NCBI RefSeq assembly: GCF_010725055.1
Contig: NZ_BJKB01000003.1
Location: forward strand, 62,001-126,000
DNA length: 64,000 bases
Direction of reading: 5' to 3'
From: Gelidibacter japonicus
GTDB lineage: Bacteria > Bacteroidota > Bacteroidia > Flavobacteriales > Flavobacteriaceae
The first letter of the stretch is position 1. Every line of letters starts with the position of its first letter. Shown piece after piece: positions 1 through 64,000 of this stretch. The notes under the pieces are model-generated. The model had not been told where the DNA came from, searched no databases, and saw only the letters and a program-made list of their open reading frames with translations. The position numbers and the translations under genes are program-made.

Positions 1-1619
1 ATATGAGCCGGATCAAAATGTACAACGATTTCTTACCCCCTTACAAAGCAGCGATTGATGCTGGTGTGGGTTCAGTGATGGCATCATTTAATGAAATTGA
101 TGGGATTCCTGCCACAGGAAATAAATGGTTGATGACCGATTTACTACGCACCGATTGGGGATTTGACGGATTTGTGGTAACCGATTATACTGGCATCAAT
201 GAAATGGTTGATCACGGAATGGGGGATCTTCAGGCGGTTTCCGCAATGGCAATTAACGCTGGAATTGATATGGACATGGTTGGTGAAGGCTTATTGACGA
301 CCTTGGAAAAATCGTATAAGGAAGGTAAAGTTTCTATGGAAACAATTGATACAGCAGTGAAACGCATGCTTACGGCTAAATATGAATTGGGCCTTTTTGA
401 TGATCCTTATAAATATTGCGATGTCAACCGAGCAAAAACAGAAATCTTTACTGATGAGCACCGTGCATTCGCCAGAAAAGTATCGGCGGAATCGATGGTA
501 TTGTTGAAAAACGACAATCAAACCTTACCCTTAAAAAAATCAAGAACTATTGCATTAGTTGGACCTTTAGCCAATAATGCGGTGAATATGGCAGGCACAT
601 GGTCTGTGGCCACCAAACAAGAAAAATCCATTCCGTTGTTGGAAGGCTTGAAAATCGTGGTCGGTGATAAAGCTAAAATTTTATACGCCAAAGGCAGTAA
701 TCTTGCTGAGGATTTGGAGTACGAAAAACGCGTCACCATGTTTGGAAAGGACATTCCTCGTGACGGACGTACAGACAAGCAAATGCTTGATGAAGCTTTG
801 GAAATCGCCTCCAAATCGGATGTGATTATTGCGGCTTTGGGCGAATCGGCTGAAATGAGTGGTGAAAGCAGTAGCCGAACCAATCTTGACATTCCGCAAA
901 TTCAAAAGGATCTGTTGCAAGCACTTTTAAAAACAGGAAAGCCTGTCGTTTTGGTCATGTTTACCGGTCGTCCCTTGACCATTGAAGAAGAGGTGGAAAC
1001 CGTTCCGGCCATTTTGAATGTATGGTTTCCTGGAAGTGAAGCTGGTTTGGCAATTTCTGATGTCTTGTTTGGCGATGTGAATCCTTCAGGAAAATTAACG
1101 GCGACGTTTCCACGGAATGTGGGACAGATCCCTATTTACTATAACCATAAAAACACCGGACGTCCATTAAACAATAAAGAAGGCGTTTTTGAGAAATTCA
1201 GATCCAATTATCTGGATGTCCGCAATGAGCCATTATTTCCTTTTGGATATGGATTGAGCTATACCACCTTTGACTATTCGAACTTAAAATTGAGCACCAA
1301 TCAAATCGACATGAATGGTACTATTTATGTTTCCGTGGATGTTAAGAATTCAGGGAATTATGATGGGAAGGAAGTCGTTCAGCTCTACATCAGAGATTTG
1401 GTGGGGTCAGTGACGCGTCCGGTGAAGGAATTAAAAGGCTTCGAAAAAGTGGAAATCAAAAAAGGCGAAACTAAAACAATAAGATTCAACCTGACTGTTG
1501 AAGATTTAAAATTCTACAATTCCAATTTGGATTTTGTAGCGGAACCCGGACAGTTTGAAGTTTTTGTGGGCACCAATTCTGACACCACTATGAAAACTGG
1601 ATTTGAGTTGAAAAATTAA
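1..1619 (+). CDS. GH3 beta-glucosidase-type hydrolase, 5' end cut by the window edge
   Basis: This is the C-terminal two thirds or more of a family 3 glycoside hydrolase, a retaining exo-enzyme that removes terminal beta-linked sugars. The ATG at 3 is an internal codon: it aligns with an internal Met of the full-length GH3 paralog at 5638-7872, so roughly 230 N-terminal residues lie left of the window. Numbering from that Met, the catalytic nucleophile is Asp61 in GFVVTD. The alpha/beta sandwich follows, with a SGESSSR segment typical of the BglX-like group, and then a C-terminal fibronectin-III-like domain near residues 430-530. It is the first gene of a co-directional CAZyme block and is followed by a GH97 gene. 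Substrate (glucose or xylose) cannot be told from sequence. Confidence 0.93.
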   Translation, partial: MSRIKMYNDFLPPYKAAIDAGVGSVMASFNEIDGIPATGNKWLMTDLLRTDWGFDGFVVTDYTGINEMVDHGMGDLQAVSAMAINAGIDMDMVGEGLLTTLEKSYKEGKVSMETIDTAVKRMLTAKYELGLFDDPYKYCDVNRAKTEIFTDEHRAFARKVSAESMVLLKNDNQTLPLKKSRTIALVGPLANNAVNMAGTWSVATKQEKSIPLLEGLKIVVGDKAKILYAKGSNLAEDLEYEKRVTMFGKDIPRDGRTDKQMLDEALEIASKSDVIIAALGESAEMSGESSSRTNLDIPQIQKDLLQALLKTGKPVVLVMFTGRPLTIEEEVETVPAILNVWFPGSEAGLAISDVLFGDVNPSGKLTATFPRNVGQIPIYYNHKNTGRPLNNKEGVFEKFRSNYLDVRNEPLFPFGYGLSYTTFDYSNLKLSTNQIDMNGTIYVSVDVKNSGNYDGKEVVQLYIRDLVGSVTRPVKELKGFEKVEIKKGETKTIRFNLTVEDLKFYNSNLDFVAEPGQFEVFVGTNSDTTMKTGFELKN

Positions 1620-1630
1620 GGTTAAAAAGA

Positions 1631-1673
1631 GACCTCACAATCCTGAGAGCTATCGGGATGAATCTGTGAGGTC
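1631..1673. repeat. nested palindrome between GH3 and GH97 genes
   Basis: A perfect 9-bp outer stem (GACCTCACA at 1631-1639 with its complement at 1665-1673) encloses a second near-perfect palindrome at 1640-1659. No T-run follows, so a classical Rho-independent terminator is doubtful. The outer motif resembles intergenic palindromes I recall as common in Flavobacteriaceae, from memory only. It may stabilise the upstream mRNA end or attenuate transcription into the GH97 gene. Confidence 0.6.
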
Positions 1674-1678
1674 TAATC

Positions 1679-3787
1679 ATGTTAGCTATGAATAAATTAT
1701 TTGTAATATTATTTTGTTTCGTGTTTACTTGCGTCAACGCACAGCAACTGCAGTCCCCATCAAAGGACATTGTGGTTGATTTCTCGTTGGATGACCAGGG
1801 GGAACCAACGTATCAAATTATGTATAAAGGGAAAGAAGTCCTCAAACCAAGTAAAATGGGGGTTCTGTTGAAGGATGGAAATACATTGAACAAAAACTTC
1901 AGGATCCTTGATGTTGAAACCAGCACATTTGACGAGAATTGGACGCCAGTTTTAGGTGAGGAAGCAGTGATAAGAAACCATTACAACCAAATGACCGTGC
2001 ATTTGGAACAAAAGGAATCTGATCAGAAAATGGACATTGTTTTCAAGGTGTATGATGAAGGGGTTGCTTTCAGATATGAGTTTCCATTTGAAAATAAAGC
2101 CCACTATTTTATTATTTCGGACGAGACTACCGAATTTAATCTAACGGGCAATCACAAGACGTTTTGGCTTCCCGGGGATTATGATAGTCAGGAATACAAT
2201 TATAACGAAACCAAATTTTCGGATATTGATATTTCTAAAATTGATCGAAACAACGGAATCGCCTTGCAAAGTGTGGAAAGCAATTATAGGGTGCAGACCC
2301 CTTTAATGCTGAAATCAGACGACAATTTATACCTCAATATTTTTGAAGCAGCAGTCAATAATTACCCTGTAATGCATTTGGATGTCGATACTGAAAATTA
2401 CACGTTGACCTCCAATTTGGTTCCTAATGCCATTGGGGACAAGGCTTATCTTAGAACGCCGTCAACAACACCTTGGCGCACCTTTATGGTCAGTGATGAT
2501 GCTCGGGATATTGTGGGTTCCAAAATGATTCTGAATTTGAACGAACCCAATAAAATTGAAGATACCTCATGGATCAAGCCTATGAAATACATAGGTATTT
2601 GGTGGGAAATGCATGTGGGGATAGCTACTTGGGATTATGCGGGCAGTCAAAACGCACAGAATTCCTTAACCAAGGAGCTGTTGCCTTCCGGAAAACATGG
2701 TGCCACAACGGAAAACACCAAACGTTATATCGATTTTGCCGCAAAACATGGTTTTGATGGCGTGTTGGTAGAAGGTTGGAACGTAGGATGGGAAGATTGG
2801 TTTGGAAATTGGAAAGAAGATGTTTTCGATTTCCTGACTCCGTATCCCGATTTTGATATTGAGGAAGTCCATAGATATGCCAAATCAAAAGGTGTAAAAA
2901 TGATTATGCACCATGAAACGTCGGGATCGGTTGGCAATTATGAACGGCATTTGGACCGCGCTATGGATTTGATGAAAAAATACGATTATCCGGCGGTCAA
3001 AACGGGTTATGTGGGTCGAATAATCCCTCGGGGCGAATATCATGACGGACAAGCCATGGTCAATCACTTTAATTTTGTGGCCGAACGTATGGCAGATAAT
3101 CAGTTGATGGTCAATTCACACGAAAGCACACGTCCAACGGGCTACCACAGAACCTATCCAAATTATATTGCCGCAGAAGCCGCACGTGGGAATGAGTTCA
3201 ATGCATGGAGCAATGGAAATCTACCTTCCCACGAAACCGTTTTGCCTTTTACAAGATTGCTGGGTGGTCCTATGGATTATACCCCGGGAATTTTTGAAAT
3301 CAAAATGAGTGCTTACGACCCCACTAAAACCGAACAGGTTCATACCACCTTGGCCAAACAATTAGCCTTGTACGTTACGCTGTATTCACCACTGCAAATG
3401 GCAGCCGATTTGCCGGAGAATTATGAAAAGCATTTGGATGCCTTCCAATTTATAAAAGATGTGCCGTTAGATTGGAAAACCTCCAAATATCTCGAGGCTG
3501 AACCGGGTGATTACCTCACGGTGGTTAGAAAGGATAAAAACTCCGAAAACTGGTTCTTGGGGGCGATAACCGATGAATATCCGAGGAAAACAGAAATTCC
3601 ATTGGATTTCCTGTCGCCAAACCAGACCTATAAAGCCACTATTTATCAGGACGGAAAGGATGCGCACTGGGAGAAAAACCCAAAAAGTTATACGATCAAA
3701 ACAGAAACGGTAACCAATAAATCCAAACTCAAATTGACTTTGGCTGCGGGTGGTGGAACGGCCATTAGTTTTATGGCCATAAACTAA
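1679..3787 (+). CDS. GH97 glycoside hydrolase, predicted inverting alpha-glucosidase type (SusB-like)
   Basis: Family 97 enzymes of Bacteroidota cleave terminal alpha-linked glucose (inverting) or galactose (retaining). The 702-residue protein has a signal peptide ending near VNAQQ, an N-terminal beta-super-sandwich, a TIM barrel and a small C-terminal beta domain. Three glutamates in SusB-type contexts are present: Glu413 in HHETS, Glu482 in NSHESTRPTG and Glu506 in GNEF. Their spacing of 69 and 24 residues agrees with the SusB pattern as I remember it, which favours the inverting alpha-glucosidase branch. An ATG at 1688 gives an equally good signal peptide and may be the true start. It lies among GH3 and GH43 genes, so an alpha-glucosyl decoration on the target glycan is a reasonable inference. 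Confidence 0.92.
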   Translation: MLAMNKLFVILFCFVFTCVNAQQLQSPSKDIVVDFSLDDQGEPTYQIMYKGKEVLKPSKMGVLLKDGNTLNKNFRILDVETSTFDENWTPVLGEEAVIRNHYNQMTVHLEQKESDQKMDIVFKVYDEGVAFRYEFPFENKAHYFIISDETTEFNLTGNHKTFWLPGDYDSQEYNYNETKFSDIDISKIDRNNGIALQSVESNYRVQTPLMLKSDDNLYLNIFEAAVNNYPVMHLDVDTENYTLTSNLVPNAIGDKAYLRTPSTTPWRTFMVSDDARDIVGSKMILNLNEPNKIEDTSWIKPMKYIGIWWEMHVGIATWDYAGSQNAQNSLTKELLPSGKHGATTENTKRYIDFAAKHGFDGVLVEGWNVGWEDWFGNWKEDVFDFLTPYPDFDIEEVHRYAKSKGVKMIMHHETSGSVGNYERHLDRAMDLMKKYDYPAVKTGYVGRIIPRGEYHDGQAMVNHFNFVAERMADNQLMVNSHESTRPTGYHRTYPNYIAAEAARGNEFNAWSNGNLPSHETVLPFTRLLGGPMDYTPGIFEIKMSAYDPTKTEQVHTTLAKQLALYVTLYSPLQMAADLPENYEKHLDAFQFIKDVPLDWKTSKYLEAEPGDYLTVVRKDKNSENWFLGAITDEYPRKTEIPLDFLSPNQTYKATIYQDGKDAHWEKNPKSYTIKTETVTNKSKLKLTLAAGGGTAISFMAIN

Positions 3788-3809
3788 CTTCAAGCACCAT
3801 GCTTTGAAG
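3788..3809. other. short intergenic hairpin after the GH97 gene
   Basis: CTTCAA at 3788-3793 pairs with TTGAAG at 3804-3809, with a GCA/TGC inner stem and a one-base bulge. There is no T-run. It lies in the 61-bp gap between the GH97 and GH43 genes and may be an mRNA-processing or stability element. The call is weak. Confidence 0.3.
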
Positions 3810-3848
3810 ATGTGAAGACTCAGTGAAAATTGAATCAATTATAAAGAG

Positions 3849-5627
3849 ATGATGAAATTCGTTAAAAATAATATGTTGAGGCTCATAACATCAATAGGTA
3901 TGTTGATCGTCTTTAATGCACATTCACAACAAAAAACCTATTGTAACCCCATCAATATTGATTATGGTTATACTCCTTTTGACCGATTTGCATCGCAAGG
4001 GAAACACCGGGCTACTGCAGATCCTGTCATTGTAAATTTTCAGGAAAAGTTGTTCCTGTTTTCCACCAATCAAGAAGGCTATTGGTACAGTGACAATATG
4101 CTCGATTGGACCTTTGTGCCACGAAAGTTTCTTGTGGACGATACTTATAAACACGATTTAAATGCCCCGGCCGCATGGGCAATGAAAGACACCTTATACG
4201 TGTATGGCTCCACTTGGAAATCAGATTTCCCTATTTGGAAAAGCACCAATCCCACCATTGACGATTGGGAAATTGCTGTGGATACTCTCAAAGTAGGGGC
4301 TTGGGATCCAGCATTTCATTATGATGAAGACACTGATGATTTGTATCTTTATTGGGGTTCCAGCAATGTTTGGCCGCTCTTGGGCACCAAGATCAACACC
4401 AAAACCATGCAGTCTGAAGGCTTTGTAAAACCTATTTTACAATTAAATCCGGAAGACCACGGCTGGGAACGTTTTGGAGAATATAATGACAATGTGTTCT
4501 TGCAGCCCTTTTTGGAAGGCGCATGGGTCACCAAACACAACGGTTTATATTACATGCAATATGGTGCCCCGGGAACGGAATTCAGTGGCTATGCCGATGG
4601 GGTTTATGTGAGTAAAAATCCGTTGGAAGGTTATGAATACCAAGCACACAATCCATTTTCATACAAGCCGGGCGGTTTTGCCAGTGGCGCTGGACATGGT
4701 GCCACCTTCCATGATAATTTTGATAATTATTGGCATGTATCGACCATAGCGATTTCCACAAAAAATAATTTTGAACGACGCTTGGGAATATGGCCTGCAG
4801 GTTTTGATCAGGATGATGTCATGTATTGCAACACAGCCTACGGCGATTATCCGACGTATTTGCCGGAATATGGTCAGGATAGGGATTTCACGAAAGATAT
4901 GTTTGCAGGTTGGATGTTGCTCAACTATCAAAAACCTGTCCTTTCTTCTTCAACCTTAGGAGCTTATCATCCCAACTTCGTGGTGGATGAGGATATCAAA
5001 ACCTATTGGAGTGCCAAAACCGGAGATAAAGGCGAGTGGTTTCAAACCGACCTGGGTGAAGTGTCCACCGTCAATGCCATTCAAATTAATTATGCCGATC
5101 AAGATGCCAAGTTTTTAGGAAAGACCTTGGGTAAATTCCATCAGTATAAAATCTACGGTTCCAATGACGGTAAAAAATGGACGGTGATTGTAGATAAGAG
5201 TAAAAACAAAACAGATGTGCCTCACGATTATATCGAATTGGCAAATCCTGTGAAAGCACGCTATTTAAAACTCGAAAACTGGTACATGCCCACAGGGAAG
5301 TTTGCCTTAAGTGGATTCAGGGTATTTGGAAAGGGAACTGGAGAAAAGCCAAAAGCCGTCGAACGATTTGTCGCTTTGCGTGCCACGCCTAAAAAATATG
5401 GCGAACGCAGAAGTATTTGGTTCAAATGGCAACAAAATCAGATGGCAGATGGGTATGTAATATACTGGGGCAAATCACCCGATAAACTCTACGGAAGCAT
5501 CATGGTATATGGTAAGAATGACTATTATTTTACGGGAGCAGATCGCGTGGATCCGTACTATTTTCAAATAGAGGCATTCAACAATAACGGGATTTCTGAA
5601 CGCACTGAAATTATAAAGGCTGAATAA
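3849..5627 (+). CDS. GH43 glycosidase with F5/8-type C-like and FN3-like modules (secreted)
   Basis: Family 43 enzymes are inverting five-bladed-propeller glycosidases acting on arabinose, xylose or galactose linkages. The expected acidic triad is visible: Asp58 (TADPV, base), Asp153 (AWDPAF, pKa modulator) and Glu223 (FLEGAW, acid). A discoidin/F5-8C-like domain covers about residues 365-500 and an FN3-like domain about 505-590. The N-terminus is a standard signal peptide ending at NAHSQ with no lipobox, so it is periplasmic or secreted. Two adjacent ATG codons (3849 and 3852) are possible starts. A paralog with the same architecture but a lipoprotein signal lies at 15896-17752. Subfamily and substrate are not assignable by eye. 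Confidence 0.9.
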   Translation: MMKFVKNNMLRLITSIGMLIVFNAHSQQKTYCNPINIDYGYTPFDRFASQGKHRATADPVIVNFQEKLFLFSTNQEGYWYSDNMLDWTFVPRKFLVDDTYKHDLNAPAAWAMKDTLYVYGSTWKSDFPIWKSTNPTIDDWEIAVDTLKVGAWDPAFHYDEDTDDLYLYWGSSNVWPLLGTKINTKTMQSEGFVKPILQLNPEDHGWERFGEYNDNVFLQPFLEGAWVTKHNGLYYMQYGAPGTEFSGYADGVYVSKNPLEGYEYQAHNPFSYKPGGFASGAGHGATFHDNFDNYWHVSTIAISTKNNFERRLGIWPAGFDQDDVMYCNTAYGDYPTYLPEYGQDRDFTKDMFAGWMLLNYQKPVLSSSTLGAYHPNFVVDEDIKTYWSAKTGDKGEWFQTDLGEVSTVNAIQINYADQDAKFLGKTLGKFHQYKIYGSNDGKKWTVIVDKSKNKTDVPHDYIELANPVKARYLKLENWYMPTGKFALSGFRVFGKGTGEKPKAVERFVALRATPKKYGERRSIWFKWQQNQMADGYVIYWGKSPDKLYGSIMVYGKNDYYFTGADRVDPYYFQIEAFNNNGISERTEIIKAE

Positions 5628-5637
5628 AACAAAATCT

Positions 5638-7872
5638 ATGAGAGCACGTCATTTTTTAATCGCAAGTTTTATCTTTTTCGGATGTCTATGGACTTTGAGT
5701 GCGCAAAACGCGCCTTCCAAATATGAAGCCAAAATAGATTCGTTGATGAATCTGATGACTTTGGAAGAAAAAATAGGTCAGACTGTAATGTACGGCGGGG
5801 GCTGGGCCAAAACAGGTCCCTTTGTCAATACGGATTATGAAAAATACATCAGGGAAGGTAGCGTAGGGGCGATGCTGAATGTTTATACCGCTAAGGCCAC
5901 TCGTGATCTGCAGAAAATTGCTGTAGAAAACACCCGTTTGGGGATTCCACTGTTGTTTGGTTATGATGTGATTCATGGCCATCGGACCATATTTCCAATC
6001 AATCTCGCATTGTCAGGAAGTTGGGATCCTGAGCTTGTTGAACTTACCTCACGCATCGCCGCTGAAGAAGCTTCGGCAGAAGGATTGCACTGGACTTTTG
6101 CTCCCATGTTGGACATTGCAAGAGATCCGCGTTGGGGAAGGATTTCAGAGGGTGCAGGAGAAGACGTTTATCTGACGAATGTCTTGGCAAAGTCTTATGT
6201 AAAAGGTTTTCAGGGCGATGATTTGTCAAAGAACAACACCATTCTTGCCTGTGCCAAGCATTTTGTGGGTTATGGCGCTGCACAAGCCGGTCGTGACTAT
6301 CATACGGTCAGTATGGGAGAAGATGAATTGCGCAACGTGTATTTACCGCCATTTAAAGCAGCGGTCGACGCTGGAGTGGAAACCTTTATGACCGCTTTTA
6401 ATGAGTTGAACGGTATTCCTGCAACCGGAAATAAATTTATTTTTCGCGACATTCTTCGCAATGAATGGGATTTTAAAGGCTTTGTCGTATCCGATTATAC
6501 GGCCATTAATGAACTAATTCCACATGGTTTCGCAAAAGACAGCTTGGATGCTGCACGTTTGGCAATGCTTGCCGGTGTGGATATGGATATGATGGGACAT
6601 GTGTATCGTAAGAATTTAAAGAAATTAATTGAAGAGGGTGAGGTTAGTGAGGACTTGGTCAACGAATCCTGTCGGAAAATTTTATCGGCAAAATTCAAAT
6701 TGGGATTGTTTGAGGATCCTTATCGTTATTCTGACGAAAAACGCCAACAGGAAACCATCTATAAACCTCAATTTTTAAAAGCCGCCCGTGATGCTGCGGC
6801 AGCTTCTTCGGTATTGTTAAAAAACGATGGAAATGCATTACCACTGGAAAAGTCGGCTACCATTGCCTTGATCGGTCCCTTGGCAAAGGATGAATATCAC
6901 ATCAACGGAAATTGGGGTGGTGCTGGAGATAGAAAAGGGAAGTCGGTGAGTATTTATGAAGGTCTTCAGGAGTATTTAAAGGACAGTCAAATGTTATATG
7001 CAAAGGGATGCGAATTGGAAAAGGATGACGAAAGTGGCTTTCAAGAAGCTATTGATGTCGCCAAAAAAGCGGATGTGGTGCTTCTCGTGATGGGCGAAAG
7101 TTACCATATGAGCGGCGAGGCAGCATCGCGAACTGACATTAGAATCCCTGGGATCCAACCAAAACTGATCAAGAAAATTCGGGAGGCAGTTCCCAATAAA
7201 AAAATTGTTTTGCTCTTAATGAATGGAAGACCTTTGGATCTTTCCGAAGAAATAGGACAAGTGGATGCTATTTTGGAAGCTTGGTACCCCGGAACCATGG
7301 GAGGTAGTGGGGTTACCGACGTCTTGTTTGGGGTTTATAATCCATCGGCGAAGTTGACGGTGACGTTTCCACGTAATGTTGGCCAGATTCCAATTTATTA
7401 CAATATGAAAAACACGGGGCGTCCCATCCCGGAATCCAATCCGAAGCAAGATTATAAGTCCAATTATATCGATTCGCCGAACACCCCATTATTCGTTTTC
7501 GGACACGGACTGAGCTATACCACATTTCAATACTCTGAGCTTACCCTGTCGTCAACACATATCGGATTTAATGACACACTTACAGCAACGGTAAGCATTA
7601 CCAATACCGGGAATTACGACGGCCATGAAGTTGTCCAGCTTTATATACACGATAAGGTAGGAAGCATTACGAGGCCAGTGAAGGAACTCAAAGGTTTCCA
7701 AAAGATCTTTCTTAAAAAGGGAGAAAGTAAAATCGTAACGTTTAATATATCGGTTGAAGATTTGAAATTTTACAATAATAACATGGAATATGTGGCTGAA
7801 GCAGGAGAATTTGAAATTGCCATTGCGCCAAGTTCTGATTTTAAATTTAAACATTTATTTACCCTTGAATAA
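5638..7872 (+). CDS. GH3 beta-glucosidase-type hydrolase (BglX-like, periplasmic)
   Basis: This is a full-length, 744-residue family 3 glycoside hydrolase. A signal peptide ends near LSAQ, followed by the (beta/alpha)8 barrel with nucleophile Asp286 in GFVVSD, the alpha/beta sandwich with MSGEAASR (acid/base region in this subgroup), and a C-terminal FN3-like domain. It starts 10 bp after the GH43 stop, so co-transcription is likely. It is closely related to the truncated GH3 at the left edge and more distantly to the lipoprotein GH3 at 29349. Keeping two such enzymes in one block suggests different linkages or aglycones. Likely role: periplasmic removal of beta-linked terminal glucose or xylose from imported oligosaccharides. 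Confidence 0.95.
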   Translation: MRARHFLIASFIFFGCLWTLSAQNAPSKYEAKIDSLMNLMTLEEKIGQTVMYGGGWAKTGPFVNTDYEKYIREGSVGAMLNVYTAKATRDLQKIAVENTRLGIPLLFGYDVIHGHRTIFPINLALSGSWDPELVELTSRIAAEEASAEGLHWTFAPMLDIARDPRWGRISEGAGEDVYLTNVLAKSYVKGFQGDDLSKNNTILACAKHFVGYGAAQAGRDYHTVSMGEDELRNVYLPPFKAAVDAGVETFMTAFNELNGIPATGNKFIFRDILRNEWDFKGFVVSDYTAINELIPHGFAKDSLDAARLAMLAGVDMDMMGHVYRKNLKKLIEEGEVSEDLVNESCRKILSAKFKLGLFEDPYRYSDEKRQQETIYKPQFLKAARDAAAASSVLLKNDGNALPLEKSATIALIGPLAKDEYHINGNWGGAGDRKGKSVSIYEGLQEYLKDSQMLYAKGCELEKDDESGFQEAIDVAKKADVVLLVMGESYHMSGEAASRTDIRIPGIQPKLIKKIREAVPNKKIVLLLMNGRPLDLSEEIGQVDAILEAWYPGTMGGSGVTDVLFGVYNPSAKLTVTFPRNVGQIPIYYNMKNTGRPIPESNPKQDYKSNYIDSPNTPLFVFGHGLSYTTFQYSELTLSSTHIGFNDTLTATVSITNTGNYDGHEVVQLYIHDKVGSITRPVKELKGFQKIFLKKGESKIVTFNISVEDLKFYNNNMEYVAEAGEFEIAIAPSSDFKFKHLFTLE

Positions 7873-7903
7873 CCCTTAATTTAATACTAAATAGCAGATC
7901 ATT

Positions 7904-9739
7904 ATGAAAAAACAATTACTCATATTACTTATGTTGATGACCTCTATAAGCTTTGCACAGCAATATGCATTTATAGATTTCGGAAACTCATCCACCACCA
8001 CGCCTGGGAATTGGAACAACGTAGTCACCACCATGCAAAACCAGACGGGCGTCATTGTCAACCTGATTGATTCCAATGGGAGCGCTACAGGAGTGACTCT
8101 CGAACTCACTGACTCTTTTGATGCCATCAATACCAATGGAACCACGTCACCTAATAGCGCATTGCCTTTTCCGGCATCGGCTACAAGGGATAATTTTTTT
8201 GGAGCGACCAGTGCAGGTTTTAACGGAAACATCACCCTTACCGGGGGTTTTACCTTAACTGGCTTGGACCCTTCAAAGTATTATTCATTTATAGTGTTCA
8301 GTTCCAGAACGGGAGTGAGCGATAATCGTGAAACACTTTATACCGTAACTGGTGCAACAACTGCTGCTGAAGGTTTAAATGCCTCTAATAATACCTCAAA
8401 TACTGCTGATATTTTAAATATTCAATCTACAGCAGGTGGTGAAATCACGTTTGAAGCCAAACCGGGACCTAATAACAACAATTCTTTTGGATTTTTCTAT
8501 TTGGGTGCACTTCAATTGATTATTAGTGATTCGCCCATCGGAGACACCACTCCAGACCCCACATTGACCTTGACCTATCCTAATGGCGGTCATCTATGGG
8601 AAGTAGGTAAAACCGTTAGGGTGAAATGGTCAAGCATTGCGGTGACCGATATGTTGATCGAATTTTCATCAGATAATGGCGCTAATTGGTCTACAATAGC
8701 CACAGCTCCAGCGTCACCTCAGTATTATGACATGGTGGTTCCCAACACGATTTCCTCATCTTGTCTAATTAGAATTTCAGGAGAAGGCTTGACCGATACA
8801 AGTAATGCTAGCTTTGAAACCATACCCAATGAAGGCATGGTTTATCGGATTGTCATCCTCGGTTCCTCAACCGCAGCAGGTGTTGGGCCATCAGACGGCA
8901 ATAATGCCTGGGCCACCAAATACCGCAACTATCTTACTGAAATGGATACGCGTTATGATATTGTCAATTTAGCTGTGGGTGGCTATGCTACCTACAATAT
9001 TTTACCAACGGGCACACCAATTCCATCTGGAGTAAGTAGAACAATTGATACACAAAGGAATATTACAAAGGCTATTGAATTGGTTCCAGGAGGTGTCATT
9101 ATTAATATGCCTTCCAATGATGCTGCAAGTGGGTATCCTGTTGCAGATCAAGTGGCAAACTACAATCTCATCAGCGCCGTGACCACGAGTGAGGAAGTGC
9201 CATTATGGGTCACCACGCCACAGCCTCGAAATTTTGGGAGTAATACAACAAATCTGAATATTCAAACCCAAATGGTGACCGAGACCAACACGATGTTTGG
9301 TGATTTTGCCATCGATTTTTGGACTGGGTTTCCTATTGCCAATAATAACGGCATCCTTCCACAGTATGATTCTGGGGATGGTATCCATTTTAATGACGCT
9401 GCACATCAGATTTTATTTGATAGAGTTATTGCCAAAGGCGTACACCTGGCAGTAAAGGCAAAGGCGGATGCGTTAAGTGTGGAGGATCATGTTACGGCAG
9501 ATTTCATAGTGTTTCCAAATCCAGTGACTACAACGGCTACCATTAAGTTCACACAGACACTTTCCCAAGAAGTCACAATCTCATTGATGGATATGTTGGG
9601 TAAAGAAATTTACCGAAAAACACAGACCCCTGTAAACAATACCATGTCTTTTTCGAGAGATCAGATTGAATCAGGATTTTATATCCTAAAAATTAATAGT
9701 GCGAGTAAAATTATTACAAAAAGAATATTAATCAACTAA
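7904..9739 (+). CDS. secreted SGNH/GDSL-type esterase with novel N-terminal domain and T9SS tail
   Basis: This 611-residue protein is a putative carbohydrate esterase. After a signal peptide ending at SFAQQ come an uncharacterised beta-rich domain (about 20-205), a KRE9/Ig-like domain (about 210-310; starts TYPNGG and contains VKWSS), an SGNH hydrolase domain (about 315-520) and a type IX secretion sorting tail (about 530-611; starts FPNPV). SGNH landmarks are GSST with Ser322 as nucleophile, NLAVGG, an Asn in NMPSND, and Asp492/His495 in DGIH. The block I Asp of GDSL is replaced by Ser, which occurs in some SGNH families. The N-terminal domain is shared with the next gene. Likely role: deacetylating or de-esterifying the polymer outside the cell. 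Confidence 0.85.
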   Translation: MKKQLLILLMLMTSISFAQQYAFIDFGNSSTTTPGNWNNVVTTMQNQTGVIVNLIDSNGSATGVTLELTDSFDAINTNGTTSPNSALPFPASATRDNFFGATSAGFNGNITLTGGFTLTGLDPSKYYSFIVFSSRTGVSDNRETLYTVTGATTAAEGLNASNNTSNTADILNIQSTAGGEITFEAKPGPNNNNSFGFFYLGALQLIISDSPIGDTTPDPTLTLTYPNGGHLWEVGKTVRVKWSSIAVTDMLIEFSSDNGANWSTIATAPASPQYYDMVVPNTISSSCLIRISGEGLTDTSNASFETIPNEGMVYRIVILGSSTAAGVGPSDGNNAWATKYRNYLTEMDTRYDIVNLAVGGYATYNILPTGTPIPSGVSRTIDTQRNITKAIELVPGGVIINMPSNDAASGYPVADQVANYNLISAVTTSEEVPLWVTTPQPRNFGSNTTNLNIQTQMVTETNTMFGDFAIDFWTGFPIANNNGILPQYDSGDGIHFNDAAHQILFDRVIAKGVHLAVKAKADALSVEDHVTADFIVFPNPVTTTATIKFTQTLSQEVTISLMDMLGKEIYRKTQTPVNNTMSFSRDQIESGFYILKINSASKIITKRILIN

Positions 9740-9750
9740 AAACAAAAACA

Positions 9751-10671
9751 ATGAAAAAAATTACACAAACATTAGCAATATTATGTATTGCTACATTTAC
9801 AATGACGGTACAATCGCAGCAGGTTTTCCTTTTCGATTTGAACCACAACAATTCGGAACTTAACCGGACAGAGGGTAACTGGAATAATCATTTGGCAAGT
9901 GCTATGACTACAGACATCAGCAACTTTATCAATGATCAAGGTGTGGCTTCAACCTATTCTTTTGGAGTAACAGATGACTTTGTTTCGGCCAACAACAATG
10001 GAACAACCTCTCCCGATCCTAGTATTGGTTTTCCTGCTACGGCAACAATTGACTCCTATTATGTCCAGAATGGAAGTAACGAAACAGGAGCTTTTACCTT
10101 TTCGGGTTTGAATACTTCCATGTATTATCAATTTGAAATATTTGCTTCGCGGGTAGGTGTAACTGATAATCGTCAGGCTCAATATACCGCAACTGGTGCC
10201 AATACCGGAATTGCTTATTTGGACGGTGGAAACAATACCGCCAATACGACGACTATCGTCAATATCCAGCCTGACGCGACTGGAAATATTGTATTAGCAC
10301 TTCAAAAGGGACCTGAAAACACGAACGGCTCCGGCTTTTGTTATATTGGAGCTATCAAAATGACGGAAACTACAGAGCTTTCAACTCCTGATTTCTCATT
10401 GGAGGCCAATGTCACTGTTTCTCCAAATCCAGTAACCGAATCATTTTTAGTTCGCTTTAATATGAATAGCACTGCAAAAGTTTCCATTGCCCTTTATGAT
10501 ACTGCAGGCAAAATGGTCACATCTATTTTTAATGATAAGGTTTCAGCTGGTATATTTAACCATACTTGGAATAGAACTTCAGGGGAAGGCGAGACAATTG
10601 CCGCGGGACTTTACATTTTGGAAATCAACGCAGGTGATCATAAAATGAGCAAGAAATTAATTTTGAAATAG
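9751..10671 (+). CDS. small T9SS-exported protein sharing the esterase's N-terminal domain; candidate glycan-binding protein
   Basis: This 306-residue protein has a signal peptide (cleavage near QSQQ), one domain of about 190 residues and a T9SS sorting tail (about 225-306; VSPNPV near its start, AGLYILE near its end). The domain is clearly homologous to residues 20-205 of the preceding esterase: both contain GNWNN, NGTTSP, FP-A-AT, a V[ST]DNR segment followed by YT-TGA, and a terminal YxGA segment. No catalytic motif is visible. As the whole mature protein is this domain plus an export tail, carbohydrate binding at the cell surface is the simplest inference. I do not know a named family for it. 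Confidence 0.75.
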   Translation: MKKITQTLAILCIATFTMTVQSQQVFLFDLNHNNSELNRTEGNWNNHLASAMTTDISNFINDQGVASTYSFGVTDDFVSANNNGTTSPDPSIGFPATATIDSYYVQNGSNETGAFTFSGLNTSMYYQFEIFASRVGVTDNRQAQYTATGANTGIAYLDGGNNTANTTTIVNIQPDATGNIVLALQKGPENTNGSGFCYIGAIKMTETTELSTPDFSLEANVTVSPNPVTESFLVRFNMNSTAKVSIALYDTAGKMVTSIFNDKVSAGIFNHTWNRTSGEGETIAAGLYILEINAGDHKMSKKLILK

Positions 10672-10697
10672 TACAACTTAATTTAAAACATGATCAT

Positions 10698-13328
10698 ATG
10701 AAGCCACATATAACATATCAAATTAGAAATTTGCTGATCCTGTTTTGTGTGGCTTTTTCTTATCAATTGAGCGCCCAAAAATCCATCATAAATTCCGGGT
10801 GGCAATTCACCTTGGATACCACAAAAACCAATTGGCAAACGATCAATATTCCGCACACATGGAATAAAAATGATGCTTTTGACGACGACCCCGGGTATTT
10901 AAGAGGTTTGGGTTTTTATCAAAAACAAGTATATGTTCCTATCGAGAAAAAAGAATTAATACATTATCTCCGTTTTAAAGGCGTCAACCAAGAAGCCAAT
11001 GTCTATGTGAATGGCCATTTTGTCGGCAATCATAAAGGGGGTTATACAGCCTTTAATTTTAATATTACAGAGTTCTTGAAATTTGGGGATTATAATCTTA
11101 TTGAAGTAAAGGTTGACAATTCGTATAATGCGAATATCCCACCCTTGGACATCGACTTTACAATTTATGGCGGTATTTATAGAGATGTGGAATGGATTGC
11201 AATACCAAAGCAACATCTCACTTTAAATGATTTTGCATCTGAAGGCTTTTATGTGGATTACCCTAATGTTTCCAAAGAAAAAGCCAGTGTAGAAGTAACG
11301 GTTTTTTTGGACAATTTTGATGTGAAATCGGCTACAAATCAACTCGAATTAAGTATTTCAGATGCCGATGGAAAAATCATCCGTACTGAAACTAAAAAAA
11401 TAAAAATCAACGCCAACACCACCGAAAAACTGAAGATACATTTTCCAGAAATCCGTAATCCAAATTTATGGTCGCCTGAACATCCGTACCTCTATCAGTT
11501 GCAAATTGTGTTAAAAGATAAGAATGGAACTATTTTAGAAGAAAAATCATCGCATGTTGCATTCCGTTGGGTCAGTGTCGATCCAAATAAAGGCTTGATC
11601 CTTAACGGAGAACCTTACAAACTAATTGGAGTTAATAGACATCAGGATTACGAAGGCTATGGAAGTGCCGTACCGATGCAGCTTCAGGAAAATGACATTT
11701 ATCTGATAAAAAATATGGGATCCAATGTGATTCGTTTTGCACATTATCCACAAGCTCAGGAACTCTATAAGTTATGCGATGAACTTGGACTTCTGGTATG
11801 GTCAGAAATCCCAGTTGTCAATAAAGTGACCAACACGCCTGAATTTTTTGAAACCAGCCTGACCATGCAGGAAGAACATCTCAAACAGTATTATAATTTT
11901 CCTTCTGTGGTGATGTTTGGGTATATGAACGAGATTTTTCTTCGTTTGGTTTTTGATAGAACATCTACTGACCAAGAAAAAGAGGATGCTAAAGTGTATA
12001 GCTATGAACTTGCAAAACAGTTGGAGGATTTCACAAGGAAAATGGCGCCCAACCGATTGACAGTGATGGCACTGCACTTCAATGAAGTCTATAACGACAC
12101 TAAAATCGCCGATTTGTCCATGCTGATTGGATGGAATCTCTACTTTGGATGGTATAACGACACCATTCCTGATTTGGGCATATTTTTGGATGACCAACAC
12201 AAACGTTTTCCAAACCGCTCCATCATGATATCAGAATATGGTCCCGGGGCGGATGTCAATATTTCGAGTACCACCCCAAAAAAGTACGATTATACCCAAG
12301 AATATCAATTGATCCTGCATAAAAGCTATTATGATCAAGTCATGGCGCGCGATTTTGTGGTCGGTATGACCGCTTGGAATTTTGCCGACTTCGGTTCAGA
12401 GTTTAGAGGAGAGACCATCCCGCATGTCAATCAAAAAGGATTGGTGCAATACAATCGGGAGCCAAAGGATGTCTATTATTGGTACAAATCAGTTCTGAAT
12501 ACAAAAGAGCCTCTTCTACACATTGCTTTAAATCCAGAACACCCTTTGAGTTTAATCGATGAAGACCAGCGAACCGTATCGATTTTTTCAAATGAAAAGA
12601 AGGCGGAAGTTTTTTTGAATGGCGAATTGATTGATGCTGTTACTTTTATTGACGGACTGGCTACAGCGGCTATTCCATTTATAAATGGTGAAAATGAATT
12701 GAAAGTAATTTCAGATTCACAAGAAGAGACCAAAACGGTTCAAGTATTCAAAACAGATAATTTGAAAACAGCGCATTTCAAAAGATTTGGAATCAACCTT
12801 GGATCTCATTTCAGTTTTTACGATAAAGAGAATGATGTCACCTTCGTTCCAGATAGGCCGTATTCTGAAAATCTTTACGGCCATTTTGACGGAACACCCT
12901 ATAACATTACCAAAGATAAAAATCAAGGCATTCCCAATAATATTAAAAACACAGAAAAAGAAGGGATTTTTCAAACCATGCTTGAAGGTTGTACAAGCTA
13001 CAAAGTAGATGTTCCGGATGGCCAATATCAGGTCACTTTGTTTTTTGTAGAACCACAAATAAAAAGTAACATTGAGATGATTTTTAATTTAACCGTCGAA
13101 AAAGCATTGTCCAATGAAGACTCAAAAAGACAACGTGTTTTTGATGTTTTTATAAATGACAACTTGATTGAAAGCCGTTTTAATATGGCGAAAACTTTCC
13201 CAGATAAATATGGTGTAACCCTCACGAGTATTGTAAATATCAGAAACAACGAAGGTTTAAGCATAAACCTCAAACCCATTGAAGGGAAGACGGTCCTTAG
13301 TGGAGTTTTGATTGAAAAGAAAGATTAA
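10698..13328 (+). CDS. GH2 glycoside hydrolase with C-terminal malectin-like domain
   Basis: Family 2 enzymes are retaining beta-galactosidases, beta-mannosidases, beta-glucuronidases and relatives. The 876-residue protein has a signal peptide ending at LSAQK, a jelly-roll sugar-binding domain (contains GFYQK and GVNQEANVYVNG), Ig-like domains, then the TIM barrel. The acid/base is Glu412 in YMNEI and the nucleophile Glu513 in SEYGPG. The last roughly 180 residues form a malectin-like (CBM57-type) module beginning near GINLGSHF. It is followed after 3 bp by an esterase gene, indicating one transcript. Which beta-sugar it removes is not decidable from the motifs, although beta-galactosidase is a common activity for this architecture. 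Confidence 0.92.
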   Translation: MKPHITYQIRNLLILFCVAFSYQLSAQKSIINSGWQFTLDTTKTNWQTINIPHTWNKNDAFDDDPGYLRGLGFYQKQVYVPIEKKELIHYLRFKGVNQEANVYVNGHFVGNHKGGYTAFNFNITEFLKFGDYNLIEVKVDNSYNANIPPLDIDFTIYGGIYRDVEWIAIPKQHLTLNDFASEGFYVDYPNVSKEKASVEVTVFLDNFDVKSATNQLELSISDADGKIIRTETKKIKINANTTEKLKIHFPEIRNPNLWSPEHPYLYQLQIVLKDKNGTILEEKSSHVAFRWVSVDPNKGLILNGEPYKLIGVNRHQDYEGYGSAVPMQLQENDIYLIKNMGSNVIRFAHYPQAQELYKLCDELGLLVWSEIPVVNKVTNTPEFFETSLTMQEEHLKQYYNFPSVVMFGYMNEIFLRLVFDRTSTDQEKEDAKVYSYELAKQLEDFTRKMAPNRLTVMALHFNEVYNDTKIADLSMLIGWNLYFGWYNDTIPDLGIFLDDQHKRFPNRSIMISEYGPGADVNISSTTPKKYDYTQEYQLILHKSYYDQVMARDFVVGMTAWNFADFGSEFRGETIPHVNQKGLVQYNREPKDVYYWYKSVLNTKEPLLHIALNPEHPLSLIDEDQRTVSIFSNEKKAEVFLNGELIDAVTFIDGLATAAIPFINGENELKVISDSQEETKTVQVFKTDNLKTAHFKRFGINLGSHFSFYDKENDVTFVPDRPYSENLYGHFDGTPYNITKDKNQGIPNNIKNTEKEGIFQTMLEGCTSYKVDVPDGQYQVTLFFVEPQIKSNIEMIFNLTVEKALSNEDSKRQRVFDVFINDNLIESRFNMAKTFPDKYGVTLTSIVNIRNNEGLSINLKPIEGKTVLSGVLIEKKD

Positions 13329-13331
13329 CGA

Positions 13332-14219
13332 ATGAAGAAAATAATTTATTACCTATTGCTATGTAGTTTCAATTTTGGATTTTCCCAATCAAATGTCACT
13401 ACCTATACTTATGCCATAAAAGGATTGGACACCTTAAAAATGGATGTCTATACACCAAAAAAAATGAAAAAAAATGATTCCGTCCCAGTCTTATTGTGGA
13501 TGCATGGTGGCGGATTTGTTGGCGGTAGTAGAAGTTATCCAAGTGAAGTGAAATTGGCTGAATTGGCTGCAGAGAAAGGGTATTTAGGTATTTCCATCTC
13601 CTATCGATTGACCAGAAAAGGCCAACCGACAGGCTTTGGATGTGATTGTCCAAAAGCCGATAAACTGCTGACCTTTAAAAATGCAGCAATCGACTTTCTG
13701 GACGCTGCAAAATTTATTTATGAGAATAGGGCTCTGCTTGGAGCTGACACCACTAAAATTATCGCTGGTGGAAGTAGTGCTGGTGCAGAAGGCATGCTCA
13801 ACGCGGTTTATATGCGGGAGTATTTTATTGACGATTTAAAAAATTATCAAAAAATCAAATTCGCTGGCGTCTTTTCTTTAGCTGGAGCCATGGTCAATGC
13901 GGATTATGTTTCAAAAGACAATGCGCTGCCTTCGGTGTTTTTTCACGGGACAGCGGATAATTTAGTGCCTTTTGCAAGTGCGCCGCATCATCTTTGTAAA
14001 CCGGAAAAGAAAGGCTATATCATGCTGGATGGCTCGTCAACCATAGTCGATAGATTGTTGGAATTGGAAATGCCCTATTATTTCTACAAAGTGATTGGAG
14101 GCAAACATGAATTGTCAAATATCCCGTTTGACCAATTGGATGAGGTCTTCGAATTTTTCAACAACACCATCTTTAAAAGAGAAGTCATACAAACTGTTAG
14201 AATAATTAAGAAAACATGA
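13332..14219 (+). CDS. secreted alpha/beta-hydrolase carboxylesterase (putative carbohydrate esterase)
   Basis: A 295-residue alpha/beta hydrolase with a signal peptide (cleavage near GFSQS). It has the oxyanion-hole motif HGGGF, the nucleophile elbow GGSSAG with Ser149, a late Asp in TADNLVPF and the catalytic His in GGKHE. These are the marks of the carboxylesterase/feruloyl-or-acetyl-esterase-like group that accompanies plant and algal polysaccharide enzymes. The stop overlaps the start of the sulfatase gene (ATGA), so the two are translationally coupled. Probable role: removing acyl groups from oligosaccharides so the flanking GH2, GH43 and sulfatase can act. Confidence 0.85.
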   Translation: MKKIIYYLLLCSFNFGFSQSNVTTYTYAIKGLDTLKMDVYTPKKMKKNDSVPVLLWMHGGGFVGGSRSYPSEVKLAELAAEKGYLGISISYRLTRKGQPTGFGCDCPKADKLLTFKNAAIDFLDAAKFIYENRALLGADTTKIIAGGSSAGAEGMLNAVYMREYFIDDLKNYQKIKFAGVFSLAGAMVNADYVSKDNALPSVFFHGTADNLVPFASAPHHLCKPEKKGYIMLDGSSTIVDRLLELEMPYYFYKVIGGKHELSNIPFDQLDEVFEFFNNTIFKREVIQTVRIIKKT

Positions 14220-15883
14220 AAAAGTTAGCATGTTATTTATTGATCCTTGTCATTTTTCAATCGTGCAAGACCAAACCGGAAGTTGCTGCCGAAACGCAAC
14301 CACAACAAAGACCGAACATTATTTATATCATGGCTGATGACCATGCTACCCAAGCCATTAGTGCTTATGGACATCCCATTAGCAAATTGGCACCTACACC
14401 CAATATTGACCGTATCGCAGAGGAAGGTGCTATTTTTATGAATAATTTCTGTACGAATTCCATCTGTGGGCCGAGCCGCGCCGTAATTCTTACCGGAAAA
14501 CACAGTCATATTAACGGTTTTAGAATGAACGGCAACAAGTTTGATGGCGACCAACCCACCTTTCCAAAGATGCTACAAAAAGCGGGATACAATACTGCAC
14601 TCATCGGAAAATGGCATCTGTACGGGAATCCTCAAGGGTTTGACCATTGGAATATTTTAACCGATCAAGGCAATTATTACAACCCGGATTTTATCGCCAT
14701 AAATGAAACCACCCAAAAGGTGGATACCACAAGGATTGAGGGCTATGCCACAGACATTATCACTGAAGATGCCATAAGATATCTGGATAAGGTAAAAGAC
14801 AGCAAACAGCCCTTTCTCTTAATGGTACAGCACAAAGCGCCCCATCGCAATTGGATGCCAGCACTCAGACATTTGAACAAATATGATGATGTCAAGTTCC
14901 CATTGCCAGATACATATTTTACCGACCATGAAGGTTCTATCGCCTCAAAAGAACAATACCAAACCATTTATAGAGACATGTATGAAGGTCACGACTTAAA
15001 AATGACCGTTGCAAAAGGAAGTAATGAATTGGCACACAATCCGTGGAAAACGGATTTTGAAAGGATGACCAAAGAGCAACGCGCCATTTGGGACCAAGCC
15101 TACGGACCAAAAAATGACGCTATGCACGATGCCAATTATAACGAAGAGGAATTGGCACTCTGGAAAGCACAACGTTATTTGCAGGATTATTTGGCCACCA
15201 TAGCGTCGGTTGATGAAGGTGTTGGTAAAATTCTCGATTATTTAAAAACCAACGGTTTGGAAGAAAATACCATCATCATTTACACCACCGATCAAGGTTT
15301 TTATTTAGGTGAAAAGGGTTGGTTTGATAAGCGGTTTATGTATGAAGAATCGTTGGCGATGCCTATGGTCATGAGATATCCCACAGTGATCAAGCCCGGC
15401 ACTAAAATTACGGCATTGACCCAAAACCTCGATTTTGCCGAAACCTTTTTAGATTTTGCCCAAGCAGAGATTCCAGCCGATATGCAAGGCAAATCATTGA
15501 AACCATTATTGACAAAAAAAGCCAATGATGCCGATTTTAGAGATGCCATATACTATCATTACTACGATTTTCCGGCTTTCCACATGGTCAAAAAAATGTA
15601 CGGAGTGCGTACCAATCGCTATAAATTAATCCATGTATATGATGATGTAGATCAATGGGAACTCTATGATCTGCAAACAGACCCTAAAGAAATAAACAAC
15701 CTCATTGATGATGATTCTTATACTGATATTGAAAGGGAATTGCGAAATAAACTTGGAGCTTTGCAAGAGAAATACTTAGTAACGGATAAAGAATTTGAAA
15801 AAGCGAGTCCAGAATCCATTCAACGCAGTTATAAAAACTTTGAGCGCTTGAGAGGACAACCCATGGAAGCTTACAAACACTAA
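14216..15883 (+). CDS. family S1 formylglycine sulfatase, lipoprotein
   Basis: This 555-residue type I sulfatase hydrolyses sulfate esters of sugars. The signature CGPSR is present with Cys84, the residue oxidised to formylglycine by a maturation enzyme encoded elsewhere, followed by the usual ILTGKH segment. The metal-binding ADDH near the N-terminus and the GKWH and TDQGF motifs complete the core. A lipobox (FQSC) predicts membrane anchoring. The C-terminal part (YYHYYD, then RYKLIHVYDD and WELYDL) resembles sulfatases often annotated as N-acetylglucosamine-6-sulfatase-like, but that name should not be taken as the substrate. It implies that the glycan of this block is sulfated. Confidence 0.93.
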   Translation: MKKLACYLLILVIFQSCKTKPEVAAETQPQQRPNIIYIMADDHATQAISAYGHPISKLAPTPNIDRIAEEGAIFMNNFCTNSICGPSRAVILTGKHSHINGFRMNGNKFDGDQPTFPKMLQKAGYNTALIGKWHLYGNPQGFDHWNILTDQGNYYNPDFIAINETTQKVDTTRIEGYATDIITEDAIRYLDKVKDSKQPFLLMVQHKAPHRNWMPALRHLNKYDDVKFPLPDTYFTDHEGSIASKEQYQTIYRDMYEGHDLKMTVAKGSNELAHNPWKTDFERMTKEQRAIWDQAYGPKNDAMHDANYNEEELALWKAQRYLQDYLATIASVDEGVGKILDYLKTNGLEENTIIIYTTDQGFYLGEKGWFDKRFMYEESLAMPMVMRYPTVIKPGTKITALTQNLDFAETFLDFAQAEIPADMQGKSLKPLLTKKANDADFRDAIYYHYYDFPAFHMVKKMYGVRTNRYKLIHVYDDVDQWELYDLQTDPKEINNLIDDDSYTDIERELRNKLGALQEKYLVTDKEFEKASPESIQRSYKNFERLRGQPMEAYKH

Positions 15884-15895
15884 AATTTATATATC

Positions 15896-17752
15896 ATGAA
15901 TACATTCAAAACATTAAGTATGTGCTTGGCGCTAGTCGTAGTTGTTGCCTGTAAGGAAAGTACAGATGATAAAAAGATTCTGGAGGAAACCCAAACCGGG
16001 AATTCCGTTGAAAACACCAAAAACAATTTTACAACCTATTGTAACCCCATAGATATTGATTATTCCTATATGTCACATTATCGCGCCAAGAATAACGTTT
16101 CCTATCGTTCAGGAGCTGATCCGGCCGTTGTGAACTTTAAAGGGCGTTTTTATATGTTCGTCACACGATCGCACGGCTATTGGGCGTCTGACGATATGAG
16201 CAACTGGACATTTATAAAGCCTCAAAGTTGGTATTTTAACGGCTCCAATGCGCCAGCCGCAGCAGTGAAGGATGGTAAAATTATTGTTTTGGGAGATCCA
16301 TCGGGAAGAGGAGCGGTTATTGAAACTGACAATCCAGAATTGGGCGATTGGAAAACCAATTATGCAGTCATCAATATGCCACACGGTACCCAGGACCCAG
16401 ATTTGTTTGTGGATGATGATGGGAAAGTTTACCTCTATGAGGAGTCCTCCAACAAATGGCCAATTCGCGGCATTGAGTTAGATCCTGAAAACTATTATAT
16501 CCCGTTGGGAGAACAAGTTGATCTGTTCAATCTTAACCCAGAGAAACACGGATGGGAGCGTTTTGGACAGGATCATAGATCTGATTTAAAACCCTTTATT
16601 GAAGGACCGTGGATGGTAAAACATAACGGCATCTATTATCTCGAATACGGCGCACCTGGAACGCAATGGAACGTTTATGCCGATGGTGTCTATACCAGTA
16701 AGAATCCGCTTGGACCTTTTGAATATGCGCCCTATAATCCTATTTCATATAAACCGGGTGGCTTTTTGAAAGGCTCGGGTCACGGTAGCACGGTCAAAGA
16801 CAACAATGGCAATTATTGGCATTATTCAACCATGGCCATCTCCGTGAATTTTAAATTTGAAAGACGTTTGGGAATGTACCCGGCAGGATTTGAAGAGAAT
16901 GGCCAAATGTATGTCAATACCGCTTATGGCGATTACCCACACTATCTTCCAGATACAAAGGTGGAAAACCATAAGGAACGTTTTACGGGATGGATGTTAT
17001 TGTCCTATAAAAAACCTGTAAAAACCAATTCGCCATTGGTAGAAAAGGAAATCAATGTGGTTGACGAAAGTGAAGGAGGTTATATGCAGGAACAGATCAA
17101 GGATTTCAATATCAATAGGATAAACGATGAGGAAATCCGAAGTTATTGGGTTTCCGAGAGCAATAATGATTCCATTTATATTGAGATGGATTTATTAAAA
17201 CCGATGGAGGTGAACGCGCTTCAGATAAATTTCCAAGATTTTAACAGTGTAATTTTTGGGCGACCAGACGATATCAAACAGCAATTCGTCATTGAATCAT
17301 CTTTGGATGGAAAAAATTGGGAGGTAGTTGTGGACTATTCAAAAAACACAAGAGATATCCCACATGCCTATATCGAACTTAAAAATTCGGTCGAAGCACG
17401 TTATATCCGTTATAATCACGTATTCTGTACCAACAAGTATTTGGCCATTTCAGAGTTGCGGATTTTCGGAAAAGGGAAGGAGGCCAAACCTCAAACACCT
17501 TCCAATTTTAAAGTGGCTAGACAAAAAGATAGACGCAACGCCAACCTATCTTGGGATGCGGTCAAAGATGCCACGGGATATGTGATATATTGGGGCATTG
17601 AAAAAGACAAACTGAATCTTAGTGCCATGATGTATGATCATCCAGATTATGAATTGCGGGCATTGACTACGGACCAATCGTATTATTTGCAAGTGGAAGC
17701 ATTCAATGAAAACGGGATTTCTGAGCGAAGTGATCTTGTTTTTATAGAGTAA
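15896..17752 (+). CDS. GH43 glycosidase with F5/8-type C-like and FN3-like modules (lipoprotein)
   Basis: This is the second GH43 of the block, 618 residues, paralogous along its whole length to 3849-5627. The triad is Asp75 (GADPAV), Asp167 (TQDPDL) and Glu236 (FIEGPW). A discoidin-like domain follows at about 385-545 and an FN3-like domain at about 550-618. It differs from its paralog in having a lipobox (VVACKE), so it is predicted to be lipid-anchored, and a short linker of about 25 residues before the catalytic domain. It ends the esterase/sulfatase/GH43 run; the regulator gene starts 125 bp later. The pair probably acts on the same or closely related linkages in different compartments. 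Confidence 0.9.
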   Translation: MNTFKTLSMCLALVVVVACKESTDDKKILEETQTGNSVENTKNNFTTYCNPIDIDYSYMSHYRAKNNVSYRSGADPAVVNFKGRFYMFVTRSHGYWASDDMSNWTFIKPQSWYFNGSNAPAAAVKDGKIIVLGDPSGRGAVIETDNPELGDWKTNYAVINMPHGTQDPDLFVDDDGKVYLYEESSNKWPIRGIELDPENYYIPLGEQVDLFNLNPEKHGWERFGQDHRSDLKPFIEGPWMVKHNGIYYLEYGAPGTQWNVYADGVYTSKNPLGPFEYAPYNPISYKPGGFLKGSGHGSTVKDNNGNYWHYSTMAISVNFKFERRLGMYPAGFEENGQMYVNTAYGDYPHYLPDTKVENHKERFTGWMLLSYKKPVKTNSPLVEKEINVVDESEGGYMQEQIKDFNINRINDEEIRSYWVSESNNDSIYIEMDLLKPMEVNALQINFQDFNSVIFGRPDDIKQQFVIESSLDGKNWEVVVDYSKNTRDIPHAYIELKNSVEARYIRYNHVFCTNKYLAISELRIFGKGKEAKPQTPSNFKVARQKDRRNANLSWDAVKDATGYVIYWGIEKDKLNLSAMMYDHPDYELRALTTDQSYYLQVEAFNENGISERSDLVFIE

Positions 17753-17877
17753 AAGGGAAATTTTGTAAATACATTAGCGTCCGCCACTCCATTGTATGGC
17801 CTTAAAACTTTTGCTTTATAGTTTGGAATTTGTAATTTCAACTTATATTGTAGGTCACACAAAGGAAAGCTTCAATT

Positions 17878-20682
17878 TTGAAAATTAAAATCATCATTTT
17901 ATATATACAACTCTTGTTGTCAACCGTACTGATGGCACAAGAATTGCCTCCAATCACAACTTTTCAGCCACAACAATACGCTGCTGAAAACCAAAATTGG
18001 AGCATATCACAATCGGATGAACAGTATGTATATGTTGCCAATAATCAAGGGCTTCTTGAGTACAATGGAGCCAATTGGCAATTGTATCCTACACCAAACC
18101 AATCTGTTTTGCGATCGGTAAAGGCAATTGATAATCTGATTTATACCGGATTTTATATGAATTTTGGCTATTGGAAACGAAACGAGTTCGGTAGCTTGGA
18201 TTATACCTCAATTTCTGATGATTTGGACGTTCCGCTTATCGAAGACGAGCAGTTTTGGAACATTTTGTCCATGGATCACTATGTTCTCTTCCAGTCCTTA
18301 AATAGAATATATATATATGATTTAATAAAACGCAGTGTTAAAATAATAAACACGCAGAGCACCATTACCAAAATTTTCAGAGTGGATGACACTGTTTATT
18401 ATCAAGTTTATGGAGAAGGTATATATAAAATTGAAAGTGGACAATCAGTTCTTTGGATTGATCATGACATCTTTGTAATGAATGTCATCGTCAATATGTT
18501 TAATCACAATGGCGATCTCTTGATTCAGACCCAAGAACAAGGATTTTATATATGGAAAGATGGGCAGCTCTTTGATTGGGAAATACCCGCCAGTAAAATA
18601 ATCGATGGCCTCAGTGTTTACAACAGCATCAGACTTAAAAACGGCGACTTTATATTGGGAACCATTTCCAACGGCATAGTTTATTTGAACCAATCCGGAA
18701 CTATCGATTATACAATTGATCAGGCCGACGGTCTTTCAAACAATACAGTATTGGGTCTGTTTGAAGACAGCAATAATAATGTGTGGTTGGCTCTGGACAA
18801 TGGAATCAATTGCCTCAATTTAAAATCGGCATTAAGTATCTATAACGATAAAAATGGCGATCTGGGTACCGTTTATACGTCAATACTTTTAAACGGAAAC
18901 TTATATTTAGGCACCAATCAAGGACTATTTTATAAAGGGGTGACTTCAAATGATCACTTTAAATTTATTGAAGGCACCAAGGGTCAGGTATGGAGTTTAA
19001 AAGAAATAGGGGATACGCTCTTTTGTGGTCATAATTTAGGAACTTTTATCATCAAGGGTGGAGAGGCCCAATTGATAGCGTCAATTCCAGGTACTTGGGA
19101 TATGCAACCATTTCTCAATAATGAAAATCTGGTCCTTCAAGGTAATTATAATGGGCTCCATTTTCTACATCGGCAAAATGGACAATGGTCATATAAGAAT
19201 AAACTGGAAGGCTTCAATATGTCGTCCAAGTATTTTGCGGTTGTTGACTCTCTCAGATTCTTGGTTAGCCACGAATACAAGGGGGTTCTTGAAATTTCAA
19301 CCAATAAAGATTGGACTAAAGTAGAGTCGGTTTCGGAAGATGCTTCTGTTGAAAAAGGCTTCGGTTCAAGTTTGGTCACCTATTTTGATAAAATTCTATA
19401 TGGCTATGAAAAGGGAGTATTCGTATATGACAAACAGAAAATGCAGTTTGAGAAAGATAGTTTATTGACTAATATTTTTCCATTGGGAGAATACACTTCT
19501 GGCAAATTGATTTCAGATCCTCAACATGATAGACTATGGAGTTTTTCAAATAAGAACATTTCCTATGTGTCTCCAGGTAAATTTAGTGATAAACCCATTA
19601 TAACAAGAATTCCTCTGCCAAAATCCCTGAGAAAGGAAATGACCGGGTATGAAACGATATCTTTTCTGACAGACGGCAACTATCTCATTGGTACCTCTTC
19701 AGGTTATATTATTATAGATATCAATAAAATAGACCTTAAGGCCTACGATATTGCCATTAATTCCATTTCTAATTATGCGATCAATGGTGAGGTTTTTTCA
19801 GCGGACATTACCAAACCTGCCAAATTTGAGAATAATGAAAACAACCTTCAATTTACCTATAGTGTTGCTCAGTACAACAAATATTTGGAAACAGAATATC
19901 AGTACAAACTCATGGGTTACTATAACGAATGGAGTTCATGGTCTACAGAGCCTTCTGTGCTTTTTAAAAATTTGCCCTATGGTCCATATACTTTTAAGGT
20001 ACGCTCAAAGGTGGGGAATAATTTATCCAACAATGAGGCGGTGTACCAATTTGAAATTGCCAAGCCATGGTACCTTTCCAATTTAATGGTTGTTCTTTAT
20101 TTATTAATCTTAATTGCTCTGGGTATATTGATCCATTACTTGTATAAACGGTATTACAAAAAACAAAAGGAAAAATTGGTATTGAAGAACAAACGCGACT
20201 TGGAATTAAAAGAACTCGAGACCGAACAGCAACTGATGCAGCTCAAAAACGAAAAACTCAAACAGGATATAGAAAACAAAAACAGGGAATTGGCAATATC
20301 AACCATGAGCTTAATAAAAAAGAATGAGTTTTTAAATCAAATCAAGGATGAGCTAAAAAACACCGATCATCAGAAAAGTGTGAAACCGGTCATTAAGATT
20401 ATTGATAAGAATATAAATACTACGGACGATTGGAAGTTCTTTCAAGAAGCCTTCAACAATGCTGATAAGGATTTCTTTAAAAAGGTAAAGAGCAAACATC
20501 CCAAATTGACTCCAGATGACCTCAAACTATGTGCTTATCTCAGGCTAAATCTCACTTCTAAAGAAATTGCCCCTTTATTGAATATTTCACATAGAAGTGT
20601 AGAAGTAAAAAGATATAGATTGCGTAAAAAAATGGATTTACCCCATGAAACGAGCTTAACAAATTACATCCTGGAATTGTAG
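17878..20682 (+). CDS. membrane-spanning one-component regulator: propeller, Y_Y_Y, TM, LuxR-type HTH
   Basis: A 934-residue sensor-regulator. The order is signal peptide (1-19), a periplasmic two-component-regulator propeller (about 25-640; includes LSNNTVLGLFED and WLALDNGI), a Y_Y_Y domain (about 655-725), one TM helix (735-756), a Lys/Glu-rich coiled coil (about 758-820) and a LuxR-like HTH from Leu877 (TSKEIAPLLNIS, then SVEVKRYRLRKKM). Unlike hybrid two-component regulators it has no histidine kinase, ATPase or receiver domain. The start is a TTG: no in-frame ATG precedes the signal peptide core, and AAAGGAAA lies 9 nt upstream. It sits between the sulfatase/GH43 block and the SusCD operon and probably controls one or both in response to a periplasmic oligosaccharide. 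Confidence 0.9.
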   Translation: MKIKIIILYIQLLLSTVLMAQELPPITTFQPQQYAAENQNWSISQSDEQYVYVANNQGLLEYNGANWQLYPTPNQSVLRSVKAIDNLIYTGFYMNFGYWKRNEFGSLDYTSISDDLDVPLIEDEQFWNILSMDHYVLFQSLNRIYIYDLIKRSVKIINTQSTITKIFRVDDTVYYQVYGEGIYKIESGQSVLWIDHDIFVMNVIVNMFNHNGDLLIQTQEQGFYIWKDGQLFDWEIPASKIIDGLSVYNSIRLKNGDFILGTISNGIVYLNQSGTIDYTIDQADGLSNNTVLGLFEDSNNNVWLALDNGINCLNLKSALSIYNDKNGDLGTVYTSILLNGNLYLGTNQGLFYKGVTSNDHFKFIEGTKGQVWSLKEIGDTLFCGHNLGTFIIKGGEAQLIASIPGTWDMQPFLNNENLVLQGNYNGLHFLHRQNGQWSYKNKLEGFNMSSKYFAVVDSLRFLVSHEYKGVLEISTNKDWTKVESVSEDASVEKGFGSSLVTYFDKILYGYEKGVFVYDKQKMQFEKDSLLTNIFPLGEYTSGKLISDPQHDRLWSFSNKNISYVSPGKFSDKPIITRIPLPKSLRKEMTGYETISFLTDGNYLIGTSSGYIIIDINKIDLKAYDIAINSISNYAINGEVFSADITKPAKFENNENNLQFTYSVAQYNKYLETEYQYKLMGYYNEWSSWSTEPSVLFKNLPYGPYTFKVRSKVGNNLSNNEAVYQFEIAKPWYLSNLMVVLYLLILIALGILIHYLYKRYYKKQKEKLVLKNKRDLELKELETEQQLMQLKNEKLKQDIENKNRELAISTMSLIKKNEFLNQIKDELKNTDHQKSVKPVIKIIDKNINTTDDWKFFQEAFNNADKDFFKKVKSKHPKLTPDDLKLCAYLRLNLTSKEIAPLLNISHRSVEVKRYRLRKKMDLPHETSLTNYILEL

Positions 20683-20919
20683 TCCTACTACATCTCAAAA
20701 TATCACCCATACATTACCACAACACAACCTGATTTTTGCTAAATCTATCACGTTTGCGTAACAAATTTTAAAAACAGTTAAATTAGCGGGTCTGTGGGGG
20801 TTCTTTTGCATATATAATAAATAATATGTTGATTTTATGCGATGTATATTCATTGTTGTGGTGACTTTTATTTTTTTAATAATTGAATTGTCTAAGTTTA
20901 TACCATAAAGTTTTAAACT
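20683..20919 (+). promoter_or_regulatory. control region upstream of susC
   Basis: This AT-rich 237-bp gap must hold the promoter of the SusCD operon. Two 9-bp inverted arms (ACCACAACA at 20716-20724 and its complement at 20854-20862) enclose 129 bp, and a G-run (GGGGG near 20800) stands out in the AT-rich context. I found no perfect -33/-7 pair; TAAGTTTA at 20893-20900 is one mismatch from the -7 consensus but lies too close to the ATG to be convincing. Binding sites for the upstream HTH regulator or the downstream LacI protein are expected here. Confidence 0.45.
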
Positions 20920-23900
20920 ATGATAACAAAATTTCTCTCATTTTTAATTCTCCTATCAACAACCTTAGCATTTAGTCAAACAGTTAATGTTAAAGGAACT
21001 GTAAAGGATTTAGAAAGCGGCCAACCTCTTATTGGAGTAAACGTCATTGTTAAGAATACCTCAAAAGGTGCTTCTACTGATTTTGATGGTAATTTCAATA
21101 TTGATGCTGTTGGCATCAATTCAATTTTGGTATTCTCTTATGTAGGGTATCAAAATCAAGAAGTAATGGTTTTGAATGATCAACCTATAACTGTTATGTT
21201 ACGGGAAGACGCCGAAGCTCTTGATGAAATTGTAGTCATTGGCTATGGAACGCAAAAAGTTACAGATGTCTCTGGTGCGATTTCAACGGTGAAGTCAGAA
21301 ACCATTGAAAACCTAAAACCATTAAGGGTGGAAGAGGCCCTTCAAGGTACTGCATCAGGTGTTGCGGTTATTCAAGGTGGGTCTCCAGGAAGCAAACCAA
21401 CGGTATTGGTGCGAGGTATTCCTTCGTTTACAGGTACAGACCCTGTCGTTATTATTGATGGCGTACCACAGACTTTATATGATTTAAACTCAATAAATTC
21501 TGCGGATATCCAATCCATAAACATCTTAAAGGATGCGGCTTCAACAGCCATATATGGTGTTAAAGGTGGTAATGGGGTCATTGTTGTGACCACTAAGGGC
21601 GGTAGAAACAATGAAAAAACTGAATTTTCATTTAATGCCTATACAGGTTTTCAATCTGTAGATAGAAAAGTTGGGCTTTTAAATGCTTCAGAATATGCAA
21701 CCATCATTAATGAAGGTAGTGTGGTATCAGGAGGCAATTTAATTTTTCCTGATATTTCTACTTTGGGAATGGGTACAGATTGGCAGGATGAAATCTTTAA
21801 AGATGCCCAAATATCCTCTTATACGCTTTCTGCTCGAGGAGGTTCAGAGCGGGTAGGTTATTTTTTGTCTACGGGGTATTTAAGACAAGGAGGTATTGTA
21901 GGTGGTATTGATAAATCCAATTTTAATAGATTGAATTTCACGGCGAACGTTGATGTTCAATTATCTTCTAAATTAAAATTTATTATCAATACAAGTTACG
22001 CAAACATTAAAAATCAATCTGTTGCAGAGAACTCCTTTAACTCTATTCTTGGCAACGCCATTAACTTTGATCCTACGGTTTCTCCGTATAATACAGATCC
22101 TAATGATTTTGCATCTTATGGTTATAGTAACTTGTTGTTGTCTGAAATATTTAATCCGGTTCAAAGATTAGAAGACACTTATAACGAAAATAATGGAGAT
22201 AAGTTATATGGTAAGCTTGAATTGCAATATGACATTTTGGATAGGCTTAAAATAACCTCTCGATTTGGTTATACCAAATGGGACCAAGCGAGTAAAAGTT
22301 TTTCCCCATTAGCATATTATGGACCGAACAACGTATCCAGTGATTACAATCCAGACGGTACTGTTAAGACACAGGAGGTTGACAATGGCGATGGCACAAC
22401 AACCATAATTCCGTCGTTCCACAACAGTGTCACTGAAAGAAAAAATTCGAATTTCAATTATACATTCGAAACATTTGCGAGTTATGGGTTTACTTTAAAG
22501 GACAACCATAATTTTGACCTTGTTCTGGGGGTTTCTACCAGTAAATCTACAGGAAATGAAATGGGGACTACAAGACAGGATGTCAGGGATAATTCTTGGG
22601 CTTGGGCAGATATAAGCGCAGCTACGGGTGTCAACACCAAATTAAATACAAATGCGTATACAGGATATAGTTTTCAGTATTTGGAACGAAGAAACCTATC
22701 TTACTTTAGTAGGGTAAATTACGATTATGAAAATAAGTACCTAGCATCATTTTCTGCACGTCGCGATGGGTCGATTGCTTTTGGTAAAGACAATAAATTT
22801 GCCAACTTTTACGCAGGATCTTTAGGCTGGGTAATCACCAACGAGGATTTCTTCAATTATGACGCCATCAACTTCTTGAAATTAAGAGGAAGTTATGGTA
22901 CCGTTGGAAACGAAAACGTAGATCCACAATATGTTAGTATTACCATTGGTGGTCCGAGTTATAATTCTACAGCAAATAGTAATGGATATACCTTCGGAAC
23001 CGAGTTTGTATCTGGTGCAACTGTGAATTCGTTTAATAATCCCTTCCTAAGATGGGAAGAACAAACGCAATACAACATAGGATTTGATGCTACTTTGTTC
23101 AACAATTTATCGTTAAGTGTAGATTATTTTAATAAATCGGTTGACGGGTTGCTATTTACAGAAGCACCACCACTGTATGCGGGTACTTCAGAACCTGTAA
23201 AATCCAATATTGGAAGCACGGAAAGTAAAGGTATAGATGCAACTATAGGGTATAGAAATAGTAGTGTTAATGAGTTAAAATTCAATACCTCATTCAACTT
23301 TACAACCTCAAAGAATTTAGTGACCGCAACCAACAAAGACGGTACGGCGTTTATAGCAGGAGGTTCTTATTTTAATGGTCAAAGCCAATTGGCCACACGT
23401 TTCGAAAAAGGCTATACACCGGGTTATTTTTACGGATATAAAACGAATGGTTTATTTCAAAACCAATCCGAAGTTGATGCTCATGCCACACAGCCTGGAG
23501 CACAGCCTGGAGATATTCGGTTTGTGGATATTAACAATGATGGTATTATTAACGATGATGATAAAACCAAGATTGGAGATCCTTTTCCTAAGTTTAATAT
23601 CGGTTGGAACCTAGGTTTTGACTATAAGAATTTCGATTTAAACATGTTTACTTACGCATCAGTTGGTAATGATATTTACCGAGCCTACGAACGGAACGCT
23701 CAGTTTACCAACAAAGATAGGAGCATTTTAAATAGATGGACCGGAGAAGGAACTACCAATGATGCCAAAAACCCGCGCTATACTTTTGCCGATACGAACA
23801 GTAATATTAGGCCTTCCGATAGATATGTGGAAGATGGAAGTTTTATCAAAATTAAAAGTTTGATTTTAGGTTATACCATTCCTGAAAGCTTAAATGCAGG

Positions 23901-24066
23901 ATTTAGTCAAGTACGGATCTATGCCCAAGCCAAAAACCTATTGACACTTACTAAATATACAGGTTATGATCCTGAAATTGCCGGAGGTATTTTGGATACA
24001 GGTATCGATAGAGGAGCGTATCCACAAGCAAGAACATTTTTAATTGGTTTAGACCTTAAATTTTAA
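20920..24066 (+). CDS. susC: SusC-family TonB-dependent glycan transporter
   Basis: This 1048-residue outer-membrane transporter imports oligosaccharides with its SusD partner. After a signal peptide (cleavage near FSQT) comes a carboxypeptidase-regulatory-like domain (about 23-105), then the segment VVIGYGTQ and the plug domain with VRGIPS, VVIIDGVPQ, LKDAAST, AIYGVKGG and VIVVTTKGG, the diagnostic SusC/RagA plug pattern. The remainder is a 22-stranded barrel. The susD gene starts 18 bp after the stop. Adjacent GH16 and GH3 genes suggest beta-1,3-glucan oligosaccharides as cargo. Confidence 0.96.
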   Translation: MITKFLSFLILLSTTLAFSQTVNVKGTVKDLESGQPLIGVNVIVKNTSKGASTDFDGNFNIDAVGINSILVFSYVGYQNQEVMVLNDQPITVMLREDAEALDEIVVIGYGTQKVTDVSGAISTVKSETIENLKPLRVEEALQGTASGVAVIQGGSPGSKPTVLVRGIPSFTGTDPVVIIDGVPQTLYDLNSINSADIQSINILKDAASTAIYGVKGGNGVIVVTTKGGRNNEKTEFSFNAYTGFQSVDRKVGLLNASEYATIINEGSVVSGGNLIFPDISTLGMGTDWQDEIFKDAQISSYTLSARGGSERVGYFLSTGYLRQGGIVGGIDKSNFNRLNFTANVDVQLSSKLKFIINTSYANIKNQSVAENSFNSILGNAINFDPTVSPYNTDPNDFASYGYSNLLLSEIFNPVQRLEDTYNENNGDKLYGKLELQYDILDRLKITSRFGYTKWDQASKSFSPLAYYGPNNVSSDYNPDGTVKTQEVDNGDGTTTIIPSFHNSVTERKNSNFNYTFETFASYGFTLKDNHNFDLVLGVSTSKSTGNEMGTTRQDVRDNSWAWADISAATGVNTKLNTNAYTGYSFQYLERRNLSYFSRVNYDYENKYLASFSARRDGSIAFGKDNKFANFYAGSLGWVITNEDFFNYDAINFLKLRGSYGTVGNENVDPQYVSITIGGPSYNSTANSNGYTFGTEFVSGATVNSFNNPFLRWEEQTQYNIGFDATLFNNLSLSVDYFNKSVDGLLFTEAPPLYAGTSEPVKSNIGSTESKGIDATIGYRNSSVNELKFNTSFNFTTSKNLVTATNKDGTAFIAGGSYFNGQSQLATRFEKGYTPGYFYGYKTNGLFQNQSEVDAHATQPGAQPGDIRFVDINNDGIINDDDKTKIGDPFPKFNIGWNLGFDYKNFDLNMFTYASVGNDIYRAYERNAQFTNKDRSILNRWTGEGTTNDAKNPRYTFADTNSNIRPSDRYVEDGSFIKIKSLILGYTIPESLNAGFSQVRIYAQAKNLLTLTKYTGYDPEIAGGILDTGIDRGAYPQARTFLIGLDLKF

Positions 24067-24084
24067 CATCTAAAATAAATTAGT

Positions 24085-25584
24085 ATGAAAAGTATAAAAA
24101 ATAGTATAGGATTAATCATCATACTTTCGATCTTTTTGGGTTGTTCAGATGTGGTAGATTTTGATCCTCATGATGAATATCAGGTCACAGAGAGGGATTA
24201 TTTGCAATCAGAAGCTGATTATCAGGCCATGGCAGTAAGTTGTTATACACCAACACAATGGTTAAACCAGGTGATCGTTCTTGGAGATATTGCTTCGGAT
24301 AATGCCGTAGCAGGTGGTGAAAATGCTTCCGACGTTGTAGCATTACAACAAATTGATGATTACGCTATATTGACCAATAACAGCACGTTACAGGATTTAT
24401 GGTTGTCGGCGTACGAAGGAGTGAACAGGACCAACTACTTGATAGCCTATAAAGATGTTAATCTATTGGGTAACACGGTAAACTTTGAAGGTAAAGAAGC
24501 ACTTTATGGAGAAGTTCACTTTTTAAGAGCCTTTTATTATTTCAATTTGGTTAAAATGTTCGGAGATGTCGTGTTGTTTACGGACCATAAATTAGGTCTT
24601 TCAGATTTTGGTACGTTACAAAGATCTCCAAAAGCTGAAGTGTATGCACAAATGGAAAAGGATCTGATTCACGCCATTAGTGTGTTGCCAACTTCACAAT
24701 CACAGCAAGGGCGAATTACAAAATATGCTGCCCAAGCTTTATTGGGCAAAGTGTATTTATATCAAGAGAAATTTGACGAAGCAGTTCCAGTACTTCAAAG
24801 TGTTGTAGATGGTCCGTTTAGTTTGGTTCCTAATTTTGATGATATCTTTTTATTATCGGGAGAAAACGGCCCAGAATCTGTTTATGAAGTTCAGTACTCT
24901 AACGGACAGCCTTATTATAATTGGGGCGGTCAAACAAGAGGTCAAGGAAACTATGCAGTTCAGCAATGTGGAGTTAGAGGGTTTAATGGTACAGCCGAAA
25001 TGCCTTATAATTCTGGCTGGAGTACTAATCTACCTACTCAAGATTTGGCAGCAGCATACGAAGATGGCGATCAAAGAAAAGATGCGACTACTTTTGATGT
25101 TGAGGCTTACGCCACTAACAATCCGAGTTTAAATATTACGTATCAGGTGGCACCGTATAAAAATACCGGCTTGTACAATAAAAAGTATTTGCCAAGAAAA
25201 GGTCAAACCAGCGGACAGGTGGAATTGAACTATGAAAACAACCAACGTACTATTCGCTATTCTGAAGTGTTGTTAATGGCAGCAGAAGCAAACTTAAGAG
25301 CCTCATCTCCAAACCAAGCATTGGCACAAACCTATTTAGATAGAGTACGGGATAGAGCCTTTGGTGATGAAAATCACAGAGTTACTGCAACAGTTCAGTC
25401 AATTTGGAACGAAAGACGCTTAGAGTTAGGTATGGAAGGCGATCGTTTTTTCGATTTAGTGAGAACAGGACAGGCTGCCGATGTTTTAGGAAGTAGAGGT
25501 TATAATCCGGCAACTTTAGGACTTTTTCCAATTCCTCAAAGAGAAATAGACATTTCTGGTTTAACTCAGAATGCCGGATACTAA
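24085..25584 (+). CDS. susD: SusD-family surface glycan-binding lipoprotein
   Basis: A 499-residue lipoprotein (lipobox FLGC, Cys20) that caps the SusC barrel and binds glycan. The body shows the alpha-helical TPR-like SusD fold: LWLSAYEGVNRTNYLI, then ALYGEVHFLRAFYYFNLV, KYAAQALLGKVYLY, a RYSEVLLMAAEA helix, and a C-terminal NERRLELGMEGDRFFDLVR signature. The order and spacing with susC are canonical. Tryptophans and aromatics around the N-terminal third could form the ligand platform, but this is not provable by eye. Confidence 0.96.
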   Translation: MKSIKNSIGLIIILSIFLGCSDVVDFDPHDEYQVTERDYLQSEADYQAMAVSCYTPTQWLNQVIVLGDIASDNAVAGGENASDVVALQQIDDYAILTNNSTLQDLWLSAYEGVNRTNYLIAYKDVNLLGNTVNFEGKEALYGEVHFLRAFYYFNLVKMFGDVVLFTDHKLGLSDFGTLQRSPKAEVYAQMEKDLIHAISVLPTSQSQQGRITKYAAQALLGKVYLYQEKFDEAVPVLQSVVDGPFSLVPNFDDIFLLSGENGPESVYEVQYSNGQPYYNWGGQTRGQGNYAVQQCGVRGFNGTAEMPYNSGWSTNLPTQDLAAAYEDGDQRKDATTFDVEAYATNNPSLNITYQVAPYKNTGLYNKKYLPRKGQTSGQVELNYENNQRTIRYSEVLLMAAEANLRASSPNQALAQTYLDRVRDRAFGDENHRVTATVQSIWNERRLELGMEGDRFFDLVRTGQAADVLGSRGYNPATLGLFPIPQREIDISGLTQNAGY

Positions 25585-25596
25585 AAAAATAACGAC

Positions 25597-27687
25597 ATGA
25601 AAACAGTAAAATATATATTTAGTTTAAGTCTTATAGTGTTAACCATTTTAGGTTGTTCACAGGATGATGTCAATACAGATTTTGTAGACAAGATTGCTCC
25701 GCCATCAAACGTGTCAGCCTCAGTGACTGTAAGTCAAGATAATACTGGAGCGGTTACCATTACCCCAATAGGTGATGGTGCAGTCTCCTTTAATGTGGAT
25801 TTTGGAGATAGTTCAGATCCGTCTGGGGTGATACCATCGGGTAGAAGTTTGAAGCACATATATGAAGAAGGCACCTACACCTTAACTATTACCGCCAATG
25901 GTCTTAATGGGCTTTCAACTACAGTAAACCAACAGATAGACGTATCTTTTAAAGCCCCTCAAAATTTAATGGTGACCATTGAAAATGATGGGACTATCTC
26001 CAAAACAGTCAATGTTACCGCTACTGCAGATTTCGCATTGAGTTATAGTGTCGATTTTGGTGATGGCAGCGACCCGGTGATGTCGAATATTAATGACACC
26101 ACTACGTACACCTATCAAGAGGCAGGTATTTATACTATAACTATTACAGCATTCAGTGCGGCCATTGAAACTACTTCATATACAGAAGAATTTGAGGTCA
26201 TCGAGATTTTGCAGCCTGTACAGGCCGCACCAACACAGCCCAATAGAGCAGCAACTGATGTCATTTCCATATTCAGCGATGCCTATGAAAATATTGCGGG
26301 AACAGATTTTTATCCTAATTGGGGTCAATCAACAACTTACAATCAAATTGATATCGATGGAGATCATATCATCCAATACGGAAATTTAAATTATCAAGGG
26401 ATTCAGTTTGGTGCTACCGCAGATGCTTCTCAGATGGAATTCTTACATATTGATGTTTGGACTGCTGACGAAAATATGGCGTTGGATATTTACCCAATAA
26501 GTGTCGCTACCGGCGAAAAATTGGTTAAAATGGATCTTGTCGCAGGTCAGTGGAACAGTTACGACATTCCACTGTCTGAATTTACAAGTCAAGGTCTTTC
26601 CATGAATGACATTCACCAAATTAAATTTGATGGAACTCCTGCTGGAGGAACCATATTCATTGATAACCTCTATTTTTATAAAGATCCTTCAGGTCCATCA
26701 GAACCTGAATCGGCGGCACCCACCCCTACGTTACCGGCAGACGATGTGATTTCAGTTTACAGTGACGCTTATACCAGTGTGGGCATTAGTGAACTGAACC
26801 CAAATTGGTCACAAACAACGGTATTGACAGAAGTGGTTATTGATGGGAACAATACCTGGAAATACGAATTGTTAAACTACACAGGTATCGTTACCAGTTA
26901 TGACAATCCAACAGATGTATCTGCAATGACCCATGTACATTTTGACTATTGGACTCCAGATGCGACCTCATTGGGATTGAAATTGGTTAATACCGGAAGC
27001 GGTTATGGTGATGGAGATCCATTAAAGGAAGATATAAAATACGTGCCAACTGTGGTCACTGGAAGTTGGGTCAGTGTAGCACTGCCTTTATCAGAATTTA
27101 CAACGGATCGCTCAGCAATTACACAATTGCTCTTTGAGTCATCAGGAGCGACTGTTTATATAGATAATCTTTATTTCTATATAGATTCTTCAGCTTCATC
27201 AGAGCCTGAGGCGGCAGCGCCAACCCCAACCTTAGCTGCAGCCAATGTGATTTCAATTTACAGTGACGCTTATACCAGTGTGGGCATCAGCGAACTGAAC
27301 CCTAATTGGTCACAAACAACGCAATTGACAGAAGTGGTTATTGATGGGAACAATACCTGGAAATACGAATTGTTAAACTATACAGGTATCGTTACCAGTT
27401 ATGACAATCCAACAGATGTATCTGCAATGACCCATGTCCATTTTGACTATTGGACTCCAGATGCGACCTCATTGGGATTGAAATTGGTGAATACCGGAAG
27501 CGGTTATGGTGATGGCGATCCACTAAAGGAAGATATAAAATTTGTGTCAACGGTGGTCAACGGAAGTTGGGTCAGTGTAGACATACCTTTGTCAGATTTT
27601 ACAACGGATCTTTCAGGAATTACACAATTGCTCTTTGAGTCATCAGGAGCGACCGTTTATATAGATAATCTTTATTTTCACAATTAG
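25597..27687 (+). CDS. PKD-containing multimodular surface glycan-binding lipoprotein (SusE/F position)
   Basis: A 696-residue lipoprotein (lipobox ILGCSQDD; the acidic residues after Cys fit a surface-export signal). Two PKD-like domains (about 38-115 and 125-200; VDFGD in each) are followed by three homologous modules of about 165 residues starting near residues 210, 370 and 537. Each module has a SDAY...NPNW or YPNW opening, a lone Trp-rich strand and a closing IDNLYF. Modules 2 and 3 are nearly identical even at DNA level. The gene stands between susD and the GH16 gene, where laminarin loci of Flavobacteriaceae usually carry a PKD-type binding protein. No catalytic residues are visible. 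Likely role: capturing glucan at the cell surface with raised avidity. Confidence 0.85.
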   Translation: MKTVKYIFSLSLIVLTILGCSQDDVNTDFVDKIAPPSNVSASVTVSQDNTGAVTITPIGDGAVSFNVDFGDSSDPSGVIPSGRSLKHIYEEGTYTLTITANGLNGLSTTVNQQIDVSFKAPQNLMVTIENDGTISKTVNVTATADFALSYSVDFGDGSDPVMSNINDTTTYTYQEAGIYTITITAFSAAIETTSYTEEFEVIEILQPVQAAPTQPNRAATDVISIFSDAYENIAGTDFYPNWGQSTTYNQIDIDGDHIIQYGNLNYQGIQFGATADASQMEFLHIDVWTADENMALDIYPISVATGEKLVKMDLVAGQWNSYDIPLSEFTSQGLSMNDIHQIKFDGTPAGGTIFIDNLYFYKDPSGPSEPESAAPTPTLPADDVISVYSDAYTSVGISELNPNWSQTTVLTEVVIDGNNTWKYELLNYTGIVTSYDNPTDVSAMTHVHFDYWTPDATSLGLKLVNTGSGYGDGDPLKEDIKYVPTVVTGSWVSVALPLSEFTTDRSAITQLLFESSGATVYIDNLYFYIDSSASSEPEAAAPTPTLAAANVISIYSDAYTSVGISELNPNWSQTTQLTEVVIDGNNTWKYELLNYTGIVTSYDNPTDVSAMTHVHFDYWTPDATSLGLKLVNTGSGYGDGDPLKEDIKFVSTVVNGSWVSVDIPLSDFTTDLSGITQLLFESSGATVYIDNLYFHN
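26701..27687 (+). repeat. 501-bp in-frame tandem duplication inside the PKD lipoprotein gene
   Basis: The sequence 26701-27201 recurs at 27202-27687 with exactly 501-bp (167-codon) periodicity, for example AGTGACGCTT at 26761 and 27262. Differences are scattered single-base changes, many at third positions. The first, older module (about 26220-26700) is recognisable only at protein level. This points to a recent duplication of one binding module. Confidence 0.93.
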
Positions 27688-27704
27688 AAGAAAAAAATAG
27701 TAGT

Positions 27705-29348
27705 ATGAAAAATCTAAAATATTTACATGTCTTTTTCCTCCTTGCCTCCATAATGATGGTAGGGTGTCAAGAAGACGATGCTTCCATGGGTGATATCATA
27801 GCACCCTCAAATTTGCAGGTAAGTGCCGAAATCGTTGGAGCAGATGCTGAACATCCCTATGGAGATGGAAGTGGGGTGGTCAACTTTAAGGCCAGTGCAA
27901 ATAATGCGCTAACCTATAAAATTATCGCCCCAGAAAGTCAGCAACTGACACCATCTGGTTTTGCATCCATTCCATTTACGAGCCCAAATTCTGGAATATT
28001 CAACTATCGAGTGGTGGTTATTGCCTATGGTACTGGTGGAATTTCCAGTTCAACTTCTATAGATGTCGAGGTATTCGTTGATTATTCACCTCCAGCGGAT
28101 TTGTTGGAACTTTTATATGGTGATGGCAGTAAAACTTGGCGCATCAAATCAGAAAAAGCGGGCCATTTCGGACTTGGCCCTGTGGGTGGAAATATTCCAT
28201 CCGAATGGTACGGTGCTGGTCCAGAAGAAAAAGCTGGCGTTGGCATGTATGACGATCGCTATATTTTTAATAGTGATGGCACCTTTACCCACATTACCAA
28301 TAACACCAACGATGACCCTGTCACCGATACAAGCGGTACTGTATTTGGACGTAAAAATTTGGTCGATGAGTTGGGTGGTCCTGGTGGTGGCACTGTAGAA
28401 GGTGATGATGTATTCAACTATCCATATAACGATTATACTGAAAATTGGCAAATTAGTGCCCCAGGTGGAGCAGAAACCATTACACTTTCTGGGCTTGGTT
28501 TTATTGGTTATTATGTTGGTGGAAACCATCAATATCGAATTTTTGATAGATCGGTCCCTAATGAATTGCTTTTGACCACAGTAGATGGAAACGGTAATTT
28601 TAATTGGTGGTTTATCATTACATCTGAAGAACCTAAACAGGACGACGAGTTCAGCACAATATATAACGATTTGATTTGGGAAGATACTTTTGATGTAGAT
28701 GGAGCGCCAGATCCTACGAAGTGGACTTATGATCTTGGGAGAGGTGATAATGGTTGGGGCAATAACGAATCGCAAACCTATACCAATAGTCCCGATAATG
28801 TTAAGATTGAAGATGGTATATTAAAGATTACGGCCAAGGCTGAGAATGGAGGCTATACGTCGTCAAGAATAAAAACCGATGGCATATTTGCATTTACTTA
28901 TGGTAGAGTGGAAGTCAGGGCAAAACTTCCTTCAGGAGGAGGTACTTGGCCGGCCATTTGGATGTTGGGACAAAATTACACGACGCTGACATGGCCTGCC
29001 TGTGGTGAAATTGATATTATGGAACATGTTGGCAACGATCAAAACACCATTCATTCTACCTTACATTACACCGGAAATTCCGGTGGTAACGGTGTTGGTA
29101 AAACTACTAATGTTCCAACGGCTTCAACCGAATTCCATAACTACAGTGTAGAATGGACACCAGAATTTATCAAATTTTTAGTTGATGATAAGGTGTACCA
29201 TACGTTTCCAAACAGCGCCGCAACACCTTTCAACGCAGATTTCTTTTTGATTCTGAATGTTGCCATGGGCGGTAATTTTGGAGGAGCAATCGATCCAAAT
29301 TTTACGGCATCGACATTAGAAATTGATTATGTAAAAGTGTACCAATAA
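27705..29348 (+). CDS. GH16 endo-beta-1,3-glucanase (laminarinase type), multidomain lipoprotein
   Basis: A 547-residue lipoprotein (lipobox VGCQEDD). A PKD-like domain (about 35-130) is followed by a calycin/SusE-like beta domain (about 135-310; TWRIKSEKAGHFG, EWY and MYDDRYIF), then a GH16 catalytic domain (about 320-547). The GH16 motif EIDIME gives nucleophile Glu435, Asp437 and acid/base Glu440; the extra Met in the bulge, with AKLPSGGGTWPAIWMLG before it, is typical of laminarinases rather than kappa-carrageenases or agarases. The middle domain resembles modules of surface glycan-binding proteins, suggesting this enzyme is cell-surface exposed and generates oligosaccharides for SusCD. 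Confidence 0.93.
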   Translation: MKNLKYLHVFFLLASIMMVGCQEDDASMGDIIAPSNLQVSAEIVGADAEHPYGDGSGVVNFKASANNALTYKIIAPESQQLTPSGFASIPFTSPNSGIFNYRVVVIAYGTGGISSSTSIDVEVFVDYSPPADLLELLYGDGSKTWRIKSEKAGHFGLGPVGGNIPSEWYGAGPEEKAGVGMYDDRYIFNSDGTFTHITNNTNDDPVTDTSGTVFGRKNLVDELGGPGGGTVEGDDVFNYPYNDYTENWQISAPGGAETITLSGLGFIGYYVGGNHQYRIFDRSVPNELLLTTVDGNGNFNWWFIITSEEPKQDDEFSTIYNDLIWEDTFDVDGAPDPTKWTYDLGRGDNGWGNNESQTYTNSPDNVKIEDGILKITAKAENGGYTSSRIKTDGIFAFTYGRVEVRAKLPSGGGTWPAIWMLGQNYTTLTWPACGEIDIMEHVGNDQNTIHSTLHYTGNSGGNGVGKTTNVPTASTEFHNYSVEWTPEFIKFLVDDKVYHTFPNSAATPFNADFFLILNVAMGGNFGGAIDPNFTASTLEIDYVKVYQ

Positions 29349-31649
29349 ATGAAGAAGTTTTTTTATTTAATGATTATAAGCGGCCTCCAAGGTATCTTGG
29401 TCTCTTGTGGAGGAGCAAATGCTAAAAGTAGCAACCAAAACACGGTTTATCCTAAGGAGGTCGATTCCATCGATTTGAAGGTAAATGCACTATTGGCTCG
29501 AATGACCCTAGAAGAAAAAATTGGCCAAATGAACCAATACAATGGCTTTTGGGATGTGACTGGCCCAGTTCCTTCTGAAGGAGATGCGGCCCATAAGTAT
29601 GAGCATCTTAAAAAAGGCTTGGTAGGTTCAATGCTTAATGTAAAAGGTGTCAAAGAAGTGAGGGAAGTCCAAAAAATTGCAGTTGAAGAAACGCGCTTGG
29701 GCATTCCGTTGATTATCGGATTTGACGTCATCCACGGGTATAAAACCATCAGTCCCATTCCGCTTGCTGAAGCTGCAAGTTGGGATTTGGAAGCGATAAA
29801 GCTATCCGCACAAGTAGCCGCCGAAGAAGCTGCTGCCTCTGGTATTAATTGGACCTTTGCACCAATGGTCGATATTTCCCGTGATGCAAGATGGGGACGA
29901 GTCATGGAAGGTGCGGGAGAAGATCCTTATTTGGCTTCTTTGATTGCCGTAGCGCGAGTACAAGGTTTTCAAGGGGATGATTTGTCATTGGCAAATACTA
30001 TTGCTGCCTGTGCAAAGCATTTTGTGGGCTACGGATTTGCTGAGGCCGGTAAAGATTATAACACCGTAGATGTGGGTACTTCAACCTTGTATAATGTACT
30101 TTTGCCACCTTTTAAGGCGGCAAAAGAAGCAGGAGTGAGAACGTTTATGAATGCTTTTAATGAGCTTAATGGAATTCCTGCAACAGGAAGTACGTTTTTG
30201 CAACGTGATATTTTAAAAGATGAATGGGATTTTGACGGTTTTATGGTCACCGATTGGGGCTCCATTAATGAAATGATAGCACACCGATATGCTGAGAATC
30301 GTCGTCAAGCAGCTGAGTTTGCTATAAATGCAGGAGCCGACATGGATATGGAATCTTACGCCTATGTCAATGAATTGGCAAGTCTTGTTAACGAAGGTCG
30401 TGTTGATGTAAGCTTGATTGACGATGCGGTAAAACGAATTCTTAGAGTAAAATATGAACTCGGACTTTTTGATGATCCGTACAAATATTTAAATGAAACC
30501 GTTGAAAAGAAAGTGATCGGAAGCAAGAGAATTCAGGATGCTGTATTGGATATGGCAAAAAAGTCTATTGTTTTGCTCAAGAATGAAAATAATATATTGC
30601 CACTGAAAAAGAATGGTCAGAAAATAGCTCTGATTGGTGCTTTGGCCAACGATAAAACAAGTCCCTTGGGCAGTTGGCGAATTGCTGCCGACGATGAAAC
30701 TGCGGTATCGGTATTGGAAGGCATGCAGGCCTACACAGGCAATACGTTAATTTACGAAAAGGGTGCCGATGTTGTTACTGGAGAGACACTTTTCCCTAAA
30801 GAATTGACGCTTAACATTTCGGACAAAAGCGGATTTTCTGCGGCTGTAACTGCTGCGGAAAACGCTGATGTAGTGGTGATGGTATTGGGTGAGCATGGTC
30901 TAAACTCTGGAGAGGGTAGAAGTCGCTCAGAAATAGGTCTTACTGGTGTTCAGCAAGAATTGTTGGAAACGGTTTATAAAGCCAATAAGAACATTGTCTT
31001 GGTGCTCAATAACGGGAGGCCATTAACTATTGAATGGGCTGATGAGCATATTCCAGCAATTGTAGAAGGTTGGCATTTGGGCACTCAAAGTGGTCATGCC
31101 ATTGCGCAAGTGCTTTATGGCGATTATAACCCGAGTGGCAAATTGCCAATGACCTTCCCAAAAAACGTTGGACAGGTCCCAATTTATTACAATCATAAAA
31201 GTACAGGGAGACCATTGGATCCGGGTCAAGGAGAGGTCTTCTGGTCACATTATACGGATGTGAGTAACGCACCTTTATATCCATTTGGGTATGGTTTGAG
31301 CTACACATCGTTTGGTTATAGTGATCTAAAAGTTGAGGTGGTTTCAAACGATAAGGTGACCGTTTCTGTCAAATTGACCAATACGGGTGATGTCAAAGGA
31401 AAGGAAGTAGCCCAATTATATTTAAGAGATGAATTTGCCAGTGTCACCCGACCTGTACGGGAGTTAAAAGGTTTTGAATTGGTGGAATTGAATCCGAAGG
31501 AATCCAAGATTATAACATTTACATTGTCACATGCAGAATTGGGATTCTATGACAATAACGGAAAATATATTGTGGAACCAGGAACTTTCAGTGTTTTTGT
31601 AGGAGGCAGTTCTGATGCTACGTTAACTTCGAAATTCGAATTAAAATGA
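29349..31649 (+). CDS. GH3 beta-glucosidase (BglX-like), lipoprotein
   Basis: A 766-residue family 3 enzyme starting on the base after the GH16 stop codon. The lipobox is VSCGG (Cys20). The nucleophile is Asp302 in GFMVTD; GLNSGEGRSRSE marks the second-domain acid/base region, and a C-terminal FN3-like domain closes the protein. In this laminarin-type operon the expected role is hydrolysis of beta-1,3-gluco-oligosaccharides to glucose. It overlaps the next GH16 gene by 4 bp, so translation is coupled. It is clearly more divergent from the two GH3 enzymes of the upstream block than those are from each other. Confidence 0.95.
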   Translation: MKKFFYLMIISGLQGILVSCGGANAKSSNQNTVYPKEVDSIDLKVNALLARMTLEEKIGQMNQYNGFWDVTGPVPSEGDAAHKYEHLKKGLVGSMLNVKGVKEVREVQKIAVEETRLGIPLIIGFDVIHGYKTISPIPLAEAASWDLEAIKLSAQVAAEEAAASGINWTFAPMVDISRDARWGRVMEGAGEDPYLASLIAVARVQGFQGDDLSLANTIAACAKHFVGYGFAEAGKDYNTVDVGTSTLYNVLLPPFKAAKEAGVRTFMNAFNELNGIPATGSTFLQRDILKDEWDFDGFMVTDWGSINEMIAHRYAENRRQAAEFAINAGADMDMESYAYVNELASLVNEGRVDVSLIDDAVKRILRVKYELGLFDDPYKYLNETVEKKVIGSKRIQDAVLDMAKKSIVLLKNENNILPLKKNGQKIALIGALANDKTSPLGSWRIAADDETAVSVLEGMQAYTGNTLIYEKGADVVTGETLFPKELTLNISDKSGFSAAVTAAENADVVVMVLGEHGLNSGEGRSRSEIGLTGVQQELLETVYKANKNIVLVLNNGRPLTIEWADEHIPAIVEGWHLGTQSGHAIAQVLYGDYNPSGKLPMTFPKNVGQVPIYYNHKSTGRPLDPGQGEVFWSHYTDVSNAPLYPFGYGLSYTSFGYSDLKVEVVSNDKVTVSVKLTNTGDVKGKEVAQLYLRDEFASVTRPVRELKGFELVELNPKESKIITFTLSHAELGFYDNNGKYIVEPGTFSVFVGGSSDATLTSKFELK

Positions 31650-32407
31650 AATTGATCAACGCCATCTTCATCATTATGTTCGCCTTATTCAATACGGCGC
31701 AATCGCAAGAACTTATCTTGGAGGAGCATTTTGATGGCAACCAATTGAATGAGGCCATTTGGAATTATGAACTTGGCGATGGTTGTCCTGACCTTTGTGG
31801 ATGGGGAAATAATGAACGACAAATCTATGCCAAGGAAAATGTCGAAGTAAAAGATGGAAACCTTGTGTTAACCGCAAAGTATGATGGCACCACTTATACT
31901 TCTGGTAAGATAAACACTAAGGAAACTATAGAATTCCAATACGGCACGATTGAAGTGCGGGCAAAACTACCAATAGGCAAAGGTGTTTGGCCTGCTATCT
32001 GGATGTTGGGCAACGATATTTCAGAAGTAGGATGGCCTAGTTCTGGTGAAATTGATATTATGGAATATGTTGGCAAGAATCCCCACGAAATTCACACCAC
32101 CTTGCACACGCCAGACAGTCATGGTCAGTCAATAAACACACAAGTCACGACTATAGAAACCATTGAAGACGGATTTCACGTCTACAAATGTCAGTGGACA
32201 AAAGACTTTATCAAGTTTTATATTGATGGTGTTTTAGTCTATACATTTTCACCAGAAGTAAAAGACGATAGCACTTGGCCATTTGATAAACCATTTTATC
32301 TATTGCTCAATCTTGCTGTGGGTGGAAATTTTGGAGGACCGGAAGTTGATGATTCCATTTTCCCCCAAGAATTTAGTATTGATTATGTAAAAGTGTTTAA
32401 AAACTAA
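31646..32407 (+). CDS. GH16 endo-beta-1,3-glucanase, single-domain secreted
   Basis: A 253-residue laminarinase-type GH16 with a plain signal peptide (cleavage near AQSQE) and no accessory modules. The catalytic motif EIDIME gives Glu135, Asp137 and Glu140, preceded by AKLPIGKGVWPAIWMLG. It starts by ATGA overlap with the GH3 stop. Together with the multidomain GH16 at 27705 it gives the locus one anchored and one soluble (likely periplasmic) endoglucanase, a division seen in flavobacterial laminarin loci. A short hairpin terminator follows about 110 bp downstream. Confidence 0.94.
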   Translation: MKLINAIFIIMFALFNTAQSQELILEEHFDGNQLNEAIWNYELGDGCPDLCGWGNNERQIYAKENVEVKDGNLVLTAKYDGTTYTSGKINTKETIEFQYGTIEVRAKLPIGKGVWPAIWMLGNDISEVGWPSSGEIDIMEYVGKNPHEIHTTLHTPDSHGQSINTQVTTIETIEDGFHVYKCQWTKDFIKFYIDGVLVYTFSPEVKDDSTWPFDKPFYLLLNLAVGGNFGGPEVDDSIFPQEFSIDYVKVFKN

Positions 32408-32515
32408 AGAGGCAACCGTCAAACAAGCTGTATTCTCAATTAGCGAAAGGATATAGCAAGATGAATTCCATAAAGTTGTTAAAAAGTTGAGCAACCATAT
32501 TGTATTAGAAATAAA

Positions 32516-32546
32516 GAGTGTACTTTTATAAAGTATACTCTTTTTT
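32516..32546 (+). terminator. Rho-independent terminator between the GH16 gene and lacI-type gene
   Basis: GAGTGTACTTT pairs with AAAGTATACTC (one mismatch), followed directly by six T residues at 32541-32546. It ends the SusCD-GH16-GH3-GH16 operon. Only 14 bp separate it from the ATG of the LacI-family gene, so it lies inside that gene's leader. Confidence 0.8.
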
Positions 32547-32560
32547 AATTTTAAATATCC

Positions 32561-33568
32561 ATGGTAACGCTCAAACAATTAGCTGAACAATTAAATGTAT
32601 CAGTATCCACAGTTTCTAAAGCTTTGAACAATAGCCCGGAAATCGGTAAAGATACGATTCAACGTGTTAAAGAATTGGCGAAGCATCTCAATTACCAACC
32701 CAATAAAATGGCGTTGAGCCTTAAAAGCAATAAAACGAATACTTTGGGCGTGATAATTCCAGATGTCCTCAATCATTTTTTTGCAAAAGCACTTTATGCC
32801 ATTGAGATGGAAGCATCAAAACAAGGTTATAATATCATCACCTGCGTTTCCAATGAACTATTGTCGAAAGAGGAAAACAGTTTGCAATTACTATCAAACG
32901 GAAGTGTTGATGGGTTTATCATGTCCATAGCCGAAGAAACCCAGAAACAAAACGAAACAGATCATATTTCAAGAGTTTTAGACCGAGGCATGCCCATGGT
33001 TTTATTTGATAGGGTATGTGACGATCTCGAGTGCGATAAGGTCATTATAGACGATTTTGGTGCAGCTTATGAGGCCACCAAACATTTGTTAAATGAAGGA
33101 CGGAAGCATATTGTACTCATTAGCGATATTGAAAAACTGAGTGTCGGAAAACTTAGAACCAATGGGTATCTCAAGGCTTTGCAAGAAGATGTTTCATATA
33201 AAGAGGAACCTGTTGTCATTTCCGTAACCAAAGCTGATGATTTGGAAAAGGTTGTTGATCATTTGTTTGTCTCAAATAAAAAAGTGGATGGTATTTTATC
33301 CGTCGATAATACCTCGGGGGTTGTGGCCTTACATAAAGCCCTAAAAAGAGGGTATAAAATCCCTGAAAAATTATCGATTATTGGGTTTTCTGACGACAAT
33401 GTATTGGTGTTTACAGAGCCCAAATTATCCACGATCTCACAGCATACCTTTGATATTGGCAAATCTGCCGTAAAACTTATGGTCGATAGATTAAATCAAA
33501 AATCCAAATCAGAACCCGTGACGACAACGATTAAGACCAAATTGGTTTTAAGAGGCACCACTAAATAA
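32561..33568 (+). CDS. LacI-family transcriptional regulator
   Basis: A 335-residue regulator with an N-terminal LacI HTH (TLKQLAEQLNVSVSTVSKAL), the hinge (LNYQPNKMALSLKS) and a periplasmic-binding-protein-like effector domain (NTLGVIIPDVLNHFF at its start). It most likely binds a palindromic operator and responds to a sugar or sugar phosphate. Its place right behind the laminarin-type operon suggests control of that operon, of the following TonB receptor, or of central glucose metabolism. Bacteroidota usually control these loci by membrane regulators, so a cytosolic second layer is notable. Confidence 0.93.
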   Translation: MVTLKQLAEQLNVSVSTVSKALNNSPEIGKDTIQRVKELAKHLNYQPNKMALSLKSNKTNTLGVIIPDVLNHFFAKALYAIEMEASKQGYNIITCVSNELLSKEENSLQLLSNGSVDGFIMSIAEETQKQNETDHISRVLDRGMPMVLFDRVCDDLECDKVIIDDFGAAYEATKHLLNEGRKHIVLISDIEKLSVGKLRTNGYLKALQEDVSYKEEPVVISVTKADDLEKVVDHLFVSNKKVDGILSVDNTSGVVALHKALKRGYKIPEKLSIIGFSDDNVLVFTEPKLSTISQHTFDIGKSAVKLMVDRLNQKSKSEPVTTTIKTKLVLRGTTK

Positions 33569-33869
33569 CGATCTGTTTCTTCAGGTCATACTAATATTTG
33601 GTGTTTTATACATTAGTATGACTGGAAGAATAAAACCTCTAAGTTGATCCGGATAGCCGACTTCTGATAGTTTATGAATATACTTTGTTACATTTGACAA
33701 TTGAAAACGAATCGAGCCTGAAAATTATTTGGAAGGCTCCTTTTCAGATGACAAGGGTTCAAATGTTTTTGAATCTTCTATTGCCTTAAATGCCAGACTT
33801 CAGGAAAATAGGTTCGGTAATAATGCTACTGACACTAGCATTTTGAAAAGTCAGGTTTAATAAATAATA
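33569..33869 (+). promoter_or_regulatory. leader region of the TonB-dependent receptor gene
   Basis: This 301-bp gap holds the hairpin described above, then TACATTTG at 33689-33696, an exact match to the Bacteroidota -7 box (TAnnTTTG), although no good -33 element sits 19-21 bp upstream. Behind it, about 50 codons ending with TAA at 33858-33860 are open in one frame with protein-like composition, but there is no start codon and I recognise no family. It may be a decayed gene end or simple leader sequence. Confidence 0.35.
33580..33627. terminator. hairpin downstream of the LacI-family gene
   Basis: A perfect 11-bp stem (GTCATACTAAT at 33585-33595 with its complement at 33612-33622) is extended by TTC/GAA beyond a 2-nt internal loop. 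No T-run follows, so it could be a structured 3' end or an operator instead of a true terminator. Confidence 0.5.
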
Positions 33870-36164
33870 ATGAAGATGAGATTTTTATTCTTACAAACGG
33901 TTATGGCCATCATGATCGTTTTTTTTAATCTGCTCCAAGCACAGGAGCTAATGGGATTTGTTAAAACCGAACAAGGAATTCCCGTTCCCAATGTCTCTGT
34001 GGTTAATCAAAATCGGGTGGTTTCCAAAACGGATATCAACGGCCAATTTGTGCTTCCAAATGACTTGGAGCTTCCACTGAATATCAAATTGGAACATCCC
34101 AATTATCAAATTGGAAAACACGTGTTTTCTGAAACCGATCAAATATTTTATCTGAGAGCAAAGATTGAAATTGAAGAACTTGGTGAAGTGCTGATCAATG
34201 CGCCATTAGAAATAAAAAGCAACTTAATTATTCCATCGTCAACAGTAACAAGTGTAGCGCTCGATCAACAAAGTCCAGTGGCAATTGTAGATGGCCTAAA
34301 TAAAATTTCGGGTGTTTATATCCAAAGTGCTGCAATAAACACAAATCGGATTACGATACGCGGGGTTGGATCACGCACCTTATACGGGACCAATAAAATT
34401 AAAGCCTATTTTAATGGGATTCCAATCACCAATGGTGTGGGGGAAACGGCATTGGATACCTATGATCCGGAAGATTTGAAATCTATAGAAATTATTAAAG
34501 GTCCTAAAAGCACTTTGTACGGCACCAATCTTGGCGGAACGATACTTCTAAATTCCAAATATCCTAAATCAAAAGGCTATTCAATCGATAATAGGACTAC
34601 AGTAGGGTCTTTCGGTTTGTTTAAAAACAGCACGTCGTCAAGTTTTTCTGATGAGAATCTTTCACTCCATTTTAATTATGACCATTTGGAAATGGATGGA
34701 TATCGGGAGAATGGACGGTATAATAGAAACTCATATTTCTTGAATTCAAGTTATAAGTTAAGTGACAAAGCCCAGATTTCGTTATTGGTTAATCATACAA
34801 ATTATACGGCACAGATTCCGAGCTCGATAGGAAAAACGGATTATTTGGAAAACCCAACAAAAGCGGCATTTACCTGGGGACAAGCCAAAGGTTACGAAGC
34901 CGATAAGAACAGTTTGGTTGGGCTAAACTTAACTTATAAGTTTTCTGAAAATTTCGAAAACAGCACCAGTTTATTTTATACTTATAACGATCATTATGAA
35001 CCCCGCCCTTTTAACATCTTGGATGAATTTACCAATGGATTTGGTTTACGGAGCGTTTTTACCAACAATTTTGACTTTTTAGGTAGGAAGGCCGTATGGA
35101 ACTTTGGTACTGAAGTTTTCAAAGATGAATTCCATTGGAAAACTATTGAAAACCGTTATGCTTCAAACAATGGAAACGGAAGCTTGGAAGGCGAGTTATT
35201 AAGCGATAATCGCGAAAACAGATCACAACTGAATGTGTTTTCAAGTATCACACTTCCTGTATTGGAAAAAGTAGCGCTTCAGATTGGGGTTAATTATAAC
35301 AAAACAAAATACGATTTTCAGGACGAATTCAATCTTGAAGAAGCTGATAAGAGTGCCTCAAGGAATTTTGATGCTATTGTGGCGCCAAATGTCAACCTGT
35401 CCTATTATTTCGCCCCACATCAACAAGTCTATGCAAATGTGGGTTATGGATTCAATTATCCCAGTTTAGAGGAGACTTTGACGCCTGATGGTGTCATTAA
35501 TCCAGAGATTAGTCCAGAAAAAGGTTTTAATTATGAAATTGGGAGTGACGCTTATTTCTTTGAAAAGAGATGGCATATCATGGCCTCATATTACATTATG
35601 GACATTCAGGATTTATTGGTTGCCCAGAGAGTGGGAGATGACCAATATATTGGTAGAAATGCCGGACGCACCTTACACAAAGGACTGGAAATATCAACCG
35701 ATTATAAATTTCATTTAACAGATGCAATTAATGTGTTACCATACGTCAACGCTGCTTTTAACTGGCACAGATTTAAAGAGTTTATAAGCGAGGATGTTGA
35801 TTATTCAGGCAACGACCTCACAGGGGTTCCGAATGTATCGCTGGCATCAGGAATGACTTTAAATTATTATAATTTGGCTTTCTATATCAATCATCTCTAT
35901 GTTGGAGAAATGCCAATGAACGATGCCAATAGTCTGTATAGCGACGCCTACAATCTCATAAACTTAAAAATCGACTATTCTGGTCAACTCTTTAAAAATC
36001 TGAATTTTAAACTCATTTTTGGAGTCAATAATCTTGCCGATACTAAATATGCATCTTCTATTCTTATCAATGCCACCGGTTTCGATAATTCCGAACCACG
36101 CTATTACTATCCTGGAAATCCTCGAAATTATTATGGAGGTATTTCGTTAAATTATCATTTTTAA
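33870..36164 (+). CDS. TonB-dependent outer-membrane receptor (non-SusC type)
   Basis: A 764-residue receptor with a signal peptide (cleavage near LQAQE), a short carboxypeptidase-regulatory-like domain (about 27-95), the plug domain (IRGVGSRTLYGTNKIKAYFNG, then IEIIKGPKSTLYGTNLGG) and a barrel ending in a C-terminal Phe (YHF). It lacks the SusC hallmark segments and has no SusD partner, and is smaller than SusC. FecA/FhuA-like iron-chelate or small-molecule uptake is the usual role of this size class. The LacI gene upstream and the laminarin operon also leave room for an oligosaccharide or cofactor function. Two start codons, 33870 and 33876, are possible. Confidence 0.9.
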   Translation: MKMRFLFLQTVMAIMIVFFNLLQAQELMGFVKTEQGIPVPNVSVVNQNRVVSKTDINGQFVLPNDLELPLNIKLEHPNYQIGKHVFSETDQIFYLRAKIEIEELGEVLINAPLEIKSNLIIPSSTVTSVALDQQSPVAIVDGLNKISGVYIQSAAINTNRITIRGVGSRTLYGTNKIKAYFNGIPITNGVGETALDTYDPEDLKSIEIIKGPKSTLYGTNLGGTILLNSKYPKSKGYSIDNRTTVGSFGLFKNSTSSSFSDENLSLHFNYDHLEMDGYRENGRYNRNSYFLNSSYKLSDKAQISLLVNHTNYTAQIPSSIGKTDYLENPTKAAFTWGQAKGYEADKNSLVGLNLTYKFSENFENSTSLFYTYNDHYEPRPFNILDEFTNGFGLRSVFTNNFDFLGRKAVWNFGTEVFKDEFHWKTIENRYASNNGNGSLEGELLSDNRENRSQLNVFSSITLPVLEKVALQIGVNYNKTKYDFQDEFNLEEADKSASRNFDAIVAPNVNLSYYFAPHQQVYANVGYGFNYPSLEETLTPDGVINPEISPEKGFNYEIGSDAYFFEKRWHIMASYYIMDIQDLLVAQRVGDDQYIGRNAGRTLHKGLEISTDYKFHLTDAINVLPYVNAAFNWHRFKEFISEDVDYSGNDLTGVPNVSLASGMTLNYYNLAFYINHLYVGEMPMNDANSLYSDAYNLINLKIDYSGQLFKNLNFKLIFGVNNLADTKYASSILINATGFDNSEPRYYYPGNPRNYYGGISLNYHF

Positions 36165-36167
36165 AAA

Positions 36168-36208
36168 GATGTAACATTTTTGATTATTGATCGTCATATA
36201 GTTACATC
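36168..36208. other. inverted repeat after the TonB receptor gene
   Basis: GATGTAAC at 36168-36175 pairs with GTTACATC at 36201-36208 across a 25-nt loop. It begins 3 bp after the receptor stop codon and has no T-run. It may be a structured mRNA 3' end or an operator for the small downstream gene. Confidence 0.35.
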
Positions 36209-36309
36209 AATCATCAAAACAATCATCATAATCCGAACTTCTTTTAGGTCCTCGTAAAGATGATTTTAAGATGAACACAATTTATTAACATCTAAAACAC
36301 ACCATCAAA

Positions 36310-36648
36310 ATGAGAGAAGACAGAACATTGATCGTCATTACACATCTAAGCCAGTTGATTACTTTATTAACAGGTTTTGGAAGTTTGATCCTACCTTTAA
36401 TTCTTTGGGTGACCCAAAAGGAAAAGGTATATCAGATGGATACCCATGGCAAAAACATCATCAACTTTCAGTTAAGCCTGATTGTTTATTGCATTATTTG
36501 CGTACCCCTGATTTTATTGTTTGGATTGGGGATTTTAGGATTTATTGCTTTAGGGATTATCGCTATAGTATTCCCTGTTGTAAATGCTATCAAAGCCAGC
36601 AATGGAGAAACGCCGAAATACCCGCTATCTTTTAATTTTATTTCCTAA
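36310..36648 (+). CDS. DUF4870 (Tic20-like) small membrane protein
   Basis: A 112-residue protein with three hydrophobic stretches. The opening RTLIVITHLSQLITLLTG, the middle GKNIINFQLSLIVY and the end VVNAIKASNGETPKYPLSF are the recognisable pattern of DUF4870/Tic20-like proteins, which are widespread and of unknown function. It is monocistronic and followed by tandem terminators. Confidence 0.85.
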   Translation: MREDRTLIVITHLSQLITLLTGFGSLILPLILWVTQKEKVYQMDTHGKNIINFQLSLIVYCIICVPLILLFGLGILGFIALGIIAIVFPVVNAIKASNGETPKYPLSFNFIS

Positions 36649-36650
36649 AA

Positions 36651-36668
36651 TTCCCACGCAGGTGGGAA
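36651..36668. terminator. hairpin directly after the DUF4870 gene
   Basis: TTCCCAC and GTGGGAA form a 7-bp stem with a GCAG loop, starting 3 bp after the stop codon. No T-run follows at once. The adjoining GGAATCTCAGGTT (36665-36677) is repeated inverted at 36891-36903 near the dnaN end. Confidence 0.45.
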
Positions 36669-36733
36669 TCTCAGGTTAAAAATGCCTTTTCAAGTAGTTG
36701 GAATATGCATTTTTTAGTTTTAATAAATATAAT

Positions 36734-36862
36734 GTGCTGGTTTAATATCATATACATAAAACGCCTACTTGCTTACGGTAGGCGTTTTTAGTTATAATAA
36801 TTATAAAGTGCTGGTTCAATCTCATATACATAAAACGCCTACTTGTTTACGGTAGGCGTTTT
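36734..36862 (+). repeat. two tandem copies (period 74 bp) of a terminator-bearing unit
   Basis: The unit GTGCTGGTTYAATMTCATATACAT plus hairpin occurs at 36734 and again at 36808. Each contains AAAACGCCTAC...GTAGGCGTTTT (36758 to about 36788, and 36832 to 36862), a strong 11-bp stem flanked by A and T runs, so each works on either strand. They separate the DUF4870 gene from the convergent dnaN gene and probably act as a double bidirectional terminator. Confidence 0.8.
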
Positions 36863-36898
36863 GTAATTTATTAAGACTATTGGTCTGTTAAACCTGAG

Positions 36899-36918
36899 AT
36901 TCCTGCCTTCGCAGGAAT
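36899..36918 (-). terminator. hairpin beyond the dnaN stop codon
   Basis: ATTCCTGC and GCAGGAAT form an 8-bp stem with a CTTC loop, 7 bp beyond the dnaN stop. It lacks a T-run on the minus strand, but the tandem hairpins beyond it can complete termination. Confidence 0.45.
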
Positions 36919-36925
36919 TGGTTGG

Positions 36926-38044
36926 TTAGTTGTTCAACATTACCGGCATCACCAACATGGTAACGTATTCGCCATCATCAAGTCCATCAATAGGGGTTAG
37001 GATTCCTGCTCTATTTGGTAAACTCATCTCAAGCTGTACATCCGTCGCTCCAAGATTATTCAACATCTCTGTCAAGAAACGTGAGTTAAATCCGATCTGC
37101 ATGTCATCACCTTGATAATCGCAAGTCAAACGCTCTTCTGCTTTATTGCTATAATCAATATCTTCTGCAGAAATGTTCAACTCTGCTCCAGCAATTTTCA
37201 ATCGTATTTGATGTGTCGTTTTATTGGAGAAGATACTGACACGTCTAACAGAATTCAAAAACTGAATTCTATCAATAGTCAGCTTATTAGGATTCTCCTT
37301 CGGAATTACTGCTTCGTAATTTGGATATTTCCCGTCAATCAATCGACAAACCAACACTGAGTTTTCAAAAGTAAATTTGGCATTGGATTCGTTATATTCA
37401 ATAGTTACAGCATCTTCGTTACCCGCTAAAATTCCTTTCAAAAGATTTAAAGGTTTTTTTGGCATTATAAATTCTGCCACCTGATCTGCGGTAACATCTT
37501 CACGTGTGTATTTCACCAATTTATGCGCGTCAGTGGCGACAAATGTCAGTCCTTCGGTTGAAAATTGAAAGAACACACCGCTCATTACGGGACGCAAGTC
37601 GTCATTTCCTGCTGCAAATATAGTTTTGCTAATAGCAGTAGCCAAAATATCTCCCATCACCGTAGTGGTACTTGGGTTTTCTAAAGCTACAGCCTTTGGA
37701 AATTCATTTCCATCCGCATAGGCCAAGGCATATTTACCATGGTTAGAACTGATTTCAACGGTATGGTTATCTTCAACGACAAAGGTCAGTGGTTGTTCTG
37801 GAAATGTTTTAAGAGTGTCCAATAGTAATCGAGCGGGTAATGCAATACTTCCCGTACTGGTACTTTCAACGTCAATAATAGATGACATTGTGGTTTCTAG
37901 ATCGCTTGCCGAAACAGTGAGTTGGGAATCGTTAAGTTCAAACAAGAAATTATCCAAGATAGGCAAGGTGTTTGAGCTATTTATGACACCACCCAACACT
38001 TGTAATTGTTTGAGCAAATAGGTACTTGATACGATAAACTTCAT
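36926..38044 (-). CDS. dnaN: DNA polymerase III beta subunit (sliding clamp)
   Basis: The 372-residue beta clamp tethers the replicative polymerase to DNA. The start chosen is the ATG at 38044 (MKFIVSS); an upstream in-frame ATG at 38080 adds only 12 residues rich in Asn, Lys and Ile and overlaps the putative promoter. Three clamp repeats can be traced: LLKQLQVLGGVINSSNTLPILDN in repeat 1, AAGNDDLRPVMSGVFFQ in repeat 2, and IGFNSRFLTEMLNN near the start of repeat 3. The protein ends VTMLVMPVML, the canonical clamp C-terminus that lines the partner-binding pocket. No replication origin is evident nearby. Confidence 0.96.
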   Translation of the reverse strand: MKFIVSSTYLLKQLQVLGGVINSSNTLPILDNFLFELNDSQLTVSASDLETTMSSIIDVESTSTGSIALPARLLLDTLKTFPEQPLTFVVEDNHTVEISSNHGKYALAYADGNEFPKAVALENPSTTTVMGDILATAISKTIFAAGNDDLRPVMSGVFFQFSTEGLTFVATDAHKLVKYTREDVTADQVAEFIMPKKPLNLLKGILAGNEDAVTIEYNESNAKFTFENSVLVCRLIDGKYPNYEAVIPKENPNKLTIDRIQFLNSVRRVSIFSNKTTHQIRLKIAGAELNISAEDIDYSNKAEERLTCDYQGDDMQIGFNSRFLTEMLNNLGATDVQLEMSLPNRAGILTPIDGLDDGEYVTMLVMPVMLNN

Positions 38045-38082
38045 GTATTTGTTTATTTTGTATGTTATATTATTAGACAAAG

Positions 38083-38090
38083 CAAAGATA
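38083..38090 (-). promoter_or_regulatory. candidate -7 box of the dnaN promoter
   Basis: TATCTTTG on the minus strand matches the Bacteroidota -7 consensus TAnnTTTG and lies 38 bp before the dnaN ATG. A matching -33 TTTG at the right distance is not obvious. Its position argues against the longer dnaN start at 38080. Confidence 0.4.
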
Positions 38091-38222
38091 TTTTAATAAA
38101 CTGATACTCGTGAGTCTTAGTTATACAATTTTATTAACAGTTTGTGTATTGTCGCTATGAAATTAATGATTTCTTTACAGATACTCAAAGCCTCAAAATC
38201 GCATATAAATTACTTTGTTATT

Positions 38223-39893
38223 TTATGCGTATTTTCGACGTCTGACATAATTGAATACTAGTCCAAATAGCGCCAAGATTAACAAGGGTAATCCAATAGA
38301 AATCAATTGCCATTGCGTTTTCCTATCCTCTATTTTTTGGGCATCCAAAAAAGCAATATTAATATCCTTAGTGCGCACATTCAATAAGTTGCCATCACTT
38401 AATAGGTAGTTTACAGCATTCAATAAAAACTCCTTATTGCCAAAACTCTGTCCGGTCCATCGGTCAAAGCCCAGTTCTTGAGGCTGGTTTTTGACGACAT
38501 CATTTTTAATGACATCTCCATCGGCAATGATAATCATCTTGGTGTCTGGACTTAAATCTTTGTTTAAAGCGCTATTAAAAGGCTTGATCCGGTCTTTGTA
38601 TACCGAGGTAAATTGACCTTCCAATAAAACAGCTAAATTTTGAGGTCCCTTAGTATAAGTTGAAGGATCTGGATCCTGGGTAACAATCTGTAAGGTGATT
38701 TCTTTTGGAACACCTTCCAGTTTGGTGAGTTTGGAACTTTGAAGTAATATGGTTTTAGTGGTGCTACTTTTTAAGGTATCCAATTGGCTGGCAAAATCAA
38801 ATTTCACTAAGTTCAGATTGCTCGTAATCGGATGTTCTGGATTCCCGGCCGCCAAGGGCGAATATGGCCATTTTAAAGGTTGAAATTGTGCATTGCTTCC
38901 TTCACCCATAGCAATAGTAATGGGAGCAGAGTACATGTCATTGACAATTACGGGATTGATCCGCACCCCGTATTTGAAGAAAAAGTCATTTAAGTTAAGA
39001 TCGTTGATAAGAGCAATGCCGCGACCCTCATCATTGTAGAGGCTGTCTTTATCCATCAAAATGCTTTCGGTAAGCCATAGACTGTTTCCACCATTCATCG
39101 TAAATTGATCTAGAACCAATTTTTCTTCTTCGGTGAAGGCCTCAGTTGGTTTTGCCGAAATAATAAGATCAAAATCATTGAGTTTTTTCAAGGTAGCTTC
39201 AGCATTGGTCGCTACACTATCTAACGTAAATGGGGCGATGAAATAATGTTCTTTTTCCGTTTGAAGAAAATCGGCCAAATATCTATCTTCCAATTGGCCA
39301 TTTCCTTTTAAGATGGCAATTTTTTTACTTTTTGGAGTTACTAATTTCTGAAATCCCTCTGCAAACGCATATTCTAAATGTTGAATGGAAATGGTGACGA
39401 CTTCTTGCTGCGTCGCACCAATTTTATTTTTTATAAGTGGAATCTTGACCGTCTGGTCATTGTAACTTGCCAATGCCCAGGGAAATATCAATTCTTGGGA
39501 GGTTTTGCCACTGATGTTTACGCTCAATTGCAAGGGTTCGAGCCCGCGTTGCATTAATTGTTCAATATTGTTATCGCGTGACTTTTCATCTTCCAAAGGA
39601 TTGATGAAATTGAATTTAATATGAGGGTTATTCAGAGAAAATTCCTCCAATAACTGTTCGGTTTCATTTCTAAGACGTCTAAATTCCGAAGGAAATTCGC
39701 CTTCCAGAAACACATCAACAATTAACGGCGACTTGACATCTTTAACAATTGCCAATGCCGATTTAGATAGCGTGTAACGCTGATCTTGGGTGAGATCAAA
39801 ACGTTTATAGACCTTAGTGCCAATCCAATTTAAGACGATCAGCACAATAAGGACAAGGACTGTTTTTATGAGGTTCGATTTATTCTTTAGCAT
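38223..39893 (-). CDS. gldG: GldG, gliding-motility ABC-type auxiliary protein
   Basis: GldG is a membrane protein needed with GldA and GldF for gliding in Flavobacterium. The 556-residue protein has an N-terminal TM helix (LIKTVLVLIVLIVLNWI), the characteristic RFDLTQDQRYTLS segment, a large periplasmic ABC-2 auxiliary domain containing DVFLEGEFPSEFRRLR, and a C-terminal TM helix before a basic RRRKYA end. The ATG at 39893 is preferred to a TTG one codon earlier. It overlaps the preceding small membrane-protein gene by 14 bp, so translation is coupled within the gldF operon. Confidence 0.95.
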   Translation of the reverse strand: MLKNKSNLIKTVLVLIVLIVLNWIGTKVYKRFDLTQDQRYTLSKSALAIVKDVKSPLIVDVFLEGEFPSEFRRLRNETEQLLEEFSLNNPHIKFNFINPLEDEKSRDNNIEQLMQRGLEPLQLSVNISGKTSQELIFPWALASYNDQTVKIPLIKNKIGATQQEVVTISIQHLEYAFAEGFQKLVTPKSKKIAILKGNGQLEDRYLADFLQTEKEHYFIAPFTLDSVATNAEATLKKLNDFDLIISAKPTEAFTEEEKLVLDQFTMNGGNSLWLTESILMDKDSLYNDEGRGIALINDLNLNDFFFKYGVRINPVIVNDMYSAPITIAMGEGSNAQFQPLKWPYSPLAAGNPEHPITSNLNLVKFDFASQLDTLKSSTTKTILLQSSKLTKLEGVPKEITLQIVTQDPDPSTYTKGPQNLAVLLEGQFTSVYKDRIKPFNSALNKDLSPDTKMIIIADGDVIKNDVVKNQPQELGFDRWTGQSFGNKEFLLNAVNYLLSDGNLLNVRTKDINIAFLDAQKIEDRKTQWQLISIGLPLLILALFGLVFNYVRRRKYA

Positions 39894-40374
39894 CAAATTT
39901 AATGGCTTGTTGATAGTGGTTTAATTGACTTACTTTATTGTTTTCAAATACAATTTCAACGGCTTCTGATTTACTGTTGAAGGCCCCAGGTAGAACACCA
40001 AGACCATAATTCCATTTGTTTTCATCATGTCCATTGTTGGCGTCATCCCAACTCAACCATTCATAGGTGCCTAAAAGTTCGGTTACGGTTTCTTTGGATT
40101 TGCCCATTAGGGTATCGGTTTCCAATACATTATCAAACATTTCATAACGAAATCCAGGATTGCTTAGCCAAACCTTAGTGTCAAAATACTTTTCGTGGTG
40201 ATAACTACTGAAGATGTTTAACAAGGGATAAAATGCATAGAAATACACAAATGGTGTTATAACAATGCTGAGTGGAATGGTGATCCACTTGCGCTTATCT
40301 ATCGTATTCATGAAGAGAAGTATCAATGTAAATACAATAACTAAGAAAAGGACAAAGAGTGGTGTAATGATCAT
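39880..40374 (-). CDS. unknown two-TM protein with BamE/SmpA-like domain, inserted between gldF and gldG
   Basis: A 164-residue protein I cannot assign to a named family. Two TM helices occupy about residues 4-21 and 32-52. The soluble C-terminal part carries DTLMGKSKETVTELLG and later EAVEIVFENNKVSQLN, a helix-plus-strand pattern reminiscent of the SmpA/BamE lipoprotein fold. It starts 1 bp after the gldF stop and overlaps gldG by 14 bp, so it is part of the same transcript. A role linked to the GldF-GldG complex is an inference from position only. Confidence 0.8.
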   Translation of the reverse strand: MIITPLFVLFLVIVFTLILLFMNTIDKRKWITIPLSIVITPFVYFYAFYPLLNIFSSYHHEKYFDTKVWLSNPGFRYEMFDNVLETDTLMGKSKETVTELLGTYEWLSWDDANNGHDENKWNYGLGVLPGAFNSKSEAVEIVFENNKVSQLNHYQQAIKFDAKE

Positions 40375-40375
40375 A

Positions 40376-41086
40376 TTATTTTTTTTGAATGTTGAATTGT
40401 GTCATAACGATAAAAAACACCGAAATACTAATAAAATAAACTAAGTCTCTAGTGTCTAAAACGCCTCTACTGATACTATTGTAGTGGGCTTCCATACCAA
40501 ATTGTTCGAGTGATAAAGTACTTAACCCCGAGAGGCCTTCAAACCCGAAATAAAAGAAAAAACATAAAAATACGGCACTAATAAAAGCGACGATTTGATT
40601 GTCAGAAATAGTGGAAGCAAAAAGCCCGATGGCTGTATAGGCTGCAACTAAGAATAGGAGTCCTAAATAGGACCCGATAATGCTGCCATAATCAAGAATG
40701 TCCACGGTCATCTTTAGATTGTCGAGGGCTAAAATATAAAGCAGTGTTGGCAATAAAGCGAGAATAATCAAGATCAAGGCACCAAAATATTTACCCAATA
40801 CTATTTTTAGATGAGAAATTGGTTTGGTTACCAAAAGCTCTAAGGTTCCTTGTTTTTTCTCATCAGAAAAACTTCGCATCGTTACGGCTGGCACTAAGAA
40901 AATAAGTATCCAGGGTGCCAATAGAAAAAACGGAGTTAAATCGGCAAAACCACTTTCCAGGATATTAAAATCACCATTGAACAACCATAGAAAAAGTCCA
41001 TTAAGCACTAAAAACAATGCGATCACCAAGTAACCTATTGGAGAGGCAAAGAAGGAATTGATTTCTTTTTTAAGTATTGCAAACAT
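40376..41086 (-). CDS. gldF: GldF, gliding-motility ABC transporter permease
   Basis: A 236-residue ABC-2 type permease with six predicted TM helices. It begins AILKKEINSFFASPIGYLVI, and has the VTMRSFSDEKKQGTLELLVTKPIS segment typical of the GldF/NosY class. Together with GldA (ATPase, not in this window) and GldG it forms a transporter required for gliding in Flavobacterium johnsoniae. The next two genes overlap or abut it on the minus strand, giving the order gldF, unknown gene, gldG. Confidence 0.95.
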   Translation of the reverse strand: MFAILKKEINSFFASPIGYLVIALFLVLNGLFLWLFNGDFNILESGFADLTPFFLLAPWILIFLVPAVTMRSFSDEKKQGTLELLVTKPISHLKIVLGKYFGALILIILALLPTLLYILALDNLKMTVDILDYGSIIGSYLGLLFLVAAYTAIGLFASTISDNQIVAFISAVFLCFFFYFGFEGLSGLSTLSLEQFGMEAHYNSISRGVLDTRDLVYFISISVFFIVMTQFNIQKK

Positions 41087-41102
41087 TTTTTTAATTCTAA
41101 AA

Positions 41103-41399
41103 TTATTTAAGTGACATCAACTTATCCACACTCCAAGCTTCTGGCCTATCATTAAAAAACTGCTTGGTAGTGTTCCAAACTGTTTTGAAAAGATCGGAAT
41201 TTCTATAATTGTCCAAATCTGATTCGGCTCGCCAATAGCTATAGGTAAAAAATATATTGGTGTTTTCTTTATCTCTATAGAGCTCTAAAAACTCACAACC
41301 ATCAAAACCTCTAATGAGATGTTTTTTGGTTTCAAAATAGGCAAGAAACGCTTCAATTTTTGAAGGTTCAAAACTCATTTTTACAATTCTTACAAACAT
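41103..41399 (-). CDS. antibiotic-biosynthesis-monooxygenase-like (ABM) protein
   Basis: A 98-residue ferredoxin-like dimeric alpha/beta barrel protein. VRIVKMSFEP at the start, GFDGCEFLELYRD and TYSYWRAESDLDNYRNSDLF in the middle are the usual ABM pattern. Such proteins include quinol monooxygenases and haem-degrading enzymes, but most are uncharacterised. It lies 16 bp upstream of gldF on the same strand and may share its transcript. Confidence 0.8.
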   Translation of the reverse strand: MFVRIVKMSFEPSKIEAFLAYFETKKHLIRGFDGCEFLELYRDKENTNIFFTYSYWRAESDLDNYRNSDLFKTVWNTTKQFFNDRPEAWSVDKLMSLK

Positions 41400-41622
41400 A
41401 TATTCACTATTCAGTATTCCCGCCTCCGCAAATGCTACCCGCCTTCGTTAACGCTAAGGACGGGCAGGCGGACGGGCTGGCAGTGTTCAGGGTTCAGGGT
41501 TAAGTGTTCAATATTCAATATTCAATATGCATTATATTCAATAATTAACATTCAATATTGAGCCATTGGTCGTCCGTGTTCCTGAACTTCCCATCTTCTG
41601 CCACCTGCCACCCGTCTTCCCT
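41400..41622. repeat. repeat-rich intergenic region
   Basis: This gap contains a GC-rich palindromic block (about 41418-41482; CCGCCT pairs with AGGCGG) in otherwise AT-rich DNA, two copies of GTTCAGG (from 41485) and three copies of a TTCAATA unit (about 41506-41528). The GC-rich block resembles dispersed intergenic elements of Flavobacteriaceae that I recall from memory. No gene is visible in it. Confidence 0.6.
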
Positions 41623-42456
41623 TTACTTCAAAAAGTTCACAGTCACCGTATCTCTCATCTTTAATCCCATTAAACTTGAGGCACTCCCCACAGTGGCCAG
41701 ATCACTTTTATAAATCGCAATTTCTAAATAATTGGACGAATTGAACACCACCAATCCGCGTCCTTCATCCTGACGTTGCTCTTCCGGAGTCTCGAAATTA
41801 ACAATATCACTGTATTTATTATAGATTTCCTTAAATTTATAGCTGCGCGCTGAGATTTCAAAAGAACGTCCCTTTTGAGCTTGTTCGAAAAATTTGCGTC
41901 GTATATTGGTAACAACGTTGCCATAATTGTCGATATAAATGACGCTGCCAATAATCTGGGATTGATCCTCATTAACAAATGGGTTCAGATTTTTGATAGG
42001 TTTTATATCAGTAATCACTTTGCCCACAACCCCTAAAGTTCCTCCACGTGCAATATGGCAAGCCACCTTGACAAAGACATCGAGAACTGGAAAATTGGTT
42101 GACGTCTTGTCATGGATGTTTATTTCCACAATTTTATCAGGGGCAATTTCATTGCAAATCATGCTCATAATGCCATTGTTCGCACAAATAAAATAATGAT
42201 CATCCAGCTTTAAGGCAATATGTTTGTTTTCTGGATTCAATTCAGAATCGATCCCAATAAGGTGGATTGATCCTTTTGGAAAACTACTATATGCGTTTTG
42301 AAGAATATATGCGGCTTCCAAAACATTAAATGGTGAAACTGAATGAGAGATATCAACAATTTTTACGTCGTCAAGTTCACTATAAATAGCGCCTTTTATT
42401 GCACCTACAAAATGGTCTTTTTCTCCAAAATCAGTAGTTAATGTTATGATTGCCAT
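41623..42456 (-). CDS. SAM hydroxide adenosyltransferase (DUF62 family)
   Basis: A 277-residue homolog of the chlorinase/fluorinase superfamily, whose ordinary members hydrolyse S-adenosylmethionine to adenosine and methionine. The N-terminal ITLTTDFGEKDHFVGAIKG and VDISHSVSPFNVLEAAYIL are diagnostic. HLIGIDSE, ICANNGIMS and YIDNYGNVVTNI cover the substrate-binding parts. I see no sign of a true halogenase. It is divergent from phoH, a gene pair I recall as common in this family of bacteria. Confidence 0.93.
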   Translation of the reverse strand: MAIITLTTDFGEKDHFVGAIKGAIYSELDDVKIVDISHSVSPFNVLEAAYILQNAYSSFPKGSIHLIGIDSELNPENKHIALKLDDHYFICANNGIMSMICNEIAPDKIVEINIHDKTSTNFPVLDVFVKVACHIARGGTLGVVGKVITDIKPIKNLNPFVNEDQSQIIGSVIYIDNYGNVVTNIRRKFFEQAQKGRSFEISARSYKFKEIYNKYSDIVNFETPEEQRQDEGRGLVVFNSSNYLEIAIYKSDLATVGSASSLMGLKMRDTVTVNFLK

Positions 42457-42574
42457 GAATATTCCTAGGTTCTTTTTTTTTATTGGTTTATGAGATATTG
42501 CTATTTTACTGGATCTGTTTAAAAAATATCATATAATATATGTTTTGTTGAAACTTATTATTAAATATTTCAGT

Positions 42575-42582
42575 TAGATTTG
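42575..42582 (+). promoter_or_regulatory. candidate -7 box of the phoH promoter
   Basis: TAGATTTG matches TAnnTTTG exactly, 85 bp before the phoH start. A TTG at 42548-42550 could be the -33 element, but the 24-bp spacing is longer than usual. Confidence 0.4.
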
Positions 42583-42667
42583 TATGGTAGCGTGAAAATT
42601 ATGAGACTTTTTATATTCACGCAAAACTAATAAAACTTAAGAGATTAATATATTAAATCTGTAGCTT

Positions 42668-43621
42668 TTGAATGAACTTATAATCGAATTAGAAGAAATT
42701 GCCCCAAAAGATTTTTTTGGAGCACATAACGTTAATATTGAACTCCTTAAAAAGTATTTTCCAAAATTGAAAATTGTTGCAAGAGGTAATAGAATAAAAG
42801 CCTACGGCGATGAAGATGTATTGGAAGAATTCGACAAACGAATGACAATGCTTGTAACGCATTATGCAAAATACAATAAGATAGATGAAAATGCTATAGA
42901 GCGCGTGTTGACAAGCTTAAATAGTGAAGAGTATTCTACAACAGAAAAAAGCGGAGAAACTATCCTGCACGGTGTGGGTGGGAAAATAATTAAAGCACAA
43001 ACGGTTAACCAACGGAAATTGGTTGAAAGCATGCGCCAAAATGATATGGTTTTTGCAATTGGTCCCGCCGGTACAGGAAAAACCTATACCGGTGTTGCCA
43101 TGGCGGTTCGAGCCTTGAAGAACAAAGAAGTCAAAAGGATTATTTTAACCCGCCCGGCAGTTGAAGCGGGCGAAAACCTAGGTTTCCTACCGGGCGATTT
43201 GAAAGAAAAATTAGATCCTTATATGCAACCGCTCTATGATGCTTTAAGAGATATGATTCCGGCCGAAAAATTGGCACAATTCCTTGAAAATGGAACTATT
43301 CAGATTGCACCGCTGGCCTTTATGCGTGGCCGAACCTTGGATAATGCGTTTGTAATCCTGGATGAAGGACAGAATACAACACATAACCAAATGAAAATGT
43401 TCCTGACCCGAATGGGCAAAAATGCTAAGTTTTTATTGACAGGTGACCCTGGGCAAATTGATTTGCCTCGACGTACCACCTCCGGCCTCAAAGAAGCGCT
43501 TTTGATCTTGAGAAATGTAGAAGGTATAGGTATTGTGGTTTTAGATGAAAAAGATGTGATTAGACATAAACTTGTCAAGAGAATCATTCAAGCTTATAAA
43601 GAAATTGAACCAAGAGAATAA
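42668..43621 (+). CDS. phoH: PhoH family ATPase
   Basis: A 317-residue P-loop ATPase related to the helicase domain of superfamily 1, thought to act on RNA. The Walker A motif GPAGTGKT begins at Gly132 and the Walker B is VILDEGQNTT. RPAVEAGENLGFLPGDLKEKLDPY is the family signature. The start is a TTG: an in-frame stop lies two codons upstream, and the next in-frame ATG would remove the conserved N-terminal LIIELEEIAPKDFFGAHN. A convergent or shared terminator is not seen; the next gene starts 163 bp downstream. Confidence 0.94.
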   Translation: MNELIIELEEIAPKDFFGAHNVNIELLKKYFPKLKIVARGNRIKAYGDEDVLEEFDKRMTMLVTHYAKYNKIDENAIERVLTSLNSEEYSTTEKSGETILHGVGGKIIKAQTVNQRKLVESMRQNDMVFAIGPAGTGKTYTGVAMAVRALKNKEVKRIILTRPAVEAGENLGFLPGDLKEKLDPYMQPLYDALRDMIPAEKLAQFLENGTIQIAPLAFMRGRTLDNAFVILDEGQNTTHNQMKMFLTRMGKNAKFLLTGDPGQIDLPRRTTSGLKEALLILRNVEGIGIVVLDEKDVIRHKLVKRIIQAYKEIEPRE

Positions 43622-43784
43622 TAAGGGAGGTGTCATGTGACCTGACAACTATGTAATGTTTTCATTTGTAACAATAATTTAATAATCAACCCTTTGAATG
43701 TTTTTTAAAAAATTAGCAATCAAATAGTCTGTATTGGTATGCCTTTTGACTGTTGGATATAGTTAATTCAAAAAACAAATATAA

Positions 43785-44294
43785 ATGAAAAAGGTTATTT
43801 TATTGGTCGCCATGTTAATCGTGGGAACAACATTTGCACAACAACACGAGGTTAATGTTACCTCAAAGAATTCATGGTTGAAAATCGGATTGAACGCTGG
43901 TGTCCCAATGGGTGATATTGATGATGTTTCATCTTTTGCACTCGGATTGGATTTAAAAGGCCAATATTTGGTCACTCCTAATTTTGGTATCGGATTGACC
44001 ACAGGTTACAGTCATTTATTTGGAAAGGATGGTTTTGACGATTTCGGAATTATTCCTGCGGCCGCATTTGCGAGATATTATTTCAAACCAAAAGGATTGT
44101 TTATTGGAGCCGACTTCGGTTATGGCTTTTTGACCAATGTTGATAATAATGAAGGAGGACTTTATGTAAACCCGCAAATAGGTTATCACAATAGAGATTG
44201 GAATTTTTATGCCTACTATCAGAACACATTTGCTGAAAATGACATTGATATTCAGGTGCTCGGAATTGGGGCCACTTACAATTTGAGATTTTAA
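43785..44294 (+). CDS. small outer-membrane beta-barrel protein
   Basis: A 169-residue protein with a signal peptide (cleavage at TFAQQ), alternating amphipathic strands with many Gly and aromatic residues (GLNAGVPMG, ALGLDLKGQY, GIGLTTGYSHLFG, GADFGYGFLTN) and a C-terminal Phe. It fits the OmpA/OprF-like 8-stranded barrel type common in Bacteroidota. Function is unknown. A strong terminator follows. Confidence 0.8.
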   Translation: MKKVILLVAMLIVGTTFAQQHEVNVTSKNSWLKIGLNAGVPMGDIDDVSSFALGLDLKGQYLVTPNFGIGLTTGYSHLFGKDGFDDFGIIPAAAFARYYFKPKGLFIGADFGYGFLTNVDNNEGGLYVNPQIGYHNRDWNFYAYYQNTFAENDIDIQVLGIGATYNLRF

Positions 44295-44317
44295 TCGGAA
44301 AATATAAAAGTTTAATG

Positions 44318-44346
44318 AGAGCAGTTTTTACTGCTCTTTTTTTTTG
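44318..44346 (+). terminator. Rho-independent terminator of the beta-barrel gene
   Basis: AGAGCAG (44318-44324) pairs with CTGCTCT (44331-44337) and runs into nine further T residues. The end of the T-run doubles as the -33 element of the purC promoter. Confidence 0.9.
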
Positions 44347-44375
44347 TGAACTAACAGCCAATAGCCTTACTTTTG
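44343..44375 (+). promoter_or_regulatory. purC promoter (Bacteroidota -33/-7 type)
   Basis: TTTG at 44343-44346 and TACTTTTG at 44368-44375 match the -33 TTTG and -7 TAnnTTTG elements with a 21-bp spacer. Transcription should start near 44382, which excludes the ATG at 44373 and supports 44409 as the purC start. Confidence 0.7.
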
Positions 44376-44408
44376 TATTCATCTAAATTGCTAAAAATCT
44401 TAAAAATC

Positions 44409-45371
44409 ATGAATACCATCATATCCACTAATTTCAGATTTCCAAACCAGAAAAGTTTTTATAAAGGTAAGGTAAGGGAAGTCTATAATATAAACAATGA
44501 GCTTTTGGTCATGATTGCAACTGATCGTTTGAGTGCCTTTGACGTAGTCATGCCAAAAGGCATTCCTTATAAAGGACAGATTCTCAATCAAATTGCAACA
44601 AAGTTCATGGAACAAACCAAGGATTTGGTACCCAATTGGCTGATCGCAACTCCAGACCCTAATGTGGCAGTAGGTTATTTATGTGATCCTTTTAAAGTAG
44701 AAATGGTGATTCGTAGCTATATGTCTGGTCATGCCGCACGCGAATATAAAGCTGGCAAACGGATGTTATGTGGTGTTCCACTTCCTGAAGGCATGAAGGA
44801 AAATGATAAATTTCCTGAACCTATTATTACTCCCGCTACCAAAGCTGAAATGGGCGATCATGATGAAGATATTTCAAGAGAAGATATATTGAAACGTGGC
44901 ATCGTGAGTGAAGCTGATTACGTGATTTTAGAAGATTATACTCGCAAGCTTTTTCAAAGAGGCTCGGAGATTGCAGCGAGCAGAGGTTTGATTTTAGTGG
45001 ATACCAAATACGAATTTGGTAAAACTAAAGACGGAAAAATAGTATTGATTGATGAGATCCATACCCCTGATTCGTCGCGTTATTTCTATGCCCATGGCTA
45101 TCAAGACCGTCAGGATAAAGGCGAGTCACAAAAACAACTATCTAAAGAGTTTGTAAGACAATGGTTGATTTCTAACGGATTTCAAGGATTGGAAGGTCAG
45201 TCTGTACCAGAAATGAGTGATGATTATATAATAACAGTTTCTGATAGATACATTGAACTCTATGAGAAAATTATGGGAGAACCATTTGTTAAAGCCGACG
45301 TCAGAAGAATTCAAGAACGTATCAAAACGAATGTTGAGAGATTCTTGGAAGAATATAATTATAGCAATTAG
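44409..45371 (+). CDS. purC: phosphoribosylaminoimidazole-succinocarboxamide synthase
   Basis: PurC (SAICAR synthetase) joins CAIR and aspartate with ATP in purine synthesis. The 320-residue protein shows [11 protein letters not shown] near the N-terminus, [31 protein letters not shown] and [11 protein letters not shown] with [13 protein letters not shown], all family signatures. It is of the longer, yeast-like type common in Bacteroidota. The upstream ATG at 44373 would lie within the promoter. It is monocistronic by appearance, the next gene being on the opposite strand. Confidence 0.96.
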
Positions 45372-45461
45372 ACTTATCAGTGACGTGCTTAATGCCATAA
45401 GGAATAATGCTGATATGGATTATAAAGAGTATTTATGTGACATTTAAATTCACAATTGATA

Positions 45462-46586
45462 TTAATCTTTGTCATGAGATTTTTTGGCGCTCACTTCAGG
45501 TGGTTTGATCAGATGCAGTAATTTTCTCAGATGTTTATAGATAAACGCATTTGTTTTTCCAATATGGAACACAATAAGGCATACGACAACAATAAAAAGG
45601 AGAGCTCCAAATACAGCTTCCCAAGGTTCTAAGGATTTATAATAAAAATGTTTTAAGCCAATTCCCGTAAAACTTCCGTAGATAATAATAAAGTGTACAA
45701 TGTAGATATTCAAGGTAGTTTCTCCGATGCGGGTCACAATGGATTGCTTCATAAATCGTTCAAGCAGATAGAAAAAACCAAAATACACCAGCACATTTCC
45801 TAAGCGTAAAAAAAGATAATTATAGTTTGCCGAGCGCTCAAACAATTCAATATTAGTAATGTCGAATAGCTTTTGCAATATCAGTGTAGAATATTGCAAC
45901 AGCACAACGCCCAATACGAAAAATGCGGTAACGGTAATCTGTTTAAAGTATTTTTTTTGTGAATTTCTAAAAAACAAAGTAGCAAAAAACCCGCCAAATG
46001 CCACATAGCCAAACCACGGTAACATCGTAAATACCGAGCCATTGGATTTGCTCAAATAATTAGCAAAAACCAAAGGGACATGTTCTAAAGTTAAATTTCG
46101 ATATAAAGGTTCGGTAACAAAAATAACACACCCAACACTTAGCAGGACTACCGATAAAATATAGCTGTTTCTTCTGCACAATAGATATAGGCCAATCAAC
46201 AAAAGAAGAGATAGGCCAATGCACTGAAGGACGTCTATAACCAAAAAATAGGTATCAAAACTTCCTTTCAACCAAGAAAAAAACGGAATTCGTAGCGCAT
46301 ATCCAATTCCTATAAGCATCACTGCGCGTGTGGCTCCTTTTCTTAACCGCTGTTTGTCGCTGCCTTTGGCATGTGCCTTCAATAATAAATACAAAAACAC
46401 AAGTCCTGAAATAGTAAAAAAGACAGGTGCGGTAATTCCCCTAAAGTAAGACCAGACAGTGTAGGCTGTATAGGAATCATCTCTATAAATTGGATTTAAA
46501 AGCGTATCCACAAAATGCCCCTGCAGCATCATCAAAATGGCAAATGCCCGAACAGCATCAATAAAGTAAAGTCGATTTGCTTTCAA
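45462..46586 (-). CDS. HGSNAT-like (DUF1624) membrane acyltransferase
   Basis: A 374-residue polytopic membrane protein with about ten TM helices. The N-terminal RLYFIDAVRAFAILMMLQGHFVD is the heparan-alpha-glucosaminide N-acetyltransferase-like signature with the conserved His, and TAPVFFTISGLVFLYLL supports the family. Bacterial members are uncharacterised and may acetylate a cell-envelope sugar. The start is a TTG: an in-frame TGA lies immediately upstream and the first ATG comes after the conserved motif has begun. It is divergent from the symporter gene. Confidence 0.82.
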   Translation of the reverse strand: MKANRLYFIDAVRAFAILMMLQGHFVDTLLNPIYRDDSYTAYTVWSYFRGITAPVFFTISGLVFLYLLLKAHAKGSDKQRLRKGATRAVMLIGIGYALRIPFFSWLKGSFDTYFLVIDVLQCIGLSLLLLIGLYLLCRRNSYILSVVLLSVGCVIFVTEPLYRNLTLEHVPLVFANYLSKSNGSVFTMLPWFGYVAFGGFFATLFFRNSQKKYFKQITVTAFFVLGVVLLQYSTLILQKLFDITNIELFERSANYNYLFLRLGNVLVYFGFFYLLERFMKQSIVTRIGETTLNIYIVHFIIIYGSFTGIGLKHFYYKSLEPWEAVFGALLFIVVVCLIVFHIGKTNAFIYKHLRKLLHLIKPPEVSAKKSHDKD

Positions 46587-46675
46587 TCAAGTTATAGGCT
46601 AGTAAATGTAAATATAATGTTAAAATCCAAAATTAATAACTTTTCTAGCGATTCCTGATTTTTTGTGGGACAATC

Positions 46676-46707
46676 TTGGAGTTATTAAATCGAAAACTAT
46701 ATCTTTA
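46676..46707 (+). promoter_or_regulatory. candidate promoter of the symporter gene
   Basis: TTG at 46676-46678 and TATCTTTA at 46700-46707 (one mismatch to TAnnTTTG) are 21 bp apart, the usual Bacteroidota spacing, and the ATG follows at 46731. Confidence 0.45.
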
Positions 46708-46730
46708 AAATCGCTAATCAAAACCAAAAA

Positions 46731-48101
46731 ATGAAAACTTTAGATTCGATCCTTCAATCCTATGCTGACTACGCATGGGGTTTGCCATTGTTGATCATAT
46801 TAATTGGCGGCGGTTTATACCTTTTGGTACGCTCGCAATTTTTACCCTTTCGCTATTTTTTTCACGCCTTAAATGTTTTGAGAGGAAAATATGATGATCC
46901 GGATGCCATTGGAGAAATTACACATTTTCAAGCGCTTTCAACAGCATTGGCCTCCACCATCGGTATGGGAAATATTGCTGGGGTAGCCGTAGCCATACAC
47001 ATTGGAGGACCTGGAGCGATGTTTTGGATGTGGGTCAGTGCCATTATTGGGATGTCCACAAAGTTCTTTACATGTACATTGGCCATTATGTTCAGAGGAA
47101 AGGATAGTAATGGTGACGTCCAAGGAGGACCTATGTATTTTATTATGGAAGGTTTAGGAAAATCATGGAAACCATTGGCTGTTTTTTTTAGTATTTGTGG
47201 ACTTATAGGTGCTCTGCCTGTTTTTAATGTCAACCAGCTAAAGCAGGCCATAAATTTTATTTTATTGGAGCCAAACGGTATAGCTGAAACTGATACCTCA
47301 AATTTTATCATTGGCCTCATATTGGTTGCAATTACGGCAGTCGTAATTTTAGGAGGATTGGATCGGATTAGTAAAACGGCCGAGAAATTGGTACCCTCCA
47401 TGGTATTGCTTTATTTTGTGCTGGTTTTGATTATTCTTGGGGTCTATATAGAAGAGGTGCCCAAATATCTCGCCTTAATGTTTACAGATGCTTTTGCGGC
47501 CAGCAATTTTAAAGGAGATTCATTTTTAGGTGGAGTCGTTGGTGGGTTGATATTGTTGGGGGTTAGGAGAGGTGCTTTTTCAAATGAAGCGGGGATAGGT
47601 ACAGCGCCAATGGCACATGGCGCATCTAAAACCAATGAACCTGTTCGGGAAGGATTGGTGGCCATGCTAGGACCTGCAATCGATACACTTGTGGTTTGCA
47701 CATTAACAGCACTTGCCATATTGGTAACGGGTGTTTGGGAAACCAGTGATGACAACGGTGTGAGCTTAACAGCGGCCGCATTTAATGACGCTATTCCTGT
47801 GTATGGAAATTATCTATTATTGGTCTGCATTGCTACTTTTAGTATCTCTTCATTATTCACGTACTCGTACTATGGATCAAAGTGCATGTCCTTTCTATTT
47901 GGGGCACACAACAAACATTACTATAATTATTTCTATATCGCAAGTATTATCCTTGGTGCAGTGACACCTTTAAGCATGATGCTCAATCTCATTGATGGCA
48001 CCTTTGCTTTAATGGCAATTCCAACAATGACCGCCACTATTATTTTAGCACCAAAAGTATTAAAGGAAATTAAAGCATACGCCCAAAGAATGAAGTTATA
48101 A
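46731..48101 (+). CDS. alanine or glycine:cation symporter (AGCS family, AlsT-like)
   Basis: A 456-residue secondary transporter with about eleven TM helices that takes up alanine or glycine with sodium. The signatures are STALASTIGMGNIAGVAVAI, GGPGAMFWMWVSAIIGM, DVQGGPMYFIMEG and the strongly conserved RGAFSNEAGIGTAPMAHG. It is the only transporter for amino acids in the window. The acs operon starts about 200 bp downstream on the same strand. Confidence 0.93.
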   Translation: MKTLDSILQSYADYAWGLPLLIILIGGGLYLLVRSQFLPFRYFFHALNVLRGKYDDPDAIGEITHFQALSTALASTIGMGNIAGVAVAIHIGGPGAMFWMWVSAIIGMSTKFFTCTLAIMFRGKDSNGDVQGGPMYFIMEGLGKSWKPLAVFFSICGLIGALPVFNVNQLKQAINFILLEPNGIAETDTSNFIIGLILVAITAVVILGGLDRISKTAEKLVPSMVLLYFVLVLIILGVYIEEVPKYLALMFTDAFAASNFKGDSFLGGVVGGLILLGVRRGAFSNEAGIGTAPMAHGASKTNEPVREGLVAMLGPAIDTLVVCTLTALAILVTGVWETSDDNGVSLTAAAFNDAIPVYGNYLLLVCIATFSISSLFTYSYYGSKCMSFLFGAHNKHYYNYFYIASIILGAVTPLSMMLNLIDGTFALMAIPTMTATIILAPKVLKEIKAYAQRMKL

Positions 48102-48156
48102 GGTTCATCTACAATGACGCCTTCCATAACGCTGTCTCCTGCTTTTGTTCAGAGAG

Positions 48157-48174
48157 TTGGCATATTTATGGCAA
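48157..48174 (+). promoter_or_regulatory. possible sigma-54 (-24/-12) promoter upstream of acs
   Basis: TTGGCATATTTATGGCAA has GG at 48159-48160 and GC at 48171-48172 with exactly ten bases between, the invariant geometry of -24/-12 promoters, though the -12 part reads TGGC instead of TTGC. It lies about 135 bp before the acs ATG. The operon encodes a sigma-54 activator, which makes autoregulation plausible. Confidence 0.4.
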
Positions 48175-48223
48175 ATGATACTATAGAAATACTGAATAAG
48201 TCGTTTCTAAAAGAATTTATTTA

Positions 48224-48231
48224 TATTTTTG
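48224..48231 (+). promoter_or_regulatory. candidate -7 box of a housekeeping acs promoter
   Basis: TATTTTTG matches TAnnTTTG exactly, 79 bp before the acs ATG. A clear -33 TTTG is missing (GTTT near 48203). It competes with the sigma-54 candidate as the main acs promoter. Confidence 0.4.
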
Positions 48232-48310
48232 AAAGAAGAAGCAACGGTTGTACGATTTTGAGGCAAAATTGACGACTAAATACTATTACAAACCAAAACC
48301 AATAAAAGCA

Positions 48311-50215
48311 ATGAGTCATTACAGTATTAAGAATCTTGAAGAATATTACCAAGTCTATAGAAAATCAGTTCGTGAGCCTGAAAATTTTTGGGAAGAAATA
48401 GCAGAAGAACATTTTCTATGGCGTAAAAAATGGGACAAGGTGCTCACTTGGGATTTTCGCAAACCAGAAATTAAATGGTTTGAAGGTGCTAAATTGAACA
48501 TTACAGAAAACTGCTTGGACAGGCATTTACTGAATCGTGGTGACAAAACAGCTATCATTTTTGAACCGAATGACCCTGATGAAGAAGCACAGCATATTAC
48601 CTATAAACAACTTCATGAGCGCGTTTGTAAAATGGCAAACGTACTTAAAGACCAAGGCATAAAAAAAGGCGATCGTATCTGTGTTTATTTACCCATGATT
48701 CCGGAATTGGCCATAACATTGTTGGCATGCGCCCGGGTTGGCGCCATACACAATGTGGTGTTTGCAGGATTTTCATCTAAAGCCTTATCTACACGTATCA
48801 TTGATAGTGATTGTAAAATGGTCATTGCGGCGGATGGTTCCTTCCGAGGCAATAAAAGCCTTGATTTAAAAAGTATTGTCGATGAGGCCCTTTTGGAATG
48901 TGATAATGTGAAGACGGTATTAATGGTAAAACGCACTAATGCCGATGTACCAATAGTTGAGGGTAGAGATGTGTGGTTGCAGCCTTTGATTGATAAGGCT
49001 TCCGCAGTTTGTGATGCAGAAATCATGGATGCAGAAGATCCGTTATTTATCTTATACACATCAGGCTCTACCGGAAATCCAAAAGGAATGGTGCATACGG
49101 TAGCGGGATACATGGTATACACGGCCTATACTTTCAAAAATGCATTTCAGTATAAAGAAAATGATGTGTTCTGGTGTACCGCTGATATTGGTTGGGTCAC
49201 AGGTCATAGCTATATTGTCTATGGACCATTGGCCAATGGAGCCACAACGGTTTTGTTTGAAGGGGTGCCTCATTATCCGGACTTTGGAAGATTTTGGAAA
49301 ATAATTGAAAAACATAAAGTCAATCAATTTTATACTGCACCAACGGCCATTCGTGCTTTGGCAAAACAAAACCTTTCTTTCGCTGAAAATGTTGATTTGT
49401 CCTCTATAAAGGTATTAGGCTCCGTTGGTGAACCGATTAATGAAGAAGCTTGGCATTGGTATAATGATATTATTGGCAAAGGCAAAAGTCCTATTATAGA
49501 TACTTGGTGGCAAACAGAAACCGGAGGCATTATGATTTCGCCGCTGCCTTATGTGACACCAACCAAACCGACCTATGCCACCTTACCTTTTTTAGGGATA
49601 CAACCCGCAATTATGGATGACACCCAAGAATTAAAAGGAAATCAGGTCAATGGCCGTTTGTGCATTAAATTTCCATGGCCAGGAATGGCACGTACTATAT
49701 GGAACAATCATCAACGCTACAAGGAAACTTATTTCTCCACCTATGATAATATGTATTTTACGGGTGATGGTGCTTTAAGGGATGAAGTAGGCTATTATAG
49801 AATTACAGGCCGAGTGGATGATGTGGTCATTGTATCTGGTCATAATCTTGGCACCGGACCTTTGGAAGACGCCATCAATGAACATCCGGCCGTGTCAGAA
49901 AGTGCTATTGTAGGTTTCCCTCATGATATTAAGGGGAGTGCGCTTTACGGATTTGTCACCCTAAAGGAAACAGGTGAAAGTCGTATCCATGAGAATTTGC
50001 GTAAAGAAATCAATCAGTTGATATCCGAACGAATTGGTCCTATTGCCAAACTCGATAAAATCCAATTCTCAGATGCACTTCCAAAAACAAGAAGTGGAAA
50101 GATTATGAGAAGGATTCTTCGAAAAATTGCAGAAAACGATATGTCCAATTTAGGTGATACAAGTACATTGTTGAATCCTGAAGTAGTACAGGATATTATT
50201 GATAACAAGCTATAA
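48311..50215 (+). CDS. acs: acetyl-CoA synthetase (AMP-forming acetate-CoA ligase)
   Basis: A 634-residue adenylate-forming enzyme converting acetate, ATP and CoA to acetyl-CoA. It has the P-loop-like YTSGSTGNPKGMVHT, the DTWWQTETGG motif, the YFTGDGALRDE hinge region and the C-terminal catalytic lysine in TRSGKIMRR, a known acetylation site in homologs. The ATG at 48311 (MSHYSI) gives the usual N-terminus; a TTG at 48248 would add 21 atypical residues. A kinase gene starts 5 bp downstream, then a sigma-54 activator, so acetate activation and a two-component system share one transcript. Confidence 0.95.
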   Translation: MSHYSIKNLEEYYQVYRKSVREPENFWEEIAEEHFLWRKKWDKVLTWDFRKPEIKWFEGAKLNITENCLDRHLLNRGDKTAIIFEPNDPDEEAQHITYKQLHERVCKMANVLKDQGIKKGDRICVYLPMIPELAITLLACARVGAIHNVVFAGFSSKALSTRIIDSDCKMVIAADGSFRGNKSLDLKSIVDEALLECDNVKTVLMVKRTNADVPIVEGRDVWLQPLIDKASAVCDAEIMDAEDPLFILYTSGSTGNPKGMVHTVAGYMVYTAYTFKNAFQYKENDVFWCTADIGWVTGHSYIVYGPLANGATTVLFEGVPHYPDFGRFWKIIEKHKVNQFYTAPTAIRALAKQNLSFAENVDLSSIKVLGSVGEPINEEAWHWYNDIIGKGKSPIIDTWWQTETGGIMISPLPYVTPTKPTYATLPFLGIQPAIMDDTQELKGNQVNGRLCIKFPWPGMARTIWNNHQRYKETYFSTYDNMYFTGDGALRDEVGYYRITGRVDDVVIVSGHNLGTGPLEDAINEHPAVSESAIVGFPHDIKGSALYGFVTLKETGESRIHENLRKEINQLISERIGPIAKLDKIQFSDALPKTRSGKIMRRILRKIAENDMSNLGDTSTLLNPEVVQDIIDNKL

Positions 50216-50220
50216 AACCA

Positions 50221-51318
50221 ATGGCTCCCGTTTCAACAGAGGACAAATTAAGGGAACGTATTAAGGAGCTTACCTGTCTGTATAATGTAAGCTCCTATAT
50301 AGCCAATTGTAACCTCTACGATCTTGACCCGACTTTTAAGGCGATAACTTCCAGTCTTAGAGAAGCCATTCTTTACAGTAATGAAGCTTTTGTTGAACTG
50401 AAACTTGGGGATACCTTGGTTCATGATGGCGAACGATCACCGGAGCATGTGTTTATTTTAACTGCGATAAAAGTTTTTAATTTGCCTTATGGCTCTATCA
50501 AAATTGGGTATCCAAAAACAAAATACAATAAGAATGTGTTTTTGGAAGAAGAAAAACAACTGGTACGTACCTTGGCCATCGAAATTGGCAATTTAATAGA
50601 GCGCAAACAAATTATCGATAAAGAGGAACTGACCAAGCGCCAAATGGAACGTGCAGACAGACTCTCAATCTTGGGTGAGATTACTGCGGGGATTGCTCAC
50701 GAACTCAATACTCCCTTAGCCAGTATTCTGGGTTTTTCAGAATTATTAAAAGAACGTTTTGTCAATGACGATGCGGCTTTGGAGGATTTGGACAAGATCA
50801 TGAACAGTGCGATTTTTTCGAGGGAAGTGGTTAAAAAACTGATGTTTTTTTCTTGTGTTATGCCTCAGCAAATGGAGCTCGTCAATATCAATCCAATCAT
50901 TACTGATGCCATCAATTTACTGAAGCCAAGCTTCGGAAAAAAAGAGATCCACTATGATCTAAATTTTAGTGATGCCGAGATTTATTTGAGGGTAGATGCT
51001 ATTCAACTCACACAGGTGGTATTTAATTTGGTGATCAATGCTATTTATTTCTCTCCACAAAATGGCCAAATATCGATAGAGGTCGACGATGAGGACAGAG
51101 AGGTGGTCCTAACTATAAAAGATGAAGGGGAAGGGATCTCCAAAGAGATTTCGGAATATATATTTAATCCGTTCTATACAACAAAACCGGTAGGCGAGGG
51201 TTCAGGTCTTGGTTTGAGTGTGGTTCATGGCATCATCAAAAGTCATAAAGGAACCATAAGACATACCGCTAATCGACCAAAAGGAACTATTTTTACCCTA
51301 ACATTTCCAAAATTATAG
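50221..51318 (+). CDS. soluble NtrB-type sensor histidine kinase
   Basis: A 365-residue cytosolic kinase without TM helices. A GAF-like sensor region covers about residues 10-130, followed by a HisKA domain with phospho-acceptor His160 in GIAHELNTPLAS and a HATPase domain with NLVINAIYFSP (N box), DEGEGIS (G1), FNPFYTTKP and GSGLGLSVVHGI. It phosphorylates, by inference, the NtrC-type regulator encoded 3 bp downstream. The absence of membrane segments points to an internal signal, perhaps related to acetyl-CoA or energy status given the coupling to acs. Confidence 0.92.
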   Translation: MAPVSTEDKLRERIKELTCLYNVSSYIANCNLYDLDPTFKAITSSLREAILYSNEAFVELKLGDTLVHDGERSPEHVFILTAIKVFNLPYGSIKIGYPKTKYNKNVFLEEEKQLVRTLAIEIGNLIERKQIIDKEELTKRQMERADRLSILGEITAGIAHELNTPLASILGFSELLKERFVNDDAALEDLDKIMNSAIFSREVVKKLMFFSCVMPQQMELVNINPIITDAINLLKPSFGKKEIHYDLNFSDAEIYLRVDAIQLTQVVFNLVINAIYFSPQNGQISIEVDDEDREVVLTIKDEGEGISKEISEYIFNPFYTTKPVGEGSGLGLSVVHGIIKSHKGTIRHTANRPKGTIFTLTFPKL

Positions 51319-51321
51319 CAG

Positions 51322-52647
51322 ATGCCATTGGAGCAAGAAAACATATTGATTGTTGATGATGATGTTCAGATTTTGGAACTTATCCAAAGACTTTTACAAT
51401 CTCTGAACTATCACACCTATAAGGCCATTTCTGTAAAGGAAGCTATCGCAATTTTACAGGATCGATCCATTGACTTGCTGATTACTGATCTTCAAATGCC
51501 AGGTGTTGACGGGCTACAATTGGTCAAATATGTTTCCGAACATTTTCCTGACATTCCAAAATTGGCGGTAACCGGTTTTCCTTCTGTAGATGGTGCCTTA
51601 AAGGCTATGAAATCTGGGGTTATGGACTATTTAATAAAGCCCTTCACAAAAGATGAACTTAAAAATGCAGTTCAAAAGTCATTGGCTCTAAGCCAAAAGC
51701 CAGCTCAAAAAATAAAAAGAAGCACGCAGGGCAACTCCTTTTTTTCGGAGATTATTGGCCAATCAGAGAGCATGCAAAATGTGTTGAACGTTATTGATAG
51801 AGTAAAGGATAATAAGGCAACTGTTTTTATAAAGGGCGAAAGTGGGACCGGGAAAGAATTGGTTGCTCGAGCTATTCATTATATGGGCAAGTTTGCTGCT
51901 GCGCCTTTTGTAGCCGTCAATTGTGGTGCCATACCGGAAAGTCTTTTAGAAGCCGAGTTGTTTGGATACACAAAGGGGGCTTTTACGGGTGCCAATGATA
52001 ACCGAAGTGGGTTTTTTCAAGCTGCAAATAAAGGAACGCTGTTTTTGGATGAAATTGGAAACGCCTCCATGGCAACACAATTGAGTTTGCTCAGAGTGTT
52101 GCAAGAAAAGGAAATCATGAGGGTTGGATCTCAAAAATCAGAAAAAATAGATGTAAGGGTCATTGCAGCTACCAATGTCGATTTAAGGGAACTCATCAAG
52201 AATGGCCGTTTTAGGGAAGATTTGTATTATAGACTCACGGTAGTTCAAATTGAGGTGCCGCCATTAAGAGATCGTAAGTCTGATATTCCACTTCTGGTCG
52301 ATAAATTTCTTTTTAAGTACGGGGTAGAGTATAAGGACCGCATTGTCAAGATATCCGACGAAGCTTTAGCGGCTCTTGAACGATATGATTGGCCAGGGAA
52401 CATAAGGGAGCTGGAAAATAGTATCCAACGTGCGGTGATCATGTGCGACAAACAAGTTGAAATAGGCAATCTGCCTAAAAATTTAAAATACCAAATTGAA
52501 TTCCCAAAGCAGGATATCTTTCTGCCGTTAAAAGAGGTAGAGAGGTTGCATATTCTTAAGGTCCTGGAAGCTACCAAGAACAATAAATCCAAGGCCGCCG
52601 AGATTCTTCAAATTGATCGTAAAACCTTACGTGATAAAATTAAGTAG
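51322..52647 (+). CDS. NtrC-type sigma-54-dependent response regulator
   Basis: A 441-residue activator with a receiver domain (phospho-acceptor Asp56 in LLITDLQMP, conserved Lys in YLIKPF), a sigma-54 AAA+ domain (Walker A GESGTGKE, the sigma-54 contact loop GAFTGA, Walker B LFLDEIG) and a Fis-type HTH (NNKSKAAEILQIDRKTLRDK). The C-terminus ends right after the HTH, slightly short for the class. It drives RNA polymerase carrying sigma-54 from enhancer sites. A -24/-12 promoter lies about 140 bp downstream of its stop, in front of the small cysteine-rich gene. Confidence 0.95.
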   Translation: MPLEQENILIVDDDVQILELIQRLLQSLNYHTYKAISVKEAIAILQDRSIDLLITDLQMPGVDGLQLVKYVSEHFPDIPKLAVTGFPSVDGALKAMKSGVMDYLIKPFTKDELKNAVQKSLALSQKPAQKIKRSTQGNSFFSEIIGQSESMQNVLNVIDRVKDNKATVFIKGESGTGKELVARAIHYMGKFAAAPFVAVNCGAIPESLLEAELFGYTKGAFTGANDNRSGFFQAANKGTLFLDEIGNASMATQLSLLRVLQEKEIMRVGSQKSEKIDVRVIAATNVDLRELIKNGRFREDLYYRLTVVQIEVPPLRDRKSDIPLLVDKFLFKYGVEYKDRIVKISDEALAALERYDWPGNIRELENSIQRAVIMCDKQVEIGNLPKNLKYQIEFPKQDIFLPLKEVERLHILKVLEATKNNKSKAAEILQIDRKTLRDKIK

Positions 52648-52690
52648 CACCGATGTGTGCTGGGTAATAATTCCTCAGTGGGTGATTTTT

Positions 52691-52712
52691 ACTCATTAGG
52701 ATAATTGTGAGT
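52691..52712. promoter_or_regulatory. possible enhancer (activator-binding) inverted repeat
   Basis: ACTCA at 52691-52695 and TGAGT at 52708-52712 form an inverted pair with a 12-bp centre, about 75-95 bp upstream of the -24 element, the usual distance for NtrC-type activator sites. A related half-site TGGGT occurs just before. The repeat is short, so this is tentative. Confidence 0.35.
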
Positions 52713-52782
52713 TTTGTTATATATTCATCTTAACTATTTGATATATAGGAATCTAAGATAGTCGTCATACTGTTGTGCTTTG

Positions 52783-52806
52783 TCGGCATACCTATTGCAA
52801 TAGGTA
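52783..52806 (+). promoter_or_regulatory. sigma-54 promoter overlapped by a perfect 18-bp palindrome
   Basis: TCGGCATACCTATTGCAA carries GG at 52785-52786 and GC at 52797-52798 separated by exactly ten bases, with GGCA and TTGCA as in the -24/-12 consensus. The stretch TACCTATTGCAATAGGTA at 52789-52806 is a perfect palindrome covering the -12 element. Transcription would begin near 52810, 20 bp before the ATG at 52830. The palindrome could be an operator that blocks sigma-54 polymerase. Confidence 0.65.
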
Positions 52807-52829
52807 AAACGAGTCTAAAGCATAAAATT

Positions 52830-53024
52830 ATGAACAATTTGGAAAATAGTTTATGTGCGACGTGTGAGCATCTTGCATATTGCAGTTTAACGAGCAATAA
52901 AAGATTTATCTGGTCCTGTAGTGAATATGATGTTTCTATTGGTCACAATAGAGTTTATCACGAAAGATTGATGAAAGCAAGTAATGATTTATCTACTTCC
53001 TACAGGAATTTGGAACTCACATGA
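52830..53024 (+). CDS. 64-residue four-cysteine protein, predicted zinc-binding, sigma-54 controlled
   Basis: The ATG at 52830 (MNNLENSL) is chosen because it lies just downstream of the -24/-12 promoter; an in-frame ATG at 52773 lies upstream of the -24 element. Cysteines at 9, 12, 18 and 30 form CxxC-x5-C-x11-C, followed by SEYD, suggesting a small zinc-ribbon-like or redox-active protein. No signal peptide or TM segment is present. I know of no characterised family. The gene ends with a strong hairpin, so it is a single-gene unit right after the acs, kinase and activator genes. Confidence 0.75.
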   Translation: MNNLENSLCATCEHLAYCSLTSNKRFIWSCSEYDVSIGHNRVYHERLMKASNDLSTSYRNLELT

Positions 53025-53090
53025 ATTTGGCCTCAGACTGTAGCAAAAGATTTTAAATAAAAGTACAAAAAACACGACATGTTGAAAAAC

Positions 53091-53123
53091 CAGATGCAGC
53101 AATGAATTGCTGCATCGGGTTTT
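53091..53123 (+). terminator. terminator after the four-cysteine gene
   Basis: GATGCAGCAA (53093-53102) pairs perfectly with TTGCTGCATC (53107-53116) around a TGAA loop, followed by GGGTTTTAT. It isolates the small gene from the downstream GreA/Rnk-like pair. Confidence 0.85.
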
Positions 53124-53216
53124 ATGCATTTCAATCTGAAATAAATATAGAACGCAGTGAGAGGGTGTACCTACAAGAGGGTAATTCCTATTATTAAATT
53201 AAAAAATTGAGTAAAC

Positions 53217-53630
53217 ATGAAATACGGTAAATTAATATTAGAAAAAAAGGAGTATGTGATGATTAAACGTTTGTTAAATCTCACTAAAGACTATAAAGAT
53301 TCGACACAAAAAGTGTCATTGACGAAATTTGCGAAGGAAATGGAGAGCGCAGAAATTTTGGATGACGATAAAATGCCGGATGATGTCGTAAGAATCAATT
53401 CAGAAATAACCATTGCCACTAAGGATGGCTGGTCTTATACGTTCCAGGTGGTTTTACCTGCCGAAAGCAATAATTCCCAAAAGAAGATTTCATTATTGTT
53501 GCCGATGGGTGCTGCTGTATTGGGCTATGCAAAGAATGATGTCATCAGTTGGACATTCCCGGGTGGTGATAAAGACATTACCATCTTGGATGTGAAACAG
53601 AATAATATAACAAAATTAAATATCGCCTAA
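53217..53630 (+). CDS. GreA/GreB C-terminal (Rnk-like) domain protein
   Basis: A 137-residue protein of the class annotated as nucleoside diphosphate kinase regulator or GreA-like factor, which bind RNA polymerase near the secondary channel. A helical N-terminal arm (about 1-60) replaces the long Gre coiled coil. The FKBP-like C-terminal fold shows VRINSEITI, the ISLLLPMGAAVLGYAKNDVISW segment and a closing GGDKDITILDV. Members lacking the acidic coiled-coil tip are not cleavage factors. The stop overlaps the next start (TAATG), so the two are a translational pair. Stress-related modulation of transcription is plausible. Confidence 0.85.
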   Translation: MKYGKLILEKKEYVMIKRLLNLTKDYKDSTQKVSLTKFAKEMESAEILDDDKMPDDVVRINSEITIATKDGWSYTFQVVLPAESNNSQKKISLLLPMGAAVLGYAKNDVISWTFPGGDKDITILDVKQNNITKLNIA

Positions 53631-54007
53631 TGAAACCCTTTGTTAACCACGGCTATGAGACTGATGACGAAATCGTCAAAAGACATATGCATCGTGAGCT
53701 TGAAACTTGGATATCGCAACTTGACGCCATGATCAGTGAGGCTGATCAATTGGCCAAAATCATTTCCACTAAGCTTGGAGATAAAGAGTTACGCGAGGAG
53801 TTATTGGATGATGTAAATGAAAACATCCATTTTTTAAACGAGCTTTATACCTACCGAAATTTACTTAATAATGTTAAGGAGTGTGATGAGTTGGAGTGCG
53901 ACCAATTCTATATGTTAAAACATGACCATGTATTTGAAAAATATGTTGAATGCGTTGCGCAATACCGAACGATTATACACAAGGTCTATCAAAGATTGCT
54001 TCTTTAG
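53630..54007 (+). CDS. unknown helical acidic protein paired with the Rnk-like gene
   Basis: A 125-residue, mainly helical, acidic protein with no signal peptide and no TM segment. I do not recognise the family. Long amphipathic helices (HMHRELETWISQLDAMISEA and VNENIHFLNELYTYRNLL) suggest a helical bundle; two cysteines occur in ECDELECD. It overlaps the Rnk-like gene by one base and ends before a strong terminator, so it is probably a functional or physical partner of that protein. Confidence 0.75.
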   Translation: MKPFVNHGYETDDEIVKRHMHRELETWISQLDAMISEADQLAKIISTKLGDKELREELLDDVNENIHFLNELYTYRNLLNNVKECDELECDQFYMLKHDHVFEKYVECVAQYRTIIHKVYQRLLL

Positions 54008-54040
54008 ATTTTCTCTGAACGATTGTTATGAGTATACCAG

Positions 54041-54077
54041 AAACCATAGTCTGTTTTGACTATGGTTTTATTTTTTG
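54041..54077 (+). terminator. terminator of the Rnk-like/unknown gene pair
   Basis: AAACCATAGTC at 54041-54051 pairs with GACTATGGTTT at 54058-54068 across a TGTTTT loop and is followed by TATTTTTT. Confidence 0.9.
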
Positions 54078-54176
54078 TTATAGAATTTCGAAAAAAGTGA
54101 CGCTTCCTTAAGTTTCGTATGATTTAATACTATCTTTAGGATTGAAAATTTTTAGAAATCAAATAATTCCCAGTAA

Positions 54177-54986
54177 ATGGATATAAAACTTGCAGTATTA
54201 ATAGATGGTGATAATATTCCTTCAGCCCACGTCAAGGAGATGATGGAAGAAATTGCTAAATATGGAAACCCTACGATAAAACGAATTTATGGCGATTGGA
54301 CCAAACCCCATCTTTCTAAATGGAAGAATCTGTTGTTGGAAAACGCGATTACTCCGATTCAACAATATGGCTATACAGTTGGCAAAAATGCAACAGATTC
54401 AGCCATGATCATTGACGCCATGGATATTCTTTATTCAGGAAAGGTAGATGGTTTCTGTTTGGTCTCTAGCGATAGTGATTTTACACGTTTGGCGACGCGA
54501 TTGCGAGAAGCAGGATTGAAAGTCTATGGCATTGGTGAAAAGAAAACGCCCAATCCATTTATTGTGGCTTGCGATAAGTTTATTTATATCGAAATTCTTA
54601 AAAATCAAGGACAGCAGGAGGAGAGTGCCTCCAGTGAAAAATCCAAATCGACAGCGAGCGATATTGATAAGATCACCGAAAAAGATATCAAGTTTATTGC
54701 AACTACAATTGATGATGTTGCCGATGATGACGGATGGGCATTTTTAGGAGATGTAGGTAGTTTATTGCAAAAAAAGCAGCCCAATTTCGACTCACGGAAT
54801 TATGGGTATCAAAAACTGACTCCTTTAATTAAATCTATAAAAGACTTTGAAATTGAGAGACGTGAGGATTCCAAAGGCCATTATAAACTTATTTACGTCA
54901 GAATTAAGGAAAACAACCAGCCTAAACCGAAGTCGAAATCGACCAAAAAATCTAATGGTAGAAAGAAGTTGATTTCAAAACCTTAG
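54177..54986 (+). CDS. NYN-domain (LabA/DUF88-like) protein with C-terminal LOTUS/OST-HTH domain
   Basis: A 269-residue protein. The N-terminal PIN-like NYN domain (about 1-145) has the acidic active-site set DGDN, a central DSAMIIDAMDIL and SSDSDF, which bind a metal for RNA cleavage in characterised relatives. A LOTUS/OST-HTH domain (about 170-250; DGWAFLGDVGSLLQKKQPNFDSRNYGYQKLTPLI) follows and is an RNA-binding module, including G-quadruplex RNA in some cases. The tail is lysine-rich. It is monocistronic, between two terminators. Likely a post-transcriptional RNA regulator. Confidence 0.9.
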   Translation: MDIKLAVLIDGDNIPSAHVKEMMEEIAKYGNPTIKRIYGDWTKPHLSKWKNLLLENAITPIQQYGYTVGKNATDSAMIIDAMDILYSGKVDGFCLVSSDSDFTRLATRLREAGLKVYGIGEKKTPNPFIVACDKFIYIEILKNQGQQEESASSEKSKSTASDIDKITEKDIKFIATTIDDVADDDGWAFLGDVGSLLQKKQPNFDSRNYGYQKLTPLIKSIKDFEIERREDSKGHYKLIYVRIKENNQPKPKSKSTKKSNGRKKLISKP

Positions 54987-55075
54987 ACGGTTTAAAGAAG
55001 CCTTACCACCTAAAGACATTTCAATACTGAAGATTCAGTAAAATCCAATTCATTACAATAAAAGCTTATAACCTA

Positions 55076-55113
55076 AAACAAGCGTAACTACTAAGTTGGT
55101 AACGCTTGTTTTT
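55076..55113. terminator. terminator between the NYN gene and the convergent carboxylase gene
   Basis: AAACAAGCG pairs with CGCTTGTTT around a 15-nt loop, with T-rich sequence after it on the plus strand and A-rich before it, so it can serve both convergent genes. Confidence 0.75.
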
Positions 55114-55185
55114 GTATTATATATAGAATTGTGTAGACCCAAATTTCTTAGTTATTTGGTGAAATTGTTACGATTAACAAAAGCA

Positions 55186-56727
55186 TCATAATGGGATATT
55201 GCCATGTTTTCTTTGAGGACCATCTACTTTTTTATCTTTCAACATGGCAAAAGCCTTAATCAATTTACGCCGGGTGTCTTTAGGCAGAATGACTTCATCA
55301 ATAAACCCACGTTCAGCGGCGCTATATGGGTTGGCAAAGAGAGCTGCATATTCTGCTTCTTTTTCTTTCCATTTGGCATCTTTATCCTCGGCTTTGTTGA
55401 TTTCTTTTTTAAAAATGATTTCTGCCGCGCCTTTGGCTCCCATCACCGCAATTTCTGCACTTGGCCATGCAAAATTCATATCGGCACCAATATGTTTGGA
55501 ATTCATAACATCATAGGCTCCTCCATAAGCTTTTCGTGTAATTACGGTCACTCGTGGTACCGTTGCTTCACTAAATGCATAGAGTAATTTTGCCCCATGT
55601 AAAATGATCCCTTGCCATTCTTGATCAGTTCCTGGCAAAAATCCGGGAACATCTTCCAAGACCAATAGTGGTATATTAAAACAATCGCAAAAACGTACAA
55701 ATCGCGCTGCTTTCTTCGAACTGTCAACATCGAGAACACCTGCCAAATACATCGGTTGATTGGCGACGATACCAATACTTCTACCGCCTAATCGGGCAAA
55801 TCCAACAATAATGTTTTGTGCATAATCCTTGTGGATTTCAAAAAAAGAATCGGTGTCAATAATCCCATTGATCACACTGTGCATGTCATAAGGCTTATTG
55901 GCGTTGTCGGGAATAATATCGGAAAGTACATCTCTAACCTCATCTTTCAGTTTATAGGGCAATAGAGGTACAGTTTCCGTATTGTTCTGAGGTAAATAAC
56001 TGATGAGTTTTTTAATGTCTTCCAAACATTCAACGTCGTTGGTTGCGGTGATATGAGCAACGCCAGATTTAGTAGAATGCGTACTGGCCCCTCCCAGTTC
56101 TTCTGAGGTCACATTTTCGTTGGTCACTGTTTTGACAACATTTGGTCCGGTCACAAACATATAGCTGGTATCTTGGACCATAACTGTAAAATCTGTCATT
56201 GCTGGACTGTATACAGCTCCGCCAGCACACGGCCCCATAATTGCTGAAATTTGCGGAATCACTCCCGAAGCTTGTACATTGCGATAAAAAATATCTGCAT
56301 AACCACCCAAACTGCGAACGCCTTCCTGAATTCTGGCGCCACCTGAATCGTTCAATCCAATAATAGGTGCACCAACTTTCATTGCCAGATCCATTACTTT
56401 GCATATTTTTTCCGCATGTGTTTCCGATAACGAACCACCAAAAACCGTAAAATCCTGTGCGAAAACATAGACAAGTTTCCCGTGAACGGTTCCATAGCCA
56501 GTAACAACACCATCTCCGTAAAACTGATGTTTTTCCATGCCAAAATCTTTTGTACGATGGGTTACCAAAGCACCGATTTCCTCAAAAGAACCATCGTCAA
56601 GCAAGTAATGGACCCGCTCCCTTGCGGTAAGTTTCTTTTTTTCGTGCTGTTTGTCAATTCGGTCTTGTCCCCCACCAAGATAGGCTAAGGCAAGTTTGTC
56701 GTTAAGGTCTTTTATTTTAGATTCCAT
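55186..56727 (-). CDS. pccB: acyl-CoA carboxylase carboxyltransferase subunit (PccB type)
   Basis: A 513-residue carboxyltransferase that moves CO2 from biotin to acetyl- or propionyl-CoA. The segments [47 protein letters not shown] and [19 protein letters not shown] are typical of PccB-like subunits, which fuse the alpha and beta functions of AccA and AccD. It is downstream of the biotin carboxylase and BCCP genes on the minus strand, completing a three-gene enzyme. Propionyl-CoA to methylmalonyl-CoA is the commonest role, but acetyl-CoA cannot be excluded. Confidence 0.95.
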
Positions 56728-56915
56728 ATTTTATTTTTTCTCGCAGAGACGCAGGTAGCGCAATGCTTTATCATCAATCAACTTAAAGTTTCTTTGCGAA
56801 GCTTCGTGCTTCCTTTGTGCATCTCCGTGTAATAACTTCAATTTCTCCCGACCTATATAGATTCAACTTCAACTTCAATTTCAATTTCGATTTCAATTTC
56901 AGCTTCAACTTCATT
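56728..56915 (-). repeat. hexanucleotide repeat and palindromic spacer between accC and pccB
   Basis: Nine consecutive copies of a hexamer (TTCAAC, TTCAAT and variants on the plus strand) run from 56862 to 56915 and overlap the accC stop codon. The rest (56728-56861) contains TTCTCGCAGAGACGCAGG and a TTTGCGAAGCTTCGTGC stretch resembling dispersed Bacteroidota intergenic repeats known to me from memory. On the minus strand an ATG at 56914 overlapping the accC stop opens 43 codons dominated by alternating Lys and Leu, almost certainly a by-product of the repeat. Confidence 0.7.
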
Positions 56916-58356
56916 CTCCCTCCGGCACTCTCAAAATCTTCTGATCCTCCAAATACTGTCTGACCGCAGTGATTGCTGCCAAATGGGCTTCCTCATTATT
57001 TTGTTCCTTTATTTTTTCGGGAGAAAAGTATTTTTTAACAAAGTGTGTATTAAAATTTCCCGATCGAAATGCTTCATGCTCAAAAACAAACGTTCCGAAA
57101 GGAAGTGTGCTTTCAATACCCTTAATATGATAGCCATTGATAGCACCTAACATTGCTTCAATGGCTTCTGCTCTTGTTTCCCCGTAAGTAATCAATTTGG
57201 CAAGCATTGGGTCGTAATAGATCGGTATATCCATGTCTTCTTCAAAACCATTATCCACACGAATATTTTTCCCATTTGGCAATTGGTACACCTCCAGATG
57301 ACCAACGCTTGGAAGGAAATCATTTAATGGGTCTTCAGCATAGACTCGCAATTCTAGAGCATGCCCCGTTATTTTTAAATCTTCCTGTTTTATGGGAAGA
57401 ACTTCGCCACGGGCGATTCGTATTTGCAGTTCGACCAAATCGGTATTGGTAATGAGTTCCGTTACTGGGTGTTCAACTTGTAAACGTGTGTTCATCTCCA
57501 GAAAATAGAAATTCAGATGTTCATCCACAAGGAATTCTACCGTTCCGGCGTTAACATAATCACATGCTTTCGCCACTTTCACGGCAGCTTCTCCCATTTT
57601 TTTTCTTAGTTCAGGAGTTAAAATAGATGATGGCGCCTCTTCAACCACTTTTTGATGGCGACGTTGAATACTGCATTCCCTTTCAAATAGATGGATGATA
57701 TTGCCATGGGTGTCAGCCATTATTTGAATTTCAATATGACGTGGTGAGCTCACATACTTTTCAATAAATACAGAGCCATCACCAAATGCTGAAGTGGCCT
57801 CGCTGATGGCACGTTTCATCTGCGATTCCAATTCGGAATCCTTTTCAACAACGCGCATTCCCTTACCGCCTCCACCAGCTGAAGCTTTGATTAAAATTGG
57901 AAATCCGATGTCTTTGGCAATCGCATGTGCCTTTTCTACATCTGTTATAGCTTCATCAATGCCCGGAACCATTGGAATATCATAATGTTTAACCGCTTCT
58001 TTAGCTGCTAACTTACTGCCCATGATTTTTATGGCCTTCGATTTTGGCCCGATAAAAATGATATCATTTGCTTCACAAGCTTCTGCAAAATCGGCGTTTT
58101 CACTTAAAAATCCATAGCCTGGATGAATGGCATCAACATTTAAATTCTTGGCGACTTGTATGATTTTATCTCCTAAAAGATAGGATTGATTGGAAGGGCC
58201 TTCTCCAATGAGCACTGCTTCATCAGCGTATCGTACGTGAGGTGATTTTCTATCTGCAGTTGAATAGATGGCAACCGTTTTAATACCCATTTTTTTTGCG
58301 GTTCTCATGACGCGAATGGCAATTTCTCCTCGGTTGGCAATTAGTATTTTTTTCAT
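56911..58356 (-). CDS. accC: biotin carboxylase subunit of acyl-CoA carboxylase
   Basis: A 481-residue ATP-grasp enzyme that carboxylates biotin on the carrier subunit. It begins KKILIANRGEIAIRVMRTAKK, has the ATP-binding glycine-rich loop KASAGGGGKGMR, the metal and bicarbonate segment EMNTRLQVEHPVTE and a standard C-terminal domain. Length fits AccC or the carboxylase part of PccA without fused BCCP, which here is the separate gene 113 bp upstream. The stop lies within the hexamer repeat, so repeat slippage could alter the last residues. Confidence 0.95.
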   Translation of the reverse strand: MKKILIANRGEIAIRVMRTAKKMGIKTVAIYSTADRKSPHVRYADEAVLIGEGPSNQSYLLGDKIIQVAKNLNVDAIHPGYGFLSENADFAEACEANDIIFIGPKSKAIKIMGSKLAAKEAVKHYDIPMVPGIDEAITDVEKAHAIAKDIGFPILIKASAGGGGKGMRVVEKDSELESQMKRAISEATSAFGDGSVFIEKYVSSPRHIEIQIMADTHGNIIHLFERECSIQRRHQKVVEEAPSSILTPELRKKMGEAAVKVAKACDYVNAGTVEFLVDEHLNFYFLEMNTRLQVEHPVTELITNTDLVELQIRIARGEVLPIKQEDLKITGHALELRVYAEDPLNDFLPSVGHLEVYQLPNGKNIRVDNGFEEDMDIPIYYDPMLAKLITYGETRAEAIEAMLGAINGYHIKGIESTLPFGTFVFEHEAFRSGNFNTHFVKKYFSPEKIKEQNNEEAHLAAITAVRQYLEDQKILRVPEGE

Positions 58357-58469
58357 CAGAAAATTTATTTTTTTTTACCGCAAATTCACAAATATATCTC
58401 TATCGGTTCTCTACGGCATTGTAAGTGTTATAATATGTTATTGAACTGCAATTCTGAAGTCATAACCCA

Positions 58470-58955
58470 TTACTCAAACTCAATCAACAATTGATTTTTG
58501 TCCACAGCATCTCCTTTTGCTACAGATATGGATTTGATTATTCCTTCTCTTGGTGAACTGATGACATTTTCCATTTTCATGGCCTCAAGGATCAATAACG
58601 GATCGTTTTCTTTGACTTGAGCACCATTGTCAACATGAATTTCAAGTATTAAGCCAGGCATTGGTGCTGTAATTTTATTGATTTTTTTGGCATTGCCAAT
58701 CTCAAAGCCTAAGTCTTTTATTAATTTATCTAAATCGTTGAAAATGTTAATGGTATACGTATTATTATTGACCTTTACTTCATATTTTTTATTATCAAAA
58801 TTTCGATCTGTTATTTCAGCGCTGAAAGATTTTCCATTCCGAAGAATATGGTATTTTGAATGGGATGTTTTGATAATATCTAAAGAATTTATGTCGTCAT
58901 TGGAAATTGTTAATTCCAACTCACCGTTCACTTTCACTTGATGATGTATGTCCAT
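58470..58955 (-). CDS. biotin carboxyl carrier protein of acyl-CoA carboxylase
   Basis: A 161-residue carrier. The biotinylation motif EAMKM places biotin on Lys127, within a barrel-sandwich domain (about 93-161; KITAPMPGLILEIHVDNGAQV). The N-terminal roughly 90 residues form a beta-rich region similar to the linking domain of PccA-type subunits, so a PccA-like polypeptide appears split into two genes here. It is the first gene of the three-gene carboxylase cluster on the minus strand. Confidence 0.93.
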   Translation of the reverse strand: MDIHHQVKVNGELELTISNDDINSLDIIKTSHSKYHILRNGKSFSAEITDRNFDNKKYEVKVNNNTYTINIFNDLDKLIKDLGFEIGNAKKINKITAPMPGLILEIHVDNGAQVKENDPLLILEAMKMENVISSPREGIIKSISVAKGDAVDKNQLLIEFE

Positions 58956-58986
58956 AGGGGGGAAGTTATAATTGGATGAAAAGTTA

Positions 58987-58994
58987 CAAATTTA
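58987..58994 (-). promoter_or_regulatory. candidate -7 box for the carboxylase operon
   Basis: TAAATTTG on the minus strand matches TAnnTTTG, 31 bp before the BCCP ATG. No clear -33 element is seen; the upstream exonuclease gene ends at 59005. Confidence 0.4.
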
Positions 58995-59004
58995 ATGAAG
59001 GATA

Positions 59005-59673
59005 TTAAAATCTATTTGACTTAAGAAAAAAATGCTCCAACCTAAAGGATTTCGATTTTTTGAGGATACTTGTGGTCTTGAGAAATATGATGGCTGCAAT
59101 CAGTGCATCGCCTGCCGCTGTATGACGGTCCGTCAAATTAATTGAATAAGCTTCCGCAATATCATCAAGTGAATAATGAATGTTTTTGTCAATAAAATTG
59201 GACTTGATCCTAGTGCTTGCATACAGGTCCATGGTATCGATCACCTTGTTTTTCAAATTTGGCAAACCCAGGCGGTTCAAGGACTGATTGATCATTTTAA
59301 TGTCGAAAGCCGCATGGTGTGCAATTAATACAGAGTCTTCTATATAATTCAAAAACTTCTTTATGGCATCTTCCTCTGAAAGCTTCTTTTTCGATCCGTG
59401 TTGAAGAATACCATGGATATGGACCGTATCTGGATTGAAATGAGACTGCTTTAAATAGATTTCTAAAGAATCTGCCACTGCAATCTCATTTTTAACAATA
59501 GATACCGCACCAATAGACAGCATTCGGTCTATATAGTGATCAAATCCTGTTGTTTCAGTGTCCAGCGCTACAAATCGAGACGTGTCTAAATTCTTTCTAT
59601 CCTTTTTTTCAAAGTGATGGAGATAGGTTTTCCAGTATTCTGGATATATCTTCTTTTTGAAGTTCCAAAGCAT
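59005..59673 (-). CDS. DnaQ-like DEDDh 3'-5' exonuclease
   Basis: A 222-residue exonuclease domain protein. Motif Exo I is FVALDTETTGFD, Exo II lies in IAHHAAFDIKMIN and Exo III is DRHTAAGDALIAA, giving the DEDDh acidic set. It is not part of a polymerase. An ATG at 59673 overlaps the upstream stop by one base (TGATG), and a GTG one codon earlier is possible. It is paired with the DUF294 protein, an arrangement I have often seen in Proteobacteria and Bacteroidota, whose purpose is uncertain but suggests nucleotide-regulated nucleic-acid processing. Confidence 0.9.
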   Translation of the reverse strand: MLWNFKKKIYPEYWKTYLHHFEKKDRKNLDTSRFVALDTETTGFDHYIDRMLSIGAVSIVKNEIAVADSLEIYLKQSHFNPDTVHIHGILQHGSKKKLSEEDAIKKFLNYIEDSVLIAHHAAFDIKMINQSLNRLGLPNLKNKVIDTMDLYASTRIKSNFIDKNIHYSLDDIAEAYSINLTDRHTAAGDALIAAIIFLKTTSILKKSKSFRLEHFFLKSNRF

Positions 59674-61592
59674 CACATATAATTATTTACATTGTACTTT
59701 AATTTGATCAATTCCTGAACTCTTGCTATGGTTTTAAAACAGCGTTTCAATTTCATTTTCTCTTCCTTGGTCAATGCCGCCAATTCAATAAATCGACCGC
59801 TATCATTATGGAGCAGACCATGTTTTGTGCGGAATTTGAGCAGGGCTTTAGAGGTGTAGGAACAGGAAAGATAGAATTCTCTGTCCTCCGGGAACAATTC
59901 GGCCATCTTCTCAAATCTTTCTGCCGTATTATTGATGTTTTTGAGTTGATTGGAAAGAGCAAAAAGTCGTCCGGCATCTACAATAGGCATAATGGCACGT
60001 TTTTTAATATCGAAAAAATCTTTGTACTTACCATCCTGTTCCACCAAAAACTGTCTAAAAAAACCAAGAGGAGAAGCGCTTCGTAGTGCACTTGCACCAA
60101 GTTTTGATAAAAACAAACTGTTGTTTTTAGTGATTTTGAATATATGATCTGAAAGTTGGTTTGTCAGATTGGCATCGCCATAAGTGATATCAAAATCGAA
60201 AAAAATGGAGGACAGTAGTATTTCGTCAGCCCCGGTATTTGAAGTCCATTGATTAAACTGATTTTTCCATTCATCTAAACTCAGGCACCATTTTGGGTTT
60301 TTCGCCATGATGTCTGCTGGACAAAAATCAAAACCAATGATATTCAATCTTTTATTGACTTTTTTTGCCAACAATAGGAAATAATCCCTGACGCTCTCGA
60401 GTTCCTCGGCATTAACATTTTCGAATACGATGGCGTTATCTTGGTCAGTATGCAACAATTGCTCCTTTCGACCTTGACTGCCCATGGACATCCAGGCAAA
60501 ATTAGTCGGGGGCTCCTTTTCCATTTTCAAAATGCAACGTTCAATGATACGTTTTATGGTCGCATCGTTCAGTTCAAAAATGATTTTACTGGTTTGCGTC
60601 AATGGAATGTTCTGTTCCATAAAACCGTCCAGAAGCACCATGATTCTTTTACGGATATGCTTTAGCTCTTTAGTGGATTTGGAACGTTTGATGGCCTTCA
60701 TCAAGACTGTCGGATTGCTGCCTCGCATTACAGTAATATCTTGTTGCGAAATGATGCCTATGATTTTTGAATTGGGAGTTCCATCTTCTGTGACGCATAA
60801 ATGACTGACGTGGTGTTTCATCATTGTGAGTTGTGCTTGGCTTATAGACACTCCTTTCGGATAACATAATACAGGTGAACTCATGATTTGGCTTACGCTA
60901 TCCTCAATGGTATGTTCGCCAGTGATGACCTTGTTCCGTAAATCTTCATCCGTTACAATCCCAATTGGAATGTTATCATTTTCTATCACAATGGATCCAA
61001 TCCGATGCTGCTTCATGAGTTGTCCAATCTGCTTAATTTTAGTCTCCGCCTTGGCGGTAATTACTTTTTTCACATAACGCACAGGCTGCAGCTCAAAAAG
61101 TTCCTTGTCGTTTGCCACAACATCCATATGGTCATCATACAGAGAGCCGTGTATTTCTTTGGAAAACGGATTTTCGGTATTAGAGGCAAAACTTTCTATG
61201 AGGAAGTCCACAACATTCCTGTTTTTGGTGATCAATGGTTTAAACGTAGCTAATGGAATGCCGTAAAGGATACTTTCTTCTTCAGTGATTGCATCAGTGG
61301 CATAGTTCTCCTTGGCAAAAAGAGGTCTTAATCCGAATATATCTCCTTCGTCAAACCAATCGATCGTTTCCAGTTTCGAATTAATCGTTTTTTTGAGGGC
61401 AATGGCACCTTTGTGGATGATGTAGAACCTGTCGTGCAGGGCCTCATCTTCAGCATAAATTTTTTTGTCCTTTTCGAGATAGGTAATGGTGATCTCCTTG
61501 GCAATGGAGTATAAATCCTCTTTTGAGAATTGGTCAAAAGGAGGGAAGTTTTTAATAAAATCCGCTATTCTTTCAGCTATGGTGTTTTTCAT
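59673..61592 (-). CDS. cNMP-binding, CBS and DUF294 nucleotidyltransferase-like regulatory protein
   Basis: A 639-residue protein with a cyclic-nucleotide-binding domain (about 20-120), two CBS domains (about 170-300; one contains IGSIVIENDNIPIGIVTDEDL), a DUF294 nucleotidyltransferase-like domain (about 325-460) and DUF294_C. The transferase signature GSQGRKEQLLHTDQDNAI is intact, so it may modify a small molecule or protein in the manner of GlnD relatives. The ATG at 61592 (MKNTIAER) is preferred over 61622, which would add ten atypical residues. It is translationally coupled to the exonuclease. Confidence 0.9.
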   Translation of the reverse strand: MKNTIAERIADFIKNFPPFDQFSKEDLYSIAKEITITYLEKDKKIYAEDEALHDRFYIIHKGAIALKKTINSKLETIDWFDEGDIFGLRPLFAKENYATDAITEEESILYGIPLATFKPLITKNRNVVDFLIESFASNTENPFSKEIHGSLYDDHMDVVANDKELFELQPVRYVKKVITAKAETKIKQIGQLMKQHRIGSIVIENDNIPIGIVTDEDLRNKVITGEHTIEDSVSQIMSSPVLCYPKGVSISQAQLTMMKHHVSHLCVTEDGTPNSKIIGIISQQDITVMRGSNPTVLMKAIKRSKSTKELKHIRKRIMVLLDGFMEQNIPLTQTSKIIFELNDATIKRIIERCILKMEKEPPTNFAWMSMGSQGRKEQLLHTDQDNAIVFENVNAEELESVRDYFLLLAKKVNKRLNIIGFDFCPADIMAKNPKWCLSLDEWKNQFNQWTSNTGADEILLSSIFFDFDITYGDANLTNQLSDHIFKITKNNSLFLSKLGASALRSASPLGFFRQFLVEQDGKYKDFFDIKKRAIMPIVDAGRLFALSNQLKNINNTAERFEKMAELFPEDREFYLSCSYTSKALLKFRTKHGLLHNDSGRFIELAALTKEEKMKLKRCFKTIARVQELIKLKYNVNNYM

Positions 61593-61644
61593 TCTGTTAA
61601 AATTAATCAAAATAAACTGCAATCAGTGTTCAAAGTCTCTTGTT

Positions 61645-62331
61645 TCACAGTTCTTTGTTAATATTGAAATGGGAATTGAATTGGTGTCTCCGGATTGCTT
61701 TACGGGCTATGACGATTCCAATAAAAAGTGAGATAAAAGCACCGATCCAAATACCCGGAATAAAATCAATGAATAAGAAAAAATCATAAGCTCCATGAAA
61801 CAATACAGCAAGAAAGAGTCCGGTAAGATTTAAAGCAATCCTATTGTTTGAGAATTTTGCCTTGCCCATGAAATATCCCATAAGAATAGCGAAAGTAGCA
61901 TGGGCAGGAACCGCTGTAAAGGCTCTAATGATGGCAACTTCCATTCCGCCCTGAAGGACGTACATGATGTTTTCAGTGGTTGCAAAACCCATAGAAACCA
62001 TAACGGCATAAACGATACCATCAAAAGGTTCATTGAATTCCATATTGGGTTGGGAGTAATACCGAATGATAATGTATTTGCTAAATTCTTCTGACAGACC
62101 AACAACAAAGAAGGCTTTTATGAATTGTTCATAGACACTATGATCATTTTTTAATGGAAGTGGGATGTCAATGATGATATAAAGTAGTGTCGTTATGATA
62201 ATACTGACAATGGCGCCTAAAAGGAAATTGTAAAAGAGAAGCCTTTTAGGCTCTTTTTCATATTTATCTTTTATGAAAATGTAAAAGATGATGATGAGAA
62301 CAGGCGCAATGGCTAATAATAATAAGGTCAT
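61645..62331 (-). CDS. PrsW-family intramembrane protease
   Basis: A 228-residue polytopic protein. The glutamate motif GLSEEFSKY, the following AVPAHATFAILMGYFMGKAKF and the third conserved segment LFHGAYDFFLF match the CPBP/PrsW superfamily, of which PrsW cleaves an anti-sigma factor in Bacillus. Length and about seven TM helices fit. No anti-sigma gene is adjacent. It overlaps the Nudix gene by 4 bp (ATGA), so the pair is co-translated. Confidence 0.88.
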   Translation of the reverse strand: MTLLLLAIAPVLIIIFYIFIKDKYEKEPKRLLFYNFLLGAIVSIIITTLLYIIIDIPLPLKNDHSVYEQFIKAFFVVGLSEEFSKYIIIRYYSQPNMEFNEPFDGIVYAVMVSMGFATTENIMYVLQGGMEVAIIRAFTAVPAHATFAILMGYFMGKAKFSNNRIALNLTGLFLAVLFHGAYDFFLFIDFIPGIWIGAFISLFIGIVIARKAIRRHQFNSHFNINKEL

Positions 62332-62897
62332 ATCTTTTTCTTATATAGTCGATGTTCGATAGCGGCAATAACCTCAAGATAATAAGGTGTATTGCTGGAT
62401 ATAAAATGACCATTAACATCGCTATTTTTCAGTAACTTACGAAATTCGGGAATAGATACAAATTTCACTTCCTCCACTTCGTTTTTATCCAAGTTGAAAT
62501 CATTTAAAGCATAATCAATCTTAGCTATAAAGGTATGATGGAATTCATTGTCCTTGATACCATTTGGGTAGCTTTGAAAACACTCATAGATCCCTATTTT
62601 TTCTAAATGAGCTTCAGGAATGCAAATTCCAATTTCTTCCCATATCTCCCTTACAGCCGCTTGAGTAATTGTTTCACCAGAATCTACATGCCCAGCCACC
62701 GATACATCCCATAATAAGGGGCAAATAGTTTTGGATGCCGCACGTTGTGCCAATAATATTTCGGCTTTAGAATTATAAAACCATACATGGGCGGTGTTAT
62801 GGTAATGGCCTTTAATGTGGATTTCTGATTTTGGGCGACTTTTTCCGGTAGGGGACCCATCTGCATTTAAAACATCAATATGTTCTTCTGTAGTCAT
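62328..62897 (-). CDS. Nudix hydrolase (YfcD/IDI-like)
   Basis: A 189-residue Nudix protein. The Nudix box is complete: GHVDSGETITQAAVREIWEEIGI. The region before it (HNTAHVWFYN, AEILLAQRA, LLWDVSVAGH) resembles the YfcD group and isopentenyl-diphosphate isomerase, but the IDI-specific catalytic cysteine context is not evident. Probable diphosphatase of unknown substrate. It starts 1 bp after the stop of the aminotransferase gene and overlaps the protease gene. Confidence 0.9.
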   Translation of the reverse strand: MTTEEHIDVLNADGSPTGKSRPKSEIHIKGHYHNTAHVWFYNSKAEILLAQRAASKTICPLLWDVSVAGHVDSGETITQAAVREIWEEIGICIPEAHLEKIGIYECFQSYPNGIKDNEFHHTFIAKIDYALNDFNLDKNEVEEVKFVSIPEFRKLLKNSDVNGHFISSNTPYYLEVIAAIEHRLYKKKI

Positions 62898-62898
62898 C

Positions 62899-64000
62899 TT
62901 AATCCATCACTGATTTTAAACAGCTTACAAATTTATCAAAATCTGCTTCAGTATTAAAAAAATGACAAGATAAACGTACGAAAGTGCCTCTAAAAGAAAC
63001 AAATATATTGTTTTTCTTTAGTTCTTTTTTAAAGGTTTTGATATTAACTGTTTCAGGTAATTTAAGTCCAAAAAGATGATGGCTTCTGTAGTCGTCGGCT
63101 TCTATATCGCATCCCAAATCGCGCAGTTCACTAACAGCCTTAGCCGAAATTTGCTTGCAATACTCCTGAATAGCTTTAGGCGTCCATGAAATAACTTGTT
63201 TCAAAGCTTCCAACTGCATTTTTACATGGATAAAGCTCCCGCTCTCTCCCATAACATATCGGTTGGCAAGTGGTTTGTATTGTGACTGATATTGCGTCAA
63301 ATCGGGCAGAATATGACTATCCAATCGATTGGTCCAATTCTCTTCCAACGGCTCTCCGTGATCAAAATATGGTCCGTAATAGGCATATCCGCAGCCATAA
63401 GGTCCAAAAAGCCATTTGTAACCCGCACAGATCAAGGCATCTGGCTGCAATTCTTTAATCGAAAATGGCAATGCTCCAACAGATTGACTGCCATCTATAA
63501 TCATCAAGGCACCATGCTGTCGCGTTTTTGCCCTAATGGTCTTTAAATCGAATAAAGCGCCACTCGACCAATGGATATGTCCCATGGCAACGACCGCTGT
63601 GGAATCATCAATAGCTTCTAAAATAGCCTCATTCCATAATTTGGTACGATCGGTTTTGGTCCTTGGTGCTTCAACAATTTTTAGTTGAGCGTTGTATTTA
63701 TCGGTTAATTTCTTCCAAGAATAATAATTACTGGGAAATTGTTCTTGCATTAATACCACGGTATCACCAGGTTTTAATTTAATGTTTTTTGCAACCGTTG
63801 CAATTCCATAAGAAACCGAAGGAGTACTTGCAATTCGCTCATAATCATCTAATTCAATAAGCTTGGCAAACCTTTTCTTTAACTCTATAACGGGATCAAA
63901 AAAATCAGAGGATGGAATTAAATAAGGTCTGCTTTTTTGCATTACCGCATCAATTCCCGCTTTTTCCACCGCTTTAAACGACGGCGATAAGCTCGCCGTG
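62899..64000 (-). CDS. class V aminotransferase-like PLP enzyme, 5' end cut by the window edge
   Basis: At least 367 residues of a fold-type I PLP enzyme of the class V (kynureninase/cysteine desulfurase-like) group. The internal-aldimine lysine is in CAGYKWLFGPYGCGY and the PLP-phosphate-binding Asp region reads MIIDGSQSVGALPF. The reading frame stays open to the window edge with homologous residues (TASLSPSFKAVEKAG), so a GTG at 63969 is internal and the true start lies to the right. Substrate is not predictable. It heads a coupled set with the Nudix and PrsW-like genes. Confidence 0.88.
   Translation of the reverse strand, partial: TASLSPSFKAVEKAGIDAVMQKSRPYLIPSSDFFDPVIELKKRFAKLIELDDYERIASTPSVSYGIATVAKNIKLKPGDTVVLMQEQFPSNYYSWKKLTDKYNAQLKIVEAPRTKTDRTKLWNEAILEAIDDSTAVVAMGHIHWSSGALFDLKTIRAKTRQHGALMIIDGSQSVGALPFSIKELQPDALICAGYKWLFGPYGCGYAYYGPYFDHGEPLEENWTNRLDSHILPDLTQYQSQYKPLANRYVMGESGSFIHVKMQLEALKQVISWTPKAIQEYCKQISAKAVSELRDLGCDIEADDYRSHHLFGLKLPETVNIKTFKKELKKNNIFVSFRGTFVRLSCHFFNTEADFDKFVSCLKSVMD

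Follow-up and report, generated by a model that had tools for sequence, protein, structure and literature searches.

Two adjacent genes of Gelidibacter japonicus, in a stretch of 64,000 nt that is here called the window (contig NZ_BJKB01000003.1, positions 62,001 to 126,000), begin with homologous domains. In gene 1 the domain precedes a secreted esterase, in gene 2 it is followed by an export tail, and the pair is flanked on both sides by PUL genes (Table 1). The locus raises the question of what this domain, designated Dom1, does with and without an attached enzyme.

The Gene Pair and Its Common N-Terminal Domain

A sequence-only reading of the locus had held that the N-terminal domains of the two proteins are homologous and have the motifs GNWNN, NGTTSP, V[ST]DNR and YxGA in common. 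Homology was confirmed by BLASTP (86/212 aa identical, 41%, E 6e-39, signal peptides included) and by a shuffle test, in which the local score of Dom1 alone was 363, compared with 50 ± 8.8 (maximum 92) in 1000 shuffles. The motifs are present in both proteins, at residues 35/42 (GNWNN), 78/83 (NGTTSP), 140/139 (DNR) and 199/198 (Y[LI]GA) of gene 1/gene 2. A second BLASTP match between them (E 1e-8) corresponds to their common T9SS tail. The genes lie on the same (+) strand, with ORFs 11 bases apart, and both products have the features of T9SS cargo (TIGR04183 above cut-off, signal peptides read by eye). Beyond Dom1, gene 2 holds only the Por_Secre_tail/TIGR04183 domain, in agreement with the earlier description of a domain plus export tail. 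It differs from a SusE/SGBP-type lipoprotein in lacking a cysteine close to its probable cleavage site (by eye) and in carrying a T9SS tail instead.

The Lipase_GDSL_2 match of gene 1 (E 2.5e-11) and a set of four motifs, GSSTAAG (residue 320), NLAVGG (355), MPSND (402) and DGIHFND (492), kept in seven aligned members, place its enzyme among the SGNH/GDSL hydrolases. We take the motifs to be the Ser, Gly, Asn and Asp/His blocks of that superfamily. A profile of the domain matched GDSL/SGNH acylhydrolases among PDB sequences (best E 9.7e-6; nine sequences at E ≤ 0.01), while its AlphaFold2 model was poor (pLDDT 56.8, 7 sequences) and was set aside. Two further features of gene 1 go beyond the earlier account, an Ig-like stretch separating Dom1 from the GDSL/SGNH domain, and a T9SS tail at the end of the protein.

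Table 1. Positions of the gene pair, its domains and the flanking PUL genes in the window.
Feature	Position	Strand	Basis
PUL upstream: GH97 (1679-3787), GH43-like with F5/8 C (3849-5627), GH3 (5638-7872)	1679..7872	+	Pfam; order conserved in relatives
Gene 1: secreted SGNH/GDSL esterase, N-terminal Dom1, C-terminal T9SS type A tail, 611 aa	7904..9739	+	ORF; Pfam, NCBIfam
Gene 1 signal peptide (approximate)	7904..7960	+	By eye
Gene 1 Dom1, residues ~19-206	7958..8521	+	BLASTP vs gene 2; alignments
Gene 1 Ig-like stretch between Dom1 and SGNH domain (approximate), about residues 216-310	8549..8833	+	Weak Pfam Ig-like matches, by eye
Gene 1 SGNH/GDSL esterase domain, residues 316-508	8849..9427	+	Lipase_GDSL_2 E 2.5e-11; motif positions; alignment
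Gene 1 T9SS type A sorting domain, residues 536-611	9509..9736	+	PF18962, TIGR04183 above cut-off
Gene 2: Dom1 and T9SS tail only, 306 aa	9751..10671	+	ORF; Pfam, NCBIfam
Gene 2 Dom1 (stand-alone; modelled with AlphaFold2), residues ~22-206	9814..10368	+	BLASTP, alignments, model
Gene 2 T9SS type A sorting domain (Por_Secre_tail/TIGR04183), residues 223-306	10417..10668	+	PF18962, TIGR04183 above cut-off
PUL downstream: GH2 with Malectin domain, BD-FAE-type esterase, sulfatase, GH43 with F5/8 C	10698..17752	+	Pfam; order conserved in relatives

Comparison with Known Sequence Families

Neither Dom1 of the window gave a Pfam or NCBIfam match at E ≤ 5, a Dom1 profile found none among PDB sequences at the same threshold, and Pfam CBM families were absent from the matches of 26 Dom1 members at E ≤ 1. 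The best Pfam values over these 26 members, for Glyco_hydro_36C (0.02, 3 members), DUF7359 (0.024, 1 member) and fn3 (0.026, 8 members), are taken as chance or fold-level similarity. Malectin (PF11721) was likewise not among their matches at E ≤ 1; in the window's genome it occurs at E ≤ 1e-8 in a single place, the GH2, and its hhalign probability against Dom1 (0.2-0.3%) was under that of an Ig control (1.2-1.3%). The AGA-YXIM_GBD family (PF21254) returned nothing from the window's genome at E ≤ 0.001, with the B. subtilis control found. YxiM-type domains reached 0.1-0.3% in hhalign, below the same Ig control, in a comparison that is weak because just three partial sequences were aligned.

The profile search put forward in the sequence-only reading, run here against Pfam, NCBIfam and PDB sequences, gave nothing significant, and no known non-binding family, which would have spoken against a binding module, came up. 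In the portions of the open-access literature available, no description of Dom1 was found. Judged by Pfam, NCBIfam and PDB sequences, Dom1 appears to be a new sequence family and is a candidate new CBM family.

Predicted Fold of Dom1

The AlphaFold2 model of gene 2 Dom1 is all-beta and confident (pLDDT 86.6, pTM 0.87). Structure prediction for a beta-sandwich had also been suggested beforehand, and the predicted fold is indeed a beta-sandwich, with malectin-like domains, the YxiM N-domain and CBMs as its closest neighbours. In VIA-align comparisons with the PDB, the malectin-like domains of plant ANX2, ANX1 and FER scored Z 11.6-10.8 (top Z 11.6 over 153 residues), the YxiM N-domain (2o14) Z 11.2 (rmsd 2.8, 136 residues, 15% identity), the carbohydrate-binding domains of a putative pectate lyase Z 9.5 and 8.8, malectin Z 9.1 and a porphyran-binding CBM Z 8.6. 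The jelly-roll modules CBM35, CBM36, CBM61, CBM16 and CBM22 are also alike in fold, at Z 7.4-7.9, where values below 8 may mean a common arrangement only. Receptor-binding domains of clostridial binary toxins are among the matches as well (Z 9.4-7.9), so that the fold alone is no proof of sugar binding. Malectin and malectin-like domains are thus the best PDB fold match, and one is carried by the neighbouring GH2, but Dom1 lacks any sequence or profile-profile signal to them.

Foldseek gave zero PDB matches to the model at E ≤ 0.001. Its best values of all came from phage proteins in BFVD, one of them a tail fibre, with E 4e-8 to 1e-5 and TM-scores (by query length) of 0.62-0.69 for the top four. 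The likeness to such predicted tail-fibre domains, for example that of Vibrio phage Kuja, is one of fold only: the Dom1 profile had zero matches in the Kuja record, and no sequence relatives were found in phage by viral-contig scans or by tblastn of 50,697 phage records.

YxiM resembles gene 1 in architecture too, having a galactose-binding-like jelly-roll ahead of an SGNH esterase, whereas Dom1 is followed by an Ig-like stretch, also stands alone, and is without PF21254 or a profile-profile signal. Structure 2o14 is presumably a PF21254 member, which fits the B. subtilis control. SGNH esterases with a jelly-roll module are already an established kind of system: PMC9487903 gives YxiM an appended jelly-roll CBM on its SGNH domain, and RiCE17 a CBM35. 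Dom1 of gene 1 is likewise an appended module.

The most invariant Dom1 residues (domain numbering) are W23, N24, Y105 and N141, and since copies with widely differing partners retain them, a structural role fits them as well. Going by the strand order of the model alone, the conserved polar residues in loops, S112, R113, R120 and N141, would lie at one end of the sandwich, opposite to G98, L99, P153 and G157.

Distribution and Partner Domains

A set of 93 distinct Dom1 proteins was gathered from Bacteroidota and the phylum of Kiritimatiellota B12222, including close pairs (window/Gelidibacter and G097/UBA5544). Dom1 is seen as a discrete, non-catalytic domain fused N- or C-terminally to GDSL/SGNH, DUF4886, sulfatase and PL8 proteins, the substrates of which are mostly putative. 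Among the 76 proteins of up to 1100 aa, 12 carry Lipase_GDSL_2, nine DUF4886 and two Metallophos (Pfam); 10 of the 17 larger proteins were scanned whole, and of these two carry GDSL and one each Metallophos, Sulfatase and PL8. Most Dom1 proteins have no recognised enzyme, and those that do usually carry an ester-cleaving one (GDSL/SGNH, DUF4886, phosphoesterase or sulfatase, with an alpha/beta esterase also among them), a tally biased by the profile, whose seeds were SGNH-fused, DUF4886-fused and stand-alone copies. No glycoside hydrolase partner occurs in the 86 proteins scanned whole, and a PL8 lyase occurs once. Stand-alone genes with intact frames and T9SS tails are found in several genomes, and the phylum of B12222 has others that end in a PEP-CTERM-like way; both end labels rest on a permissive pattern, which visibly makes some false T9 calls, and the Pfam tallies are safer. 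Dom1 genes are also found in two prophage tail modules.

Several copies can occur together, in the orders Dom1-SGNH-Dom1 and Dom1-Dom1-SGNH and in long proteins with two to four copies. Such proteins, the adjacency of the pair and the retention of the invariant residues whatever the partner would suit an assembly module, in which contacts between Dom1 copies join the esterase to the stand-alone protein, or order multidomain proteins, and leave the glycan untouched. We consider this rather unlikely, because in six genomes of the family (two of them only 84-87% complete) no Dom1 was found apart from one stand-alone gene, which leaves that gene without a Dom1 partner, and because the fold neighbours are mostly carbohydrate-binding or receptor-binding domains.

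Gene Neighbourhood

Fourteen genomes of the family gave a match, and neighbourhoods were compared in all of them but the window's own genome and G138 (a weak match at a contig end). Marker labels were given by eye to SusC, SusD, LacI, regulator and GH3/GH16 genes at 3-1619, 29349 and 31646, and the others by Pfam. The order GH3, Dom1-SGNH, Dom1, GH2, BD-FAE, sulfatase is kept at three loci (L023, L027 and L100) and the shorter order GH3, Dom1-SGNH, Dom1 at L024, and the position of the pair in one PUL is conserved across several genera. Two relatives (L025 and L103) carry Dom1-SGNH-Dom1 fusions, and in the tree the second Dom1 of these groups with that of gene 2 (support 98/97). G029 (L109) has a DUF4886-Dom1 protein at the end of the same PUL core, rather than at the place of the pair. 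In G097 and UBA5544 the same gene position is occupied by stand-alone copies that do not join the gene 2 clade. PUL marker genes are missing from five of the six neighbourhoods of stand-alone-only genomes, and stand-alone Dom1 genes occur outside PULs in Flavobacteriia. Overall, the association of Dom1 with PULs is moderate (7/13 Dom1 regions, 3/20 controls; Fisher p 0.026). The sequence-only picture of a domain both fused to an esterase and alone beside it is borne out by the pair here, by its relatives and by the varied esterase types, but it is not general, given the six genomes with a stand-alone gene only.

Gene 2 has the make-up of gene 1 minus its Ig and SGNH parts and adjoins it, as would a decaying duplicate that lost the esterase and is functionless by itself. 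That origin is very improbable, as several genomes have a stand-alone version whose frame is intact and which ends in a T9SS tail, gene 2 keeps the conserved residues, its Dom1 is 94% identical to that of its Gelidibacter counterpart, and its lineage is deep in the tree.

The genes outside PULs, along with the PEP-CTERM-like stand-alone proteins, the prophage tail copies and the fold matches to toxin receptor-binding domains, could also be accounted for by an extracellular adhesion domain of general use, which would bind a surface protein or the matrix of the cell itself rather than the PUL substrate, and which would be present in this PUL incidentally. The conserved position of the pair, the repeated fusion to SGNH and DUF4886 enzymes, and the PL8 and sulfatase fusions speak against such a domain, and we regard it as quite unlikely.

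Proposed Role of Dom1

We infer that Dom1 is probably a glycan-recognition module, which targets a secreted esterase and is also exported as a free copy. The fold matches, the YxiM and RiCE17 precedents and the enzyme partners point to this role, as do the conserved gene order, the fusions, the DUF4886-Dom1 protein in the PUL core, the prophage tail copies and the phage fold matches in BFVD. Counted against it are the absence of a Foldseek PDB match, the toxin-domain matches, the low profile probabilities, the invariant residues, the enzyme-less majority, the five of six stand-alone-only genomes with no PUL marker near the gene, the moderate PUL association and the placement of G097 and UBA5544. 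The binding module of the sequence-only reading is partly supported, by the lack of a family match, the predicted beta-sandwich and the occurrence of Dom1 both on varied esterases and alone, but a domain alone beside an esterase is not a general rule.

As a glycan-recognition module, Dom1 would be a non-catalytic jelly-roll (galactose-binding-like, malectin-like) that in gene 1 keeps the T9SS-exported SGNH esterase on its polysaccharide, so that the catalytic domain could cleave off O-acyl groups (O-acetyl most likely). Gene 2 would provide the same module, exported alone by the T9SS, as a second, enzyme-free binder that may capture or present the same substrate for the PUL. A speculative extension, unlikely as it stands, is that Dom1 reads decoration, recognising ester-modified (acylated, sulfated or phosphorylated) glycan and delivering the enzymes that strip the modification. 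This would explain the SGNH, DUF4886, sulfatase, phosphoesterase and alpha/beta esterase partners, with one PL8 and no glycoside hydrolase in the 86 proteins scanned whole, and the existence of esterase-less copies, which cells or virions would use for capture.

As a family of jelly-roll domains still without a name, extending over Bacteroidota and the phylum of B12222 and found in prophage tail modules, Dom1 would help to find the substrates of many uncharacterised esterases. One of these is DUF4886, which PMC9487903 lists as an SGNH family with no known function. The gene 2 product, at 306 aa, is a ready single-domain probe for binding.

Two adjacent genes sharing an N-terminal domain

Homologous N-terminal domains in an SGNH esterase gene (gene 1) and the adjacent gene 2 had been proposed in the sequence-only reading, and the comparison bears this out: the N-terminal regions are 41% identical over 212 aligned residues (E 6e-39), an alignment of the shared domain (Dom1) only scores 35 standard deviations above shuffled sequences, and the motifs listed for Dom1 are found in both. 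Among the Dom1 copies found, these are the only two places in the window's own genome. The GDSL/SGNH domain of gene 1 is detected by Pfam (E 2.5e-11) and none of its esterase motifs is missing; from what is known of the family, it would act by serine-esterase chemistry.

Features of the window and of the compared stretches
Feature	Position	Strand	Description
Gene 1	7904-9739	+	Signal peptide, Dom1, Ig-like stretch, GDSL/SGNH domain, T9SS type A tail
Gene 2	9751-10671	+	Signal peptide, Dom1, T9SS type A tail
Second set	17878-32407		Regulator, SusC, SusD, PKD protein, GH16, GH3, GH16 (several labels by eye)
F5/8 C protein	3849-5627		F5/8 C the only Pfam matches
GH43 protein	15896-17752		Cross-matched by relatives of the 3849-5627 product
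PF10091 gene pair	L123:15191-17965		Upstream of the window, same genome (G000)
DUF4886 protein	L109:9413-11230	-	C-terminal Dom1, the sole Dom1 found in genome G029
Dom1 protein	L117:9486-10157	-	Last gene of prophage tail module, G363
Dom1 protein	L118:9707-10399	+	Last gene of prophage tail module, G363

Predicted fold of Dom1

An AlphaFold2 model built with 13 sequences is all-beta (pLDDT 86.6, pTM 0.87). Foldseek found no PDB entry at E <= 0.001, the best being a CBM61 (1.1e-3). The top VIA-align fold matches were the malectin-like ANX2 (Z 11.6) and YxiM (2o14, Z 11.2), and others included two carbohydrate-binding domains of a putative pectate lyase (Z 9.5 and 8.8), receptor-binding domains of clostridial binary toxins (Z 9.4-7.9), malectin (Z 9.1), a porphyran-binding CBM (8.6) and several CBMs at Z 7.4-7.9, values below 8 possibly reflecting a common arrangement only. 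Profile comparison showed no sequence-level relationship to malectin or YxiM-type domains: Dom1 gave probabilities of 0.1-0.3% against their alignments, no better than the SGNH (0.2-1.1%) and Ig (1.2-1.3%) controls; judging from the model, the kinship is one of fold, without detectable sequence relation. By strand order, the conserved polar loop residues are predicted to cluster at a single end of the sandwich; for the most invariant positions a structural role is possible.

Spread and partner domains

Dom1 turned up in 14 of 249 sampled genomes of the window's family and, at E <= 1e-4, in 11 of 395 from its phylum (own genome counted in both). In the phylum of Kiritimatiellota B12222 it occurs in 28/194 genomes, B12222 counted, frequently in the form of short stand-alone proteins whose ends are PEP-CTERM-like. 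With wider stretches included there are 93 distinct Dom1 proteins, of which 87 have an open frame that lies entirely inside its stretch; the best Pfam match to Dom1 among 26 members had an E of 0.02.

Partner domains (Pfam, E <= 1e-4) in the 76 proteins of <= 1100 aa were mainly Por_Secre_tail (21), Lipase_GDSL_2 (12), DUF4886 (9) and PEP-CTERM (7), and more rarely Metallophos (2), Peptidase_S9 (2) and Esterase (1). The majority of these proteins match no enzyme family, and glycoside hydrolases, lyases and sulfatases are absent from the 20 families listed for them. Ten of the 17 larger proteins were scanned whole, giving Lipase_GDSL_2 in two and Metallophos, Sulfatase and PL8 lyase domains in one each. 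DUF4886 is listed as one of the SGNH families that have no known function (PMC9487903). Dom1 is N-terminal to the SGNH domain in proteins of the gene 1 type and C-terminal to DUF4886; fusion to distinct SGNH enzymes has therefore taken place at either end.

Stretches L144, L146, L147 and L148 contain long open frames, about 1800-2400 aa, in each of which Dom1 is present three times. Among those scanned, fn3 and PA14 domains are also present in L146, the first frame of L147 and a piece of L144 (L051), and the multi-Dom1 proteins of L146 and L147 carry T9SS tails.

Genomic setting and conservation of the pair

The pair is surrounded in the window by genes for a GH97, two GH43-type proteins, a GH3, a GH2 with a Malectin domain, a BD-FAE-type esterase and a sulfatase. 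This polysaccharide utilisation cluster (PUL) extends upstream past the window edge with a regulator, SusC, SusD, a LamG protein, two consecutive PF10091 proteins and a GH3. PF10091 is presumably CAZy GH144, and on that basis the two genes might point to a beta-1,2-glucan-like substrate. The second set, which we take to be laminarin-type, adjoins the cluster, likewise in genome G097 (L124). The product of 3849-5627 is predicted from the cross-matches of its relatives to be of GH43 type, too divergent for the Pfam model to pick up.

Gelidibacter pelagius is close to the window's organism, and the gene 2 Dom1 is 94% identical to its counterpart in a Gelidibacter stretch (L023). The order GH3, Dom1-SGNH, Dom1, GH2, BD-FAE, sulfatase is kept there, in UBA5544 (L027) and in G097 (L100); Mesonia (L024) has GH3, Dom1-SGNH and Dom1, with a sulfatase and GH97 close by. 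Downstream of a GH3 gene in L103 and L025 (cut by the contig end), Dom1-SGNH-Dom1 forms a single chain. A maximum-likelihood tree built from 27 Dom1 sequences places the C-terminal copy of both fusions with the stand-alone copies of the window, Gelidibacter and Mesonia (support 98/97), which makes gene 1 and gene 2 likely partners. G097 and UBA5544 complicate this simple picture: their stand-alone copies occupy the corresponding place in the gene order, yet fall outside the gene 2 clade. In G029, the DUF4886-Dom1 gene ends the PUL core (GH3, GH2, BD-FAE, sulfatase, GH43) that elsewhere carries the Dom1-SGNH/Dom1 pair.

Thirteen Dom1 neighbourhoods (12-20 kb, 12 family genomes) were compared with 20 control stretches, for which nine of the genomes were used. 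Any homologue, at E <= 1e-15, of a GH, esterase, sulfatase, SusC or SusD protein encoded in the window counted as a marker. At least one marker was present in 7/13 neighbourhoods versus 3/20 controls, the latter hand-picked at round-number positions (Fisher p 0.026). Regions in which the Dom1 protein includes an SGNH or DUF4886 domain had one in five of six cases (L100, L103, L108, L109 and L112, not L111), and stand-alone-only genomes in one of six (a GH43, G015); stand-alone Dom1 is thus frequently found away from this PUL and in genomes lacking an esterase-fused copy.

The earlier proposal of an unclassified binding module is partly supported: fold, context and mobility are those of a candidate carbohydrate-binding module, and Dom1 belongs to none of the families in the libraries searched. 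By those libraries its sequence family is new, while the kind of module is already known. Most likely, Dom1 would be a jelly-roll glycan-recognition module targeting the de-esterifying enzyme of gene 1, with gene 2 a free, T9SS-exported copy and second, putative binder.

Dom1 in phage modules

In G363, a Dom1 protein closes a run of phage genes in both L117 and L118; these proteins have 206 aa counted from the first ATG and no evident signal peptide. PHROGs matches in L118 include a tail tape measure (E 1.8e-83), tail fibre/collar and endolysin, with none for the Dom1 protein itself. Compared by fold with BFVD, Dom1 had six viral hits at E <= 0.001, the strongest at 4e-8, including a Vibrio phage tail fibre (E 2e-7, TM-score 0.69 by query length). 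Together, these matches and the phage-module copies are consistent with an adhesion role for Dom1, the prophage proteins being possible virion adhesins within the family.
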